From the NCBI RefSeq assembly GCF_905475395.1, contig NC_058339.1, forward strand, positions 51,345,172-51,409,171: a stretch of DNA of 64,000 nucleotides, read 5' to 3'. Below the pieces are notes generated by a model that saw only the letters and a list, made by a program, of their open reading frames with translations, was not told the origin of the DNA and did no database searches. This document shows, in pieces, positions 1 through 64,000 of this stretch. How positions within the stretch are numbered: position 1 is the stretch's first letter; each line of letters begins with the position of its first letter. Source of the DNA: Chrysoperla carnea (lineage: Eukaryota; Arthropoda; Insecta; Neuroptera; Chrysopidae). A program made the position numbers and the translations under genes.

Positions 1-346
1 AGCAAAATTTTATTACTAAATGAATATTTAAAAAAGAAAATCAAAACTACTTATTAACACAAAAATGGTTAATTTTATTTTGTTAATCATCACACATAAT
101 CTCGCGCTTTTTCTGTTTTTGGCATTTGAGATCAATTTATAACGAAATTTATTTATAAAAAAAATCATATTTTACGCCAAATTACAGAAGAAACGTCTTG
201 TTTTACGTTATATTAAATTTTTTTTAATATAATGTAATAATTTATTTATAATAAATGCTATAAATATTTAATTGAAATTTTAAAATATATTTTCTGAAAT
301 ATTTTTGAACATTTAGTAAATTGTGAAAATCAAATTTTGTTATCAG
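1..346 (+). other. Intronic sequence upstream of first visible Srrm exon
   Basis: AT-rich sequence with no supportable coding exon. It ends in a clean 3' splice site (TTATCAG before 347), so it is read as the tail of an intron of the SR-protein gene. The N-terminal exons of that gene, including any cwf21 domain, lie outside the window. Confidence 0.7.
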
Positions 347-3300
347 ATCTGGTAAAAAGAAAAAATCAAAACGAAAACGTCGTCATTCAACAGATTCATC
401 CGATTCAGATAATTCAGATAGTAGCGATTCAGAAGATAGTAACAGTTCGAGCAGTGAAGATGAGAAACGGAAAAAACGTAAAGGAAAAGATAAAAAGCAT
501 GAGGTATGTATTATATTCTTAAAAGTTGTTTAGCGAAATATCGATGATAAACAACAACTTTGTTCTTGAAAATCATTAATTTATCAATTTGAATATAAAT
601 AATCGAAAATGCATATATTCACATAGTTTATTTTAGAAAGTGATTGAGTAACCTTTATCAATTTGAATTTTAAACTTAATAGAATTTATTTGGATTTTTT
701 TTATTTAGAAAAAAAGTTCAAGTTCGAAGAAAAAACGACACACAAGTGTCAGTTCCAGAGATAGTTCAGTTGGAAAAACGCCAACTAAAAAAGCTCGCTT
801 AAATTCAAATTCTAGTAAAGACCTAAAATCTAAAGATGTTGACAATTCAAACGTGAAAAATGGTAAGGACAAAAATGAAAAAGATAAACATGCCTCTAAG
901 GATAAACATAAATCAAAACATGAAAGTCCCGATCGAAGTTTCAAAAAGAATAAAGAAAATTCACGTGATGATCGAAAATATCCGGAGAAAAATTCTAGGC
1001 AAAGTCGATCACCAAGACGGAATAATCGAGACAATAAAGATTATAACAATCGATATTATAACGATAATCGTAGATATCAAAAATATGATCGTTCTCCATC
1101 AAACAAAACATCCTCACGGTCACATCGCCGATCGCCAGACTATAACAGACGACGAAGACGTTCTACTAGCCGAGGAAAATCTGTAGAAAAATTTAATCGT
1201 GATAATCGTGAACGATCTAGATCACCACAAAGATCAAAGAAAAATGTTCCAAATTCGTCATATAAGTCGAAAAATCATTTAGATGTCTCACCGAATTCAC
1301 GACGAAGACAAAGATCAGATTCACGAAAACAACACTATTTACCTTCACCGAGAAATAGATCGAAAACACCAATCAAAGACAGTAAAAGCAATTCAAAAAA
1401 TACGTCACGACAATCAAACGATAAAGCGTATGATAACAATCACTCTGTAAAGGATTCAAAACCACGAAAATCTAGAAGTGTTTCTGCGTCACCAAAACAT
1501 AAACGATCATACTCACCAGAAAATAAGATTGAGAAAAAGCGTTCTCTATCCCCAGTACCGAAAAAAGCACATCACCATCGGTCTTCACCAAAACCGTCGA
1601 CCCGACGATCATCAAGTCGGAGTAGATCTCCCCCACTGACTGATAAAATGTATTCTCGAAATTCATCAGAGAAACGTGATAAAAAATCTACCACACATTC
1701 AAAGAAACGTCGAAGTGCCAGTACCGAATCAAAAAGTGATAAAAAGAAATCTGATAAAATCGAGAGTGACAAATCTAGATCCCGTTCAAAGTCAAAACCA
1801 AATCGAACTATTCAAACACCAGTTGTTCGTTTAACTCTATCAAGTGATGAAGCTGATTCAGACGTTGGCACCGATTTTAAAATTGATGAGGAACACGAGC
1901 ACGAATTACGTACTCTAAATATACTTAAAACAGATTTAGCTGCAAAAGCTAAAGAAGCTATTGAAAAGAAACTACCAAAACGGGCAGTTCCAGAAACCTC
2001 ACATAGAGGTAATAGTAATCAGAACTCGTCACATGAGGATGATAGTCCCGAAGAAAAATTACCACCGAAAAAGAATAGTGAACAAATTCTGAAAACATTG
2101 ACAAAAATAGAAAATGAATTATCAAAAAGGGCAGCTGCAGCCGCTGTTAAAAAGGATATATCTCCTCGCAATCGTATTCAAATCTCGATCGATAAAGATA
2201 AGGTAGTGGCACCTTTTAAAAAAATTGATGATTTAGTGATCAAACCATTACCTGTGGCAAATGATAAAAAAGATATTTCGCTAGATTCAATACAAATACC
2301 AGAAAGCAAACCAGTGGTAGCTGCAAAAGAAGAAAAACCTTTTTCAGATAAAGATAAAAAAATCAATCAAGAATCACCGAAAAATATAAAAAGTAAATCT
2401 AGAACTGTTTCAAGATCCCCATCTAAAGAAAAAATTTCTCCGGAGAAAATTGAACGTAAATCACGTAGTTCATCTAGATCCTCTGCCAGCTCACGACATT
2501 CACATTCTTCACGATCAAGTACTTCACGTTCTCGTAGTCGTTCGATATCAAGAACACGAACACATAGTCGATCTGCTTCTAGAAGTCGTTCACGAAGTGC
2601 ATCTTCCTCAAGTGGAGATGATTCAGCGAGTAGCCGTAGTGATTCTCCTGAGCATAGTCGAACATCTCGATCACGTTCTCCATCAATACCACGTCGATAT
2701 GGATCACCAAGTTTTCTTGATCGACGTCGTATTACCAGGTAAGACGAAAATATTTCATTTCAAATTAGTTTCCCTCGAAATCTTTATTTTTGTTTATTTT
2801 ATTTTTTTGTTTATGTTTTTGATATTTCCTTTACAGAAAATCCCGTTCCCGCTCGTAGGATTTTGAAGTGTGCAGATTAATTTAATTTATTTTTTATTTT
2901 TCAAATCAGACAAATCGTTATTCGAATTTTCGAATAGAATTATTTTTCAAATATTTCAATAACGAATTGCCTTATTTTTAAGCTTAATCATTGTAAACTG
3001 CTTCAAATGTAGACGATTATTTTTATTTACATTCAACAATTATTAAAGTATGTCTTTATGTGAACACATTTTTTATGTTTAGTTGTAAACAACCTAAACA
3101 CACATCCTGATAGATTAAGAGTCGCTGATTTAATGATATTTCGAGAAGTTTTGTATTTTGTAGAGACATTCTGCTATCATTTGCTGTAAAAAGAAACAAA
3201 AACTTTGCCCATATCGGTGGTTCATTAACGCCAATTTGATCAATCATTTAATCATTATTGTACATCCAAAGAAGCATTTCGAGTTTTGGATACGGTTATA

Positions 3301-5315
3301 AAAAATATACTATCTAAGCCAAACATACTGGATAGATCAGGAGATCGAATTTGATGTTTAAAGTTAATTTAAATTTACGTGGCTTATATCTCGTCTATCA
3401 AAGGCTCTCAAGAATTTAGCCGCTATGTTTTACCTATCCTAAACATTACTTACCTCCCAAATTTAATCAAGTTGAAATATTTTCTGACGTCTAATTTACT
3501 GAATGATGAACTATTTTCTAAATAATCTCCGAATTTCCAACAGAATATCCCTACACAGTACGAAATTTAATTAAATGTTCTTAAACGTAATTTCAACTAA
3601 ATAGATTACGAATATGTTTTCAAAACAATAATTTTACCACATACATTTGCGGAATTTTAGGGTCGTTATAATATCTAATTAAATTGAAAATATAAACATG
3701 AACTATTTATTTCATTTTGATACCGAAAAAAAATGGCTTCAACCGAATAGCCAAGCATTTTTGTACTAATTCTTTTCATTCATAATGGTATTAAAATTAC
3801 TGTTTTGAAAAACAATTTTTTCCTTTACGTAGAAATATTCAAAATAAATGAAGCACATTATTGTAAAATTTTATTTTGTTTTTATAGAAATTATTTATTT
3901 CTTAGCATGATGATATTATTATTTGTAAAATTATAAATTTTTGTTATATTAATTTTTTCTCCGTACGCATGGTTTATTTTATTTGATTCAATTTTTCTTT
4001 GTTTTATTATTTCTTATGTATATTTTACAGAGAAACGAAGATTTTTTTTTAAATGTGCCATATGCAAGTAGCATTTTTTTTATTTCTCTTCAAGTGTGTA
4101 TATTTTTTAATAACTAGAAATAAAAATTTATTTAATTAATGTTCCATTTTGATTTTGCAAAAATGGAGTTCGTATGAGATCATCTCAGAGCCTTTTTGTC
4201 AGCGGTGTTCTTAGAAACCATTTGTCTTTGATAGTTAAAATTTGACAAAGTTAAATATGTTTTAAACATTCCAAAATGAAAAATTTTACAATATAAAAAA
4301 AATCATTTCTCTTTGATAGTTAAAATTTGACAAAGTTAGGTATGTTTTACACATTACAAAATGTAAAAAATCAAAATCGGTTTCCCCTTTAGGAGCACTT
4401 CAACGCCACAGTTAAACAGAAACTCATAGTCAAATTTATAGCACCTCTCTTTTTTGCAAGGGGGTTAAGAATGATTGTTTATTCAATATTTGGGGGATGG
4501 ATTAATTTACAACATTAGTAAGGTTTCATTTGAAACATTTTGTCTAAGCCCACCACAACGCTAAGTAACGTCTCCCCCGAGTTCTTTTATTTCTAGTTAG
4601 GATTTTAATTTTTAAGTTTCAGTTAAAAGTATAATTAAATTAGCTACGTTTAGTTTAATAATTTCAGAGGTAAGTATTTTTAATTGAATATTCATCTTAA
4701 CAAATTCGAATTTGAATCATTTCTTATTATAAGTTAACACATTTTCATCTTCTTGCATGGTTTTATATATTCATCTTGACGATTAATCTCTTAATTCTGA
4801 TCAGAAATTAATTCGAGTTTGTTTTTTGCATCCAAAATAATATGAGTAATATATTGGGAAGTTTTTTACTATATAAATTAACTCGAGATGATCTTTAGTT
4901 TATAAACAAAAAATTAACCTAATATAAAATGAGTCACAGCCACAACAATGTCATTTAAATTTAAAATGAAATAATATTAAAAATTTTTGTTTAGAAAGTC
5001 TTGAACTACAAAAAGAAAATCCAACATATTATCATAACAATTTGTTTAAATTTTTATTAATATTACTAAAAATACTAACCACCGTGATTTATATTAATCT
5101 GATCAAACTTTAACTAATAAAATAATTTTCGTAGTGCTCGGAAACGTCCAATACCTTACCATAGACCAACACCTTCATCACCGTCGTCTATGAGTAGTTA
5201 CAGCAGTCGAGAGAGCAGTAGCCCATGGTTTTCACGGCGAAGTCGTACTGCATCTCCAATAACACACACAGTATCATCACGATCACCGACAGAAACACCA
5301 GATTACAGTCGATGA
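347..5315 (+). CDS. Srrm234: Serine/arginine repetitive matrix protein (Srrm2/3/4 type), 3' part, eMIC isoform
   Basis: Partial gene; the 5' end is outside the window. Exons seen: 347-503 (ends GAG before GTATGT), 709-2738 (ends CAG before GTAAGA), and a terminal exon at 5135-5315 ending in TGA. Frames join: 347-503 leaves phase 0, and 709-2738 leaves AG, completed by T as Ser. The protein is dominated by Lys/Arg/Ser: an S/D/E-rich block in the first exon, then long RS-type stretches in the large exon. The large exon ends RRYGSPSFLDRRRIT and the last exon continues SARKRPIPYHRPTPSSPSS. This is the hallmark of the eMIC domain of SRRM3/SRRM4 and of invertebrate Srrm2/3/4. Family knowledge: these are spliceosome-associated SR proteins, nuclear, and the eMIC part promotes inclusion of very short neural exons. 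PPIG/NKTR cyclophilins are also RS-rich, but they lack the SPSFL...RKRPIPY signature, so I prefer Srrm. AATAAA at 5740-5745 is a possible poly(A) signal for this isoform. Confidence 0.86.
2837..2858 (+). CDS. Srrm234: Proximal alternative terminal coding exon of Srrm gene (eMIC-less)
   Basis: A second 3' splice site lies only 98 nt after the donor at 2739. It has a strong pyrimidine tract ending CCTTTACAG, just before 2837. Joined to the AG left by the big exon, it reads R-K-S-R-S-R-S and stops at TAG 2856-2858. This short end lacks the eMIC-specific residues. ATTAAA at 3042-3047 could serve as its poly(A) signal. The exon is inferred from splice signals and frame, not from transcripts. Reading through the intron instead gives an unrelated tail. 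Confidence 0.7.
2859..5134 (+). other. Alternative 3' UTR / long intron between the two Srrm terminal exons
   Basis: No further coding exon is visible. The stretch would be 3' UTR of the short isoform (ATTAAA at 3042-3047, AATAAA near 4118) and intron of the eMIC isoform. It is AT-rich, with a pair of direct repeats at 4225-4375. Confidence 0.6.
4225..4375 (+). repeat. Two direct repeats, period about 85 bp
   Basis: The unit starting TCTTTGATAGTTAAAATTTG occurs at 4225 and again at 4310. It continues with CAAAGTTA, TATGTTTTA and CATT-CAAAATG in both. A third, shorter relative (TTAGATATGTTTTAAACATT, then TCAAAATGAAAAATTTT) sits at about 5370-5410 after the eMIC stop codon. Confidence 0.75.
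5135..5315 (+). CDS. Srrm234: Distal alternative terminal exon encoding the eMIC domain
   Basis: It begins right after TTTTCGTAG (5126-5134), a short and weak pyrimidine tract compared with the proximal site. It encodes Ser plus 59 residues: ARKRPIPYHRPTPSSPSS, a Ser-rich stretch with SSPWFSRRSRT, and the C-terminus TPDYSR followed by TGA at 5313-5315. RKRPIPY-H/Y-RP-PSS is the conserved core of eMIC domains. The distance to the upstream donor is about 2.4 kb. The weak acceptor against a strong proximal one is what would be expected of a regulated, tissue-restricted exon; the regulation is inference. Confidence 0.82.
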
Positions 5316-8300
5316 CAAATTTTTAAGCAATTCAAATGCTTGAAAAAAAATGATAATTTTTAGTAAATTTGTTAGATATGTTTTAAACATTTCAAAATGA
5401 AAAATTTTAAAACGACATTTTTGTCGTTTTATTTTTCAATCTTGTTATGTACAAATTGGTGCAATTTTTTGAACATTTTAAATGTTTTTTATTTTATTAT
5501 ACCAAAAAATCATTTCTTTTTAAGAAATGTAAAAATAGTAGAATTAATTTTGTTAATTTTTGAAGGTTTAGTCACACGCTAGTCTTGATCTGAAAATTTC
5601 AAATTTCACATATATGACCGATTTTATTGCAGTAATATTCTGCAAAAATGTACACGACTTTGTTTCAGATTTTAAGCATGGGACAAAGAAAGTATCTGTG
5701 ATGACTTGATACGATCGTCGCTGAGAAAATCATTTTAAAAATAAATATGATGAAAGAGTTTTAATTACTCTAAAAGTGTTTGTATTGTTTGGGACGGCGA
5801 ACATAATTTTAAACAAACGGAACTTTTCCAATCACACAGTAATTCATAATTCTATTTAATAAAAAATTCTCTTCGACGTCCTACATGTATTAAGAGAAGC
5901 ATAGCATCTCTAAAACACTTCGATTTTTTATCAATTTGAAGAGATCTTAACAGATATGTGATGTTTATTCCTGAAAAATGTAATCATTACATTCCATTTG
6001 AAGTAGCGAATCGAGCCCAGGTGCCAGAGCCCTCTAGATATCTAGTCTAGGGCGTAACCAACTCCGCCACTCCTATTCTATGTGAGTGGCACCAATTATA
6101 TGTAATCTCTTTAAGTCTTTATTCTATTTGTATGTTTTGTATACAGAGCAAACGCTTTGCACTATTATACAAGTCATAAAAATTACATATTTTTATTTAT
6201 TGTGACTTACAAGGTACACAACAATTTGAAATAAATGTAAAAAGTTTAGTTTCATAATAAAAATATGTAATTACTTTCCATGTTTATACAAATCATGCTA
6301 GCCGATTGATTCCGCAGGAAAAAATTCTATGAAATGGCCCTCGAAATTCAACATTCATATCCGAAGTCATTTCCGAAGCGCATATCCGATATCAAATCAT
6401 ATCCGAAGCGCAGATCGTTACGGATTTTACAGTTGACTTTTCACATTTTATCATGTCCACAAAAATTAACCGCTTCATAGCTGTTATCAATTAGAACATT
6501 GGTCAAAATAGGCTAGATATTTACGTCAAGTATAAACACGTAATACGTTCGTGAAATATTTGTAACTAGCGTGTAACTATAAACAGCGTAATTTTTATTT
6601 TGATATTTTAAAAATTTGCATCATACTTGAACAAGTTGTGATGAGTTTAATTCTTAATGATTTTAAGATTAATGTTAATATTACAATCTTATTAAAAAAA
6701 AAAAAAACAATTTTTAACTTATTCTAGTCAAAAATAATTATCTAGTCAAATTTTTTCTAAATAGGTTTTACTGTACCGGTTATAATACTCACAATTCATA
6801 TTTTTTAAATTTATTTTAATATACTCTTTTATTTATTAAAAAAAAATGTTCATCACAGAACAGAGAAGAGGGTTTTCCCATTCCACATTACCTCTGAGAT
6901 TATACCCAAAAAAAATTTTCTGTTTTGTAAAAATTATACAAACTAAAAAAAAAGAAGATTTAACAAAGATATTTTTTATCTTTCTAATATACTTAATTTA
7001 TTTATTTATTTTATTTATTTCAAATTATTGTGCAATAAATCTAAAAAATCAACAATACATTTAAGATAACGTATAATTCAATGTTTAAATAAAAATAAAA
7101 AGAATCATCCAAAAAAAAGCAGACTTAGAATTTCCAAAAAATCCCCGTAAATAGATTTACAATTATTATTGTCATATTATCAAACAAACAAAAAAAAAAA
7201 CATAATATTCTTTTTGTGTAGTCACTATTGTTGTGTGAACGAAATAAATTACCTATTATATTATGCTTACTTTTTTTTTATTGATTTTTTATACAAATCC
7301 TTAAAATGTTCCAAACAAAAGTTGTTTTAAAATTAACGTAATAAGAAATGTATTATGTTTTATTTAACTTATTTAAAATTCCTTAGCAAAACAAGATCAG
7401 TATTACTTATTATTGTTGTTCACATTTAATCATGCACACAATATTTACATCATGGTCTGTTCGACTAATTTTGATATATAATATGTTACATACACTCGTA
7501 AACTAATTATTGACAAATACTTGTCTAGTAATTTTTAATTAAAGAGAGATCAGTATTACCTTTAAATTCTTTTTAAAAAGCTTCAATAAATAGATATTAT
7601 TGGTAAAGGGCGACGCACAAAATTGTTTTATTAGAGAATCGTTTAGATTTTCCAAGAGATGGGATTTTCCAAAAAATCAGTATTTGAAAAAAAAAAAAAG
7701 GAAATAGAATAAAAGTAAGACAGATTACTTGCTTGGGTACTTCATCTCAACAAGCAACAATTAAAGAGGAAATATGATGAATATTGTAGCTCATAGTGGG
7801 CGACAAAATTATTCACTCTAACCTCTTATATCGCATTTCGTTGCAGACAATAATTGCTACAGAATGCAATAACGGCCAATTATTCGAAATGATTCCAATG
7901 AAGAATATTTCGGATTAGACTTATTTTCTATTACACATATGGCGAATATTAAAATAACTTATATAATTTTTTTTAATTTTATTTATTTCACAATAGAGTT
8001 ACATCAGAGATTAGTAAAAATCTTGAAAACATACCCGTATAAAAGATTTTATTAATAAAATGAATCTTTACTAAAAATTAAGCACTGTCCCCAACGGAAT
8101 ATCATCGAACATTATACAGCAGAACTTCAATAAAATTGAAAATTAAAAAAAAAGGAAGAGAATTCTTGTTCTGAGAAATCATTAAAAACTTCTACTATAA
8201 ATTTGAAGTTTTTGATTTATTAACTCTATTCCAAATTAAAAAAATTTGATTTGTAAATAAGAAATCAATTGCAATGAATAGAAAATTTAAATTTTCTATT

Positions 8301-8458
8301 CCTGAATCGGAATTTTTCTTACTATGGTAGATAAATAAGTGTAAGTTTTGTGCACAAAACTATGAAGTGGCTCTTCCGCTGGTAGCGCCAATTATTACGA
8401 ACCTCTATAACTCAACATTTGAACTATGGAGGTTTTACTGTAATATAAAAATGTTTAT
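5316..8458. other. Intergenic region, Srrm 3' end to first PXMP2-like gene
   Basis: About 3.1 kb, very AT-rich with several A-runs. Short open frames at 6846-7064 and 8367-8555 are low complexity or overlap the 3' end of the next gene, and are not credible genes. It holds a SINE-like tRNA-derived segment (6003-6075) and a 26-bp perfect palindrome at 8276-8301 (centre AAATTT). Confidence 0.7.
6003..6075 (-). repeat. tRNA-derived SINE-like segment
   Basis: On the minus strand, TGGCGGAGTTGG (6058-6069) matches an RNA polymerase III A box, and GGCTCGATTCG (within 6007-6020) matches a B box. A long variable-arm-like stretch lies between them, as in tRNA-Leu or tRNA-Ser. The segment does not fold into a full tRNA by eye (acceptor stem not closed), so it is read as a SINE head or tRNA relic. 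Confidence 0.5.
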
Positions 8459-9199
8459 TTATTTTAATTTTTTTTCTTGTCTACAATTTCTTTTGTTGGC
8501 TAAATATACCACCCAAAAGAATCCAACAAAATTTCCAATAAGTACTTGTAACTGAAATTAAACAATTGAAATCAACACAAGTTTAAAGAATTTTAATATT
8601 TTTACTTACTAGTGGTGGAACTACACAAAAGTTTAATAGATGTATCGCACTTATATATTTCCAATTAGCAAATAAAATCGGTGAAAAAACTGTTTTTAAT
8701 TGCCTGAAAGCTTCATTGTGTGATTTTCCTTCTAAGCATGTAAGTATATACAATGTAAATGCTGTAAACGCCGGTGCAAATAATAAACGTTCAATTACAA
8801 TTTTTGTTATTACCGCACTTGTAACTGCTCCTGGTACGAATAGTTCAAGATAAGTATAAAAGTAATGAGGAATTATACCACCAAAAAATAAACTAAAAAT
8901 ATATTTAAAAATATTAAAATAACGATAAAATTTAATCAGTTATATTGCTAAAATTTTACCCAAATAAAAAAAACGCTAAAAGCGTATGTCGATTTATTGA
9001 CTTCGCGCCTGAACTATATTGGGCAACAAAGTTACCACTTGTTGATATTACACAACTAAAAAAAATGGTTAATATAAAATTTGGATAAATGAACTAAATA
9101 TAAAAATTACCTTGTTATTGACTTTGTTAGAATCGGATTTGAATATAGTTGCATTAAATATGCGTCTAGTAGATCATAAAATGGTCTCAATAAAGCCAT
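8459..9199 (-). CDS. Mpv17/PMP22-family peroxisomal membrane protein (PXMP2-like), copy A
   Basis: Minus-strand exons in transcript order: 9111-9199, 8960-9055, 8610-8892, 8459-8551 (TAA at 8459-8461). All junctions have GT-AG and frames join, giving 561 nt and 186 aa, the normal size for the family (about 175-195). The start ATG is 9197-9199 (MALLRPFYDLLDAYLMQLYS). Family signatures: YSNPILTKSIT near the N-terminus; FFGGIIPHYFYTYLE; RLLFAPAFTAFTLY; LEGKSHNEAF; ANWKYI with HLLNFCVVPP; and C-terminal GNFVGFFWVVYLANK. Members are small four-helix membrane proteins; PXMP2 forms a non-selective peroxisomal channel and Mpv17 is mitochondrial. PXMP2-like is preferred but the compartment is not proven. 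The tandem partner is copy B at 10579-11340. Confidence 0.9.
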
Positions 9200-9552
9200 G
9201 GTTTTTATTTTATTCTAAATTTTTCTAATAAATTAAAAAAATTGAGGTCAATTTTTTACTTAATAAAGGCAACGAAAATTTGTTATCTTTTTTATCTTAG
9301 TTTTGATATCGTAATCATTATAAGTATTGCTTGTAATCATTTAAAGTTTTCTTAATATGATGTAAATGTGTAAATGTACCCGAAAAATGTCATGAAAATT
9401 TAGAATCTCAAGGACAACAGACATACTAACAAGCTTTGAAAATTTTAAAATATATGATCTAAGCTCTGACAAGCATAGAAATTGTTCTTGGTAATTCAAG
9501 TTACTAAGTTGGTTATATTATTCTATGCAGGTTAATGCTAACAAATCATCTT

Positions 9553-10090
9553 AAGACGGTTCTATACACATTTTTCAATGACGCGTGAAATCATTATTTG
9601 ATTGGCGTGAAACTTTATAATTTTTTTAAGACACCTCTTAAAAAAAATGTTTATAAAGAAAAGCCGTTTTCCAGATTAAGAATGGTTAAAGTTACAATTG
9701 AATTTCAAGCACTGCAAATACACCCTTTGTTCTATCCATTTCAAATTTGGATATGTTATAGGTACTCATATTCTATCCGCTCTGGTTACTTTTATTTTTC
9801 CAAAATCCTGTTAATTTTCATAATTTTCATTGTTCAAACTTAGGTACTTTTTCGTATTCCACTATATCTGAATGTGAACAATGAAAAATGGGAAAATTAA
9901 CAGGATTTTCGAAAAATAAAAGTAACCAGGGCAGGTAGAATTTGAGTACCTATAACATATCCAAATTTCAAATCGATAGAGTAAGGACCGCTTTTCTTTA
10001 TAAATATTTTAAGAGGAGTCTTTAAAAAATTAGTTTCACGCCAATCAAATACTGATTTACCGCCATTGAAAAATATGTATAAAACCGTCT
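9553..10090. repeat. Fold-back element (long inverted repeat) between PXMP2-like copies
   Basis: The left arm, about 9553-9838, is mirrored by the right arm, about 9874-10090. Outer ends are AGACGGTTCTATACACATTT and, inverted, CCGTCTT. Both arms carry TTGATTGGCGTGAAA and a block reading AGTAACC with ACAGGATTTT toward the centre. The spacer is only about 35 bp. A third copy of the left arm lies at 50366-50535. The frames at 9598-9843 and 9897-10250 are frames through the repeat, not genes. Confidence 0.85.
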
Positions 10091-10578
10091 TTAGCACCCG
10101 TTCTAAATTTGGAAATGTCGCGGTAAACTGAAAACAAAAATAAGAATGAATCCTATGCGGAGAGATAAAAAAGAAACTCAACATACAATTGCTCCTGTTA
10201 GAATACGGAGAACTCAATATTCGTAAGTATAACCCCGATGGATTTTTCATTTCTTCTTTCGCCGACTTTATATTATTTATTATTAAGCATATTAATAAAA
10301 ATATGAATTAATTAATTTCGAATTAGCACCATTACATTTTATGAAACAATTTTGTATCACATATGCGCAGATACTAAAAGAATTGATATAAACTTTTTAA
10401 ATTTTATGTATTTTACAATATATTACACCAAATATAAATAAAAAATTTTACAAATCAGCCGTATAAAATATATATTTTATAAACAAAATAACAACTTAAT
10501 TAACCATTAATAAAAATTAAAAAATGCCCCGGAATGTTTTAAAAAATTATTAATATAAAAATGAATTATTCGAAGAAT

Positions 10579-11340
10579 TTATTTGGATTTTTCTTGTTGT
10601 CTACGATTTCTTTTATTTGCTAAATATATCACCCAAAAGAATCCAACAAGGTTTGTTATAAGTACTCGAAACTGAAATAAAAGTAAACAATTGAAAAAAA
10701 ATAGCTTGAAACTACTAGAGTTTAAACCTTGGTCATTTTTACTTACCATTGGTGGAACAACACTAAAGTTTAATATATGAATTATAGTTAAGTATTTCCA
10801 ACTAGCTTGTAAAATTGGTAAATATAAAATTTTTAATTGTCTAATAGCTTCATTATGCGATTTTCCTTCTAAACGTGCAAGCATGTACAATGAAAATGCT
10901 GAATTTAGCGGCGAATACAACAAACGTTCAATTAAAATTTTTATAAACACCGCGCCTGTGACTGTTTTTGGTACTAATCGTTCAATGTACATATAAAAGT
11001 AATGAGGAATTGTACCTCCAAAAAATAAACTAAAAATACAAAAAAAAAGGTTAAAATAATGCCCAAATAAACAACTATTTTCTTGAAATTTTACCCATAT
11101 AAACCATAAGCTATAAGCGAATCTTGATTTATGAACTTTGTACCAGAAATATATTGAGCAACAAGGTTACCACTTGTTGCTATTACACAGCTAAAAATAA
11201 AAAGTTTTGAAAATAATATTTCAAAAAAATTGCTTAAATATAAAAAATTACCTTGTTATTGACTTTGTTCGAATTGGATTTGAGTACAATTGCATTAAAT
11301 ATGAGCCTAGTAGGTCATATAATGGTCTAGATAAAGCCAT
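10579..11340 (-). CDS. Mpv17/PMP22-family peroxisomal membrane protein (PXMP2-like), copy B
   Basis: Exons in transcript order: 11252-11340, 11095-11190, 10747-11029, 10579-10671. These are exactly the same exon lengths (89, 96, 283, 93 nt) as copy A, again 186 aa. Start ATG 11338-11340 (MALSRPLYDLLGSYLMQLYS), stop 10579-10581. Motifs: FFGGTIPHYFYMYIERL, ERLLYSPLNSAFSLYML, LEGKSHNEAIRQL, ASWKYL with HILNFSVVPP, and FRVLITNLVGFFWVIYL. The C-terminal FRVL..NLV.FFW fits the family consensus better than copy A (LQVLIGNFVGFFW). The last intron is open in frame, so a naive reading frame runs through it. The gene is transcribed away from GCN1. Copies A and B are clearly paralogues from a tandem duplication. 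Confidence 0.92.
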
Positions 11341-13464
11341 GTTTTAATTATTTAAAAAATCTAAGAAACTGAAGTCAGTTTTTTACTTATTAATAAAAAC
11401 TACAATAAATTTGTTTTCAATCTTATTTTTAATATTATAATCACTTAATTTATTGCTTACGTTGTTAAAATTTATGTTTATTGTTTATTTATGTACCCAA
11501 TGACCGGATTAAAAAAGATTTCTTGTTGATAAATCTTATTGACTTAACTGTGTACTGAGTAGGGTTATCTAAAGTATAAATCAAGTTAATTTATAAATGA
11601 ACATTGGACATTACTAGCAATTTTCTGTTTTAAAAGAAAACTGTGTAAAAAATCGAAATTTTATGACTATTCAATTTAATTGCACTTAACACAAAAATTT
11701 AAACACGTATTAAAAAATACCGTAATTTTATTATTATATGTTAACGATGTTAACTGAGAATTTTAAAAATTTCATGTTTTAATTAAGAGTTTAGACAAAA
11801 GTTAAGTGTTAAGTCTTGTGGTCTCATAATTGATATTAATGTAAACATACATTAACTTTTAATATAAATATCAATTCTAATAATAATTTTTATATTTAAC
11901 CGACCTCAAGAATCGATGAAAAAGAGGAAGGTTTCTCTAATACAGAATACTTCTACTTAAAAGAGGGGGTCTGTAGGCCTATGTATAGGATTTAACGACC
12001 GCATTTTGATAAAACAGCTATAGTTAGATAACAAATTAATCTAACAGTCATAGCTATAGGTACATACCAACTATCCAACTTTTTGAATCTGAACAAACTT
12101 TATGATGATAAAACTTACCGTTTTGCTTAAAATCGCGAAAACCCCGTTTTTGTGACCTTTGACGCCGAGTTAATATTTTTCCAGGTATCGGATCGATGAG
12201 GGCTTTTTAGATTTCATTTATGATACGTGTTTTGAAGAATCCTAACAACTTTGAGCTGGGTGCGAATTTTTGAATCTTCACTCCTATTTTTTTGGTTTAA
12301 TTTGACCGGATAATAATAATAACCACAATAATCTACTTCAGACCAGTGACCACACTAAAAAGCAATGGTCATATACGAACACAATGTGTTATTTTTTAGT
12401 GCTATTTTTGAAGTTGGTTCTTTTTTGTTAATAAGTCATTAATAAGTCTTCCTATACATATTTGATAAGTAGCAAGTATTAATAAAGTTGAAAGCTTTAT
12501 AATTGACCCATATTAATTATAATTATTATGCAGGACAATTATCATTTCTCTTATTTGATTATTAAAATTCTTTCCACATTTGGAACATTTTTTAAGTTGA
12601 TAACAATAAACCAATCGGTTATTAATTTCTTTTTAAGATATACTATTTCATATTTGAAAATTACAATTAATTTTTTGCACTGATTACAATAAACCCTAAG
12701 ATGAATGTTCAAAATAGAGCAAAATGAAAAGCTATTTCTATTGTATGTAGGTACCAAAATTAGGTTCATTTTGATAATTATAATGTGTGGACAAATGGTG
12801 TCCTTCTTCCAAGTTGTCAACTTTATGGAAGTGAAATTACTGAAAAGAGTGCATAGTAAAGCTCACTTACCGAAAAGAAGACTTCTTTGTGTACCATAGT
12901 GCAATAGATAGTTACTAAAATGGCTTCCTTTCAGTTTCCGTGATCCACCGCAAATGTTTTCTGCGACAACCTCCCTATGGGACCGGTCGCCATGAATGGT
13001 TGAGTCCGCATACGGTAAAGTATAAAACAGTCTAAATTGTCCCCGGAATGTGCCAAAATTTCTTTGAAAACACACCCGTTAGGTCATGGAAATCAAACAA
13101 AGTCATGTTAGTTGCCAATATAGAGCTGAACCCTTATTTTTCAAAAAAAAATTTGACGCGCTCAAATTATGCTTTTATTTATGTGTACCAAAATTAACGA
13201 TTTTAAATGAAGTCTTGAAATGATTTTCGTTACTCCTTCGTTCTATACTAAATACCTTAACTTATTTAAAAACTGTTCAAATAAAATTTTCAAATTGCCT
13301 CCTTACACCTTAAAAGCAATGAATGGACACCAATGAACAACCATGTTGATTTGTCACATCCAGGTTTTTCTAGTTACTTTTAATTATTATCATTTTGATA
13401 CCATTTGACATGACAATTTATTTTATAACTACATTCACATAAATCAATCATACAAACGAAAAAT
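11341..13464. other. Intergenic / divergent promoter region of PXMP2-like B and GCN1
   Basis: About 2.1 kb between two divergently transcribed genes, so promoters of both should lie here; no certain core element was identified. A less AT-rich patch at about 12860-13080 includes a 70-codon minus-strand frame (12863-13075) ending beside a consensus-like GTAAGTGAG. I do not recognise a protein in it. A segment around 12120-12300 looks repeat-like but has no second copy in the window. Confidence 0.55.
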
Positions 13465-16400
13465 ATGGCAGACGACGAAGTAAGTGCCGCACGTGTATTC
13501 AATACGAATAATCCGTAAATATTGTATGAAGTACATTTAAAATAAACAAATTTTTTTTTCAGCTGTCTAAAGCTTTAAAAGACCTTTCTATTCGTATCCA
13601 AACCGCTAGTATTAAACAGCGACAAGTTGTAATACAAGATGTTATATCAGTTTTATCAAATGAAGGTAAAAATTAAATTGCAAATTAGGAAAAATCTTAT
13701 TTAATATGCGAATTTATTTGAAATTTATTCTTAAAGGGATCACCGAAAACATCATACGAGGAATATGTAAAGTATTACAATTGGTTTTACCTCGATATAG
13801 AGATTTGAAATCTCAAATTTTAGTCAAACATTTAATATCGACCTTATTAAAATATCATTTTGAATGGACGAAACAGCATTTAGTCATTATTTTAAAAGAA
13901 TGTGGGGAACAATTAAGAAATATTGTACCAACGTGAGTTACTTTTATTGTTTTACAAAGAAATTTTTGATTAATTAGGGCAAAGTGACAATAATTGCATA
14001 ATATGTTTTCAAGTTAAGTAAATACAATTCAGTAATCATTTTTGTCATTTCAGAACGTATACAGCCAAATCCAGCTTAATTGCATTAAATTGGTCACTCC
14101 TGTTATTTCAAGCAGCTTCAAAAGATTCGGAATGTTTGAAAAAAGTGATCGAAGAATTAGCTCCAATACAAGCTATTCTACTAACCACTATTATTTCAGT
14201 GGGGAATAATAAATTAACACGAAAAGCTAATAAGTGTTTAACGATTATGTGGAAATCTATTGAGGATAGTGAATCAACATATCTTGAAGTGTTAAGTAAC
14301 TCGGAACCAACTTCTGATGTAATTGTACTTGTAGCGTGTATCAATCAGACGCTAGATCAAAAGAATAAACAAGCTAATTTAATCAACAAATATAAGGTTA
14401 GTTCTTTCAAAATTATATCTATCTTCAATAAAATAGTTATATTTTTTACTTCATTAATAGTCGTGTCATTTTAGCATTTCATAGAGAATTTTTTTGTACC
14501 TCAACCTATCAACCAGTTTTTTTTTTTTTTTTAATGATCAGGAAGGTCCATATATCGGAATCTACATCTAACTTTTTGCCGCTAGAAAGTTTTGGTTTTG
14601 CAATGGGTCCAATAGGCTAATCATTAGAAATTATTTATAAGGTGATTTTTGAAAATTTTAAAACCTTGAAAATATGGGCCAGAAACAAATAATCGGGGGT
14701 TTTCGGGGTCTATGATCACTATTCCGAAATCAAAATTTCGATATAATCTCCCCCCTCTTGTAATTTACCCGCTGGTTCAAAATTGCAATATTCTGATTCA
14801 ACAAAATGGATCAAAAGAGTATACTCAGGGGTTTTTGGGGTCACTGAGCACGATTCCGAAGTTGGAATGAAGATGAACTTCCTTCTTCTGCGGATATTCG
14901 CACTCGCTGTTCAAAAACAGCAGGATTCTGTAAATATTCGACAATATGGACCAAAAAAGTATACTCGGGAGTTTTTGGGGTCACTGATCACGATTCCAAA
15001 GTTATAAAACTTTCTTTAGGTTTTTCGCCCTTCGTTGACCTAACAATGCATTTTTCTGTAAATATTCAATTTGGACCAGCGGAGTGAATTACTCTAGGAG
15101 GAGGGGAGTATATCGAAATTCTGACTTCAGAATAGTGACCAGCGATCCCGAAAACCCTTCAAATGTACGTTTCTGGCCGATTTTGTTGCATATTTTCAAG
15201 GTTTTGAAATTTTCAAAAATCACCTATCATAATAATGGGCTTTTTTGGCCCATAGCAATGGCCAAACTTTCTAGCGGCAAGAAGTTAGATGTAGATTTTG
15301 ATGCATGGACCTTCTTAAACATCACACTGTATAACACTGTTCTTTGATGGTCGTTTTATTTACATATATTTTTTTACAGGAAAAATTTTTGGATATATTT
15401 ATAAAAACTTTAATTAGTTGTAAAACGAAACCATCACCAACAATAATTGTAGCATGTTATCCATTTTTAAAATTGATCAATCATGAAGATTTTAAAAATG
15501 TTCTACTGCCAGCTTTACAAAAAGCAATGCTACGTAGTCCAGAAGTAATTTTGGAATGTGTTGGTCTAGTTATATCTGGTATATCAATTGACTTAAGTAA
15601 TTATGCTGCCGATATTGGTAAAAGTTTAACAGGTATGATTCGTTAAAGTATAAGCTATTACAACTTGGATTAAATATAAAATTTAGTACCTAAGCTAATT
15701 TCGACCCCAAAAACACAAAATATCAAGTTTATTTGGTGATTGGGTAAATAATTTCTAAGATATCGTTCAAGATCCTGATACGAAGAGCGATTACTCGGTT
15801 CGATTTCAGGCAATTTCTAATAAAATGTTTGTCTAGTCCAATGAATTAAATTTTCGTAACTCCTGGGTATTAATTATTCCATAAAATTCAAAACCCAAAA
15901 GATCTTTTTTTTTTAAATTTGGAATTTTTAATTTACCACAAAAATATCTTCAACAAAAATAAATAAACTTTCTTAAAAATATTTTGTTCTAAAATTAATA
16001 CATTTTTATACCATGTATATATGAAATATACATAGTATATTAAGTTTAGTCCAAAGTTTGTAACGCCTAAAAATATTCAAGCTACGAAAAAAATTTTGGT
16101 ATAGGTGTTCATAGAATCACCTAATTAGTCCATTTCCGGTTGTCCGTCCGTCCGTCTGTGCACACGATAATTCAAAAACGATAAGAGATATCAAGATGAA
16201 ATTTTTATAGCGTACTCAGGACCTAAAAACTGAGGTCATGTTCGTAAATGAGCAATATGGGTCAATTGGGTCTTGGGTCCGTAGGATCTATCTTGTAAAC
16301 CGTTAGAGATAGAACAAAAGTTTAAATGTAAAAAATGTTCTTTATAAAAAAATAAACAACTTTTGCTTGAAACATTTTTTTGTAAACATCACTGTTTACC

Positions 16401-19400
16401 CACGAGGGCGCTTATTAGGTGCAAATTTTATAGTATACATTAATATGGGAATATCAGTGTGTGTGTAGCTATTTAAAAGTGAATCATCATTTTTTATTAA
16501 CGTGACGTCAAAAAACAAACGATTGCTTCATCAACACTGTCTATACATGGTATTTCAACAATTAACTCAGTCAATTGTTTGTTTTCACTTGTTTTACAGT
16601 TAATTTAAGTTCGAAAAATGATCTAGTACGTGAAGAAGCTGCTATTGGTTGTAAACATCTTTCTATGCACTGTAACAAAGCGGACGCCATTGAAAGTTTA
16701 TTGACTCAAACATTTGGAATATTTAATGGTTCAAATGGGAAATTAACTGTACTCGAACATAAATTGAGTGTATTGAAAGGTGCCGGTAATTTAAGCGAAA
16801 ATAACATAACAAACAATACAAATTTAGCTCAATCTGCTGCCGAACATTTTTTCAAAGTACTTGAATCTGAAGTGAATGAAACATGTTTATGTTTTGCATT
16901 AAAACAATTATCCAGATGGTGTCAAAAATTTGTTAAAGAAATTCCGAAAAAAGTTATTGATGGTTTAAAGAAAGGAATGGAGTTAAAAACATCGACTCCA
17001 AATGTTCGCGTTGTGTATATTGAATGTATGCTAACATGTTTTAATAAAAGTATGACCACACAAGGAATTGATTTGATACCGGCGTTGCTAAAATCTGTAG
17101 AACGTGCTGTAGCGCAATCGACACAACCTGGACCTGTTACTGAAGGTGTATGTGCGGCTAGATTACTCTTACGAATTGCTAAAGCTGATTCTAATACAAC
17201 AGCAAAAATGCAGCCATTATGGAATGTTATTTACGATATGGATAAACAAATATTTATTTCGGATAAATTTTTAACTATTGGAACTGAAGATGGTAAGGAT
17301 TTTATATTTGAAATTGATTAATGCTCTATAAATTAATTTGTACTTACAAAAATTTTAGTATCTTAAGAAGCGAAGTTAGAAATGTTATGCCCTTTTTAGA
17401 AGCAATTTGTCACTTGACGGTGGGGGGACTTCTGCCTGAATGAATGAATCAATCAAAAGTTTCGGATTCAAATATTCTATTTCTAAATCACAATAAACAA
17501 AGTAGATTTTTCGTAACTAATTCTTGATTTGCATGCACTGGCCAAATGCACCATGAACTCTGTTATAAACATACACATATAATTTACTTTGTATATTTCA
17601 TTCGATTTAAACGAATTTCATTTAATTAGGATTTAGTTTTTACAAAAATTTCGTCCGACACACCTCTTACAAAACAAGAATTAATTTATCATTCTCCAAA
17701 TTCAAAACTAAAGATAATAAATTTTTTCAGCTTTGTTACATGTGGTATTACTCTGTGAAAGTTTACTTTTGGATCATTTACCAAAATTAGTTGGTAAAGA
17801 ATTACCAATCTACAAAGCGATAATTCATTCCACATGTTCAATTCCACATCATATTCGAAAATTAGCGCTAAGTTCAATCAAACAAATCATATCAGCGCCA
17901 AAGTCTACAGGCACAGTTCATGCATGTGCATTACTGACAGAATTATCAAATTATATGTTTTCGGCGAAAATAGTTAATCGAGAACAACGCGAATCATCAG
18001 AACCTACGAAGAATCATGAAGTACATCCACATATTTTTGTTGAAGTAAGGCTTCGTTGATTAAAAAGTTACATTTCAAATATTTTGAACCTTATTCAATA
18101 TTTTAGATTATTACCACAATCTGTTCGAGAAGTAACTTAGCTGTAAAAGATGCTCATCAATTGGCGTTCACTGCGTTAGTACCAACACATCATCCTTCGG
18201 TTGTAAATATTGCACCAGGTTTATGGAGACGGCTTATTAAATATATTAAAGTTGAGCCCAAAAAGTTTATTAATTTATATATTAAACAAATCTATAAAAC
18301 GTATATTGATGATTACACGGCTACACCGGTAAGTTTTTACACTAACCATATACAGTCCGTTCTGTAAATCATTTCCCATAGTACATCAATAAGTGTGAAA
18401 GATTACATTTATATTAATCAATGTGTATAAAAAAGAGACTATTACAGTGAAACTTGGTTAAGTGAGACATCAAGGGACCTGCAAATTTTTCTCATATGTA
18501 GAGGTATTTCCCTTATCCAGGTATAAATAAAAATTTGTCTCATTTACAGAGGGTACCATTAATAGAGGTCAGAATACAGGCTATTTCAGTTATAGAGATG
18601 CGATTATTAAATAAAATAAGTTATTATTTAAATATACGTGAGATTTAATCTTTATTGGGAATCAAAAAAAGATGTAAATAATATAAATCCTTCAGAACAT
18701 TGCAATTGTATTTTATCTTTATTCTGAATTATTCTACAAAGAGTAGATTTTGGCACATTAAATCCGACACAGACTTCATCGCGTGTTTTCCCACTTTCAT
18801 AAACGGATATTAACTTCAGTTTTTCACGTACTGATAACGATTTTAAATCCGTATGTTAGTAAAGCAAAACTAAAACTGAAGGTCATTGAGGCTCAAAATT
18901 GTGTGGAATTTACGGATAGAATAAGAATAAGTAAATAAACAAACAAAACGGTGTTATCTCAGCTGCAGAGGTTAATGCATATAAAATTCACTCGTTGTCT
19001 CAGTTATAGAGGTAACTATGACGATAAAATTGAAAGAACGAATCCCAGATGTAGAGGTTTGCTACGTTCCACTAACAGAGGTAATTCAGTGCCAGTGCCA
19101 GAGGTAATTCAAGTGTTGGGACCTCAGCATGAGTTCCAGCTATGGAGGTTTCTCACTTATCCAGATTCCACTTAACCAAGTTCCACTGTATATAGTTTTC
19201 TAAAGCATTTCACATTAATTATTTCATACACACATACATATGCTATTGCGCTTCAAGCTGTATCGTCATTTAAGATGTCATTGAAGAGTGGGGATTTTGT
19301 ATTGCATTCTTAGTTAATAAATTTCTTTTTTTAATTTACTTTTTTAGACAAACGAAAACATCTTAGCTAACTTAATCTCTTTGACACCAGATCTATTATT

Positions 19401-22400
19401 ATCATATTTAGTCCAACAAGTTGAAGGGCGATTAAAATTACCGGCACTTTTACAAATTACAAAGGATGATTATTTTATATTTTTAACACCCGAAGGGGAA
19501 TTGTACGATAAGAGTGTTATTCCAGGGTAGGTTTTTAATTTCATTACAAGATTGATTATAGAATTTTGTGTTTTTGATTTTCAATTGATTTTTAGAAATG
19601 ATGAAAACACTCTAAATACTATGAATATGAAACGAGAAAGTAAAGCTTACAGTTACAAAGAACAGCAAGAAGAATTAGCGTTGCGCCGTGAATTACTTGA
19701 GAAAAAGAAAAAAGAAGGAAAAATCACTGAACCACAATATACTCCAAAACAATTGGAAATTATTAAAGCACAAAAAGACAAAGAATCTGCAATAAGAAGT
19801 AAATTAACTGAGGTTAGCATTTCATATTTCGAGTCTCATACATGTTATAAACAATAAATAATTTAAATTACAAACAAGAAACTAACCAGTTACAAAAAGA
19901 GTGGCGCAAGTATATTTAAAAAAGTTGCCTTTAAATACGAAAATAAAAAAAAAACTATCAAAAATACATTAAAATTAATGTTAAAAGTTACCTTAAAATA
20001 GTACATTTTCTATCGCCAGATAAAACCACGGTCTTGGTGGATTTCCCCAATTTTTATTTCCTACATTTCACAATATTGAAATGTCTTTTTTTTTGCAGCT
20101 AAACACTATGCTAACAAATACAGTATCTTTAGTTCGAGCCTCAGCTAAAGGGCATCCAGTCGAATTATCTGTATTTTATCGTGATTTAATTCCAGCCGTA
20201 CTTGGAACTTTGCAATCACCGTTAGCAGCTCCATTATTAACATCACTTTTCGTAGATTTACACGAAACAATTTTCGTAAATGAACTGAAATATATTGGAA
20301 ATTTAATTTCACACGTATCGCTTCGCTTGTTGAAACCTGCCTGTGATTTAGATCCACTCTGGGAAGAAGAAAATTTAACAGATGCAATAAAACGAACAAT
20401 CAATTATATTCACGATACTACAATTAAAACTCGTGATCCAGAATTAAATCCAGAAACGCCACAATTTCATTTTTCAGCTCCAATGTTAAGTTATACTTTC
20501 CCGTTTTTAAAAACAAGTTTGCTTTCACCGGAAATTAAAGCGGACGAAAAAGTTTTACATGATGCGTTACAAATTATCTCTGAACATTCAAAATTGCGAG
20601 GCCAATTAACAGGCGATAAACGTGATATATTCCATCCAAAATTACTTCCACATAGGCAAATGTTTGAGTTATTAGTTGAATTAGTTAGCTCCACAACTGG
20701 GCGAGTACAATCTCAAGCTGTTGCGTGTTTATTGGATGTGGCAAAAAGTGCTGGAGGTGGTGAGAACTGTGCAAAAGCTTCAGAATCTGAATTAAGTGTT
20801 TTGTTAGTAGCGCTTCAAAATCCATCCGAATTTGTTCGAGATGCTGCATTACGAGCTTTGCAATTAATGGCATCTACAATTCCTACACCGAAAGAGAATA
20901 AAGAATTAGCTTTAACCACGTTACGTAGGGTGTGGATTGCCAAATATGATAATTCCGAAGAAATAAGGTATGAGAACAAAGTTCCATATGTTTTAAAATT
21001 ACTAATGAAGGAAATGTTTTTAGGACTTTGGCAGAAAAATTATGGGAGGATGCTCACTTAGAAGTTTCTAATAATTTAGGTGAATTAATTATGCAAGATA
21101 TTCAACATCCTGTTGAATGTATTCAACAATCTGCCGCATGCGCATTACGTGCACTTCTAGAACAAGAAATTCAAACAAATCCAAAGAAAATTGATACAAT
21201 CATACAGAGGCTTTTGAATATTTATAAGGACAAATTAAATGTAAGTTATAAAACAAAGATTCGATTTCAATATATTGTGGGCAGAGTTATCAAATTCGGA
21301 TAAAGGCTAAAATTTTTAATTATGTATAAATATTGAGACATCTAAGACATATTTCGCTATATTTGCTCTTAAACAAAAAAATTCTTCATTGTAAAATGTT
21401 TTATGAGTTTTGATATCTTAAAGATATACAACAAACACTCTTATTTTTTGATCGATGGTTATAGAAAAATATTTTTTTTTTTTGCAGATAATACCACCAA
21501 CATTGGATAATTTCGGTCGAGTTGTAGAACAATCTATCGATATGTGGGGCCCAAGACGAGGCGTAGCACTTGCTTTAAAACAATTAGCACCGTTAATTCC
21601 GCTAGAATCAATTGGTAAATTAATATCATTTTTCGTAAAAAGTGGATTAGCTGATCGCCATGAAGATGTACGTGCTGAAATGTTAGCTGCAGCTTTAGCT
21701 GTTGTTGAATTGCATGGAAAAGATACAATTAGCACAGTTTTACCAGTATTTGAACAATTTATGGATAAAACACCAAAATCTGGTGGCTTTGATTCTGTTC
21801 GACAAAGTGTTGTAATTTTAATGGGATCATTAGCAAAACATTTAGAAAAGGATGATGAACGATTAAAACCAATTGTAATGAGATTAGTAGCAGCGTTATC
21901 AACACCTTCACAACAGGTAACTGGCAATTTTTAAGCTGCTGTGAATCCGCAGCAGAATCCGTTTATCTTATTCCAATCTCCTGCAACTAGAAATAATGAG
22001 TCACTTTTAACATTTCAAATTCTTGCGGTCCGTATTTAATTATTTCAAACTTATGACAAATTTATGTTTAGTTTTCTTATACTAATTTTCAAATTTAAAT
22101 TATTATATTTTCACTGTAGGACTTTTTTGAAAATACAGTTTTGAACTTTTTTTAGGTGCAAGAAGCCGTTGCAAATTGCTTACCACCGTTAGTTCCAGCA
22201 ATAAGGGATGACGCTCCAAATATTGTTAACAAATTATTACATCAACTATTAAAATCCGAAAAGTATGGTGATAGAAAAGGGGCTGCTTATGGAATCGCTG
22301 GTTTGGTTAAAGGAATGGGTATTTTAGCTCTCAAACAATTAGATATCATGACCAAATTAACGGAAGCTATCCAAGATAAAAAGAATTATAAGCATCGTGA

Positions 22401-25400
22401 AGGAGCTTTATTTGCGTTTGAAATGTTGTGCGCAATGTTAGGTCGATTATTTGAGCCGTATATAGTTCATGTGTTACCACATTTACTCTTGTGTTTTGGA
22501 GATTCTAGTCAATATGTTCGTACAGCCACGGATGATACAGCTCGCGTTGTTATGAGTAAACTTTCAGCTCATGGTGTTAAATTAGTTTTGCCATCATTGT
22601 TGGCTGCTTTAGAAGAAGATTCATGGCGAACGAAAACTGGATCGGTTGAATTATTAGGATCTATGGCATACTGTGCACCAAAACAATTATCATCGTGTTT
22701 ACCTAGTATTGTACCCAAATTAATTGAAGTTTTAAGTGATTCTCATATTAGAGTACAAGGTGCTGGTGCGGAAGCTTTGAAAGTGATTGGATCTGTAATA
22801 AGAAATCCAGAAATTCAAGCAATTGTTCCTGTATTATTAGGAGCTTTACAAGATCCATCAAATAAAACTTCGGCTTGCTTGCAAACATTACTTGATACTC
22901 AATTTGTTCATTTTATTGATGCTCCATCTCTTGCTTTAATAATGCCTGTGGTACAACGAGCTTTCCAGGATCGCTCAACTGAAACTAGAAAAATGGCAGC
23001 ACAAATTATTGGAAATATGTATTCGTTAACCGATCAAAAAGATTTGAAACCATATTTACCAACCATTATTCCAGGGCTTAAAACATCTCTCTTAGATCCA
23101 GTGCCAGAGGTATTTTCATATTTTTTAAGTTATACAGAATGATTTTAAAATAATTTATTTATAGGTTCGAAGTGTCAGTGCTCGAGCTCTCGGTGCAATG
23201 GTTCGAGGAATGGGTGAAGCTAGTTTTGAAGATTTGTTACCATGGTTGATGAATACTTTAACTTCCGAAACTAGTTCTGTTGATAGATCTGGTGCTGCTC
23301 AAGGTCTATCTGAAGTAGTCGCTGGTCTCGGTGTCGAAAAATTGCATAAATTGATGCCAGAAATAATATCTACGGCAGAACGAACAGATATTGCACCGCA
23401 TGTTAAAGATGGTTATATTATGATGTTTATTTACTTACCTTCAGCTTTTACAGCAGAATTTACGCCATATATTGGACAAATCATAAATCCTATTCTTCAA
23501 GCATTAGCTGATGAAAATGAATACGTTCGAGATACGGCACTTAAAGCTGGACAACGTATTGTTAATTTATATGCTGAATCTGCTATTATGCTTTTGTTGC
23601 CAGAACTTGAGCGTGGCTTATTTGATGATAATTGGCGAATTCGTTATAGGTATGTATTTGTCATTTTTCCATTAATCCTAAATTTGTTATCTAGCTAGAA
23701 CGGCCAATTATGAATATCAGTATTCTAGAATCTAGTCTAGATAACAAAATGGTGCCGAACTTTTACCGTATGTTAGTCTATTTTTAATAATTTTTTTATC
23801 TACAGCTCGGTGCAATTACTTGGAGATTTATTGTATCGAATATCTGGTGTATCTGGTAAAATGTCTACCGAAACAGCCAGTGAGGATGATAACTTTGGTA
23901 CAGAACAATCTCATCACGCAATTATACGAACTCTTGGTGCAGAGCGGCGTAATCGTGTACTAGCTGGTCTTTATATGGGACGATCGGATGTCGCTTTAAT
24001 GGTGCGACAAGCTGCACTTCATGTATGGAAAGTCGTCGTTACAAACACTCCAAGAACATTACGAGAAATCCTTCCGACATTATTTACCTTATTATTGGGT
24101 TGTTTAGCCAGTACAAGTTATGATAAACGTCAAGTAGCAGCAAGAACTTTAGGGGATTTAGTCAGAAAATTAGGTGAACGAGTTCTTCCGGAAATTATAC
24201 CTATTTTAGAAGAAGGTTTACAATCAGATCAAGCCGATACGCGACAAGGAGTATGTATTGGTTTATCAGAAATAATGGCTTCCACATCACGAGATATGGT
24301 ACTAACATTTGTTAATTCTCTGGTTCCAACTGTGCGAAAAGCACTTTGTGATCCATTGCCAGAAGTACGTCAAGCTGCTGCAAAAACTTTTGATAGTTTA
24401 CATTCAACTGTTGGTGTTAAAGCATTGGATGACATTTTACCAGCTATGTTGAATCAATTAAACGATGAAAATGAGGAATTAGTTGAATGTACACTTGATG
24501 GTCTACGACAAGTTATGGCAATCAAGTCACGAGTTGTTTTGCCATATTTAGTTCCACAATTGGCTGCACCTCCTGTTAATACTAAGGCGCTGGCTATTTT
24601 AGCATCAGTTGCTGGAGAAGCTTTAACACGGTTCTTAAACAAAATTCTACCAGCTTTATTAACAGCGTTGTCTGATTCACATGGCACTCCTGATGAAGCT
24701 CAACAACTAGAGTATTGTCAAACAGTCGTTCTTTCTGTAACCGATGAAGCAGGAACTCGTACTATTATTGATCAGTTGTTAGAACACACACGATCTGATA
24801 GTCCACAGCGGCGAAGATCAGCTGCTGCTTTACTTTGTGCATTCTGTGGATCATCTAAAGCAGATTTCTCAATCCATATTCCTCAATTAATGCGTGGATT
24901 AATCCATTTATGTACTGATAGTGATAAAGAAGTGCTACAAATGGCATGGGAAGCATTAAATGCTGTTACGAAAACAATTGAACCCAAACAACAAGCTCTG
25001 TATGTCGCGGATGTTCGACAAGCAGTTCGATTTGCTCTTAGTGACATGAAGAACTCAGATTTAATACCAGGTTTTTGTTTGCCAAAAGGCATTATGCCTA
25101 TATTACCAATCTTCCGTGAAGCGATACTTAATGGTGATGGTGACGAAAAAGAAAGTGCTGCACAAGGTTTAGGCGAAGTAATTAAAGTTACCAGTGCAAC
25201 GGCATTACAACCATCGGTTGTAACAATCACGGGTCCATTAATTCGTATTCTAGGAGATCGGTTTAGTTGGCAAGTGAAAGCTGCTGTTTTGGAAACATTA
25301 GCAATACTTTTAGCTAAAGTCGGTGTTATGTTAAAACAATTTTTACCACAATTACAAACAACATTTTTGAAAGCATTACATGATCCAACAAGGCAAGTAC

Positions 25401-26891
25401 GACTTCGGGCTGCTTACGCATTGGGTCAATTAATTGTTATACATGCGCGTTGTGATCCTTTATTCTCTGATTTACATTCTGGAATACGAAATGCCGATGA
25501 TCCAGCTGTTAGAGAAACAATGCTACAGGTATGCTAATTTTTTTAAAAGCTTTTAAGTATTACGTAAATATAACTTCCTTGATAAATTTGTAAACTTATG
25601 GAAATTTTTTCTCCTCTTGTTTCAAGTTTGTTTACGTGTTGCTTAAATGCTTCCTGTAATAATTTAAGATTTTTAAAACTTTTTCACGTTTTAGGCATTA
25701 AGAGGTGTCATCTCCGCAGCTGGAGATAAAATGTCAGATACTTTACGTAAACAAATACACGCAACTTTAGCCGGTATGCTGAATCATCCTGAAGATATAA
25801 CAAGAAGCGCTGCTGCTGGTTGTTTTGGAGCTTTAGCTCGAGTACTATCGCCAGAACAATTAGCCGATACTTTAAATAACAATTTATTAGTAGATGATAC
25901 ATCAGATGACTGGCAATTACGACATGGTCGCAATGCTGCATTATCTGTAGCTCTCAAAGAAGGCGCTAGCGTCATTTATACTCCAGAATTCGAGCAACCA
26001 ATAATACGTTGTCTTTTGGCTCGACTTCAAGCAGATCGTGTATCGATATCTGGCAGCGCTTTAAGAGCATCTGGATATTTATTACAACATTTAATGTTAA
26101 CTGATCAACCCCTTCCCCAGAATTTATTAGTACCTTTTGTTAGAGTAAGTTGGTATGATTTAAAAAATAATTTCGATTAGTTCAAATTATTTATTTGTTT
26201 TTATTTTTTGTTTATTTAGACAATGAATCATAGTAGCAACGATGTTAAACAATTACTTGCCAGAATTGCAATACATCTTGCAAAAACAGTACCTCCTGAA
26301 AAAATGGCCCCAGAACTGTTAAAACTTTTATTACCAACTCTAGTCAATGGTACAAAAGAAAAGAATGGATATGTGAAAGCAAATTCAGAAATAGCTTTAA
26401 TCGCTGTTTTAAGATTAAGACAAGGCGATGAAGTACATCAGGTAAGTCGATTTAAAACAAGAAATGGAAGTGGAATAAGTTTATGAAATGATTCTTAAAG
26501 CAATTTTCGTGAACCTTCTTCAAAGTTATTTATTTTTCACTGTAAGTGTCACTAAATTAATGACGAATGAAGTTTTTCTCAGAAAAATAATGAAATTTAA
26601 GAATCACACTTGTGATAAACTTTATCTTTTTCTTTTAAATAAAATGCTAATGGATCGCTCGAGAAAAGGAGGGCATTAATTACGTTAATTACTCCACATT
26701 TTTCAATTTCATCCTTCGAAAGATTTGAGATTGTAACTTTCATTTTTTTTTTTTTTTTGCAGCAATGCTTAAGTTTATTGGATGTTGGAGCACGAGAATC
26801 CTTAGCTGATGTCGTTAGTAAAGTATTACGAAAAGTAATGTCACAACCAGAAGGCAAAGAAGAAGAATTAGATGATACCCTCATAGCATGA
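13465..26891 (+). CDS. Gcn1: eIF2-alpha kinase activator GCN1, complete
   Basis: There are 19 exons: 13465-13479, 13563-13665, 13737-13932, 14054-14396, 15380-15632, 16600-17292, 17731-18044, 18107-18328, 19348-19526, 19596-19812, 20099-20967, 21024-21240, 21488-21916, 22156-23109, 23165-23649, 23806-25528, 25695-26144, 26220-26441, 26763-26891. They total 8013 nt and 2670 aa, essentially the length of animal GCN1, with every junction in frame. The start MADDE lies in a 15-nt first exon; the stop is TGA 26889-26891. The protein is almost entirely HEAT repeats. A charged linker (about residues 773-845, with [20 protein letters not shown]) precedes the eEF3-like HEAT region (about 1210-1670). 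The conserved [20 protein letters not shown] and [11 protein letters not shown] blocks belong to the region that binds the RWD domain of GCN2. Role: cytosolic; binds stalled or collided ribosomes and activates GCN2, leading to eIF2-alpha phosphorylation. Introns 4, 5 and 8 contain mobile elements. No frame damage was seen. Confidence 0.97.
14541..15316. mobile_element. Fold-back DNA element in GCN1 intron 4
   Basis: Long inverted ends: GGAAGGTCCATATATC (14541) and CATGCATGGACCTTCTT inverted at about 15301-15316. The arms, about 225 bp each, share CTACATCTAACTT-TTGCCGC and TAGAAAGTTT as well as a CTTGAAAAT-TG block. The centre has tandem units of about 140 bp, each with GTATACTC-GG-GTTTTTGGGG and TCACTGA-CACGATTCC. 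A first, weaker unit lies in the left arm. There is no coding capacity, so it is a non-autonomous fold-back or MITE-type element. Small open frames inside it are not genes. Confidence 0.8.
16008..16597 (+). mobile_element. Dispersed repeat, full copy 1, in GCN1 intron 5
   Basis: Perfect 12-bp inverted repeats, ATACCATGTATA (16008-16019) and TATACATGGTAT (16542-16553), bracket the body. The body has a GTCCGTCCGTCCGTCTGTG run and conserved blocks (AAAAACGATAAGAGATATCA, ACCGTTAGAGATAGAACAAA). A tail (CAACAATTAACTCAGTCAAT, then TTTTCACTTGTTTTA) is shared with the copy at 30805-31328, so the repeat extends to the splice acceptor at 16599. Other copies or fragments lie at 43537, 58102 and 59368. 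The family is unknown to me and no coding frame is seen. Confidence 0.82.
18445..19188 (-). mobile_element. pogo/Tigger-like DNA transposon relic in GCN1 intron 8
   Basis: Terminal inverted repeats of 20 bp (CAGTGRAACTTGGTTAAGTG) at 18445 and, inverted, ending at 19188. A TA target duplication lies on both sides. The 744-bp element keeps only the start of a transposase on the minus strand. Subterminal sequence is filled with copies of a motif like CTCAGTTATAGAGGT on both sides. TIR, TA site and HTH together place it in the Tc1/mariner superfamily, pogo/Tigger branch. Confidence 0.88.
18686..18846 (-). pseudogene. Transposase N-terminal CENP-B/pogo helix-turn-helix fragment
   Basis: The minus-strand translation reads [20 protein letters not shown], then [20 protein letters not shown]. 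This is the typical pogo/CENP-B N-terminal DNA-binding HTH (xxKxKLxxIxxxExGxx...FxVxxSTxxRIxKNKxKI). The rest of the transposase (second HTH and DDE domain) is absent from the element, so it is a truncated, non-autonomous remnant inside 18445-19188. Confidence 0.75.
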
Positions 26892-27902
26892 TTATCCCAA
26901 TTAGCAATAAGTTCAAATATGTTACTAAACCTAAACCATAATATCACCACTTCCTGTCGTCGTTGTCATTCAACCATAATAAATTGGTGCCACAATAAAA
27001 ATGTAACTAGCTCTGTGTCAAATTCGAATAATAATCAAATTCAATATTGTATCGTATTCAATTTAAGTTTATTCTTTTGTTGTTTTTGGTACAAATTTAT
27101 GAAATTTATTTTTTATTTTAATAATCATTATTTAATGAATGATGTTTTACGCATAATTATTTGTATGAATTGTTTTTTAATTAGTAACTTACATAGAATT
27201 TATTGCAAATCTATATTAATTTTATTATTAAATATATCACATAGACATTTTTTATATTTTCTTACATTATTTTTGTTTGTTATATTCATATATTACATCA
27301 TAAAAATATTGTTCTGTTTTTACGATCAATTTAAGAGGGAAAAATTTTTAATAAAAAGTTCGAACAAATTCGAAGGTCATCAATTTAATTTTTTGTTTGT
27401 TTATTTATTTCTTCCTTTTTATGCAAGATTTTTCCATAATCGAACAACAAGTCAGGGCATTAGTCCTTAAGGATAAAAAAAAATGGTGTTTCCCGATCAG
27501 AACGTCGGAAAATATACCGTGCCAAATTCTTTCTCAGAGAAGGCATAGGAACATATTCTTACCCACAAAAATATACCCTTAAATCCTAAATATCTGGAGG
27601 ACCGATCTTTGCTCGACATTTTTTGAGTTAAAAAGATACAAATTTTATCACTAATATAAGATCGAATGTCTCCACTCAAATACCAATTTGAATGTCTCGG
27701 TAATGTCTTTTATTTCGTTAACTACAATAAACAACAATAGATGGCAGTAAGAATCGAATTTTACAGCTTGTTTCAGTTTTTCCTGAAAACACGCATAAAG
27801 CAACGTTTTTTCAAAATGAAACCTAGCTAGATCGACTTTTCCCCCCGAAAAAACCCTATATACGCATTTTCATGAAAATCGTTGGAGCCATTTCCAAGAT
27901 CG

Positions 27903-27965
<63 letters not shown>

Positions 27966-28950
27966 ACTTGCTCGCTTAAATATGCGTAAATCAGTTTCTG
28001 AGTATTTTTTTAGCGTTTCACATTACAGAGCAGATAGATATGTAGTTATTAACGCAGCTCTACAACCCAGAATATGCCTTAGGTTTTTCGCATTTCTTTC
28101 CTATACGTATACATAAACATCTATTGTTTCTGTTTCCACATTTTATATTTATTTTATAACCCCCGAACCAAAAAGAGGGGTGCTATTATAAATTGCAAAA
28201 TATCCGGACAGATATGGAAGTATTTAAAAAAAAAAGAAGATATTTCATAAAATATAATTGTTTTAATGGTAATAAGTGATGTATTTATAATAATTTAAAT
28301 ACTTTAAAGAAACAATAATGAAATTAATAAATAAAATTTGTTTAAGATCTCTTCGTACTTATAATGATTTAATAAAAAAGGTGCGTTAAAAAAATATTCA
28401 ATATTTTTGTTACAACAAAAAACTAGAATAAATTCATAAACCAAAGCAATAATATTTGCAGTCGGAGTTCAATATAAAAAGAGTTTATTTATTGATAGGT
28501 GGAATACAACATAAGTATTCTTATTGGAGTGAGTATTTTTATTATGGAACAAAGCATATTTAATTAATATTTGAGACTGAATAATTGTGAATTTAACCTT
28601 CGATATTTTAAAAACTCTTTTTACTTTAAATAATTAGTTTAAAAATTCTTTTTTTTTAACGGAATTTTTTACAATAAATTGTGCATTAATAAAAACTTTA
28701 CTATACATTAAATTAAATTAATAGTGAAGCTCGAAGTGGCTGAATCAATATTGAAATGTTCGGAACAAATGGTCACTACAAAGATGATTTGTTTGTGTAA
28801 ATAGAGTCAGAATAGAAACAAGCGCCTTTTTACAAATACGTGTAACATATGCAAAACTTTAAACAGTAGGTATAGATATCTTTCAAATATTTTTGTACAA
28901 TAACATTTTTATTAAGACTGTACAATAAACAAAATGATTTCGATAAATTT
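26892..28950. other. GCN1 3' UTR and convergent intergenic region
   Basis: Poly(A) signals AATAAA at 26978-26983 and 26994-26999 follow the GCN1 stop. The 183-codon frame at 26919-27470 is AT-driven low complexity, not a gene. A (TA)n microsatellite lies at 27904-27962. A repeat-like block with ACCCCCGAACCAAAAAGAGG is near 28160. AATAAA on the minus strand (28908-28913) is the likely poly(A) signal of the kelch gene. Confidence 0.65.
27904..27962. repeat. (TA)n microsatellite
   Basis: About 29 uninterrupted TA dinucleotides. Confidence 0.98.
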
Positions 28951-31891
28951 TCAACAGATATTATCGTATAATCGCTCAATAAAATGAGCTGGTATACCTT
29001 GATTTAATAATTCAGCTTTAGATGATTTACATAAATTCGGATTATAATGTAACAATGATTCCCAACACATTTCACTTAACTTTGGTATAACAATCCATGC
29101 TGAATGTAAATAATTAGTTCGTTTTGATTCATCACGATTAATACCACCAAACAAATACATTTTACCTTCTTGTGTAACACACGCTGAATTAAAATACACT
29201 GGAAATGGTAACGGTTTATTTGTAATTTTAGTCCATTGTAATGTACTTAATTGTAAACGCCACATTTCATTGTACACGGTATCCGGACCGTTGTTACCAC
29301 CAATTATATAAACATAGATTTCATTATTTTCATCTTTATATTGTACGCAAGAATGGCACATACGTGGTTCGGGAATACCACAATTCTGTCGTTCGATTGG
29401 ATCTCGTTTTGTTTGCTTTTTTGCCCATTTTTTCTCGTTAATATTAAATGTTGGTATGTATTCCAAATCGAATGCTGTTACATTTGTACCACCTCCAAGA
29501 ATGTAAATGTGTTCACCGTCGAATGCAACTTCGTGTCGATATCGACCGGCTGGCATGTAATCTAGACCACCAGTGTCTATGAAAACATCTTCCCATTTCA
29601 TTGTTGATAAATTTATTCTAGAATATTTAAAAAATTATTTACACAAAAATATTTCGAAATAAGAGACATAATTTCAAAATTCAAAATACCCTAACAGCTG
29701 GCTTTAAATTGAGCAACAAATTTACATTCACGGATAATTTTCTTTATAGACTTAGAGGCACTGATACAAAATTTCAAATCATTTCTAACATTAAAGCGAT
29801 TCGTTGATAGATCAAATTACTTAAAAATTGAAAGGAAAATGAAGTTTATAGCCATGCTCGTCGGGGCGCAATTGAAGGACATTCAAAAGAACACACAAAT
29901 TTTTTAAACTAATATTTTTGTATTAATTAGAAAATAGTATATTACACACCTAGGGAGCAAAATTAAAGAATGTCTCAGATCTCATATCCATTGTCTGAGG
30001 TGAGGTGAGAAAAATTAATTTTTTTGATCTTTGATTATGCTCCGAAGACTAGTACTATAACCATCATTTTCCATTCAATAATTACGTAATAGATACGACC
30101 TATTTACGGATTGCCTTACTTTAAAAAAGACTTAAAATTTTGTATGAGCCTCCAAGTTTATTACTTCAAACAAACTTAAAAAACAAATTTAAAATCCTGG
30201 CTCTAAATTCATTTTTAAGACTTATTATTTTAATTACAATGTAATTTGCTTTTTCCTGCCTTTGTGAGCCGAAAAAATTGAAAAATTTTTATTACCTATG
30301 AATATCACAGGTGTAATCATATCCCGTTGTACCCCCAATTACATACAAATATCCATTATGATATACTAATGCTTGTCCATACATTGGGGGTGGCATACTG
30401 CCACTAGCGTCCACTAATTGCATTCCATGATAAAAATTTCCTTTAGTTAACACACAAAAGTATAATTTGTTACTAGATTGCTCCCCAAACGGTAAATTCG
30501 TACCTCCATAGACCTAAAGAACCAAAATTAACTAAATTAATTAACTATTATTATAATATGGCATTACAAGTACAGTAGAGCATCAGTAGAGCCTTCAGGA
30601 TTTAGACCCTTGAAAATTCCATCCAACTCAATGAGTTTGAGTTGGCGCTAACTCAGTCGTATAAACTCAATCAATAAAATAAACTCAATAATTTGGAATG
30701 AGCAAGCACAGTCGTTTTTCATAGTTCGAAAGTAGCCGGATTATAATGAGACTAAATGAAACTGTATATTTAAAAAAAAATTCTCTGATAAAGTTAACTC
30801 TTATTAAAACAAGTGAAAACAATTGACTGGGTTAATTGTTGAAATACCATGCATAGACAGTATTGATTACTCTATCACATTACACATAGATACGTCACAC
30901 ATACGTAACTGATATCCCCATATAGTACATACTATAAAATTTACGCCTAATTTGCGCCCTCACGGGTACACAGTGATGTTTACGAAAAAATGTTTCCAAC
31001 AAGTTTATTATTTTTTGATAAGGAAGATTTTTTTTATTTAAACTTTTGTTCTATCTCTAACGGTTTACAAGATGGGACCCATAGGTCAAGACCCAATTGA
31101 CCTATGTTGCTCATTTGACCCGAACTTGACCTCACTTTTTACGTGTTGAGTACGCTGTAAAAATTTTAGCTTGATATCTTTTTTCGTTTTTGAATTATCG
31201 TGTTGGCAGACAGACGGACAGACGGCCTATACCAAAATTTTGTTCATAGCATTAATATTTTTAATCGTTACAAACTTGGGGCTAAACTTAGTATACCTTG
31301 CATATTACATATATGCATGATATAAAAATTGGAAATATTTTAGTCCGAAAAATAACCAATGTGATTCATGCTTTTAATTGATAAACAAATTAAAACCGTA
31401 AAAAAATAAGTTTGATATAGTTTTACGAAAATGAGTAAAATATTAACGTTTTTACGTATATTTTTTAAATCCATCGTGTAACCAAAGTAGCTATTACGTA
31501 TCGGTTGAATTACCATTAAAGTTTTTCCATCAAATATAAGTGCAACAGATGCTAATTCTGGTGGGATTGTTTCTTGTCCAGGTAATAACATCCATTTTCT
31601 CGTAGCAAAATTAAATTGCCACAATTCATTAAACAGATGTTGCATCAAAATACCAGATGCTGGATCAACATATTGTGGTGTATAACCTCCATAAACATAT
31701 AAATTTGTACTATTACAGCCAATGCGGTGTCCACTTCGTGGATGTGGTATTTCACGTTGATCCGAAACGATTGGAAATATTCGTTCAAACGTGTACAACT
31801 TAAAAGCATAGTTCTCTTTATTTTTATTGGATATTTCATTCTTTTGTTGTATGTTACGCATCCTTGCATAAAAACTCATTAACAATGCCAT
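28951..31891 (-). CDS. Klhdc10: Kelch-repeat protein, KLHDC10-like (CUL2 C-degron receptor family)
   Basis: Exons in transcript order: 31514-31891, 30296-30513, 28951-29617. Junctions are in frame, giving 420 aa (human KLHDC10 is about 440). The first in-frame ATG is 31889-31891 (MALLMSFYARMRN); an upstream ATG is out of frame and stops at once. Kelch blades are visible: HPRSGHR with LYVYGGYTP; VYGGTNLPFGEQSSN; PPPMYGQALVYH with LYVIGGTTGYDYTCDIHR; IYILGGGTN; VYIIGGNNGPDTVYNEMWRL; MYLFGGINRDE. The C-terminal LSEMCWESL (about residues 379-387) matches a BC-box (LxxxCxxxL) for elongin B/C. The following helix NPNL..LLNQGIP..FIERL is typical of the family. Known role: substrate receptor of a cullin-2 ubiquitin ligase reading C-terminal Gly degrons; the fly orthologue (slim) acts in ASK1 stress signalling. 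KLHDC2/3 are alternatives. The first intron holds repeat copy 2. Confidence 0.87.
30805..31328 (-). mobile_element. Dispersed repeat, full copy 2 (inverted), in KLHDC10 intron 1
   Basis: Near-full-length relative of 16008-16597 in the opposite genomic orientation: AACAAGTGAAAACAATTGAC at 30809 through TTAGTATACC-TGCATATTAC at about 31305, ending near 31328. It shares the GACGGACAGACGG run, the ATAGAACAAAAG block and the tail. Relative to the host gene it sits in the same sense as copy 1 in GCN1. Confidence 0.83.
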
Positions 31892-33892
31892 TTTTAATAA
31901 TATTGACGTATATTTAGCCAAATATAAACATATTCCAATTTTCCAAAAACAAATTATTTTACTGTTAACGTCAACTTAAGTATTTAAAACATTATATTGG
32001 TAGTGTTAAGTGTATTTACGAAATTAATTTTAAGTAATCAAATTTATTAGGTCGCAAATTTTATGTAACTAAAAAGTCATCCTAAATATTTTACTGGGAT
32101 GTAAACGTAAACAAAATCTCACACGTTGTTTGTATATTGACACATTTTTTTATCTTAAACAAAAAGTTTTAAGTAGTCTCAAATAAATTACTAGTATATA
32201 TTTCCACTTTTTTTAATAAACCTTTTGGATTTGTTTTATTTTTTGTAATTTAAGAATTGGAAAATCATTTTTTTATTTTTAAAGTTGACCATACACGTCC
32301 ACATTGTTTTTTTTTTGTTTTCAGGTTTTGAGATTCGATATGTGCATAGATGTTTATACTAAACTTAAATGGCTAGCAATATTTGTAAGTTGACATATTT
32401 GCGCTTCTTAGTCATGAATTGAGTTCGGTAGGTTTTCATTTCACGTAATATAAATATTAACTACAGACGATTTCGGCGGATGGGTAAAAATCATATCTAA
32501 GAAAGAATGTCATTTAATGTAATTTATTATTAAGAATTTACATACTTTATTACATAATATAGCTTATTACATAGAAGTTGCAGGGAACTTACTGGCAGTC
32601 TTCTCTCTCGCTTCGCATATCGCATCCACTTACACGCTAGCGTTCGCTATCTTCATACCTCTATAGTTTAGTTAGTAGTATTTATAAGAAAATATATATT
32701 GTGTTTCATAAAGAAGTGTTCCAAAATTAACGCAAGAGGCTCGAATCAGACGTTAATCTTGAGACACCCTTGATTATTATTATTATTATTATTATATAAA
32801 AGTAATAGAATTTTACTTATTTTTTATAAAAAATTAAATAAGAAAAGAAGAATCTCTGTTAATTTGTTTTATGAAAATGTACAATATGATTTTTCATGAA
32901 AAAAGCTTTTTTTTTGTTTGTTATAAATAAATAAAAATTGATTTTGTTTTATTTTTCAATTTTTGTATCTTATTTTTTCTTTTAGAACAACATTATCAAT
33001 TAATTAAAATTAATTATTTAGTAAAGGTAAGTATTAAGTTAATTATATTGTTATATACAAGCCGGGTGGCAGGGAGGATATAGCACTTGCCTATGATACC
33101 AAGGGATGGTGGTTCGTATCCTGGTGTGGATAATATTTTTACTTTTAAATTAAATGAATTTTTCCTGATGTTTAAATTTTCCACTCCTTTTATAATTAAA
33201 ATTATCTATATAATACGCCCTCATGCCATAAATAATATTTATTATACATATGTCATAAATCCCTATTCTGTCAGAGGGTGGGAATTTAAATAATCATTAA
33301 TATATCTTACTTTTTAAAATCATGTTTGCCTATTACAATAAAAGAAAAAATTCTTATTTTGCTTGCTTTTTAGCTGTACATGCTAAAATTTATTCTTGTT
33401 AAATGAAATTTTATAAGATTTTGTAAAAGGAGAACATGCTGTCGTACAAAAAAATTAATTATGTTAGTTCCACTATCCTACTTATGACATAAATTACTCT
33501 TCTGCCAGGAGGTGGGAATTAAAATAACATAAAATAATGCTTAGTAAATAATAAATAAACAACGATCGAACAAATAATTTTAGGTACCTAATGCTCAATG
33601 TAGACATCTATGGCAATAAGTACCTTTTTTTTGAAATTTTTAACATTTTAAATGAAGAATATAAGTAATAAAAAAGATAATTTTTAAATAAACACCCAGA
33701 AACCTCTATTCTAATAACGTTTTTAGATAACATTTTTTCGAAAATGCATTAAAATGTTGATTTATAACCCAACTTAAAATAAGCTGTCTTTTTGACAAGT
33801 ATAACCTCTGTAGAATTCAAATAAATATGTTTGTTTTGAATCAACTTTTTTGCTAATGATTTTACGTATTAAAATTATAAAAATTTGCAAAT
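31892..33892. other. Divergent promoter region of KLHDC10 and WDR70
   Basis: 2.0 kb between two divergently transcribed genes, AT-rich. It contains an (ATT)n run (32773-32795), a less AT-rich patch at 32575-32770 of unknown origin (possibly an old LTR, not provable), and a tRNA-derived SINE-like unit at 33058-33300 with a duplicated tail. No host coding exon is seen. Confidence 0.6.
33058..33300 (+). repeat. tRNA-derived SINE-like element
   Basis: The head GCCGGGTGGCAGGGAGGATA (from 33061) resembles an A box, and GGTTCGTATCC at 33111-33121 matches a B box. The tail contains CATAAATCCCTATTCTGTCA then GAGGGTGGGAATT (about 33253-33286). A similar block, CATAAATTACTCTTCTGCCA then GGAGGTGGGAATT, recurs at about 33488-33521. 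The open frame 33087-33293 is inside the element and is not a gene. Confidence 0.55.
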
Positions 33893-36047
33893 ATGAATCG
33901 TAAAAAGATGATATCGTTTGGGAAAATTAGTAAAGACTTCGGTAAATCCACTCAAACATCGGAAACAAGTAGTGAAGAAACTGTCTCAGAAGGTGGGTTT
34001 ACTAAGTTTGGAAAACAATCGTTTCAATCTCAAGCTATTGAAGATTTACCAGATGATAGTGAATCAAAAGATTTGCAAGATCTTATGGGGATCAGTGGTT
34101 TTGGAAAGAAAGCGAAATCCTTTGATGTGCAGGTTTGATATTTTTGATATTTATTATAAGATTGAATTAAACAGAAAGTTGTTTATCCGTTCAAAGTTCC
34201 TTGTAATAAGTTTAAACCCATTTAATTACTAAAATTCTTTAGTAAATCAATGCTTTTTGGTACCGAATTTACAAAATTTGAATTTGTTATTTTGTTATAT
34301 TTAGGAAATGCTGGAGCAGGTTAGAAAAACTGCGCGACAAGTGACTGCCGCTTCCAGGTCGGAAATTCAAGATAATCCGACTACAAATGACAAAGACACT
34401 AATAAATCGGAAAACGATGACTCTTCGGATGACGACCTTGTAGGTCCCCCAATAGCTTTGAATGTGAATAGCGAGCAGAAAGAAAAAACAAAATCTAAAA
34501 AAGATGAAAAAAATGATGACAGTGACGATGACGATGACGATGATGACGAAGAAGATGATGATGGAGATTTAGTTAAAAAAATTCCATCAAGTCATGAAGT
34601 TGTAATGACACACGGTGTGAAAGCAGTTACTGCTATTGCTGCAGATCCTTCAGGAGCTCGTTTAGCATCTGGATCCATGGATTATGATGTGAGTTTTTGG
34701 GATTTTGCTGGAATGGATACATCAATGAAAAGTTTTCGTACTTTGCAACCATGTGAAAATTATCCTATAAAATACCTACAATATTCTACAACTGGAGACA
34801 CAATTCTAGTTATATCAGGAACAGCACAAGCGAAGGTTTTGGATCGAGATGGGTTTGAAAAGTTAGAATGTGTTAAAGGAGATCAGTATATAAGCGATAT
34901 GGCAAAAACTAAAGGACACACAGCATCTTTAAATTGTGGATGTTGGCATCCATTTATTAGAGAAGAATTTTTAACAGCATCCCAAGATAGTACATGCAGG
35001 TTATGGAATTATTACCGCCCAAAACAACATCAGGCGATTATTAAATGTCGGGCTCATAATGGATTAAAAACAATCCCAACTGCCTGTGCTTACAGTCGAG
35101 ATGGAAATACAATCGCATGCGCTTGCGTAGACGGATCAATTCAAATGTGGGATCACCGAAAAAATTTTATCAACACGACAATGTTAATGCGAAATGCTCA
35201 TCAAAATGGTTCTGAAATTTCAAGTTTAGCTTATTCATATCTAGGAAATTATATTTCCACTCGCGGATGTGATGATACACTCAAATTATGGGACCTACGC
35301 GTTTTTAAAAAACCGGTTCATGTAATAGATGGTCTTTTTTCACGTTATGATACCACAGATTGTATGTTTAGTCCTGATGATTCTTTAATTATTACCGGAG
35401 CATCCTTGAAAAAGGATGAAACAGTTGGGAAATTATATTTTTACGATAAAAATACTTTTGGTTTAGTAAACGAAATTCCGGTAGCGAATTCACATGTAAT
35501 CAAAACATTATGGCATCCAAAATTAAATCAAATTTTCGTTGGATGTGGAAATGGAATTATAAAATGTTATTATGACCATAAACGTAGTTTACGAGGAGCG
35601 AAATTATGTGTGGTAAAAACGCATCGAAAAGTCAAACAAATGGAAGTCGTTAGTACCCAACAAGTTTTAACTCCTCATGCTTTACCGTTGTTTAGACAAG
35701 AACGCCGGAAGACAAGCAGAAAACAAATGGAGAAAGATCGTTTGGATCCTATTAAATCAAAAAGACCTGATTTACCAATTACATCTGGGCAAGGTGGACG
35801 TGTTGCCAGTTCGGGTGCTACACTTAGTTCGTATGTAATTCGAAATTTGGGTTTAAGTAAGCGAGTTGATGATGATCAAGATCCCAGAGAGGCAATTTTG
35901 AAATATGCAAAAGAAGCCGCTGAAAATCCTTATTGGATATCTCCGGCTTATGCGAAAACTCAACCACAAGTTCTTTTACAAGGTTATGATGATGAATCTG
36001 GAGAATCATCGAGTAAGAAACAGAAGACTGAAGAGAAAACAGAATAA
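33893..36047 (+). CDS. Wdr70: WD repeat-containing protein 70
   Basis: Two exons, 33893-34132 and 34305-36047, give 660 aa, matching WDR70 (about 650). The donor is GTTTGA, a weak but valid GT. The start is MNRKKMISFGKISKDFGK. Residues about 150-168 are an almost pure Asp/Glu run, preceded by DDDLVGPPIAL, the GPP motif of the family. WD blades begin at about residue 180: HGVKAVTAIAADPSGARLAS with YDVSFWDFAGMD; HTASLNCGCWHP with DSTCRLWNYY; SRDGNTIACACVDGSIQMWD; GCDDTLKLWDLR; then FSPDD, LWHPKLNQI and GNGIIKCYYD. The C-terminus has RKTSRKQMEKDRLDPIKSKR and SSYVIRNLGLSKR, with a KKQKTEEKTE end. Known role: nuclear protein linked to histone H2B ubiquitylation and DNA repair with DDB1/CUL4; fly gastrulation-defective-like. 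AATAAA at 36422-36427 is a possible poly(A) signal. Confidence 0.95.
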
Positions 36048-37586
36048 TTGTAAGTTTTGAATTTGTTAACGAGAAATTTTGCGTTCTCATAATGTAAATG
36101 GATTTCAGTTGGTATTAAATTCGGTACGCCTCTGGGTCTTCCGAACGGTAAAAAGCAGTTATTCGATGTAAAAAGTGAAATTTTTAATATAAGTATCAAT
36201 AATGCTGGGTAATTTTCGTTATTTCAATCAAGCATTAGCGAAAAGTGTTAAGTGCTTTGTAAATTCGAATTACTAAACTTTAGACGTTCAAAAGGCTAAT
36301 TAAAATGTATGGTGTAATCAAAAAACTCCTTTTTTAGCTGTTCTATCAAAAGGAACTTGTATATAGTTTACTTTATCATTAGTTTGTTATTTATTTTTAT
36401 TAGATGTAAATGTTAAAAGGAAATAAAAAACAATTATTTCTATAAATGTTGTCTTAATTTCATAATTAACTAATGCCCTAATTTATTTTAATTTTATTTT
36501 TTTTTATTCTCCGAGGTAGGATTAGAAATGCGTTTCTATTACATGATACAATCGATACGTCTAATCCAAAATATAGGTCTATTTAAAAACTTACACATAT
36601 TTTTTACATTTATTTAACGCAACCGATTGAGTGAGTATCTTTGCAAATAGGAGTTATGGACTTACAGTTTTTTGAAATATTTTCAATGATGGTCGACTAG
36701 ATAATGCCTGAACTATAGTAGTTAAGAGACAATATAGGGTGTAAAACAAGCATTTTGGTATAAGAAACATGTGTCTGGAAACGCTCTCCTTCCGTTTTTA
36801 GAAAATGAGAACCAAAAACGTTGTTTTTTTTATGAAAAATATTATTGCTTACGTTGTGCCTTATGTTTGACTGTTTATGAGAGATAAAGCAAAACTGTTC
36901 AATAAATATTAAAGAAGGGGTGCCTCTCGGACCATTTATTCAAATACATCGAAAGTGTATCTGTACTATCGGGGCTAAAATGCCTAGGAAACAATGTAAG
37001 GATTTCATATCTTAACTTTTGAAATGATAAAATAAAACTTGAGTTTCAAAATCATGCCATCGTCATCAGTATGATGACGTCATCGTTGATAATGTTTAAT
37101 CATAGAGATATTATAAGAATAAGTTTGTGCGTGCATATGTTTTATGTATCATATGGTGACATCCCCATAAAGGAAATGATACGGTAGCTCGGCTGCGTTC
37201 TGTCTCTTACCTGCGGGCATTGTTACTGTTCTCTCGCGTACTCTATTCTTATTGATAATTAGAAGTTGCAACTCGTCAACTGACGTTAATAATTCGTACT
37301 AATTAAAACAGGAAGTGGATCCGTTTTCAGTAGTTCCAACTTAGACTACCAGATGGCAATGCTTGTACTTACCAACTGGTGATAACATGCTGGCGTGTAT
37401 TTAGGGACAGAAGTAAATTTAAACATTTGATATGAAAAACAATATTATTTTATTGTTTATATAATTTACAAAATGTTTATAATATGTACAATAATTAAAT
37501 AAATATTCACAATATTCCATTTATTTCTATTTAAAAATGTGCTTTTAATACTTTTATTTATACAAAACAACAAAAATTGTTTTTTG
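36048..37586. other. Convergent intergenic region, WDR70 to SLC36
   Basis: About 1.5 kb. 3' UTRs are expected at both ends (AATAAA 36422-36427 on +; on the minus strand AATAAA near 37554-37559). A perfect palindrome GATGACGTCATC lies at 37073-37084, and a less AT-rich block at 37150-37300. No coding exon recognised. Confidence 0.6.
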
Positions 37587-40500
37587 TTATTCATCTTTTT
37601 GATCTTGATATTTTTGCATAATTTGTCCTATACTAGCATAAGTTCCAGTCGCAAATCCAAGTAATCCAACAATTATAATAAATGCATTTTTAAGAATGAT
37701 CCATCGATGGCTGTCTTTTGTTTGTGCTTGGCTAATTATAACTAGTTCTAAAATTGGCGGAAATATTAAAGCCAATGCTGTGCTGCTTACAGCTCCAACC
37801 AATGATATAAATGATTCCAAAAATGGTATAAGTTCAGCCAGCGTAACTACAAACAAAAATTTATTTAACTAGAAATCAAATTTATATGGTTTTATTATTT
37901 TTTAAATATTCCGTCTCATTCCAGAAGTAGGTACTATGGAAGTATGGACCATGTTTTATTTAACCCTTTTTAAATTAATTTTTGAGTTAATAAAATAATT
38001 AAATTTTATGAGCTTTCTCAAGTACAGACGATCCTGATAGTAGGTATAGGCAATTATATTACATCCATTTATAGGTACTATAGGTATGAACTATCAGATC
38101 ATTCATTTGCTATGAGATTTCCCGAGAGATGTGCTATGAGATTTTCTTTACTTACATGTTAGTAAAACACAAATCGTTCTAAAACATAATTCACCAACAA
38201 CAGGCCATTTAAAAGGTCCAAATTTTTCAGTTATAGCTGGCCACATAATAGAAATTGGTATATAAAATTGTAAGGCATATCCCAGAAGAACTCCACATGA
38301 GATTATTATAATCACAATTCGTGCCAGCCTTTAAATGTAATAAAAAAAATTAATTAACACATTTAAGAAAATTTGATTAAGGAAATGGAAATTTGGTAGT
38401 ATTTACTTTACATTTGATTTCCATCTTTCTCAAAGTTTAATGTAACACTTCCTTTGATGTCATCTCCATATTTTAAGTACGACATAAATCCTATGCAAAT
38501 TAGTAAAACAGTTACGATTGACATTCCTATATTTAAAACTCCTAAAGGTGTTCCAAATTTATCAGGTTTTCTCATTTCATTTCGTAGTGGTAAAACCTAT
38601 AATATAAACAACATAAATTATTTATGGTAAAATTTTCTCCGCTTAATTATTTCAGTTGTAAAAAAATTTTCGATTTTCCAGACTTAAAATCATTTTTGTA
38701 CCTTTTGATCTCGTTTTGATGGGAATGTAGTTAAATAATACTTACTAACTTACTAATCCGATTCCTTCAAAAGCAAATATTGATGTTTTTGCATATATAT
38801 GTATATGTATATATGCAAATACAGCATTATATGCATATATGCAAATACACCAATATTTTCCTTTGAAGGAATCGAATTGGTAAGTATAATTTAAGCACAT
38901 TCCCATATCAAAGCGAGATCAAAAGGTATAAAAATGATTTTAAGCCTGAAAAATTAAAAATTTTTGTAAATAATTAAAAATTAAATTTTATTGTCGCTTT
39001 TTATCAGTGAAAATAATTAAAAATTAAATTTTACATTATACCCAGTGGTGGATTTTATTTCGTTATAATTAACTAGGCACACGCCCAGGACATTAACACA
39101 GAGAGGGTATCAGTTATTAAACTTCTGATAAGAAATCATATGTTTGTTTTTATGGAAAAAATAGTATGTTACTAGTCAATCGTCAATTTCGCAACTAAAA
39201 ATTCAAGTTAACAGTATTGCATCCACTAAAGTACCCTTTGATGGGAATGTAGTTAAATAATACTTACTAATCCGATTCCTTCAAAAGCAAATATTGCTGT
39301 ACCAAAATATAATGGCATTAGTGCTGGCGATGCAACATAGTCTCGTTCTCGTGGATGTGGTAATCCAGATGAAGTAAAATAAAATGTGATTATAATACCA
39401 GAAATCATACAACAATTCGCTGCCATTGAAAGTGGTGTTAAATATTTTAAGTTTCGTATTAAGGCACTTAGTAAAATTGGTACTAATGCAATCATCATCC
39501 AATATTTGTTGGATAATTTCACATCAAAATGATTGGCGACCTGTAAAAAGCAAATACTTTTATGTAATACATTATTAACATAACATTTACGTAATAAATA
39601 TTGCATAACTTAAGAAATAAAAATTATAATATTAATTGTTGGCATTTGTGTATTTTTCAAAATATTATGCATTTGTTATTTTTTATTCAATAAAAATATA
39701 TCAAGTTACAAATTAAACTGTTTAAACATCCTGTATATACAAAAATTCATTGAGCTTACAAAAAGGTTTTAAATAAAAAATGTACTATGTAATTATTTGT
39801 TTTTAAAAAAAGGGAAATTTTTGTTTTTGAGCTTTTCTTTATCCTCTTTTTAACTTGTGATTTTGTCCATTCACGAATTTAAAGTAAGTGCGTAAAAAAC
39901 TTCGACATTCTTTTATTAGTTAATATATAACACGATAGAGTATTTAACTGGAAGATTTCAAACATAAAATTTATTCTTCATTCTTTTTCGTTGGAAAAAA
40001 AAGTTCATTTAAATGCTATATATTTAGAGATATTTAGATTTACTTTTACCGATAGAATCAAAAAGTACAATCTCGTTTTTCAACGAATTGATTTTGCTAA
40101 ATTATGATAATTTTGAACAGTAGGAAAAAATGAATCTGTTGTTTAGGCTTAATTTTCTAGTCTTCATATTTTAAGTCAAAACAAAATCGTTAATAAATAC
40201 ATTTTCAATTTCAAGGATAGATCATAAACAAAGAAATGTTACCGTTTCGATTAAATACAATACATTTTTTGTTTTTTGTCTGTGAAGATGACAAAAGGCT
40301 CCATAAACTTGAACGAGAATTTACTTGATCACCGGGAAGTTAAAGTCAAACAGTATTATTAACTTAAGTCCTGCATTTAATAAATCTTACATTGAAGAAA
40401 TTGAACCGTGATATTTAATATTATAAGATTACGATTTATTTGAGAAGAAAATCGATGAAAAAAATGTACGACTAGAACGAGGCAACGAACTTATTGCACT

Positions 40501-43500
40501 ATCTACTGGTATATAAGGGTACTTTTTCTACCCTTGTCTTTCTTCTGTAGTCGATGAGTAAGCTTGATTCTGTATCTTGCTTTGTTCATGCCGCTAATAC
40601 CTATCTTCTCGTAGCTTGTATGCTATATGTACAATTTTTGATTTAAATTAAGACCTGGAAAATCCGTAGGTTTGTATATTTGCGACGTGAGCTAAGCGAT
40701 GACTCTATATGAGCGGAATGATTGATGTTATATACGTATTATACTAGGTGATGTCCGAAATTTCGTTGCAAATTCCTAGCCTTAAGGTTTTATGAAGTAA
40801 TAAGTATTATCCCATTACCCTGCTGTCTCGTAAATCCCTGTTACAACCGCTAAGAGCAAAGAGACCTGCCTATGTATTGAGGAAAAGCGTAAACCGTTCA
40901 GATTTGCGGCTTACTTTACATGATTTTGAGCTTGACTCCTTTTCAAGTTTCCAGGCCTGTCTTAAATGTTTATGGTCTTCATAAATTTTACTGGCTAAAT
41001 ATATATTTATGAATGAATAATGAAACACCAAATTTTTCAAAAATAATATATTTTGAACATTTTTTCTGTATAAGTACCTGTTCTACATTATCTGATATAA
41101 AAACAAAATAAACACAACAGAATCCCAGCTGCGTTATACATAAAAATAAATTGCATAAACGCCTCATGGTTGGCGCAAATCGTCGCATTGATTGTGGTCC
41201 TGTTGAGAATGTTAATTCAACTGTTTCTGCATAGTCTGGTGCTAAATCACATTGGGTTCTACGCATCATTTCTTGTGATGCTCTTAACTGTAATCAAATA
41301 AAAACCAAAATTAATATATTTTATTGAAAAACAAATATGTAGATATATAAATAGTGGATCCCATTTAAATTGATTAACAGGATACTTTGCGAGGTTTTTA
41401 AGAAGGAAATAGTTAATTTATAATAAAGATGCTTGAAAAAAAAAAATTGCTGCCTTGTTTTAAATTGATAAATTGATTTGAAAATACGTGTTTTTTTCAT
41501 AAAATAGTAAATTATTAATTTAAGCATAATCCTAGTTTATTCAATTTGTAGGTGGGTGCTAGTTAGTTTCATGATTTTTTTCTTTAATTAAAGCTAGTAG
41601 TTACAAATAAGATTAATAATATAACAGGATTTTTTTAATTTATTTAACAGGAATATTATTTATGGCAATGAATTTAAATATATCTTTAATAAGTTTAGAT
41701 GAAAAAGTTCTTGTCTTTCAGTTAATTCTTCATAAAATTTTTTTTTCCATCATAATATTCAGCAAAAATTTTGGGAGCAACAGAAACAATGCGTTCAGAA
41801 AATAGAACCAGTTGATCTGTTCCGCTGTCTGATGTGGAGAAATACCACAGCATTATAAACGACTTAGAGATGGCGGAAAATTTTAGCAACCGAATAAATA
41901 AAGCGGAAGGTGTAGGTATATGCCATATAATTTTGATATATTAATCAACATAGAGATTCCAAATAAGTATAAATGTGACAAAAAAATGTTAATTTTTCGA
42001 AGACCACTATAAGTGTTTCCAACGAGAAGTGGTAACATGCGAAAAACCCATTGACATCAACGTTACCAGATTTGAAATCTTAAATTTAAAGTCCTGCACG
42101 GGACACACACAGTCTCGACTTTCTGCTTGTTTTTGAAAGCATTAAAAATTTTTGTTTCAGACCACTAAGTGTATTCAGCGCCGGACTAAAGGTAGAGCAA
42201 ATGGAGCGGGGTTTCAGGTTGCAAGGGGCGCCAAGATGCCAAATGTGAAAAACATTTTCAAGTGTTGATTATTGAAATAGTTAAGTTAATTTTTGAAAAA
42301 AAAGGCGCCGAAAGACGATCTTGATTTGGGTGTAGAGCCAGCGCTAAGTGTATTGAAAAAAATAAAATAGGTAGTCGAAATTCAGACAAAATTTAAAAAT
42401 TATAATACGTGTATTACTTAGCCCTTAAGTTCTTATATAATCTTAGTTTTTTACAATGTCCCGCTTTTTCACTGAAAACTGAATAAATTCTGTTTTTTTT
42501 TTCTTATTTAGAGGTTTTCAGGGGTCGATTTTCGCGAAAATGTTTAGTGTGCAAATAATTAAATATTGTCTAATATTATTTATGTTAATTATTGAAAGTT
42601 TATAACGGTCTTTCGAAAAATATTCTGGAAACACTGCTGCCTAATGGTTTTTAGTGGTTTTCTATCGTCTGTTTAGTGGGATTGAAAATTGAAAGTAGGC
42701 AAAACTGCATATAGATTATATTCAGCAAACATATCAGTATCTTATGATAAGCAAAACTCTCATTTGAAAGTACTCTTAAAAAGAAATCCAGCTTTATATT
42801 TCCACCATTTAAATTAATTTTTTATAGGAAGGCTCAATATGACTATCTTTGCCTTATTGAAATTAGATTTTAACAGATTTAGCGACAAATTTAGGTAACT
42901 AGCTATTTTTCAACTTACAAAAAATTGATCTAATTTTTAAGAATACTAAAATTGAATTTGGAGTAAAATTAAAATAAAAAAACTTACTAAAAGATGTTGA
43001 CTATGTACACAAACAACACCTAAAAATAATGTAACGATTGGAGCAAATATTAAACCTGCATTTTTAAATGCATCACCCATTGCAAACATTCCAGATCCAA
43101 CATTGCCTTTAAATAAATGCATTAACGTTTCTAAAAAGCTAAAATAAAAAAAATAAAAAAACAAAAAAATAAAATTCATGCTTTCTAATTTTAACGAATG
43201 AGTATTTATTTTTTATTGTGAACTTACGATGTTGGATGTTCAATTTCTAAACCATGTGCTCCGGCTTCTAAACCATGACTCTTTTTTTCTGGTAATGTAA
43301 TAGCAACAATCGGATCTTTAGATTGAAATCCCTGATATGTATCACTATTTCTGTAAATTCAAAAAGAAATGGAATATTAGGTATCAATCCAAAAACTAAT
43401 TATTCTAAGACGGCGAAATTTCGAATATTTCTTCCCTTATTGAACTTAGGAAGGGATGAAGTACGTCTTGCACCTGAGGGCCGCTAACGCTGGATACTTG

Positions 43501-43783
43501 ATAGTAAAGCTATCGAATTTCTGTTTGTAAAATTAATGTACAAAAATTTCAGCTTGATATCTTTTTTCGTTTTTGAGTTATCGTGTTTACAGACGGACGG
43601 ACAGGCAGAGGGTCCAGTCATCACTTTCTTCATCCGACATTTTGCTTCCAAGCACTTGTAAGCCCATTTAGTGACTATTAAATTATTATCACAGCTTAGT
43701 ACTTACTGTTTTCCATCAACATGGTAACTTGTTTTACTGTCTTTTTTATGTTTACCCGATTGCTTTTCCTTTTTTTGATCCAT
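37587..43783 (-). CDS. Proton-coupled amino acid transporter (SLC36/PAT, pathetic-like)
   Basis: Coding exons in transcript order: 43707-43783, 43228-43350, 42988-43138, 41078-41287, 39268-39540, 38412-38596, 38156-38328, 37587-37846. Total 1452 nt, 483 aa, all junctions in frame. The start ATG is 43781-43783 (MDQKKEKQSGKHKKD). An acceptor just upstream (TTACAG, then ACT) implies an upstream 5' UTR exon that I cannot locate. After a hydrophilic N-terminus come FLETLMHLFKGNVGSGMFAM and GDAFKNAG (TM1 with the family's GNVGSG substrate motif), then VCVHSQHLL, ITQLGFCCVYFVFISDN, AIFAFEGIGLVLPLRNEM, YALQFYIPISIMWPAI, and FISLVGAVSSTALALIFPP. Eleven hydrophobic segments are expected. The family exports or senses amino acids at lysosome or plasma membrane; fly pathetic supports TOR-dependent growth. 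Which PAT paralogue this is cannot be decided. Confidence 0.95.
38661..38968. repeat. Palindromic duplication carrying an SLC36 exon end
   Basis: The left arm (about 38661-38787) and right arm (about 38848-38968) are inverted copies, with a TATATGCA-rich centre. The left arm contains a near-identical copy of 39239-39297, that is, the last 30 nt of the exon (AAAGCAAATATTG to the FEGIGL codons), its splice donor, and 29 nt of intron. It differs mainly by an extra 8 bp that doubles ACTTACTA. The right arm is more diverged. Confidence 0.85.
39541..41077 (-). other. Long SLC36 intron
   Basis: 1.5-kb intron between the exons at 39268-39540 and 41078-41287. Bases 40480-40980 are visibly richer in G and C than their surroundings. 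They contain no long frame and no protein that I recognise; an old inserted element is the likeliest explanation. Confidence 0.5.
42176..42346. mobile_element. hAT-like MITE in SLC36 intron with perfect 8-bp target duplication
   Basis: The 171-bp element is flanked by the direct repeat AGTGTATT (42168-42175 and 42347-42354). Its ends are CAGCGCCGGACT and, inverted, TAGCGCTGGCTCT, which are imperfect terminal repeats. An 8-bp duplication with a CAG-type end fits the hAT superfamily. No coding capacity. Confidence 0.82.
43537..43612 (-). repeat. Fragment of the dispersed repeat (copy 5)
   Basis: Short fragment containing TTTTTTCGTTTTTGAGTTAT, then CGTGTTTACAGACGGACGG. It matches the central block of 16008-16597 in inverted orientation and lies in an SLC36 intron. 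Confidence 0.7.
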
Positions 43784-43786
43784 AGT

Positions 43787-44313
43787 CTGTAACAAAAAAA
43801 TTCATCTGTTTAATTTTTACGAAACATGAAAAATATGAACACAAAAATTAAAAATAAATCTTAAAATTAATAAAAATATCATTTCAACACATCTATATGT
43901 TTCTACATTCAAAATCATAATAAATTGATCCAGTTTGGATTTGAATTATTCTCAAAGACCAAAATATTTCTCGTTAACATAATTCTACCTAGTAATCGTT
44001 GTATTTGTGTAAAATTGCTATTCCTATATTGATTTTTGATGTCTATTTTCATCCCTTTTTTTGAAATGTAATTTCTAAACATTTTTCCGTTTCATTTGTT
44101 TTTCATAAAATGGACACCGCTGTATTTTAAACGAAAAAGTGATTGGTAAAGATACGCATATAAGAATTGGCTGTTTATATTGACGTCTAATCAATCAAAA
44201 CCTAACACTTAAAACTATCAAAATTAAACAATAAAACATTAAGTACCTGTTATTAATTTGTTTAATAAAAATCTAAATGATCTATTTTATTGAATTAATG
44301 TGTATGTATGTTG
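43787..44313. other. Upstream region of SLC36 gene
   Basis: It starts at the acceptor of a 5' UTR intron; the first non-coding exon and promoter should be here or further upstream. AT-rich, and nothing else identified. Confidence 0.5.
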
Positions 44314-44726
44314 CAGTGGCGTAGCTCGCGTTGGAGGGGCCCTGAATCAAGATTAGTTGGGGAATCCAAAAGAAGGATAAATATTTCTCATAAGAGAAAC
44401 AAAAATGCTTTCATTAAATTAAAGTAAATATTCATTGATTATAAATTATCACTTCCTCCCAGAAATTGAGCTATAGCCAAACAATTATAATTATATATAC
44501 ACTTTTTTTGCCTTTTTTCGGTAAATTGATTTATTAAATCATCTATAGCTGAAGACGATTTCAGTTTTTCTAAAATTTCTGCCTCTATAGACAATAGTGA
44601 CAAGTCTGAGGGCCGTTTCTGTCTCATCGAAATCCTTGGGTAATTTATTTACACACGTTGGGGGCCTCTGTAACCCGGGGGCCCCGTATCATTGATACGA
44701 TTGATACGGCGGTAGCTACGCCCCTG
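44314..44726 (-). mobile_element. hAT transposon fragment (ZMYM1-like transposase end)
   Basis: The ends CAGTGGCGTAGCTCGC (44314) and, inverted, CAGGGGCGTAGCTACC (ending 44726) are typical hAT terminal repeats. The flanks GTATGTTG and GATGTTG could be an 8-bp duplication with a one-base change in length. On the minus strand, 44439-44627 encodes RPSDLSLLSIEAEILEKL, then AIDDLINQFTEKRQKK. This is the C-terminal end of hAT dimerisation domains (LSxLSIExEI..K....IDxF..KK..K). The element is an internally deleted remnant. Confidence 0.78.
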
Positions 44727-46250
44727 GATGTTGACTGTTTAAAAAAACTATATGCCAAAACCATATAAAAAATTGCTACATGTTTAGTGCATTCTATTAA
44801 AATTGCCACATTCTATTAATCTAATTGATAATCTGCCAAAATTTTTTAGCATAATTTCAATTTGATACCAAATTTATTTTAACTATTATTCAAAACAGAA
44901 GAGAACAAAAAAAAAAAAAAAAGATTTCAGCGTCGGATTAAGTTTCTAGCAAATTTCCAAAGTATGAGAGTTCACTGTTACAATCGACTGTTAAAGTCGC
45001 TATGTAAACTACTGGACTTGTTTTTTTTTTCGGTTTTTAAAAATTATAAATTTTAAAATTTGTAAATCATAAATTTTATTTTGTAAATCATAAATTTTAT
45101 TTTGTAAATAAAATAAATCTATTGTTTGCATATGATAAAAATAAATAAAATTATACAATTTTTAAACAAAGATATTTTTAAAAGTTAACCTTAATTGCAT
45201 GATTGAATTATGAGCACAAGGAAGTGTTTACGATTATTAAATTTATGATAGAAAAGCGGAATTAATGACATAATTATGTGTAGGGGCGAATTTAGGGGAC
45301 TGTAGACAAAAAATAAATTCAATACTTGGAATCTTGGAACTCTTCTAAAGTACCATTTCTATAGCGTAGTTTTGTTTTTGTCTAAAATACTAAATATATT
45401 GTCAAATTTTTTCTTACTATATGTACAAGTGGTCCAAGTGTTAAAAGCAAGACTTCAAGAAACAGTAGATAACATAATGACAATTTCTTAAACCCTTCTA
45501 AAGTCGGGAAAGCGCGCTTTTTTAGATACAGAATGGAATTGGATTGGAAGAAAAGAATATTTTTGTGAATATTGCGAATACACCTACTTAGAAAAATTGG
45601 AAATTTGAATGAGGTAAATAGCTTTTATGAAATATAAAGCCTATGGTCAAAACGACGAAAACCAGCAGATATGGATGTGGCATCACTCCGTTTCGAGAAA
45701 ATAATCTCTATCATCACAGACTTTCTGATTATAGAAGAACGTTATGTAATGCCCCATGCTTGGGGCACTCAAATCCAATTTTTCAAAGCAGCTGTTTGGG
45801 CAATATTCACAATATCTAATATCCTTTTTTCTTTAATTCCAACACCCAGCGCCTAGGAAAAAAGCCTTCTCGACTATAAGAGTATATGAAAACTATGCAA
45901 TTTCTCATAAAAATAGAGGAAATTATTTTTTTGATTTTTTGAGAAAATAGTAACAAAATTAATTAGCGCAAATTTGTATAAAATAATTCTGTTATTTTAA
46001 AGATTTCCAAGATTTCCATGTGAGATATTCGTCAGGAATCATCCAAAATAATAAATATGTATTCAAATTCAGTTTATTTAACTATTTGCGTTTGTCTGTT
46101 TATATTTTATTGTAGACATATATTGCCTTGCGCTTCCACCAAAAAAAATAATAAACTTTAATATCTGAAGATAAAGAGATTCCTATTTAGTGTGGAATTT
46201 AAAAAAAATTGAATTTGTGAACCTATGAGAATATATTTTTTATATATGGA
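44727..46250. other. Non-coding AT-rich sequence
   Basis: No gene supported. The frame 45671-45856 (61 codons) has no recognisable family. A run of A at 44908 and a TTGTAAATCATAAATTTTAT repeat near 45060-45115 are low-complexity features. Confidence 0.5.
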
Positions 46251-46497
46251 TCAGAGTGCCAAGTGGGCCACTTTTGGTAAGCAGAACTGTGCGCTGTGGG
46301 ATGAACCAAACGTAGAGTTAAAGCGCCAAAATTGATGCTTATGGAATACCATGAAAGGTGTTGGTTGCTTAAGACAGCAGGACGGTGGCCATGGAAGTTG
46401 GAATCCGCAAAGGAGTGCGTAACAACTCACCTGCCGAAGCAACTAACCCTGAAAATGAATGGCGCTGCAGCGTCATATTTATACTCTACCGTTAGTT
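46251..46497 (+). pseudogene. 28S rRNA gene fragment
   Basis: Strong match to a universally conserved part of large-subunit rRNA, in order: AGAGTGCCAAGTGGGCCACT, TTTGGTAAGCAGAACTG, GGGATGAACCAAACGTAGAG, AAAGGTGTTGGTTGCTTAAG, ACAGCAGGACGGTGGCCATG, GGAATCCGCAAAGGAGTGCG, TAACAACTCACCTGCCGAAG, CAACTAACCCTGAAAATG. About 250 nt only, with small lesions (an extra T in AACTG-T-GCGCTG, AAGTTGG for AAGTCGG, an extra A/C near GGCGCTGCAGCG). It sits alone without 18S or 5.8S, so it is a dispersed fragment, not part of an rDNA unit. The protein frames that overlap it on both strands are artefacts. Confidence 0.92.
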
Positions 46498-49352
46498 GGT
46501 ATTTGTTGCTTGTCTATTGAATAATCAATCCGACCCTGATTATTGTATCAGATAAGACAATCATGTAATCGTTAAACAAAATAAAATTTGTTTGTATGTT
46601 ATATATTCAATAAATGTTCCCGATTCTAAAACCCATTCCCGAAATATTACTGAAATAATATTAATAAACTATATAGTATTATATTTATATTTTGTTACAA
46701 ATTAATAGTCACTTTATGAAAATAAAATAACTAATTTGAAAATAATCTTTTATATTTTGAAGTGTTTTTTGTATATTAATTTGAAAATAATCCGTTTTGA
46801 TATCGATAAGTTTTATACCCGATATAAGTGGGTCAGTGATTTTTCTAAGGTCGATTTATAAATTCTTTATATAAAACAATAAAAAAATGGAACAAAGCAC
46901 TTCAAAATACTAATTCTCACGAAGTGCACTCAACCTTTAACTTGTTAAATATCGATTACTGTTGTATTTTAATTAATAATATTTTTTTCATCGAATAATT
47001 ATTTTCAAACATATGTTTCAAGTTTGAAGATGAGTTCGAGTTTCGAAAATATTAAAATACAAACATATTTTAAAGCTGTATAAATGAGATAGAAGTAATT
47101 CGAGCTAAAATTATTTGTATGTTTTAATGAATATTTTAATTACTTATTTGGTATGGAATTATGAAAACTATTGAAAGCTTCATTAACAAACCATTTTGTA
47201 ATAGCCTTGAAGTGGTAAGACAAGCAAACTTATGCGATAATTCACGGGGTTCAAAGTCCAGGATTTATGATGACATAAATTTAACACGTTTTATAAATTA
47301 ATACTTATATTAATTTTGGTCCTGGAATTATAAAACTTTAGAAAACTTGAGATTACATACACGTGGGGGAATACCCCACGTATCACAAGTTCTAGCGTGA
47401 GGAACACTTCCGAACCACAAACAAGGTTTTGGGTAGCGTTCCATTATTAAAAAAAATTATCATATTTTTGGCCTCAATTTGAAGTTGATGAAAGTTCGAT
47501 TAAATAATTTAAAATTAATTTCTCAAACAACCTGTTCATGATAGATCCAGTTCATTGGTACCAGGAAAATTAAGATTTTGCATTGTGTGAAAGGAATATT
47601 GATATTGCACTTTCATTTCTGAAGGTTAGTTAATAATTTACTAACGGTAATTAAACCGTGAATATCTGTATATCGTGAATATTTTAATATTCAATTTAAT
47701 TTAGTTTGAACCAGATTATTAATAAGTAATTAATAATTAATTAATGATATGTATATATTGAAAATGATTTCATTTTATTGAAATATTGCAAAATATGTAT
47801 TATTGGCTCTCGTGTTAATGAACTTATAAGATTTTTAAACTTTGAAATTCTAAAATCGAAAGTTGAGATTAGTCGATATTTTTTGCTTAAAAATATTTAC
47901 AATTATTGAATCGCGAAATATTTATAAGAAATTGAATTTTTGTCGACTTTTTGTGTTAATAATAATAATTATAGTGTTTTGTTAATAATTATTGCCTACA
48001 ATTGTAGTTAATTATTATTTAATTAGCAATGATTGATAATTGTTGTTATAAAAACCAGGGGGTGTTTTGATTACTGGTATTGTAAAAAAAAAATCCATGA
48101 TAAATAAAATAAAACATTTCATAATTACGAACTCTGTCCTACGAACTTCTGCTGGTTCAAAAGAATGCAAAAAGCTCGGTTAGCAGAAATAACTATGCAA
48201 AACATTGCATATGAAATAGAAGAAAGCTCGATGTATGGATCTGGGATCGCCGATTATTTCAAAGTGAGAAATATTATAATTATCTGAGTTACTCTGCCGG
48301 AATTTTCTCTCGAACTTAAAACGCGTTTTTCTTGAAACTACATTTTTCGAGGTGGTTGACATGATATCTCTATTCGACCGATTCCTTTGAAATTTGGTGG
48401 AAATCTTCTTCTCTATCCTCTGAACCTTGGTTTTAATGTTTATATTTTATATTTTTAGTATTTTTTTAACAAATTATTTTATTATTAATTAATTACTTTT
48501 TACGTAGGTAATAATTGCATAATTTTCTGTTAGATAATTAGACAGGTGGGGAGAGGAAGATCTTATTAAAAGAACTTAGTTTTACACAATAATTACTATT
48601 TGTAGTGGAAATTTATTAAAATTGATAAATTTATAAAAATTGAAGTGTAAAACCGAGTATGCGGATCAAACTGGTTACTAATTGATCTCAGTGATTAGTA
48701 CTTTATTCGGTCCAATATCATTTGGAATTACTATATCATTTCGAGCTAATTTAAACGCCACTGTTTTATGCTTGTTCGTTCTGATTATACAATGCTTTGG
48801 AAATCAACTTTGATGAAATGTTAATCGATATTGACTGTGTTTTAAAGATAAGCATATCATATAATCTAAATTAGGTAAATACATATTTCGATTAAGCATT
48901 TTTTACAGTATATTTCAAAGTTAATTTCATGCCCAAAATGTGAACGATAAGTTGGTTATGCGATATTTCGTTCAATTTGAATTGGAGGCAAAATCGGATC
49001 AACCAGGTGGGACAAAATTGAGGTATTGAAATACATAGTAAAACGTGCTAAATCGAAAAATTACCCTACTTTTGATCAGTTGATATTTTTTATCAAAAAT
49101 CGAATATCTTTAAAACTCCGACTTTTGTTCTAAATAATGTTCAGAACCTTTTCTATTCACTTTTTGTTTTTTTGCCTTTAAATGGATACACGCGATTTCA
49201 TCCTATGGGTGGAATAAAACCGAGTTTTATGGTTACTTTTTGAGGAGATGGTTTATTTTAAGCTGCAACCGAGCTAGTATCATAATGTTGAATATATAAA
49301 ATACGTGAAAAAACATGAATTTGTAAAATTTTTGATCTTTGAAAATAATCTA
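46498..49352. other. Gene-poor AT-rich region
   Basis: No coding exon recognised. It contains a SINE-like unit at about 47202-47300 and a short perfect hairpin (ACGTGGGG, 5-nt loop, CCCCACGT) near 47361-47381. The rest shows only AT-rich and simple sequence. Confidence 0.5.
47202..47300 (+). repeat. tRNA-like SINE candidate
   Basis: TAGCCTTGAAGTGG at 47202-47215 resembles an A box and GGTTCAAAGTCC at about 47248-47259 resembles a B box, with tRNA-like spacing. The head is followed by an AT-rich tail. No full cloverleaf. Confidence 0.4.
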
Positions 49353-49860
49353 TGCAGGGGAAGGTGGGAACTGTTCAAATTTTTAGAACTATTCAATATT
49401 TCTCAAAAGGGATCGTTTTGACCGACCTTGTAAGGATAGTGGGTAAAATGATCCCATTGCATTTTTTATCAAACAGTTCACATAAAATAAAACTAACTGT
49501 TCTTTTACATTGCATCAACGATTAGTATGAAAACAAAAATCACTGGTAAATTCATCTAAATGAACACATCCAACGCCCGTTACATGATGGGGCATCATTT
49601 TATCTATTATAATTTTACACACAAAATAGGGAACATTTTAGCCTATATAAAGGGGACCATTTTATCCTTAAAGACATATTTGAATTTCGTCATAAAAATT
49701 TACCTTAAAATTTATTATACGACTATGAAAATGTGTTGTGATATTATTAAAAGTCGACAAGAGCCAACAGTAAAAACAGCCAGCCGGCAAAAACCAATAC
49801 CAAAAAAGAAATTTTACGTTGAAATTTTGAGTATCCGGTTATACCTTACTTTCCCCTACA
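49353..49860. mobile_element. Candidate terminal-inverted-repeat DNA element
   Basis: The ends TGCAGGGGAAGGTGGG and, inverted, TGTAGGGGAAAGTAAGG form imperfect terminal repeats. Inside, a motif like GGGRNCATTTTAKCC recurs in either orientation near 49440, 49589, 49628 and 49653. The 111-codon frame at 49560-49895 shows no family that I know. The target duplication is unclear, so the class is undecided. Confidence 0.45.
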
Positions 49861-51239
49861 CAATAACATTACTAATTGTAGTGCAAATTTATTAAAATTG
49901 ATTACCTAATCATATGCAAATCATAATAACCTTTTGTATTCTAGAGGATTAAGTTTTATACAATAATTACTAATTAAAACTAAATAAGTATAGGTACTTT
50001 TATTTTGTGATATAAAGGATTATAGATTATAAAGGATTTAAAGGCATTAAATTTCGAGTAAATGGTTTGAAATTGGTACCAATATAAATATTTATTATCT
50101 TAATTAAGTGGTCTGAAGTATTAATTTAAATCATTTAAATTTAAATAAATATAATAATAATACCCGTGAAATAATAAAATGCATAGTTGTGTGTCTTTTA
50201 CTTATTTAAATATTTTAATAATAATATCCTTTTATTATTATCAATTTAAATTAAGTAAAGATTACACAATAAGTATGTGATCTATCTCATTTACATACGC
50301 ACTTTTTAGGGTCCATTCACGAATGTCAAGAACCTTTTAAAACATTGTGCAATCAATTTCAACTAAGACGGTTCTATACACATTTTTCAATGTCGTGAAA
50401 ATTTAGAAAATTTATTTGATTGGCGTGAAATTTTATAATTTTTTTAAGAATCCTCTTTTAAGAATTTATAATGAAAAGCGGTTTTCCAGATTAGAATGGT
50501 TAAAGTTACATTTGAATTTCAAGCACTGCGATTATAATTATTTAGCCTACGACATTTCGAAAACCAAGGCAGATACGAGAAATTTTATTGTTATTTTTCG
50601 TCTACAATTATGAAATTCTGTAAATTTTCCTTCGGAAATTGGCGATTTGTATAGAAATTTTTCTGGCAACACTGGTAATTAAAAACTGCAATAATAAACC
50701 GGTTATAATAAATATTCGCATATTACTCAACAATTTCAATACAATTAGGTATTTATTTATCACCAGCGGTTTTGATCACTATCTGGATCATATATTTATA
50801 ATTTGTCAAAAAATTAACTAATCTGTATCTAATCTATTACAAAATCAAGTTCTAATTTCCGTAAACAAATAAACAAAAATTTATTTATATTAAAATTTTT
50901 TAGATGTATTTCATACTAACAGAATGTTGACAATAAAATAGAAACTAGGTTATTGTATAATCAGAATGGACGAAAATAAAATATTTAAAATTGCGATACT
51001 TTAAGTACCTATATTTTCTACACAGAGAAATAATAGTCTGAGTGCCCGTAAGCACAAATTTTCACTGACACACAAAAATTCTTTTGTGAATTAATTATGT
51101 TTAGCACAACAACTTTTCTCTTTACGAAAATTTTTGTAAGTTTTCGTTCTCTTTTACAGGGTTTAGATAATTTTGATTGCTTGGATAATCCCTAAATTGA
51201 CGACTAATGATTTTTGTGTTTGATTCAATTATCTTCTTG
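49861..51239. other. AT-rich intergenic sequence with a partial fold-back repeat
   Basis: No gene. It includes the fold-back arm copy at 50366-50535; the remainder is featureless AT-rich sequence. Confidence 0.5.
50366..50535 (+). repeat. Third copy of the 9553-10090 fold-back arm
   Basis: It shares AGACGGTTCTATACACATTT, TTGATTGGCGTGAAA, TTTTCCAGATTA-GAATGG and TTGAATTTCAAGCACTGC with the left arm at 9553. Only one arm is present here. Confidence 0.85.
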
Positions 51240-51990
51240 TGGGTTAGGTTAGGTTAGAGTTTCTGTCCTGGAGTGGGACACACTTAGACCATAGGGTCCG
51301 TTGTGATACCAAAAAATGGTTGGCCCATCCCCGGCCACTACTCCATGAACCATTTGGAGCTGTTTAAGAACAGCAGGAGAGAGGCTGGCTGAAGTAAGTC
51401 CATCCCTTCATGACAAGACCTGGGCAGTGACAGAGAAGATGAGACATTGTCTCCTTCTCCTCACCAGTGTGACAGCTCCTGCAGTAGTCGTGATACACTG
51501 CCAGGCCCAGGCGTTCAGCATGCCCAACTAGTGTTCTGTAATAGCCGCAACAACTTTGCGAACAGAGGCCCTTGGAAGTGATATAAGATTTTCGGAACGC
51601 CTGCCATTGTACTCAGACCATATTTGTCTTGTAGTACCACAAGTACGTTCTTCCCTCCATCTAAGATTGGCTCTTTTTAAGATATCCTCTTTGAGGAGCA
51701 ACTTTCAGTTCACAAATGGAACTCCCGGATATTTATTGATGCTCGTGCCCGGTAGCATTGTGCCATTTCTGGCAAGCTAGCCGGCTTCGTAATTTCCTGG
51801 AATGTCCCTGTGCCCCAGTACCCATACCAGGTTTACATTCATTTGTTCCGCCAGCTTATTTAAGGACGTACGACAGTCCTGTGCTACCTTTGTCGCTAGA
51901 TAGACTGAGCTGGAGGATTTAAGAGCTGATTGGCTGTCAGTGAAGATTGTATTGTCCCTGCACCAAGAATAGTTTTCCCTACGAGAAATT
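51240..51990 (-). mobile_element. Non-LTR retrotransposon 3' remnant with RNase H domain
   Basis: The minus-strand frame from about 51990 to 51550 encodes an RNase H1-type domain of the kind found at the end of R1/I/jockey-like non-LTR ORF2. FTDSQSALKSSSS carries the catalytic Asp of the DSQ motif, and WVLGHRDIPGNYEA carries the conserved GHxxIxGNxxAD site. In-frame stops interrupt it just after GNYEA and again near the domain end, so it is dead. Downstream on that strand is a GC-richer 3' region that ends at 51243-51257 in a short CCTAA-type repeat (TTAGG on +). The 5' part of the element is missing. Open frame 51556-51780 on + is the antisense shadow. Confidence 0.85.
51243..51257 (+). repeat. 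Short (TTAGG)n tract at retroelement 3' end
   Basis: GGTTAGGTTAGGTTAG, three units of the canonical insect telomere repeat, lies at the 3' tail of the RNase H element. Too short to be a telomere. Confidence 0.8.
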
Positions 51991-54000
51991 TCGAAGAGAA
52001 AAGTTGTTATTGACTAAGTATATTTTAGTGATACGATAATGTCTAGAAATGAATTTATCAATGACCATGTAATGCTAACTGGTACCCACACTATAAAATC
52101 GTGATGTGAAAACATTTCGAATCAAGTTCAAACGCCTTACGTATCTATTAATACATTAAGCGATTATTAACCTATTTAATTTTCTTGATGATAAATATTA
52201 TTGAATTCTTATTACAGAAATAGGTATAGTTGTTTTTATGAGTAACAACAATTTTCTACAAAATGAAATTATTTTTATAAAACAATTTAGAATTTTGCGT
52301 TTAAAATCTTTTATTACTTAGATAGTAGATAAGTCTTAAATAGTAATAGTATACGTATTTCTCAAATGTAAAATAGAAAACAGTTTTTGAAGTTTTCGTA
52401 AAAATTATCTATTTGAGACAAGTGTCTCGAAATCACAATATTTTCATGGAAAAATTATAAAATTATGGGATTTTATGAAAAAGAAGAAGGCTGTGATCTC
52501 AAAACAATTGTAGCAAATAAATAATTGTTACGAAAAATTTATTTCACATACTAGAGTGATACCCACCCGCTTCGCTGCGTTTAAAAGTAAAGATTGATAA
52601 AGATTACTCTCTCGCTTATCCCCTTTCTATAACACTCGAAATAATGGTAAGGATTGTTTTACACAGGTAAAGTATATGTTTGGTTTTCTATTTTTTTAAA
52701 TGTATAATAGTCGTAATTATTCATTGTATATCAGCACTTGCATAGCATAGGCAATTTGATTCATAGAAAAATTTATCCCAGGATGGTCTAAAAAAAGTCA
52801 AGTGGGTATTGTCAAATTTTTCAGACTATATTTGGGTTTATCGTGTGTGTCCAAATGGTCCTAAATATGACCCTAATTACATAATTAATCAATTAAAATT
52901 AAAATAAAATTTGCCTGCGTCTAGCGTTAATTATTTTTAGTAACTATACGCTTATTAAATTATTGTTAAAATATGATTAGCATATCTGTATAAAATACAC
53001 CTTCAACAAATAATTACTGCAAGGACCAATACTCAAATCAAAACGTTATAAGTGGGTATTAAAATAATTTTTAATTACTTATACATACAATGTTGAAAAA
53101 GCGAGCTTATCGAGCGAGCTATGAAATAGTACTATCTCCACTTTCTATCTCAATATTTAAAAAAATTAACTTAAATTTGAAAAAAAAAATGCCATTTTAA
53201 TATTGAGTTATTAAAATTGAATAATATTTATTATTTTTACCCTGTTTTAACTCGTAGTGTCTGTGTGTCTTCCAAAAAAACTTTGAGTTGATTCTCAAGC
53301 CTTTTTCCGTGATCCAATTGAGCTGGAACTTTGCAGGCAATCGACTCGACTTTCATTAAAACCAATAATAATTTTCGTTTAAAAAAAAATTTAATTACAG
53401 TATAATTTTGGATTTTTCGAAATTTTGAGGGTAAGGAGGGTATATAATAAAACTTTGATTTTATGGTTTTTACTTTTATAGATTTTGTTGACTATGTACA
53501 CTAAGTACAATAAACGTATTTTTCGAATAATTTAGTCAAAATTTGTTTACTGAGTGGTTTACCGCAGGTAGTCCATAACAGACGTTTTGCAAGGTTTTGT
53601 CGAATTATCGAATTTGTCGCACTATAGAGAAGGTACTGCCACAAACCACCTGTATAGTCCGGAACTTTTTGAAAAAGAATACCTTGTATTCCAACAAATT
53701 ACAAAAGTGGTAAAATTTCAATCATTTTCTAATTTCATTCTCGAAAAATTCACGTATTTATAATAAATCTTGCCTTGTTAATAACCGTTATAGTTATATG
53801 TCGGACTACAAGGGATGCCGCAATAGACAAGGGCCTGATTACCGCAGGTATACTGATAAAATATTTGATAAAATTTAGTCTAGTATGGACAAAATCTAAA
53901 TATGGACTAAAATGGGTAAAATCAATATATTAATAATATTTTTTTTAAATAAAATTTTTCAGATCTACCCTCTATTTTTCTTTATCTAAACCATTCTTTA
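51991..54000. other. Gene-free region with transposon-end-like fragments
   Basis: No coding gene. ACCCGCTTCGCTGCGTTTAA at about 52565 and the related GCCCAGCGAAGCTGCGTGG at 57572 resemble common transposon-end sequence, but have no defined boundaries. GTTTACCGCAGGTA-like words recur at about 53568 and 53840. Confidence 0.4.
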
Positions 54001-54545
54001 AACAAAAATAACTATTAATTTTCCTTCGTTAAGTTGATAGTTTCCAAGTTTATGAATCCTGAATTCTAATAATAAAAACCACACTTTAGCATTGAGACGG
54101 AAACTATTATTTTTCCTTAGTAATAAATTAACAGATTTTACATTCATAAATCAAGTAAAACGGCCCTTCATACATAAATTGCACTATTCTTTAATTAATT
54201 TAGTTTTCTGCATATTCTGAATTATCAGTGGAATAAATAAAATTTTATCTAAAATAAATATGATTTCAAAATAAATATTCTTTCCCTAATCTTGAAGTAG
54301 GTCCATAGCACCAAAATAATTATTTCAAAACTTGTTTTGATGCGTTTTCAAGGATTAGTAAAATAGTTAAAGAATGGTGTAATTTATTTATCAATGGGGA
54401 CTTTATACCTGATTTATGATTGTCAAATCTGCTAATTTTATTACTAAGGAAAAATAATAGTTTTCCTCTCAATGCCAAATTGTGGTTTTTATTATTAGAA
54501 TTAATAACCTTCGAAGGAAAATTAATATTTTTTGTTAAAAACAGT
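54001..54545. repeat. Large inverted repeat 1
   Basis: The left arm, about 54001-54195, mirrors the right arm, about 54367-54545, with a spacer of about 170 bp. Matching blocks include TTAATTTTCCTTCG, TCTAATAATAAAAACCACA, AACTATTATTTTTCCTTAGT and CACTATTCTTTAA and their complements. No coding content. Confidence 0.8.
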
Positions 54546-54764
54546 CTAATTAATATTTGCTAAGAAAAATAGAGTGTAAAATAGAGTGAGGTCATCAAAA
54601 TACAAAAAAAAATATTTTGTTCCATCACACGCAAACATATTATTCCAAAAAGGCAATTTTAATTGTTTTATTTTTATAAAAGAATTACATATTTTCATTT
54701 GAATAATATATTTATCTATATTTCTTTGGGGTAGTATATCCTAACGAATAAAATTTTTTTAGAT

Positions 54765-55165
54765 AATATCTTTTTATAGTACAATTGAAGATGCTCGCAT
54801 TTTGCTAAAACCTCATGGAATGTGATTCTTAGGTGTCAATAATATCATTAGTAACGCATGAGTTAGTGGCTCAAATGCTTCTATTTGTTAATAAACAATA
54901 AATTGTTAATTCAATGGAACGGTTAACATTAAAATTGACTTACAAAATTAATAAATAGGCAACTTGAATTACGTATACGTTATACATGTAAAATAATTTT
55001 TTATTAACAAATAGAAACATTTGCTTCACTAACTCATGCGTTAATAATGATATTTGACACCTAAGAAACACATTCCATGAGGTTTTAGCAAAATGCGAGC
55101 GGTTTCTTTCATTTTCCATTTCTAGCAGCTTTTACTGTACTATTAGAAGTGTATTTTTGAGATAT
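54765..55165. repeat. Large inverted repeat 2
   Basis: The left arm (about 54765-54895) contains CTCGCATTTTGCTAAAACCT, CATGGAATGTG, TTAGGTGTCAATA, ACGCATGAGTTAGTG and TTCTATTTGTTAATAA. The right arm (about 55000-55165) contains the inverse. About 100 bp separate the arms. Independent in sequence from inverted repeat 1, although only 220 bp away. Confidence 0.82.
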
Positions 55166-56968
55166 AAAAGGATATTGTATATTGGAGAAACGATGAATAT
55201 AATACTTATTGCAAAATTATTGCTCAAAATATTATTGATCAACCTGTATTATAATTTTTTTTTAAACAAAATAATTTAGAAAAATTTTGCAACGAAAATA
55301 TATTCATATATTATGGGATTTCCCTAACAAAATTTGTATTTCCCTTTTAAAAACTATTTCAAACACTTGGCAAATTATTTTATAATATTTTCTGTTTAAG
55401 AATTCAGGTATTTTTCCAATAAGTTCAACAGACCAGGGAATTTTTTTTTGTAACTTTTGTCTACATAAATAATAAAAGGTTATTATTGTATTACAATTTA
55501 GCTAAAATTGGAATAATAATTTTCAATTATCATTGATATGAATAATATGAATTACTTATATTATCGTGTTATTAGTTTAAACAAAACAAGATTTTATTTA
55601 AGTATTTAATTTAAATTATAATTTATGTTGAATTTGCGGTTTTTCATATATTAAAGGACCTCTATTGTATAAAACGCCTTTTAAAAGTGAAATTTGATTT
55701 AGAAAATTTTATATTAAAATTAAAATCATAAATTAAAAATAATAGATTTTTTTTTTAAAATCAACTGCAAAACCTATATATAGGCACATATAAAAGTAAA
55801 ATATACGTTTTAGGTCTAAGGCCCACGCCAAAAACACTTTGTGATTATCATACTTTGATACCTTGTTTCTTGGTGGGCAAAATCTGATCTTCAAGTATAT
55901 CAAGGGTAGAAGTTTGTCCGGGTAAATAAAAATATTTCGGGCCCCGTGAAGGGTGACCCATTTACGAAAATCGAAGAAGGGTGACCCAAAAGTTTGTGAT
56001 ACTTTTACATAAATGGTTTTGAAGATACCACGCAGACAGGCTAACGACAACAAAACATCAAATTTAAATAAATAGAACGCAAGATATGGGTCAAAAAACG
56101 CAAAAAATTATTTTCCAAGAAGGCAGCGAAAGGGTTAATTCCGAATACACAAAATCAACTCCTCCAAACAACACTCTATCGAATAAATTAATAAAAAAAT
56201 TTAGTGTCAAAAACTTTTGGGCCAGTCCGTATCTGCACTGGCTTATACTAATCATTTTTGGCATCGGTGATTTTGAACTGGTTATTATAGCACCGGATAT
56301 TTTAACCGGTTTTATTTTGCTATCGGTTATTTAGAAGGCCACACGATCTTGGCTTTAATGTTTATTTCTTTGTTTTATAGTGAATAAAAATTATCTATTA
56401 TACTTTTCACATTTTCATAAAAAAAATGCAATATTACTAAAAGTCACGTATTTAAAAGTGCTATCACATGCGGATAACGTATGTAATATTAAATAATTTT
56501 CACAGCAACGTGTTTTTGCATAATATAGTTGATAAAACTTAACGATTAAATTTTCTACCAATTTTAAATATCTATAGAGCAATTATGAAGCAATGAATCG
56601 GCTAATATGAACGCCAAAAAACCTCTATAAACACATTATATGTTAACGGTCCCATTTCGGACGGAAATGTAAATTTTTAAAAAATTTACCAATATTACAA
56701 GGTAAAAATTAGTTTCTTCGATCAATTTCACGTTTATATGTGCATAACTATGAAATTAATTCATAAAATTTAGTAATATCTATATTATTTTACATGTATT
56801 GTCTAAAATGAAACAAGATAATTAATTAAACGGTTTATTGTAAATATTTATTATAACTAAAACAACTTAGCTATTTCAATCCGAATAAATCACACCCGAG
56901 ACGGAGGTAGACTTCAAATCAAGGCGGGGGTAGACTAGTGTAGCTACTTTGATCCGCATTTACCATTT
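55166..56968. other. Gene-free region
   Basis: AT-rich apart from a patch at 55800-56060. The 106-codon minus-strand frame at 55733-56053 and the + frame 56086-56334 show no family that I recognise and no splice context. I leave them unassigned. Confidence 0.4.
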
Positions 56969-57345
56969 AATCGGACATCGGATTCGTAATCAGCGGCCAA
57001 AAATATCCGCTACAGCAAAGTTTGGACGGTAAATACTTAGTTTGCCGTTTTTGTACCAAAAAATTGAAATTCTTAGCAAAAAATGGCACGGTTTTGGAAT
57101 ACTTGACAGAATCCGTTAATCTGACATCAGATTCGTAATCAGAGACCAAAAATACCTCCTAGATAACAGTTTGGACGATAAATACTTAATTTTCCATTTT
57201 TGTACCAAAAAGTGGAATTTCAGGTCAAGATGGCAGGATTTTTAATATGTTTTTTTTTTTAATACGTGAGATACTTCGTATAATCTGACATAGGATTCGT
57301 ATTCAGAGACCAAAAATACCTATAAGATGACAATTTTAAGCCAAA
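56969..57345. repeat. Tandem repeat, 2.4 units of about 150-165 bp
   Basis: Units begin AATCGGACATCGGATTCGTA (56969), AATCTGACATCAGATTCGTA (57118) and AATCTGACATAGGATTCGTA (57282). Each continues with TTCAG/ATCAG-G-CCAAAAATA. Units 1 and 2 also share AGTTTGGACG-TAAATACTTA, and TTTTTGTACCAAAAA follows. The frame 56967-57149 on minus is within unit 1. Confidence 0.88.
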
Positions 57346-58101
57346 ATAAGCATTTCAAAAAAATTTGGGCCACATATGTTTCCCGCTGAGGCCATATGCC
57401 CCTTTCTGAGTAGGTTAAATTGGCTGAATGCGCCTTGGGGTGGGATCCTATAAACACGATACAAAAGGTTTCATTATAATCGGTGCTGTTTTCCCACTGT
57501 AGCTCTTTCGACACTTTTTTCTGGCTTATTATATGTATTATGTTTTTCCCACTATTGATTATATTGCTTTGCCCAGCGAAGCTGCGTGGATTATAAATTG
57601 CCATAACATGCTCTAAAAAGATTTATGATACCTAATACAAAACTCATTTGAGTTTAAAGCTATTTCATTTTAAATGAAAAATCATTTATAATAAAATACG
57701 ATTTCCCTCAGATTTATATCATGTTTAAGCCTTTAGATCTTTAGCAATTAAAGATATTAAAATTGGTACGGGTATGGCAAAAAAAAACTAATTACAAAAA
57801 CAAACAAATTAATAAAATAACACGGATATGTAAATTATTATCCAAGACATAAACTTTTCTTAGCATGGTAGGTTAGGTAAAGATAAACCTTGAATTTAGT
57901 GTTAAACCTTGAAGATATTGAGACACTAACACTATCTATTCAAAATATCGCAGACAATATTAAAGGTCATTCATATTTATATAATTATTGCAAAAAATAT
58001 TTTGCCTATATATATACACCGGATGATTATTTATTTAAAAAATCTAAGCGCTTATATTTTGAAAAACGCGAAAAGACGTATAGGTTCATTTTTAGGGGGA
58101 G
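57346..58101. other. Non-coding sequence, repeat-derived in part
   Basis: The minus-strand frame 57320-57604 overlaps GC-richer, transposon-like sequence (GCCCAGCGAAGCTGCGTGG). No known protein is recognised. Downstream is AT-rich. Confidence 0.4.
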
Positions 58102-58298
58102 AAAATACATATACTATAAAATTTGCGCATAATTTGCGCTCTCACGGGTAAACAGTGACGTTAACGAAAAAATGTTTCAATCAAAAGTTGTTTATTTTTT
58201 TATAAGAAACATTTTTTACATTCAAACTTTTGTTCTATCTCTAACAGTTTACAAGATGGGTCCTACGGTCCCGAAACCAAATTGACCTATGTTGCTAA
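58102..58298 (-). repeat. Dispersed repeat, truncated copy 3
   Basis: It matches the 3' half of 16008-16597, inverted: ACTATAAAATTTGCGC, TTTGCGCTCTCACGGGTAAA, CAGTGACGTTAACG, CAAACTTTTGTTCTATCTCT. Neither terminal repeat is retained. Confidence 0.8.
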
Positions 58299-59367
58299 AT
58301 ACCCTGTACATGTTTGGGTATCTCTATTTGAAATGAGGGTCTAAATATTAAAATGATTAAAAAATAATAAAGTTATACAATATCGATAAATTTATTTTCA
58401 TACAAAATTTTGCTTCTACTTAAGATTATAATATTACGGATAAACAAATTAAAATTAATTTTGTGATTGAATCAGGTGAATTTAATTCTACGTTTGCATT
58501 AAATTTGTTTCTTTCCAGCCATCAGTTATTACATATTTTCATTTATTTAATCTGCTTACAAATTATTAAGAATTAAAAAATTGATATAATTTCAAAACCT
58601 TGAAAATAATTAATAAATGAATTATGATTATTATTTGTATTTAGATACATTTTAAAAATATTTTTCCTGTTTTATATTATAATTAATTTTTTTCACAATA
58701 TTGTTAAATTCAATCATCTAAAAAAATAATATTAAAAGAAAAACAATCAAACTTTTATTGTAATAATTAAATTTAATAATATTTAATTAGATTATTCTTT
58801 TAATAACAATTAATTGCTAAAAATTGAAGGTTGAAAATTAATCTCAAAGCATAATCTTTGAAAAATAATATTTAACTGCCCAGAAGCAACCAAAGTACGA
58901 TTTACTTATCAAGCATGTTATTCATTGCCTAAGTTTCAAAGATGGATTGGATTGGCTATATGTTCGATTGATTAAGACAGCTCAATCGATAAATGGCGTT
59001 TCTGTATTTAATAAAAAAAAAGGAAGATTTTTTACCGTCTGTGGAATGAGATAATAAAAATTAAAATGTGCATAATAATTAATATGCACATATGCAAATT
59101 GTACCGAGTATGAAAAAGTAGTTACTTTTGTATATATCTCGATTTTTTTTCTTCAAAACAACGAATTGAAACATTGTGACGAATTTTTTGGTCTTGTTAA
59201 AAGATAAACAAAAACTTAAATTAAATAAAAGTAAATTTGCAGTTGTGTATGTGTATTGAGTACATGTATAGATACAATGTCTTAGTATTGGATACTGTTG
59301 TCACAAATAGTGCACGAATATAGGAGCATTTTCTACGGATTTTCTTATAAGCTCACAAGCTTTTATT

Positions 59368-59610
59368 ATACCATGTATATATGAAATATCAAGGTATACT
59401 AAGTTTAGTCCCAAGTTTGTAACGCTTAAAAATATTGATGCTACGAACAAAATTTTGGTATAGGTGTTAAAACCACATAATTAGTCCATTTTCGTTGTTT
59501 ATCCGTCTGTCTGTCCGTAAGCATGATAACTAAAATTGAAATTTTTGCTGAAATTTTTATAGCGTGCTCAGGACGTAAAAATTGAGGTCGAGTTCGTAAA
59601 TGAGGAACAT
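59368..59610 (+). repeat. Dispersed repeat, truncated copy 4
   Basis: Begins TTATACCATGTATATATGAA (about 59378) and runs through the ATCCGTCTGTCTGTCCGTAA block to GAGGTCGAGTTCGTAAATGA. It then breaks off near 59610 into an unrelated imperfect hairpin (about 59606-59685, arms around GAATGAATCGAA/TTCGATTCATT). Confidence 0.82.
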
Positions 59611-62600
59611 ATATCAAGAATGAATCGAAAAATAAGTAGGTAGTTGATGAGGCGCTTCGATTCATTTTTGATATATTTAATTGAGCGGCTTAGCCTTTTA
59701 CAGTCGTGTATGAGTGACTCATAAAAAAAATTATTTTCTACTTTTTAGTACAATAAAAGCTTGTCCCTTAAAAAGTATTTCTATAAAAATTTTTATTATT
59801 ATTAATTTAGGTAGGTATTTAATACCTATCAATTATGTGTTGGTTTCTTATTTTGTTCCGGTGTACTGAGTGTAAAATAAATTGCACTGACAAATGTAAA
59901 TTAATGTATCGTAGTCAATAATGTTCTTATATCCACACAACGTAGTACACCTTGCAATAAAACACACACACCGAAGTACAAAGTTATAAGCGTGACAACG
60001 TGATTAAACCAGTTTTTCATTCATAAAATTTTTTTTTAATGTGATAAAAACAACATAGGTAGTTGTATAGTCAGTTGATATCGCACACTTGACCCTGAAT
60101 TAATAAAAAATTCCATACTAAAGACAGAAGAGAAAAAAAAAACGTTTTATTGGCGAAAAAGAAATAAATAAATCAATACAATCACTGGCCAGTTTATCTT
60201 TTTGAGATGGTGCAACAACATTTTTCGCTGAAGTCTCTGTTACTAAAATTGACACTCGTATATATGCTTTCTCATTAATGTCCTTTATAAACAGGTAAAT
60301 CTTTTTATATCCCTTACGGTATGAAATTTTTACATTTAAGCTGTTAACGTTTGCGTATTTAGCATTTAAAAATTGTATATCAGAAGTGTTTTTAAAGGTA
60401 TGCTTTATTATGTAACAAGGCTAATATTTTTAAGAGTAATTTGGGAAACTAACATTCATTAATTAAAAAAATGATAAATATTTTCCTATAAAGAAAATTA
60501 TAACAAGTAGCACTCGTTTTTCCATAAAATTCATTTAAAATGATGAAATTAATGGTCTTTGTGTTTATTGATGCCTAAATGTTTAGGCATCAATATTTCG
60601 AAAACTATATGGTATATAAGTTCTAGCAGAATTCACCCTCAAAATTTGAAACGTAGGTGTAGGTCCCAAATATTTCCATACACTCATTTTTTTTGGGTAT
60701 GTCCTTAATGAGGTTTTGGAATGGAAAACAATATTATATAGACTGTAATATTACTGGAACAATTCGGATTTCCTTTGATCTGGCTTTGTTTATTATATAA
60801 CAAAATATGAAACTTGTAAAATTGTAAAAAGAAAAAAATGTAAAATTTTTTATTAAATTTTCATTCCGATATTTTATTCGTTTTTTCCCAAATTTATTAA
60901 TAAAATATGAACGATTTTAAAAACAGTAGCCTAATCTAAGGATATTAAATAATTCCAATTAAAATAGCTAGGTATTAATATAAAATATTTTTTTATCAAA
61001 TTATGATTATCTATATAAATATTATCTTATCAATAAATTTACAAAATTAATTATTATAAAAGCTCAAAATCAAATAAAGAATTTCACAATATCAGATTAA
61101 AAAATACAATTTTATCTAATTTTATCTAAATAAAATTTTTAAATTGAAATTAAATTAATTAATTTTATAAATAAATGAAAAAACGTTATTGTATAATTTT
61201 TAAATACTGGAGATGCATTTTTATTCAAAATACAAAATAAAAAAAAAAGATTTCATTTAAAATATGTATTAGTCAAGTCAATAATTTAATTATCATATTC
61301 ATGTAAGAATTAACATTGAAATATTTTTTAACCTTCATATTTTAATTTATTTTTGTTAAAAAGTGTTGTTACGCTTCAACAAATTGAATAGTGAATTCAT
61401 ATATTTCGAAATATTTTTAACAAATTAAAGGACATGCGGGAGTTTTTCAAACTATTGAAGAGACTTAATTATTTAGATCCGTCAATGAGCATGAATAATT
61501 TTTGAATGGAAAATGGTTTGCAGAATCTCGTTTAAAAGATGCTCCTGGTCGTAAAAGTGCAGGTTGTCGGTCGATAACTACCGTGTTATTGTTAGTACCA
61601 TTTATTGAAATCGGTTGCTAAAATGGTCCTATTTTATGCATTTTAGTAAACAGCGGAAATATTAATAAAAATTGATTATAAATCAATTTTTTGCGGGAAA
61701 CGTATAGACAAACCAATACTCTTTCATTTGATTATACAAAATTTTCAATAGTAGATGGATTGACGCACTGGTTCTTTAAAGTTAAGAAGTACGATCATGG
61801 CTACTCTCCCCTATATAGTCTTGTAGGTGAAGTGGACAAGTATAAGTACCTAATTGCATACCTTAAGTCTTTGAATAATAAAAATAATTTAAAAAAAACA
61901 CGCTTTGAATAATAAAAATATTAATTTACTTATTTCCGCTTTTAAAATCCGATAATAATATTGATAATGACCTTATAAAAATTAATCTCATATACGATCG
62001 AGTCATTGCATTTATATTATTTATACAAAAAAAAGTGCCGATCAAAAATATTTGATCCAACTTGGAATATTTATACATATTGAATAAGTAAAATTTAATT
62101 TTTTGAGAGACATCTGATGTGGTAATTTTAATATCAATAAAATTTCTTTTTACATTAATTCTAAGTTAATTCATATCTCTGATCTAAACCATCGATGGGC
62201 ACCGGTTACTTTATTTACTTAAGGTCTGCAGGTAAGGTACGCAAAAGAGGTATGTTCTGAGGTGAGACTCACTCAGAGTATCTAACAATTATTATTTTTT
62301 AATTAAAACATTTATCTGGGAATATATATAATAATATTAATATTAATTTATTTCTTTTTATTACTGAAATGCAATGGCCTTTTCCATTATTCAAATCATT
62401 TACCCAAAAAAATTACTTTTTACTTTTTCAAGTCAAAGTAATCCTCGAAGAAATTCAGAGATAAATAAATAACCAAACAAAATTATCCCCACCCACAAAC
62501 CTTATCATTGGCATGTGTATAGTAAATTAAAATTTTTCTTGAACCCTTTTAACAAAAGTAAACTATTTTCTGTTTAGATTCTAAACAAGTAGATATTCTG

Positions 62601-64000
62601 TATTTAAACTATTTTTAACACTTCGGAACATACCTTTCCTGTTAAAAGTCATGGAGTATAACAAAGTCAAAGCCTTCCCAGCTATGATTTAAACAGATAA
62701 AATTTTCAAAAAGAATCATTATAAAATTTAAGTATTGGATTTGAAAATATTCGTGCTTTTTAACAATTTCTAAACACGATAAAATTTGTAAAGATCAGTG
62801 CAATTATGAGCAAAATTATTTTCTCGACAAGCTATAATATGAAAAACTAGCCACTACCTGTTTGCTAGCCACTAACTTTAAAAATAAATATCTTCACCCC
62901 CTTACTTTCAATTACTTCCCCCTCTCTAAATCACAGGCAATGCAGCCAATGCCAACTTTCAAAACCAGCTTGCCCCCACTTAGCCCACCCCTTTAACATC
63001 ACCTTTACTTGCATCCCTTGGACAATGTTTGGCTTAAGCTATAAGGTAAGTCTGGGGGATATAGCCGTAGCTTTTATGAGACGCTATTTGAGGTATTTTT
63101 TTCCACATATTTATTTTAGACTAGTCTTTAATCATTCAACCATAAAAAAACACAAAGTAATCAACAAAATTCGACAAAATTATATAAAAAACATTACTAT
63201 AACTCTCGATTGGTCATCTCTCCCGAGATGTCTGGGAGAGATAGTATAATACTAGTATAATACAAGAATAACGAGATAAAGAAGAAAACAAAAAGAGACA
63301 AATATTTGTCGAAAAAATAATCGAACCTTTTTAATACTTAATGATTCTCTCTAGATAACAGATTGATATACAAACAAACATTATGTATATGAGTTATTTT
63401 AAAGTTGGATCGTATATTTTTGAACTTGGCTGTATACTATAAATAAATGCATTAACATCGCCGTAAATGGTAATTGAAAATAATTTTCGTGAGGTCATTA
63501 TCAATATTTATTGTCTAATTTTTATTTATAATTTGCTAACGATAACTAATTAATTAATTACACATTCTTGTGTTGTTTAAAATCATCCAAACAATGAGTG
63601 AACAATTTCAAAACAAAATTGATCGTTTGGCAATATGGTTTATTCGATAATAATAATATGGTTTATTAGCCAAAATATTTTTTACTTAACATTCATTGAC
63701 TTGTTTCTGGCATCCAGATTTTGACTGCTACAGATACTAAACTATAAATCAAATTACTTTTATTTTTAACTTCCGATAAAAAAAAGGTTGTGAAAACGAT
63801 TTTTAAAGCATTATATTAATTCACATTAATCGAAATGAACATGATGTACCTTAGTTCGATGAAAATCCGATTGTCCATTTGATATACTATTATGCTAGGA
63901 TTTCTTTACATTCTGCCAAAGCCATTGCTGTAGTTAGGAAAAACTGTGACGGTAGAATTGCACTTAGAACCATAAAAAGCAAAAACTTCGGAAAATTCAA
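59611..64000. other. Gene-free AT-rich tail of the window
   Basis: No gene supported. Noted: a hairpin ATCTCTCCC/GGGAGAGAT at 63216-63242, a short palindrome GCCTAAATGTTTAGGC near 60581, and less AT-rich patches at 62190-62280 and 62850-63080 without recognisable coding content. The frames 61691-61912 and 63025-63249 are unassigned. Confidence 0.45.

Follow-up and report, generated by a model that had tools for sequence, protein, structure and literature searches.

The 3' end of the Srrm234 gene of the lacewing Chrysoperla carnea carries two predicted in-phase last exons, one of which would complete an eMIC domain

The window analyzed here, 64,000 nucleotides of Chrysoperla carnea DNA (NC_058339.1, positions 51,345,172 to 51,409,171), lies in Srrm234, as indicated by an SRRM2-like N-terminus, a cwf21 domain and an RS region. 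Residues 1 to 158 of the protein match SRRM2 of solved spliceosomes (PDB, E 5.8e-48), the cwf21 domain (PF08312) scores 66.2 bits against a cutoff of 23.2, and the long RS-rich stretch is apparent by eye inside the large shared exon. Among the best candidates of exon-by-exon searches of the genome, the SRRM_C profile found one locus, and an eMIC protein used as the query found a single place for the RKRPIPY/eMIC block. In these same searches Srrm234 appeared as one gene with both kinds of end, and a separate Srrm3/4 was not found. The other place with a cwf21 domain, at C6:26.2 Mb, was rejected as a second Srrm gene since it matches U2SURP. No RNA family reached the gathering threshold within positions 1 to 12000. 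Splice-site strength was scored with self-written weight matrices and ranked against the 3082 GTs and 2913 AGs of the window. The exons and introns of the 3' end, in window coordinates, are as follows:

347-503, + strand: shared coding exon, Lys/Ser-rich, end phase 0 (reading frame and splice phases join)
709-2738, + strand: large shared RS-rich exon, an open frame of about 676-677 codons, with the first half of eMIC/SRRM_C in its closing codons (...SRSRSPSIPRRYGSPSFLDRRRIT)
2739-2744, + strand: common donor GTAAGA (ranked in the top 0.26% of the 3082 GTs)
2739-2836, + strand: near intron of 98 nt with a U-rich tract, closing AG at 2836
2837-2858, + strand: coding part of the near (non-eMIC) last exon, translated as (R)KSRSRS-TAG (acceptor in the top 0.62% of AGs)
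5114-5118, + strand: CTAAT, branch-point-like, of the far acceptor, within a 117-nt AG-free stretch
5135-5315, + strand: far last exon, eMIC second half, SARKRPIPYHRP..., stop TGA at 5313-5315 (completes PF15230 to position 67 of 67)

The initial annotation had described one donor facing two acceptors in the same phase, of which the near one (2836) would give RKSRSRS and a stop and the far one (5134) would complete ...SPSFLDRRRIT with the eMIC core. The sequence and the translation of the joined exons agree with this description throughout. Exon 709-2738 ends in ...SPSFLDRRRIT plus AG, i.e., in phase 2, GTAAGA follows at 2739, and both the near and the far exon fit this phase. The near exon reads as described; the far intron closes with the AG at 5134, 2.4 kb from the donor to the far acceptor, and exon 5135-5315 translates as S-ARKRPIPYHRPTPSS...DYSR-TGA, which also carries the SRRM_C match onward. 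Further acceptors are present besides these two, including 2858 and 4030. The one at 2858 (top 0.24% by score, RILKCAD-stop) was rejected as a main site because what looks like its pyrimidine tract is C-rich coding DNA lying directly behind acceptor 2836, and the matrices favor C in this C-poor DNA. Acceptor 4030 (RETKIFF-stop, AG-free zone of 123 nt, AATAAA at 4119) possibly opens a third last exon.

The eMIC domain, a low-complexity RS sequence reportedly defined in a 2019 paper, is split by the intron: its first half is already in the shared exon, and the donor falls within the eMIC-coding region. Eight C-terminal constructs were compared with SRRM_C (PF15230, cutoff of 27 bits): the shared end alone, the near end, the far end and five other in-phase ends drawn from the 13 best-scoring acceptors in 2740-5400. 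Only with the far end did the match run from profile position 27 through to 67, the last one (41 residues on 41 positions). The other seven scored 30.1-35.3 bits and ended at profile position 55 or 56, with 34.0 bits for the shared end alone (positions 27-55 of 67) and 30.1 bits for the near end. With the far end in place the score is 60.1 bits against the cutoff of 27, and the RKRPIPY block can be called homologous to eMIC, as had been proposed, a call that relies on Pfam. As the sequence reads, the near-end isoform would be left with half an eMIC domain, which the far end, in the same phase, would complete. The promotion of microexons by the lacewing eMIC would be a role carried over from the fly.

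Between and beyond the two ends there are several elements that could take part in the choice between them:

3042-3047, + strand: candidate proximal poly(A) signal ATTAAA, GU-rich downstream (motif scan, prediction)
3843-4124, + strand: two more candidate poly(A) signals, AATAAA at 3843 and 4119, in a UUUNUUU-dense stretch (motif scan, prediction)
4670-4675, + strand: very strong donor, GAG/GTAAGT, between the two ends (top 0.06% of 3082 GTs)
5740-5745, + strand: candidate distal poly(A) signal AATAAA, GU-rich downstream (motif scan, prediction)

The donor at 4670 could turn the near exon into an internal poison exon (2837-4669) spliced to 5135, like isoform G of the fly; at 1833 nt the predicted exon is long for an internal one, which counts against it. 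The TTTCAGAG/GTAAGT layout also suggested a recursive site at 4667-4670, with an exon of zero or two bases, but this was judged less likely than a poison-exon donor. It should be noted that at a G+C content of 29% poly(A) hexamers are frequent: 15 of them lie in 2837-7000, including the candidates at 3042, 3843, 4119 and 5740.

In Drosophila melanogaster Srrm234 (CG7971), according to passages of PMC8797185, isoforms A and G are made without eMIC and isoforms C and F with it, the eMIC turns on tiny neural exons, and the choice of the end is under Elav/Fne control. We assign a probability of roughly 0.9 to the reading that the lacewing locus is the 3' end of Srrm234 and works as in Drosophila; the usage and tissue of both ends, the poly(A) sites and the use of donor 4670 would then be those of the fly. 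Most cells would splice to the strong near acceptor and polyadenylate at a proximal site, or else retain the near exon as a poison exon via donor 4670; either way the protein would have no complete eMIC. In neurons, the U-rich sequence in the near intron and the tracts around the proximal poly(A) sites would be bound by an ELAV/Hu protein, leading to skipping of the near exon and polyadenylation at the distal site. In this way the common donor could be joined to the weak far acceptor, and the complete eMIC would then act on neural microexons together with the early 3' splice-site factors U2AF and SF1, with which eMIC is described to work in passages of PMC8797185. The conserved fly-like switch of the initial annotation stands as far as the layout goes, which matches that of the fly, but it is probably more than a competition between two acceptors: in the fly, alternative polyadenylation and a poison exon work together with alternative splicing, and candidate parts for both are present in the lacewing.

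The U-rich tract of the near intron holds 6 overlapping UUUNUUU (Elav-like) sites at 2783-2812, and 10 such sites are found in 3969-4118. Five neighboring exon-like matches on C6 jointly span nearly all of the ELAV/Hu family profile; none of the five reaches the family cutoff exon by exon, and a stop codon lies inside three of them, probably from reading into introns. At least 6 UUUNUUU sites occur in 0.8% of all 97-nt windows and in 18 of 1684 YAG-ended ones. As for the controls, one of the 14 inferred acceptors of the neighboring GCN1 gene equals the count of 6 and another has 5, as does the constitutive Srrm234 acceptor 708. Alone, the Elav-like tract is not distinctive in this AT-rich DNA, being only mildly unusual. 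This would suit a different reading, in which Srrm234 has both ends but the far one is set by polyadenylation alone (or is constitutive at a low level), is non-neural, and escapes ELAV control in lacewings. We regard it as improbable, since experiments in the fly have shown both the neural restriction and the control by Elav/Fne, and the layout is reported to be conserved within holometabolous insects (both in passages of PMC8797185).

The contrast between a strong near and a weak far acceptor, already proposed in the initial annotation, holds in the ranking, with the near one in the top 0.62% and the far one only in the top 39% of the 2913 AGs. The far score of -3.4 is the lowest of the seven proposed Srrm234 acceptors (the next is -0.2) and even the weakest of the 14 inferred GCN1 acceptors, at -1.9, exceeds it; scores there lean high since the GCN1 introns were chosen with the same matrices. 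Such weakness might be expected if the far exon were a relic, its eMIC block still open but no longer spliced in. However, the exon is intact with a stop, in phase with the donor, and matches to the very end of SRRM_C; its acceptor has branch-point motifs and the 117-nt AG-free stretch, and weak 3' splice sites have been published for regulated eMIC-dependent exons, all of which makes a relic very unlikely. That the RKRPIPY block resembles eMIC by chance is hardly credible. The far exon without the shared half gives only E 0.091 with SRRM_C, which would suit chance, but across the predicted junction the match reaches 60.1 bits and pairs 41 residues with 41 positions, up to the profile end.

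In the fly, eMIC-dependent exons are described as having an extremely weak 3' splice site, a strong upstream donor, a long AG exclusion zone, a strong CUAAY branch point and UGC near the 3' splice site. The lacewing far acceptor has several such features: it is weak, it has a strong upstream donor and a 117-nt AG-free zone, and it carries both CTAAY and UGC. With thresholds set after the site was seen, the combination of 117 nt or more without AG, CTAAY at 12-40 nt and a nearby UGC was found at the far acceptor alone (1 of 3336 YAG sites on both strands of 84 kb) and at none of the 14 inferred GCN1 acceptors. The eMIC exon might itself be eMIC-dependent, with the eMIC protein, after a start by ELAV, aiding its own weak far acceptor. 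We hold this prediction to be unlikely: the far acceptor has no UCUC-rich tract, its exon is a terminal one rather than a microexon, the UGC falls within the opening bases of that exon, and acceptor 4030, with 123 nt, has a long AG-free zone too. If true, it would create a self-sustaining neuronal state and explain how neurons keep the microexon program once started. The strings "autoregul," "self-regul" and "feedback" are absent from the main text of PMC8797185, and in the literature joining srrm, autoregulat and emic, the autoregulation passages found, as far as these excerpts extend, have other topics than eMIC self-regulation.

The last-exon layout is already published for other insects, and the lacewing is a new example, not a new kind. 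Passages of PMC8797185 name Drosophila, Anopheles, Tribolium and Apis in connection with the switch. Among the literature titles listed, none concerned lacewing Srrm234 or lacewing microexons. The lacewing apparently adds a neuropteran, from an order of holometabolous insects to which none of these four belongs, and this case supports the age of the switch within holometabolous insects. Exact junctions can be given (2738-2837 and 2738-5135), and the main fresh point is the prediction of self-activation, drawn from the unusual features of the far acceptor.

Like fly Srrm234, the lacewing gene has a common donor within the eMIC-coding region, a near exon that stops after a few residues and a far exon that completes the eMIC and, as candidates, proximal and distal poly(A) signals, a poison-exon donor and UUUNUUU sites. 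Unlike in the fly, where the minigene (three exons, two introns) takes about 1.2 kb, the lacewing region is larger, with 2.4 kb from the donor to the far acceptor, and the near tail is RKSRSRS instead of four residues (fly data from passages of PMC8797185). For the lacewing, the use of both ends in RNA is predicted. SRRM2 has an N-terminus like that of the lacewing protein, which also has cwf21; it is described without an eMIC in PMC10551640, a state similar to that of the near-end isoform of the lacewing. In vertebrates, according to passages of PMC8797185, eMIC expression is controlled at the level of transcription, via Srrm3 and Srrm4, and not by last-exon choice, whereas the proteins themselves, SRRM3 and SRRM4, are like the lacewing far-end protein in having a C-terminal SRRM_C/eMIC domain.

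In the lacewing Srrm234 gene, the last codons of the common exon (709-2738) read ...RRYGSPSFLDRRRIT; two further bases precede the donor GTAAGA. The initial annotation had this one donor (2739) facing two acceptors in the same phase, at 2836 and 5134, which the sequence and the translation of the joined exons bear out: the near exon (coding part 2837-2858) gives RKSRSRS and a stop, and the far exon (5135-5315) encodes SARKRPIPYHRPTPSS... before its stop. Eight constructs were scored against SRRM_C, the Pfam family (67 positions, cut-off 27 bits) of the microexon-promoting eMIC domain of SRRM3/4. The common end alone reached 34.0 bits (positions 27-55), five other in-phase ends 32.3-35.3 bits and the near-end construct 30.1 bits, whereas the far-end construct attained 60.1 bits (positions 27-67), the alignment halting at position 55 or 56 in all the others. 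By itself, the far exon scored only E 0.091. The domain is thus interrupted by an intron and, among the ends tested, completed only by the far exon.

The window spans bases 51,345,172-51,409,171 of contig C3. The remaining exons, in the joined frame, are as follows.

L003:5653-5891 (stretch upstream of the window): Srrm234 exon, by reading of genomic DNA
L002:2088-2192, 6858-7130 and 7622-7684 (another upstream stretch): Srrm234 exons, by reading of genomic DNA
347-503, followed by 709-2738: Srrm234 exons inside the window

The frame starts with MYNGIGLQTPRGSGTNG and runs without internal stops for 962 residues in the near form and 1015 in the far form. The N-terminal 172 residues align with SRRM2 of solved spliceosomes (E 5.8e-48, residues 1-158) and include a cwf21 domain (66.2 bits). 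Searches of the genome, scoring the top candidates exon by exon, found SRRM_C at one place and cwf21 at two, one being Srrm234 and the other (C6:26200144-26200287, in stretch L004 of another contig) matching U2SURP of solved structures (E 4.7e-13). From the SRRM2-like N-terminus, the cwf21 domain, the one SRRM_C place and the assignment of the other cwf21 to U2SURP, we conclude that the predicted gene is the insect Srrm234, in one copy. Also upstream of the window lies an open exon that starts with ATG (L002:5954-6324; C3:51341253-51341623) and is 123 codons and 2 nt long; its donor is GTCAG/GTTAGT, and a Pfam search gave no match. Joined to L002:6858-7130 it keeps the frame open, and could be an alternative first exon whose product would be without the cwf21 domain.

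With weight matrices written for this analysis, the common donor ranks in the top 0.26% of GTs; among AGs, the near acceptor falls within the top 0.62% and the far one only within the top 39%, the strong-near, weak-far pattern initially described. The far acceptor is also the lowest of the seven proposed for Srrm234 (-3.4; others, -0.2 to 5.6). By the same matrices, the strongest donor between the two ends is 4670 (GAG/GTAAGT, top 0.06% of 3082 GTs). It is the candidate by which the lacewing would use the near exon as an internal poison exon, as in fly isoform G; that exon would have 1833 nt, long for an internal exon. Acceptors 4030 and 2858, between the two ends, are also in phase with the common donor. 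The product of 4030 is RETKIFF and a stop, with AATAAA at 4119, making a putative third last exon possible. In the fly study, three acceptors from the common donor are quantified (PMC8797185).

A motif scan gave 15 AATAAA/ATTAAA hexamers in 2837-7000, with these candidate poly(A) signals.

3042 (ATTAAA), 3843 (AATAAA) and 4119 (AATAAA): candidate proximal signals
5740 (AATAAA): candidate distal signal, the best by GU content downstream

Other genes were recognized in the window, one of which supplied the control introns.

8583-8939 and 10579-11166, minus strand: two adjoining frames that match the Mpv17/PMP22 family at 39.0 and 51.5 bits
about 13,500-26,500, plus strand: probable GCN1 gene, mostly by eye, source of the control introns; frame 22156-23142, the sole one profiled, matches EF3/GCN1 HEAT profiles
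28951-29634 and 31340-31975, minus strand: Kelch-repeat protein (Pfam; 31340-31975 by eye only)
34305-36047, plus strand: WD40 protein (Pfam)
39253-39609, minus strand: amino-acid transporter exon (Pfam)

The last 97 nt of the near intron hold six overlapping Elav-like UUUNUUU sites, a count attained in 0.8% of all 97-nt windows (84 kb) and in 18 of the 1684 with a YAG end, and 3969-4118 holds 10 (joint fourth among non-overlapping 150-nt windows). These tracts are only suggestive of ELAV control, because one of 14 inferred GCN1 acceptors also has six, another has five and so does one constitutive Srrm234 acceptor. On C6 (24.99-25.05 Mb), five exon-sized matches jointly span nearly all of one ELAV/Hu family profile; none reaches the family cut-off singly and three contain a stop codon. 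Since we read them as a single ELAV/Hu gene, a trans-acting factor for the switch is probably available.

Upstream of the far acceptor, AG is absent for 117 nt and the pyrimidine tract is poor (0.47 pyrimidine); two CTAAY and one CTGAY lie within 60 nt, and the exon begins with TGC. CTRAY was absent from the eight other listed sites (five constitutive acceptors, near, 4030 and 4667). Under thresholds fixed after inspecting this site, the combination of 117 nt or more free of AG, CTAAY at 12-40 nt and TGC nearby picked out only the far acceptor among 3336 YAG sites (both strands, 84 kb) and none of the 14 GCN1 acceptors. In the latter, the longest AG-free zone was 83 nt and CTAAY occurred once, in one of two doubtful introns. 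The control introns were inferred from phase and the same matrices, which skews their scores upward; their choice was independent of AG-free zone and branch point. That the far exon is itself eMIC-dependent, making the gene self-activating, seems to us improbable, given the post hoc thresholds and the 123-nt AG-free zone of candidate acceptor 4030. Like fly eMIC-dependent exons, the far exon has a weak 3' splice site, a strong upstream donor, a long AG-free zone, CTAAY and UGC; unlike them, it is no microexon and has no UCUC-rich tract.

Among the literature titles listed (most subscription journals outside their scope), we found no paper treating Srrm234 in lacewings. From the fly, we infer that lacewing RNA would use both ends, with neural restriction and ELAV control. 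The conserved switch of ends that the initial annotation suggested, as in Drosophila, is backed by anatomy and homology and, the lacewing being a holometabolous insect, is an expected instance of an already known insect arrangement.
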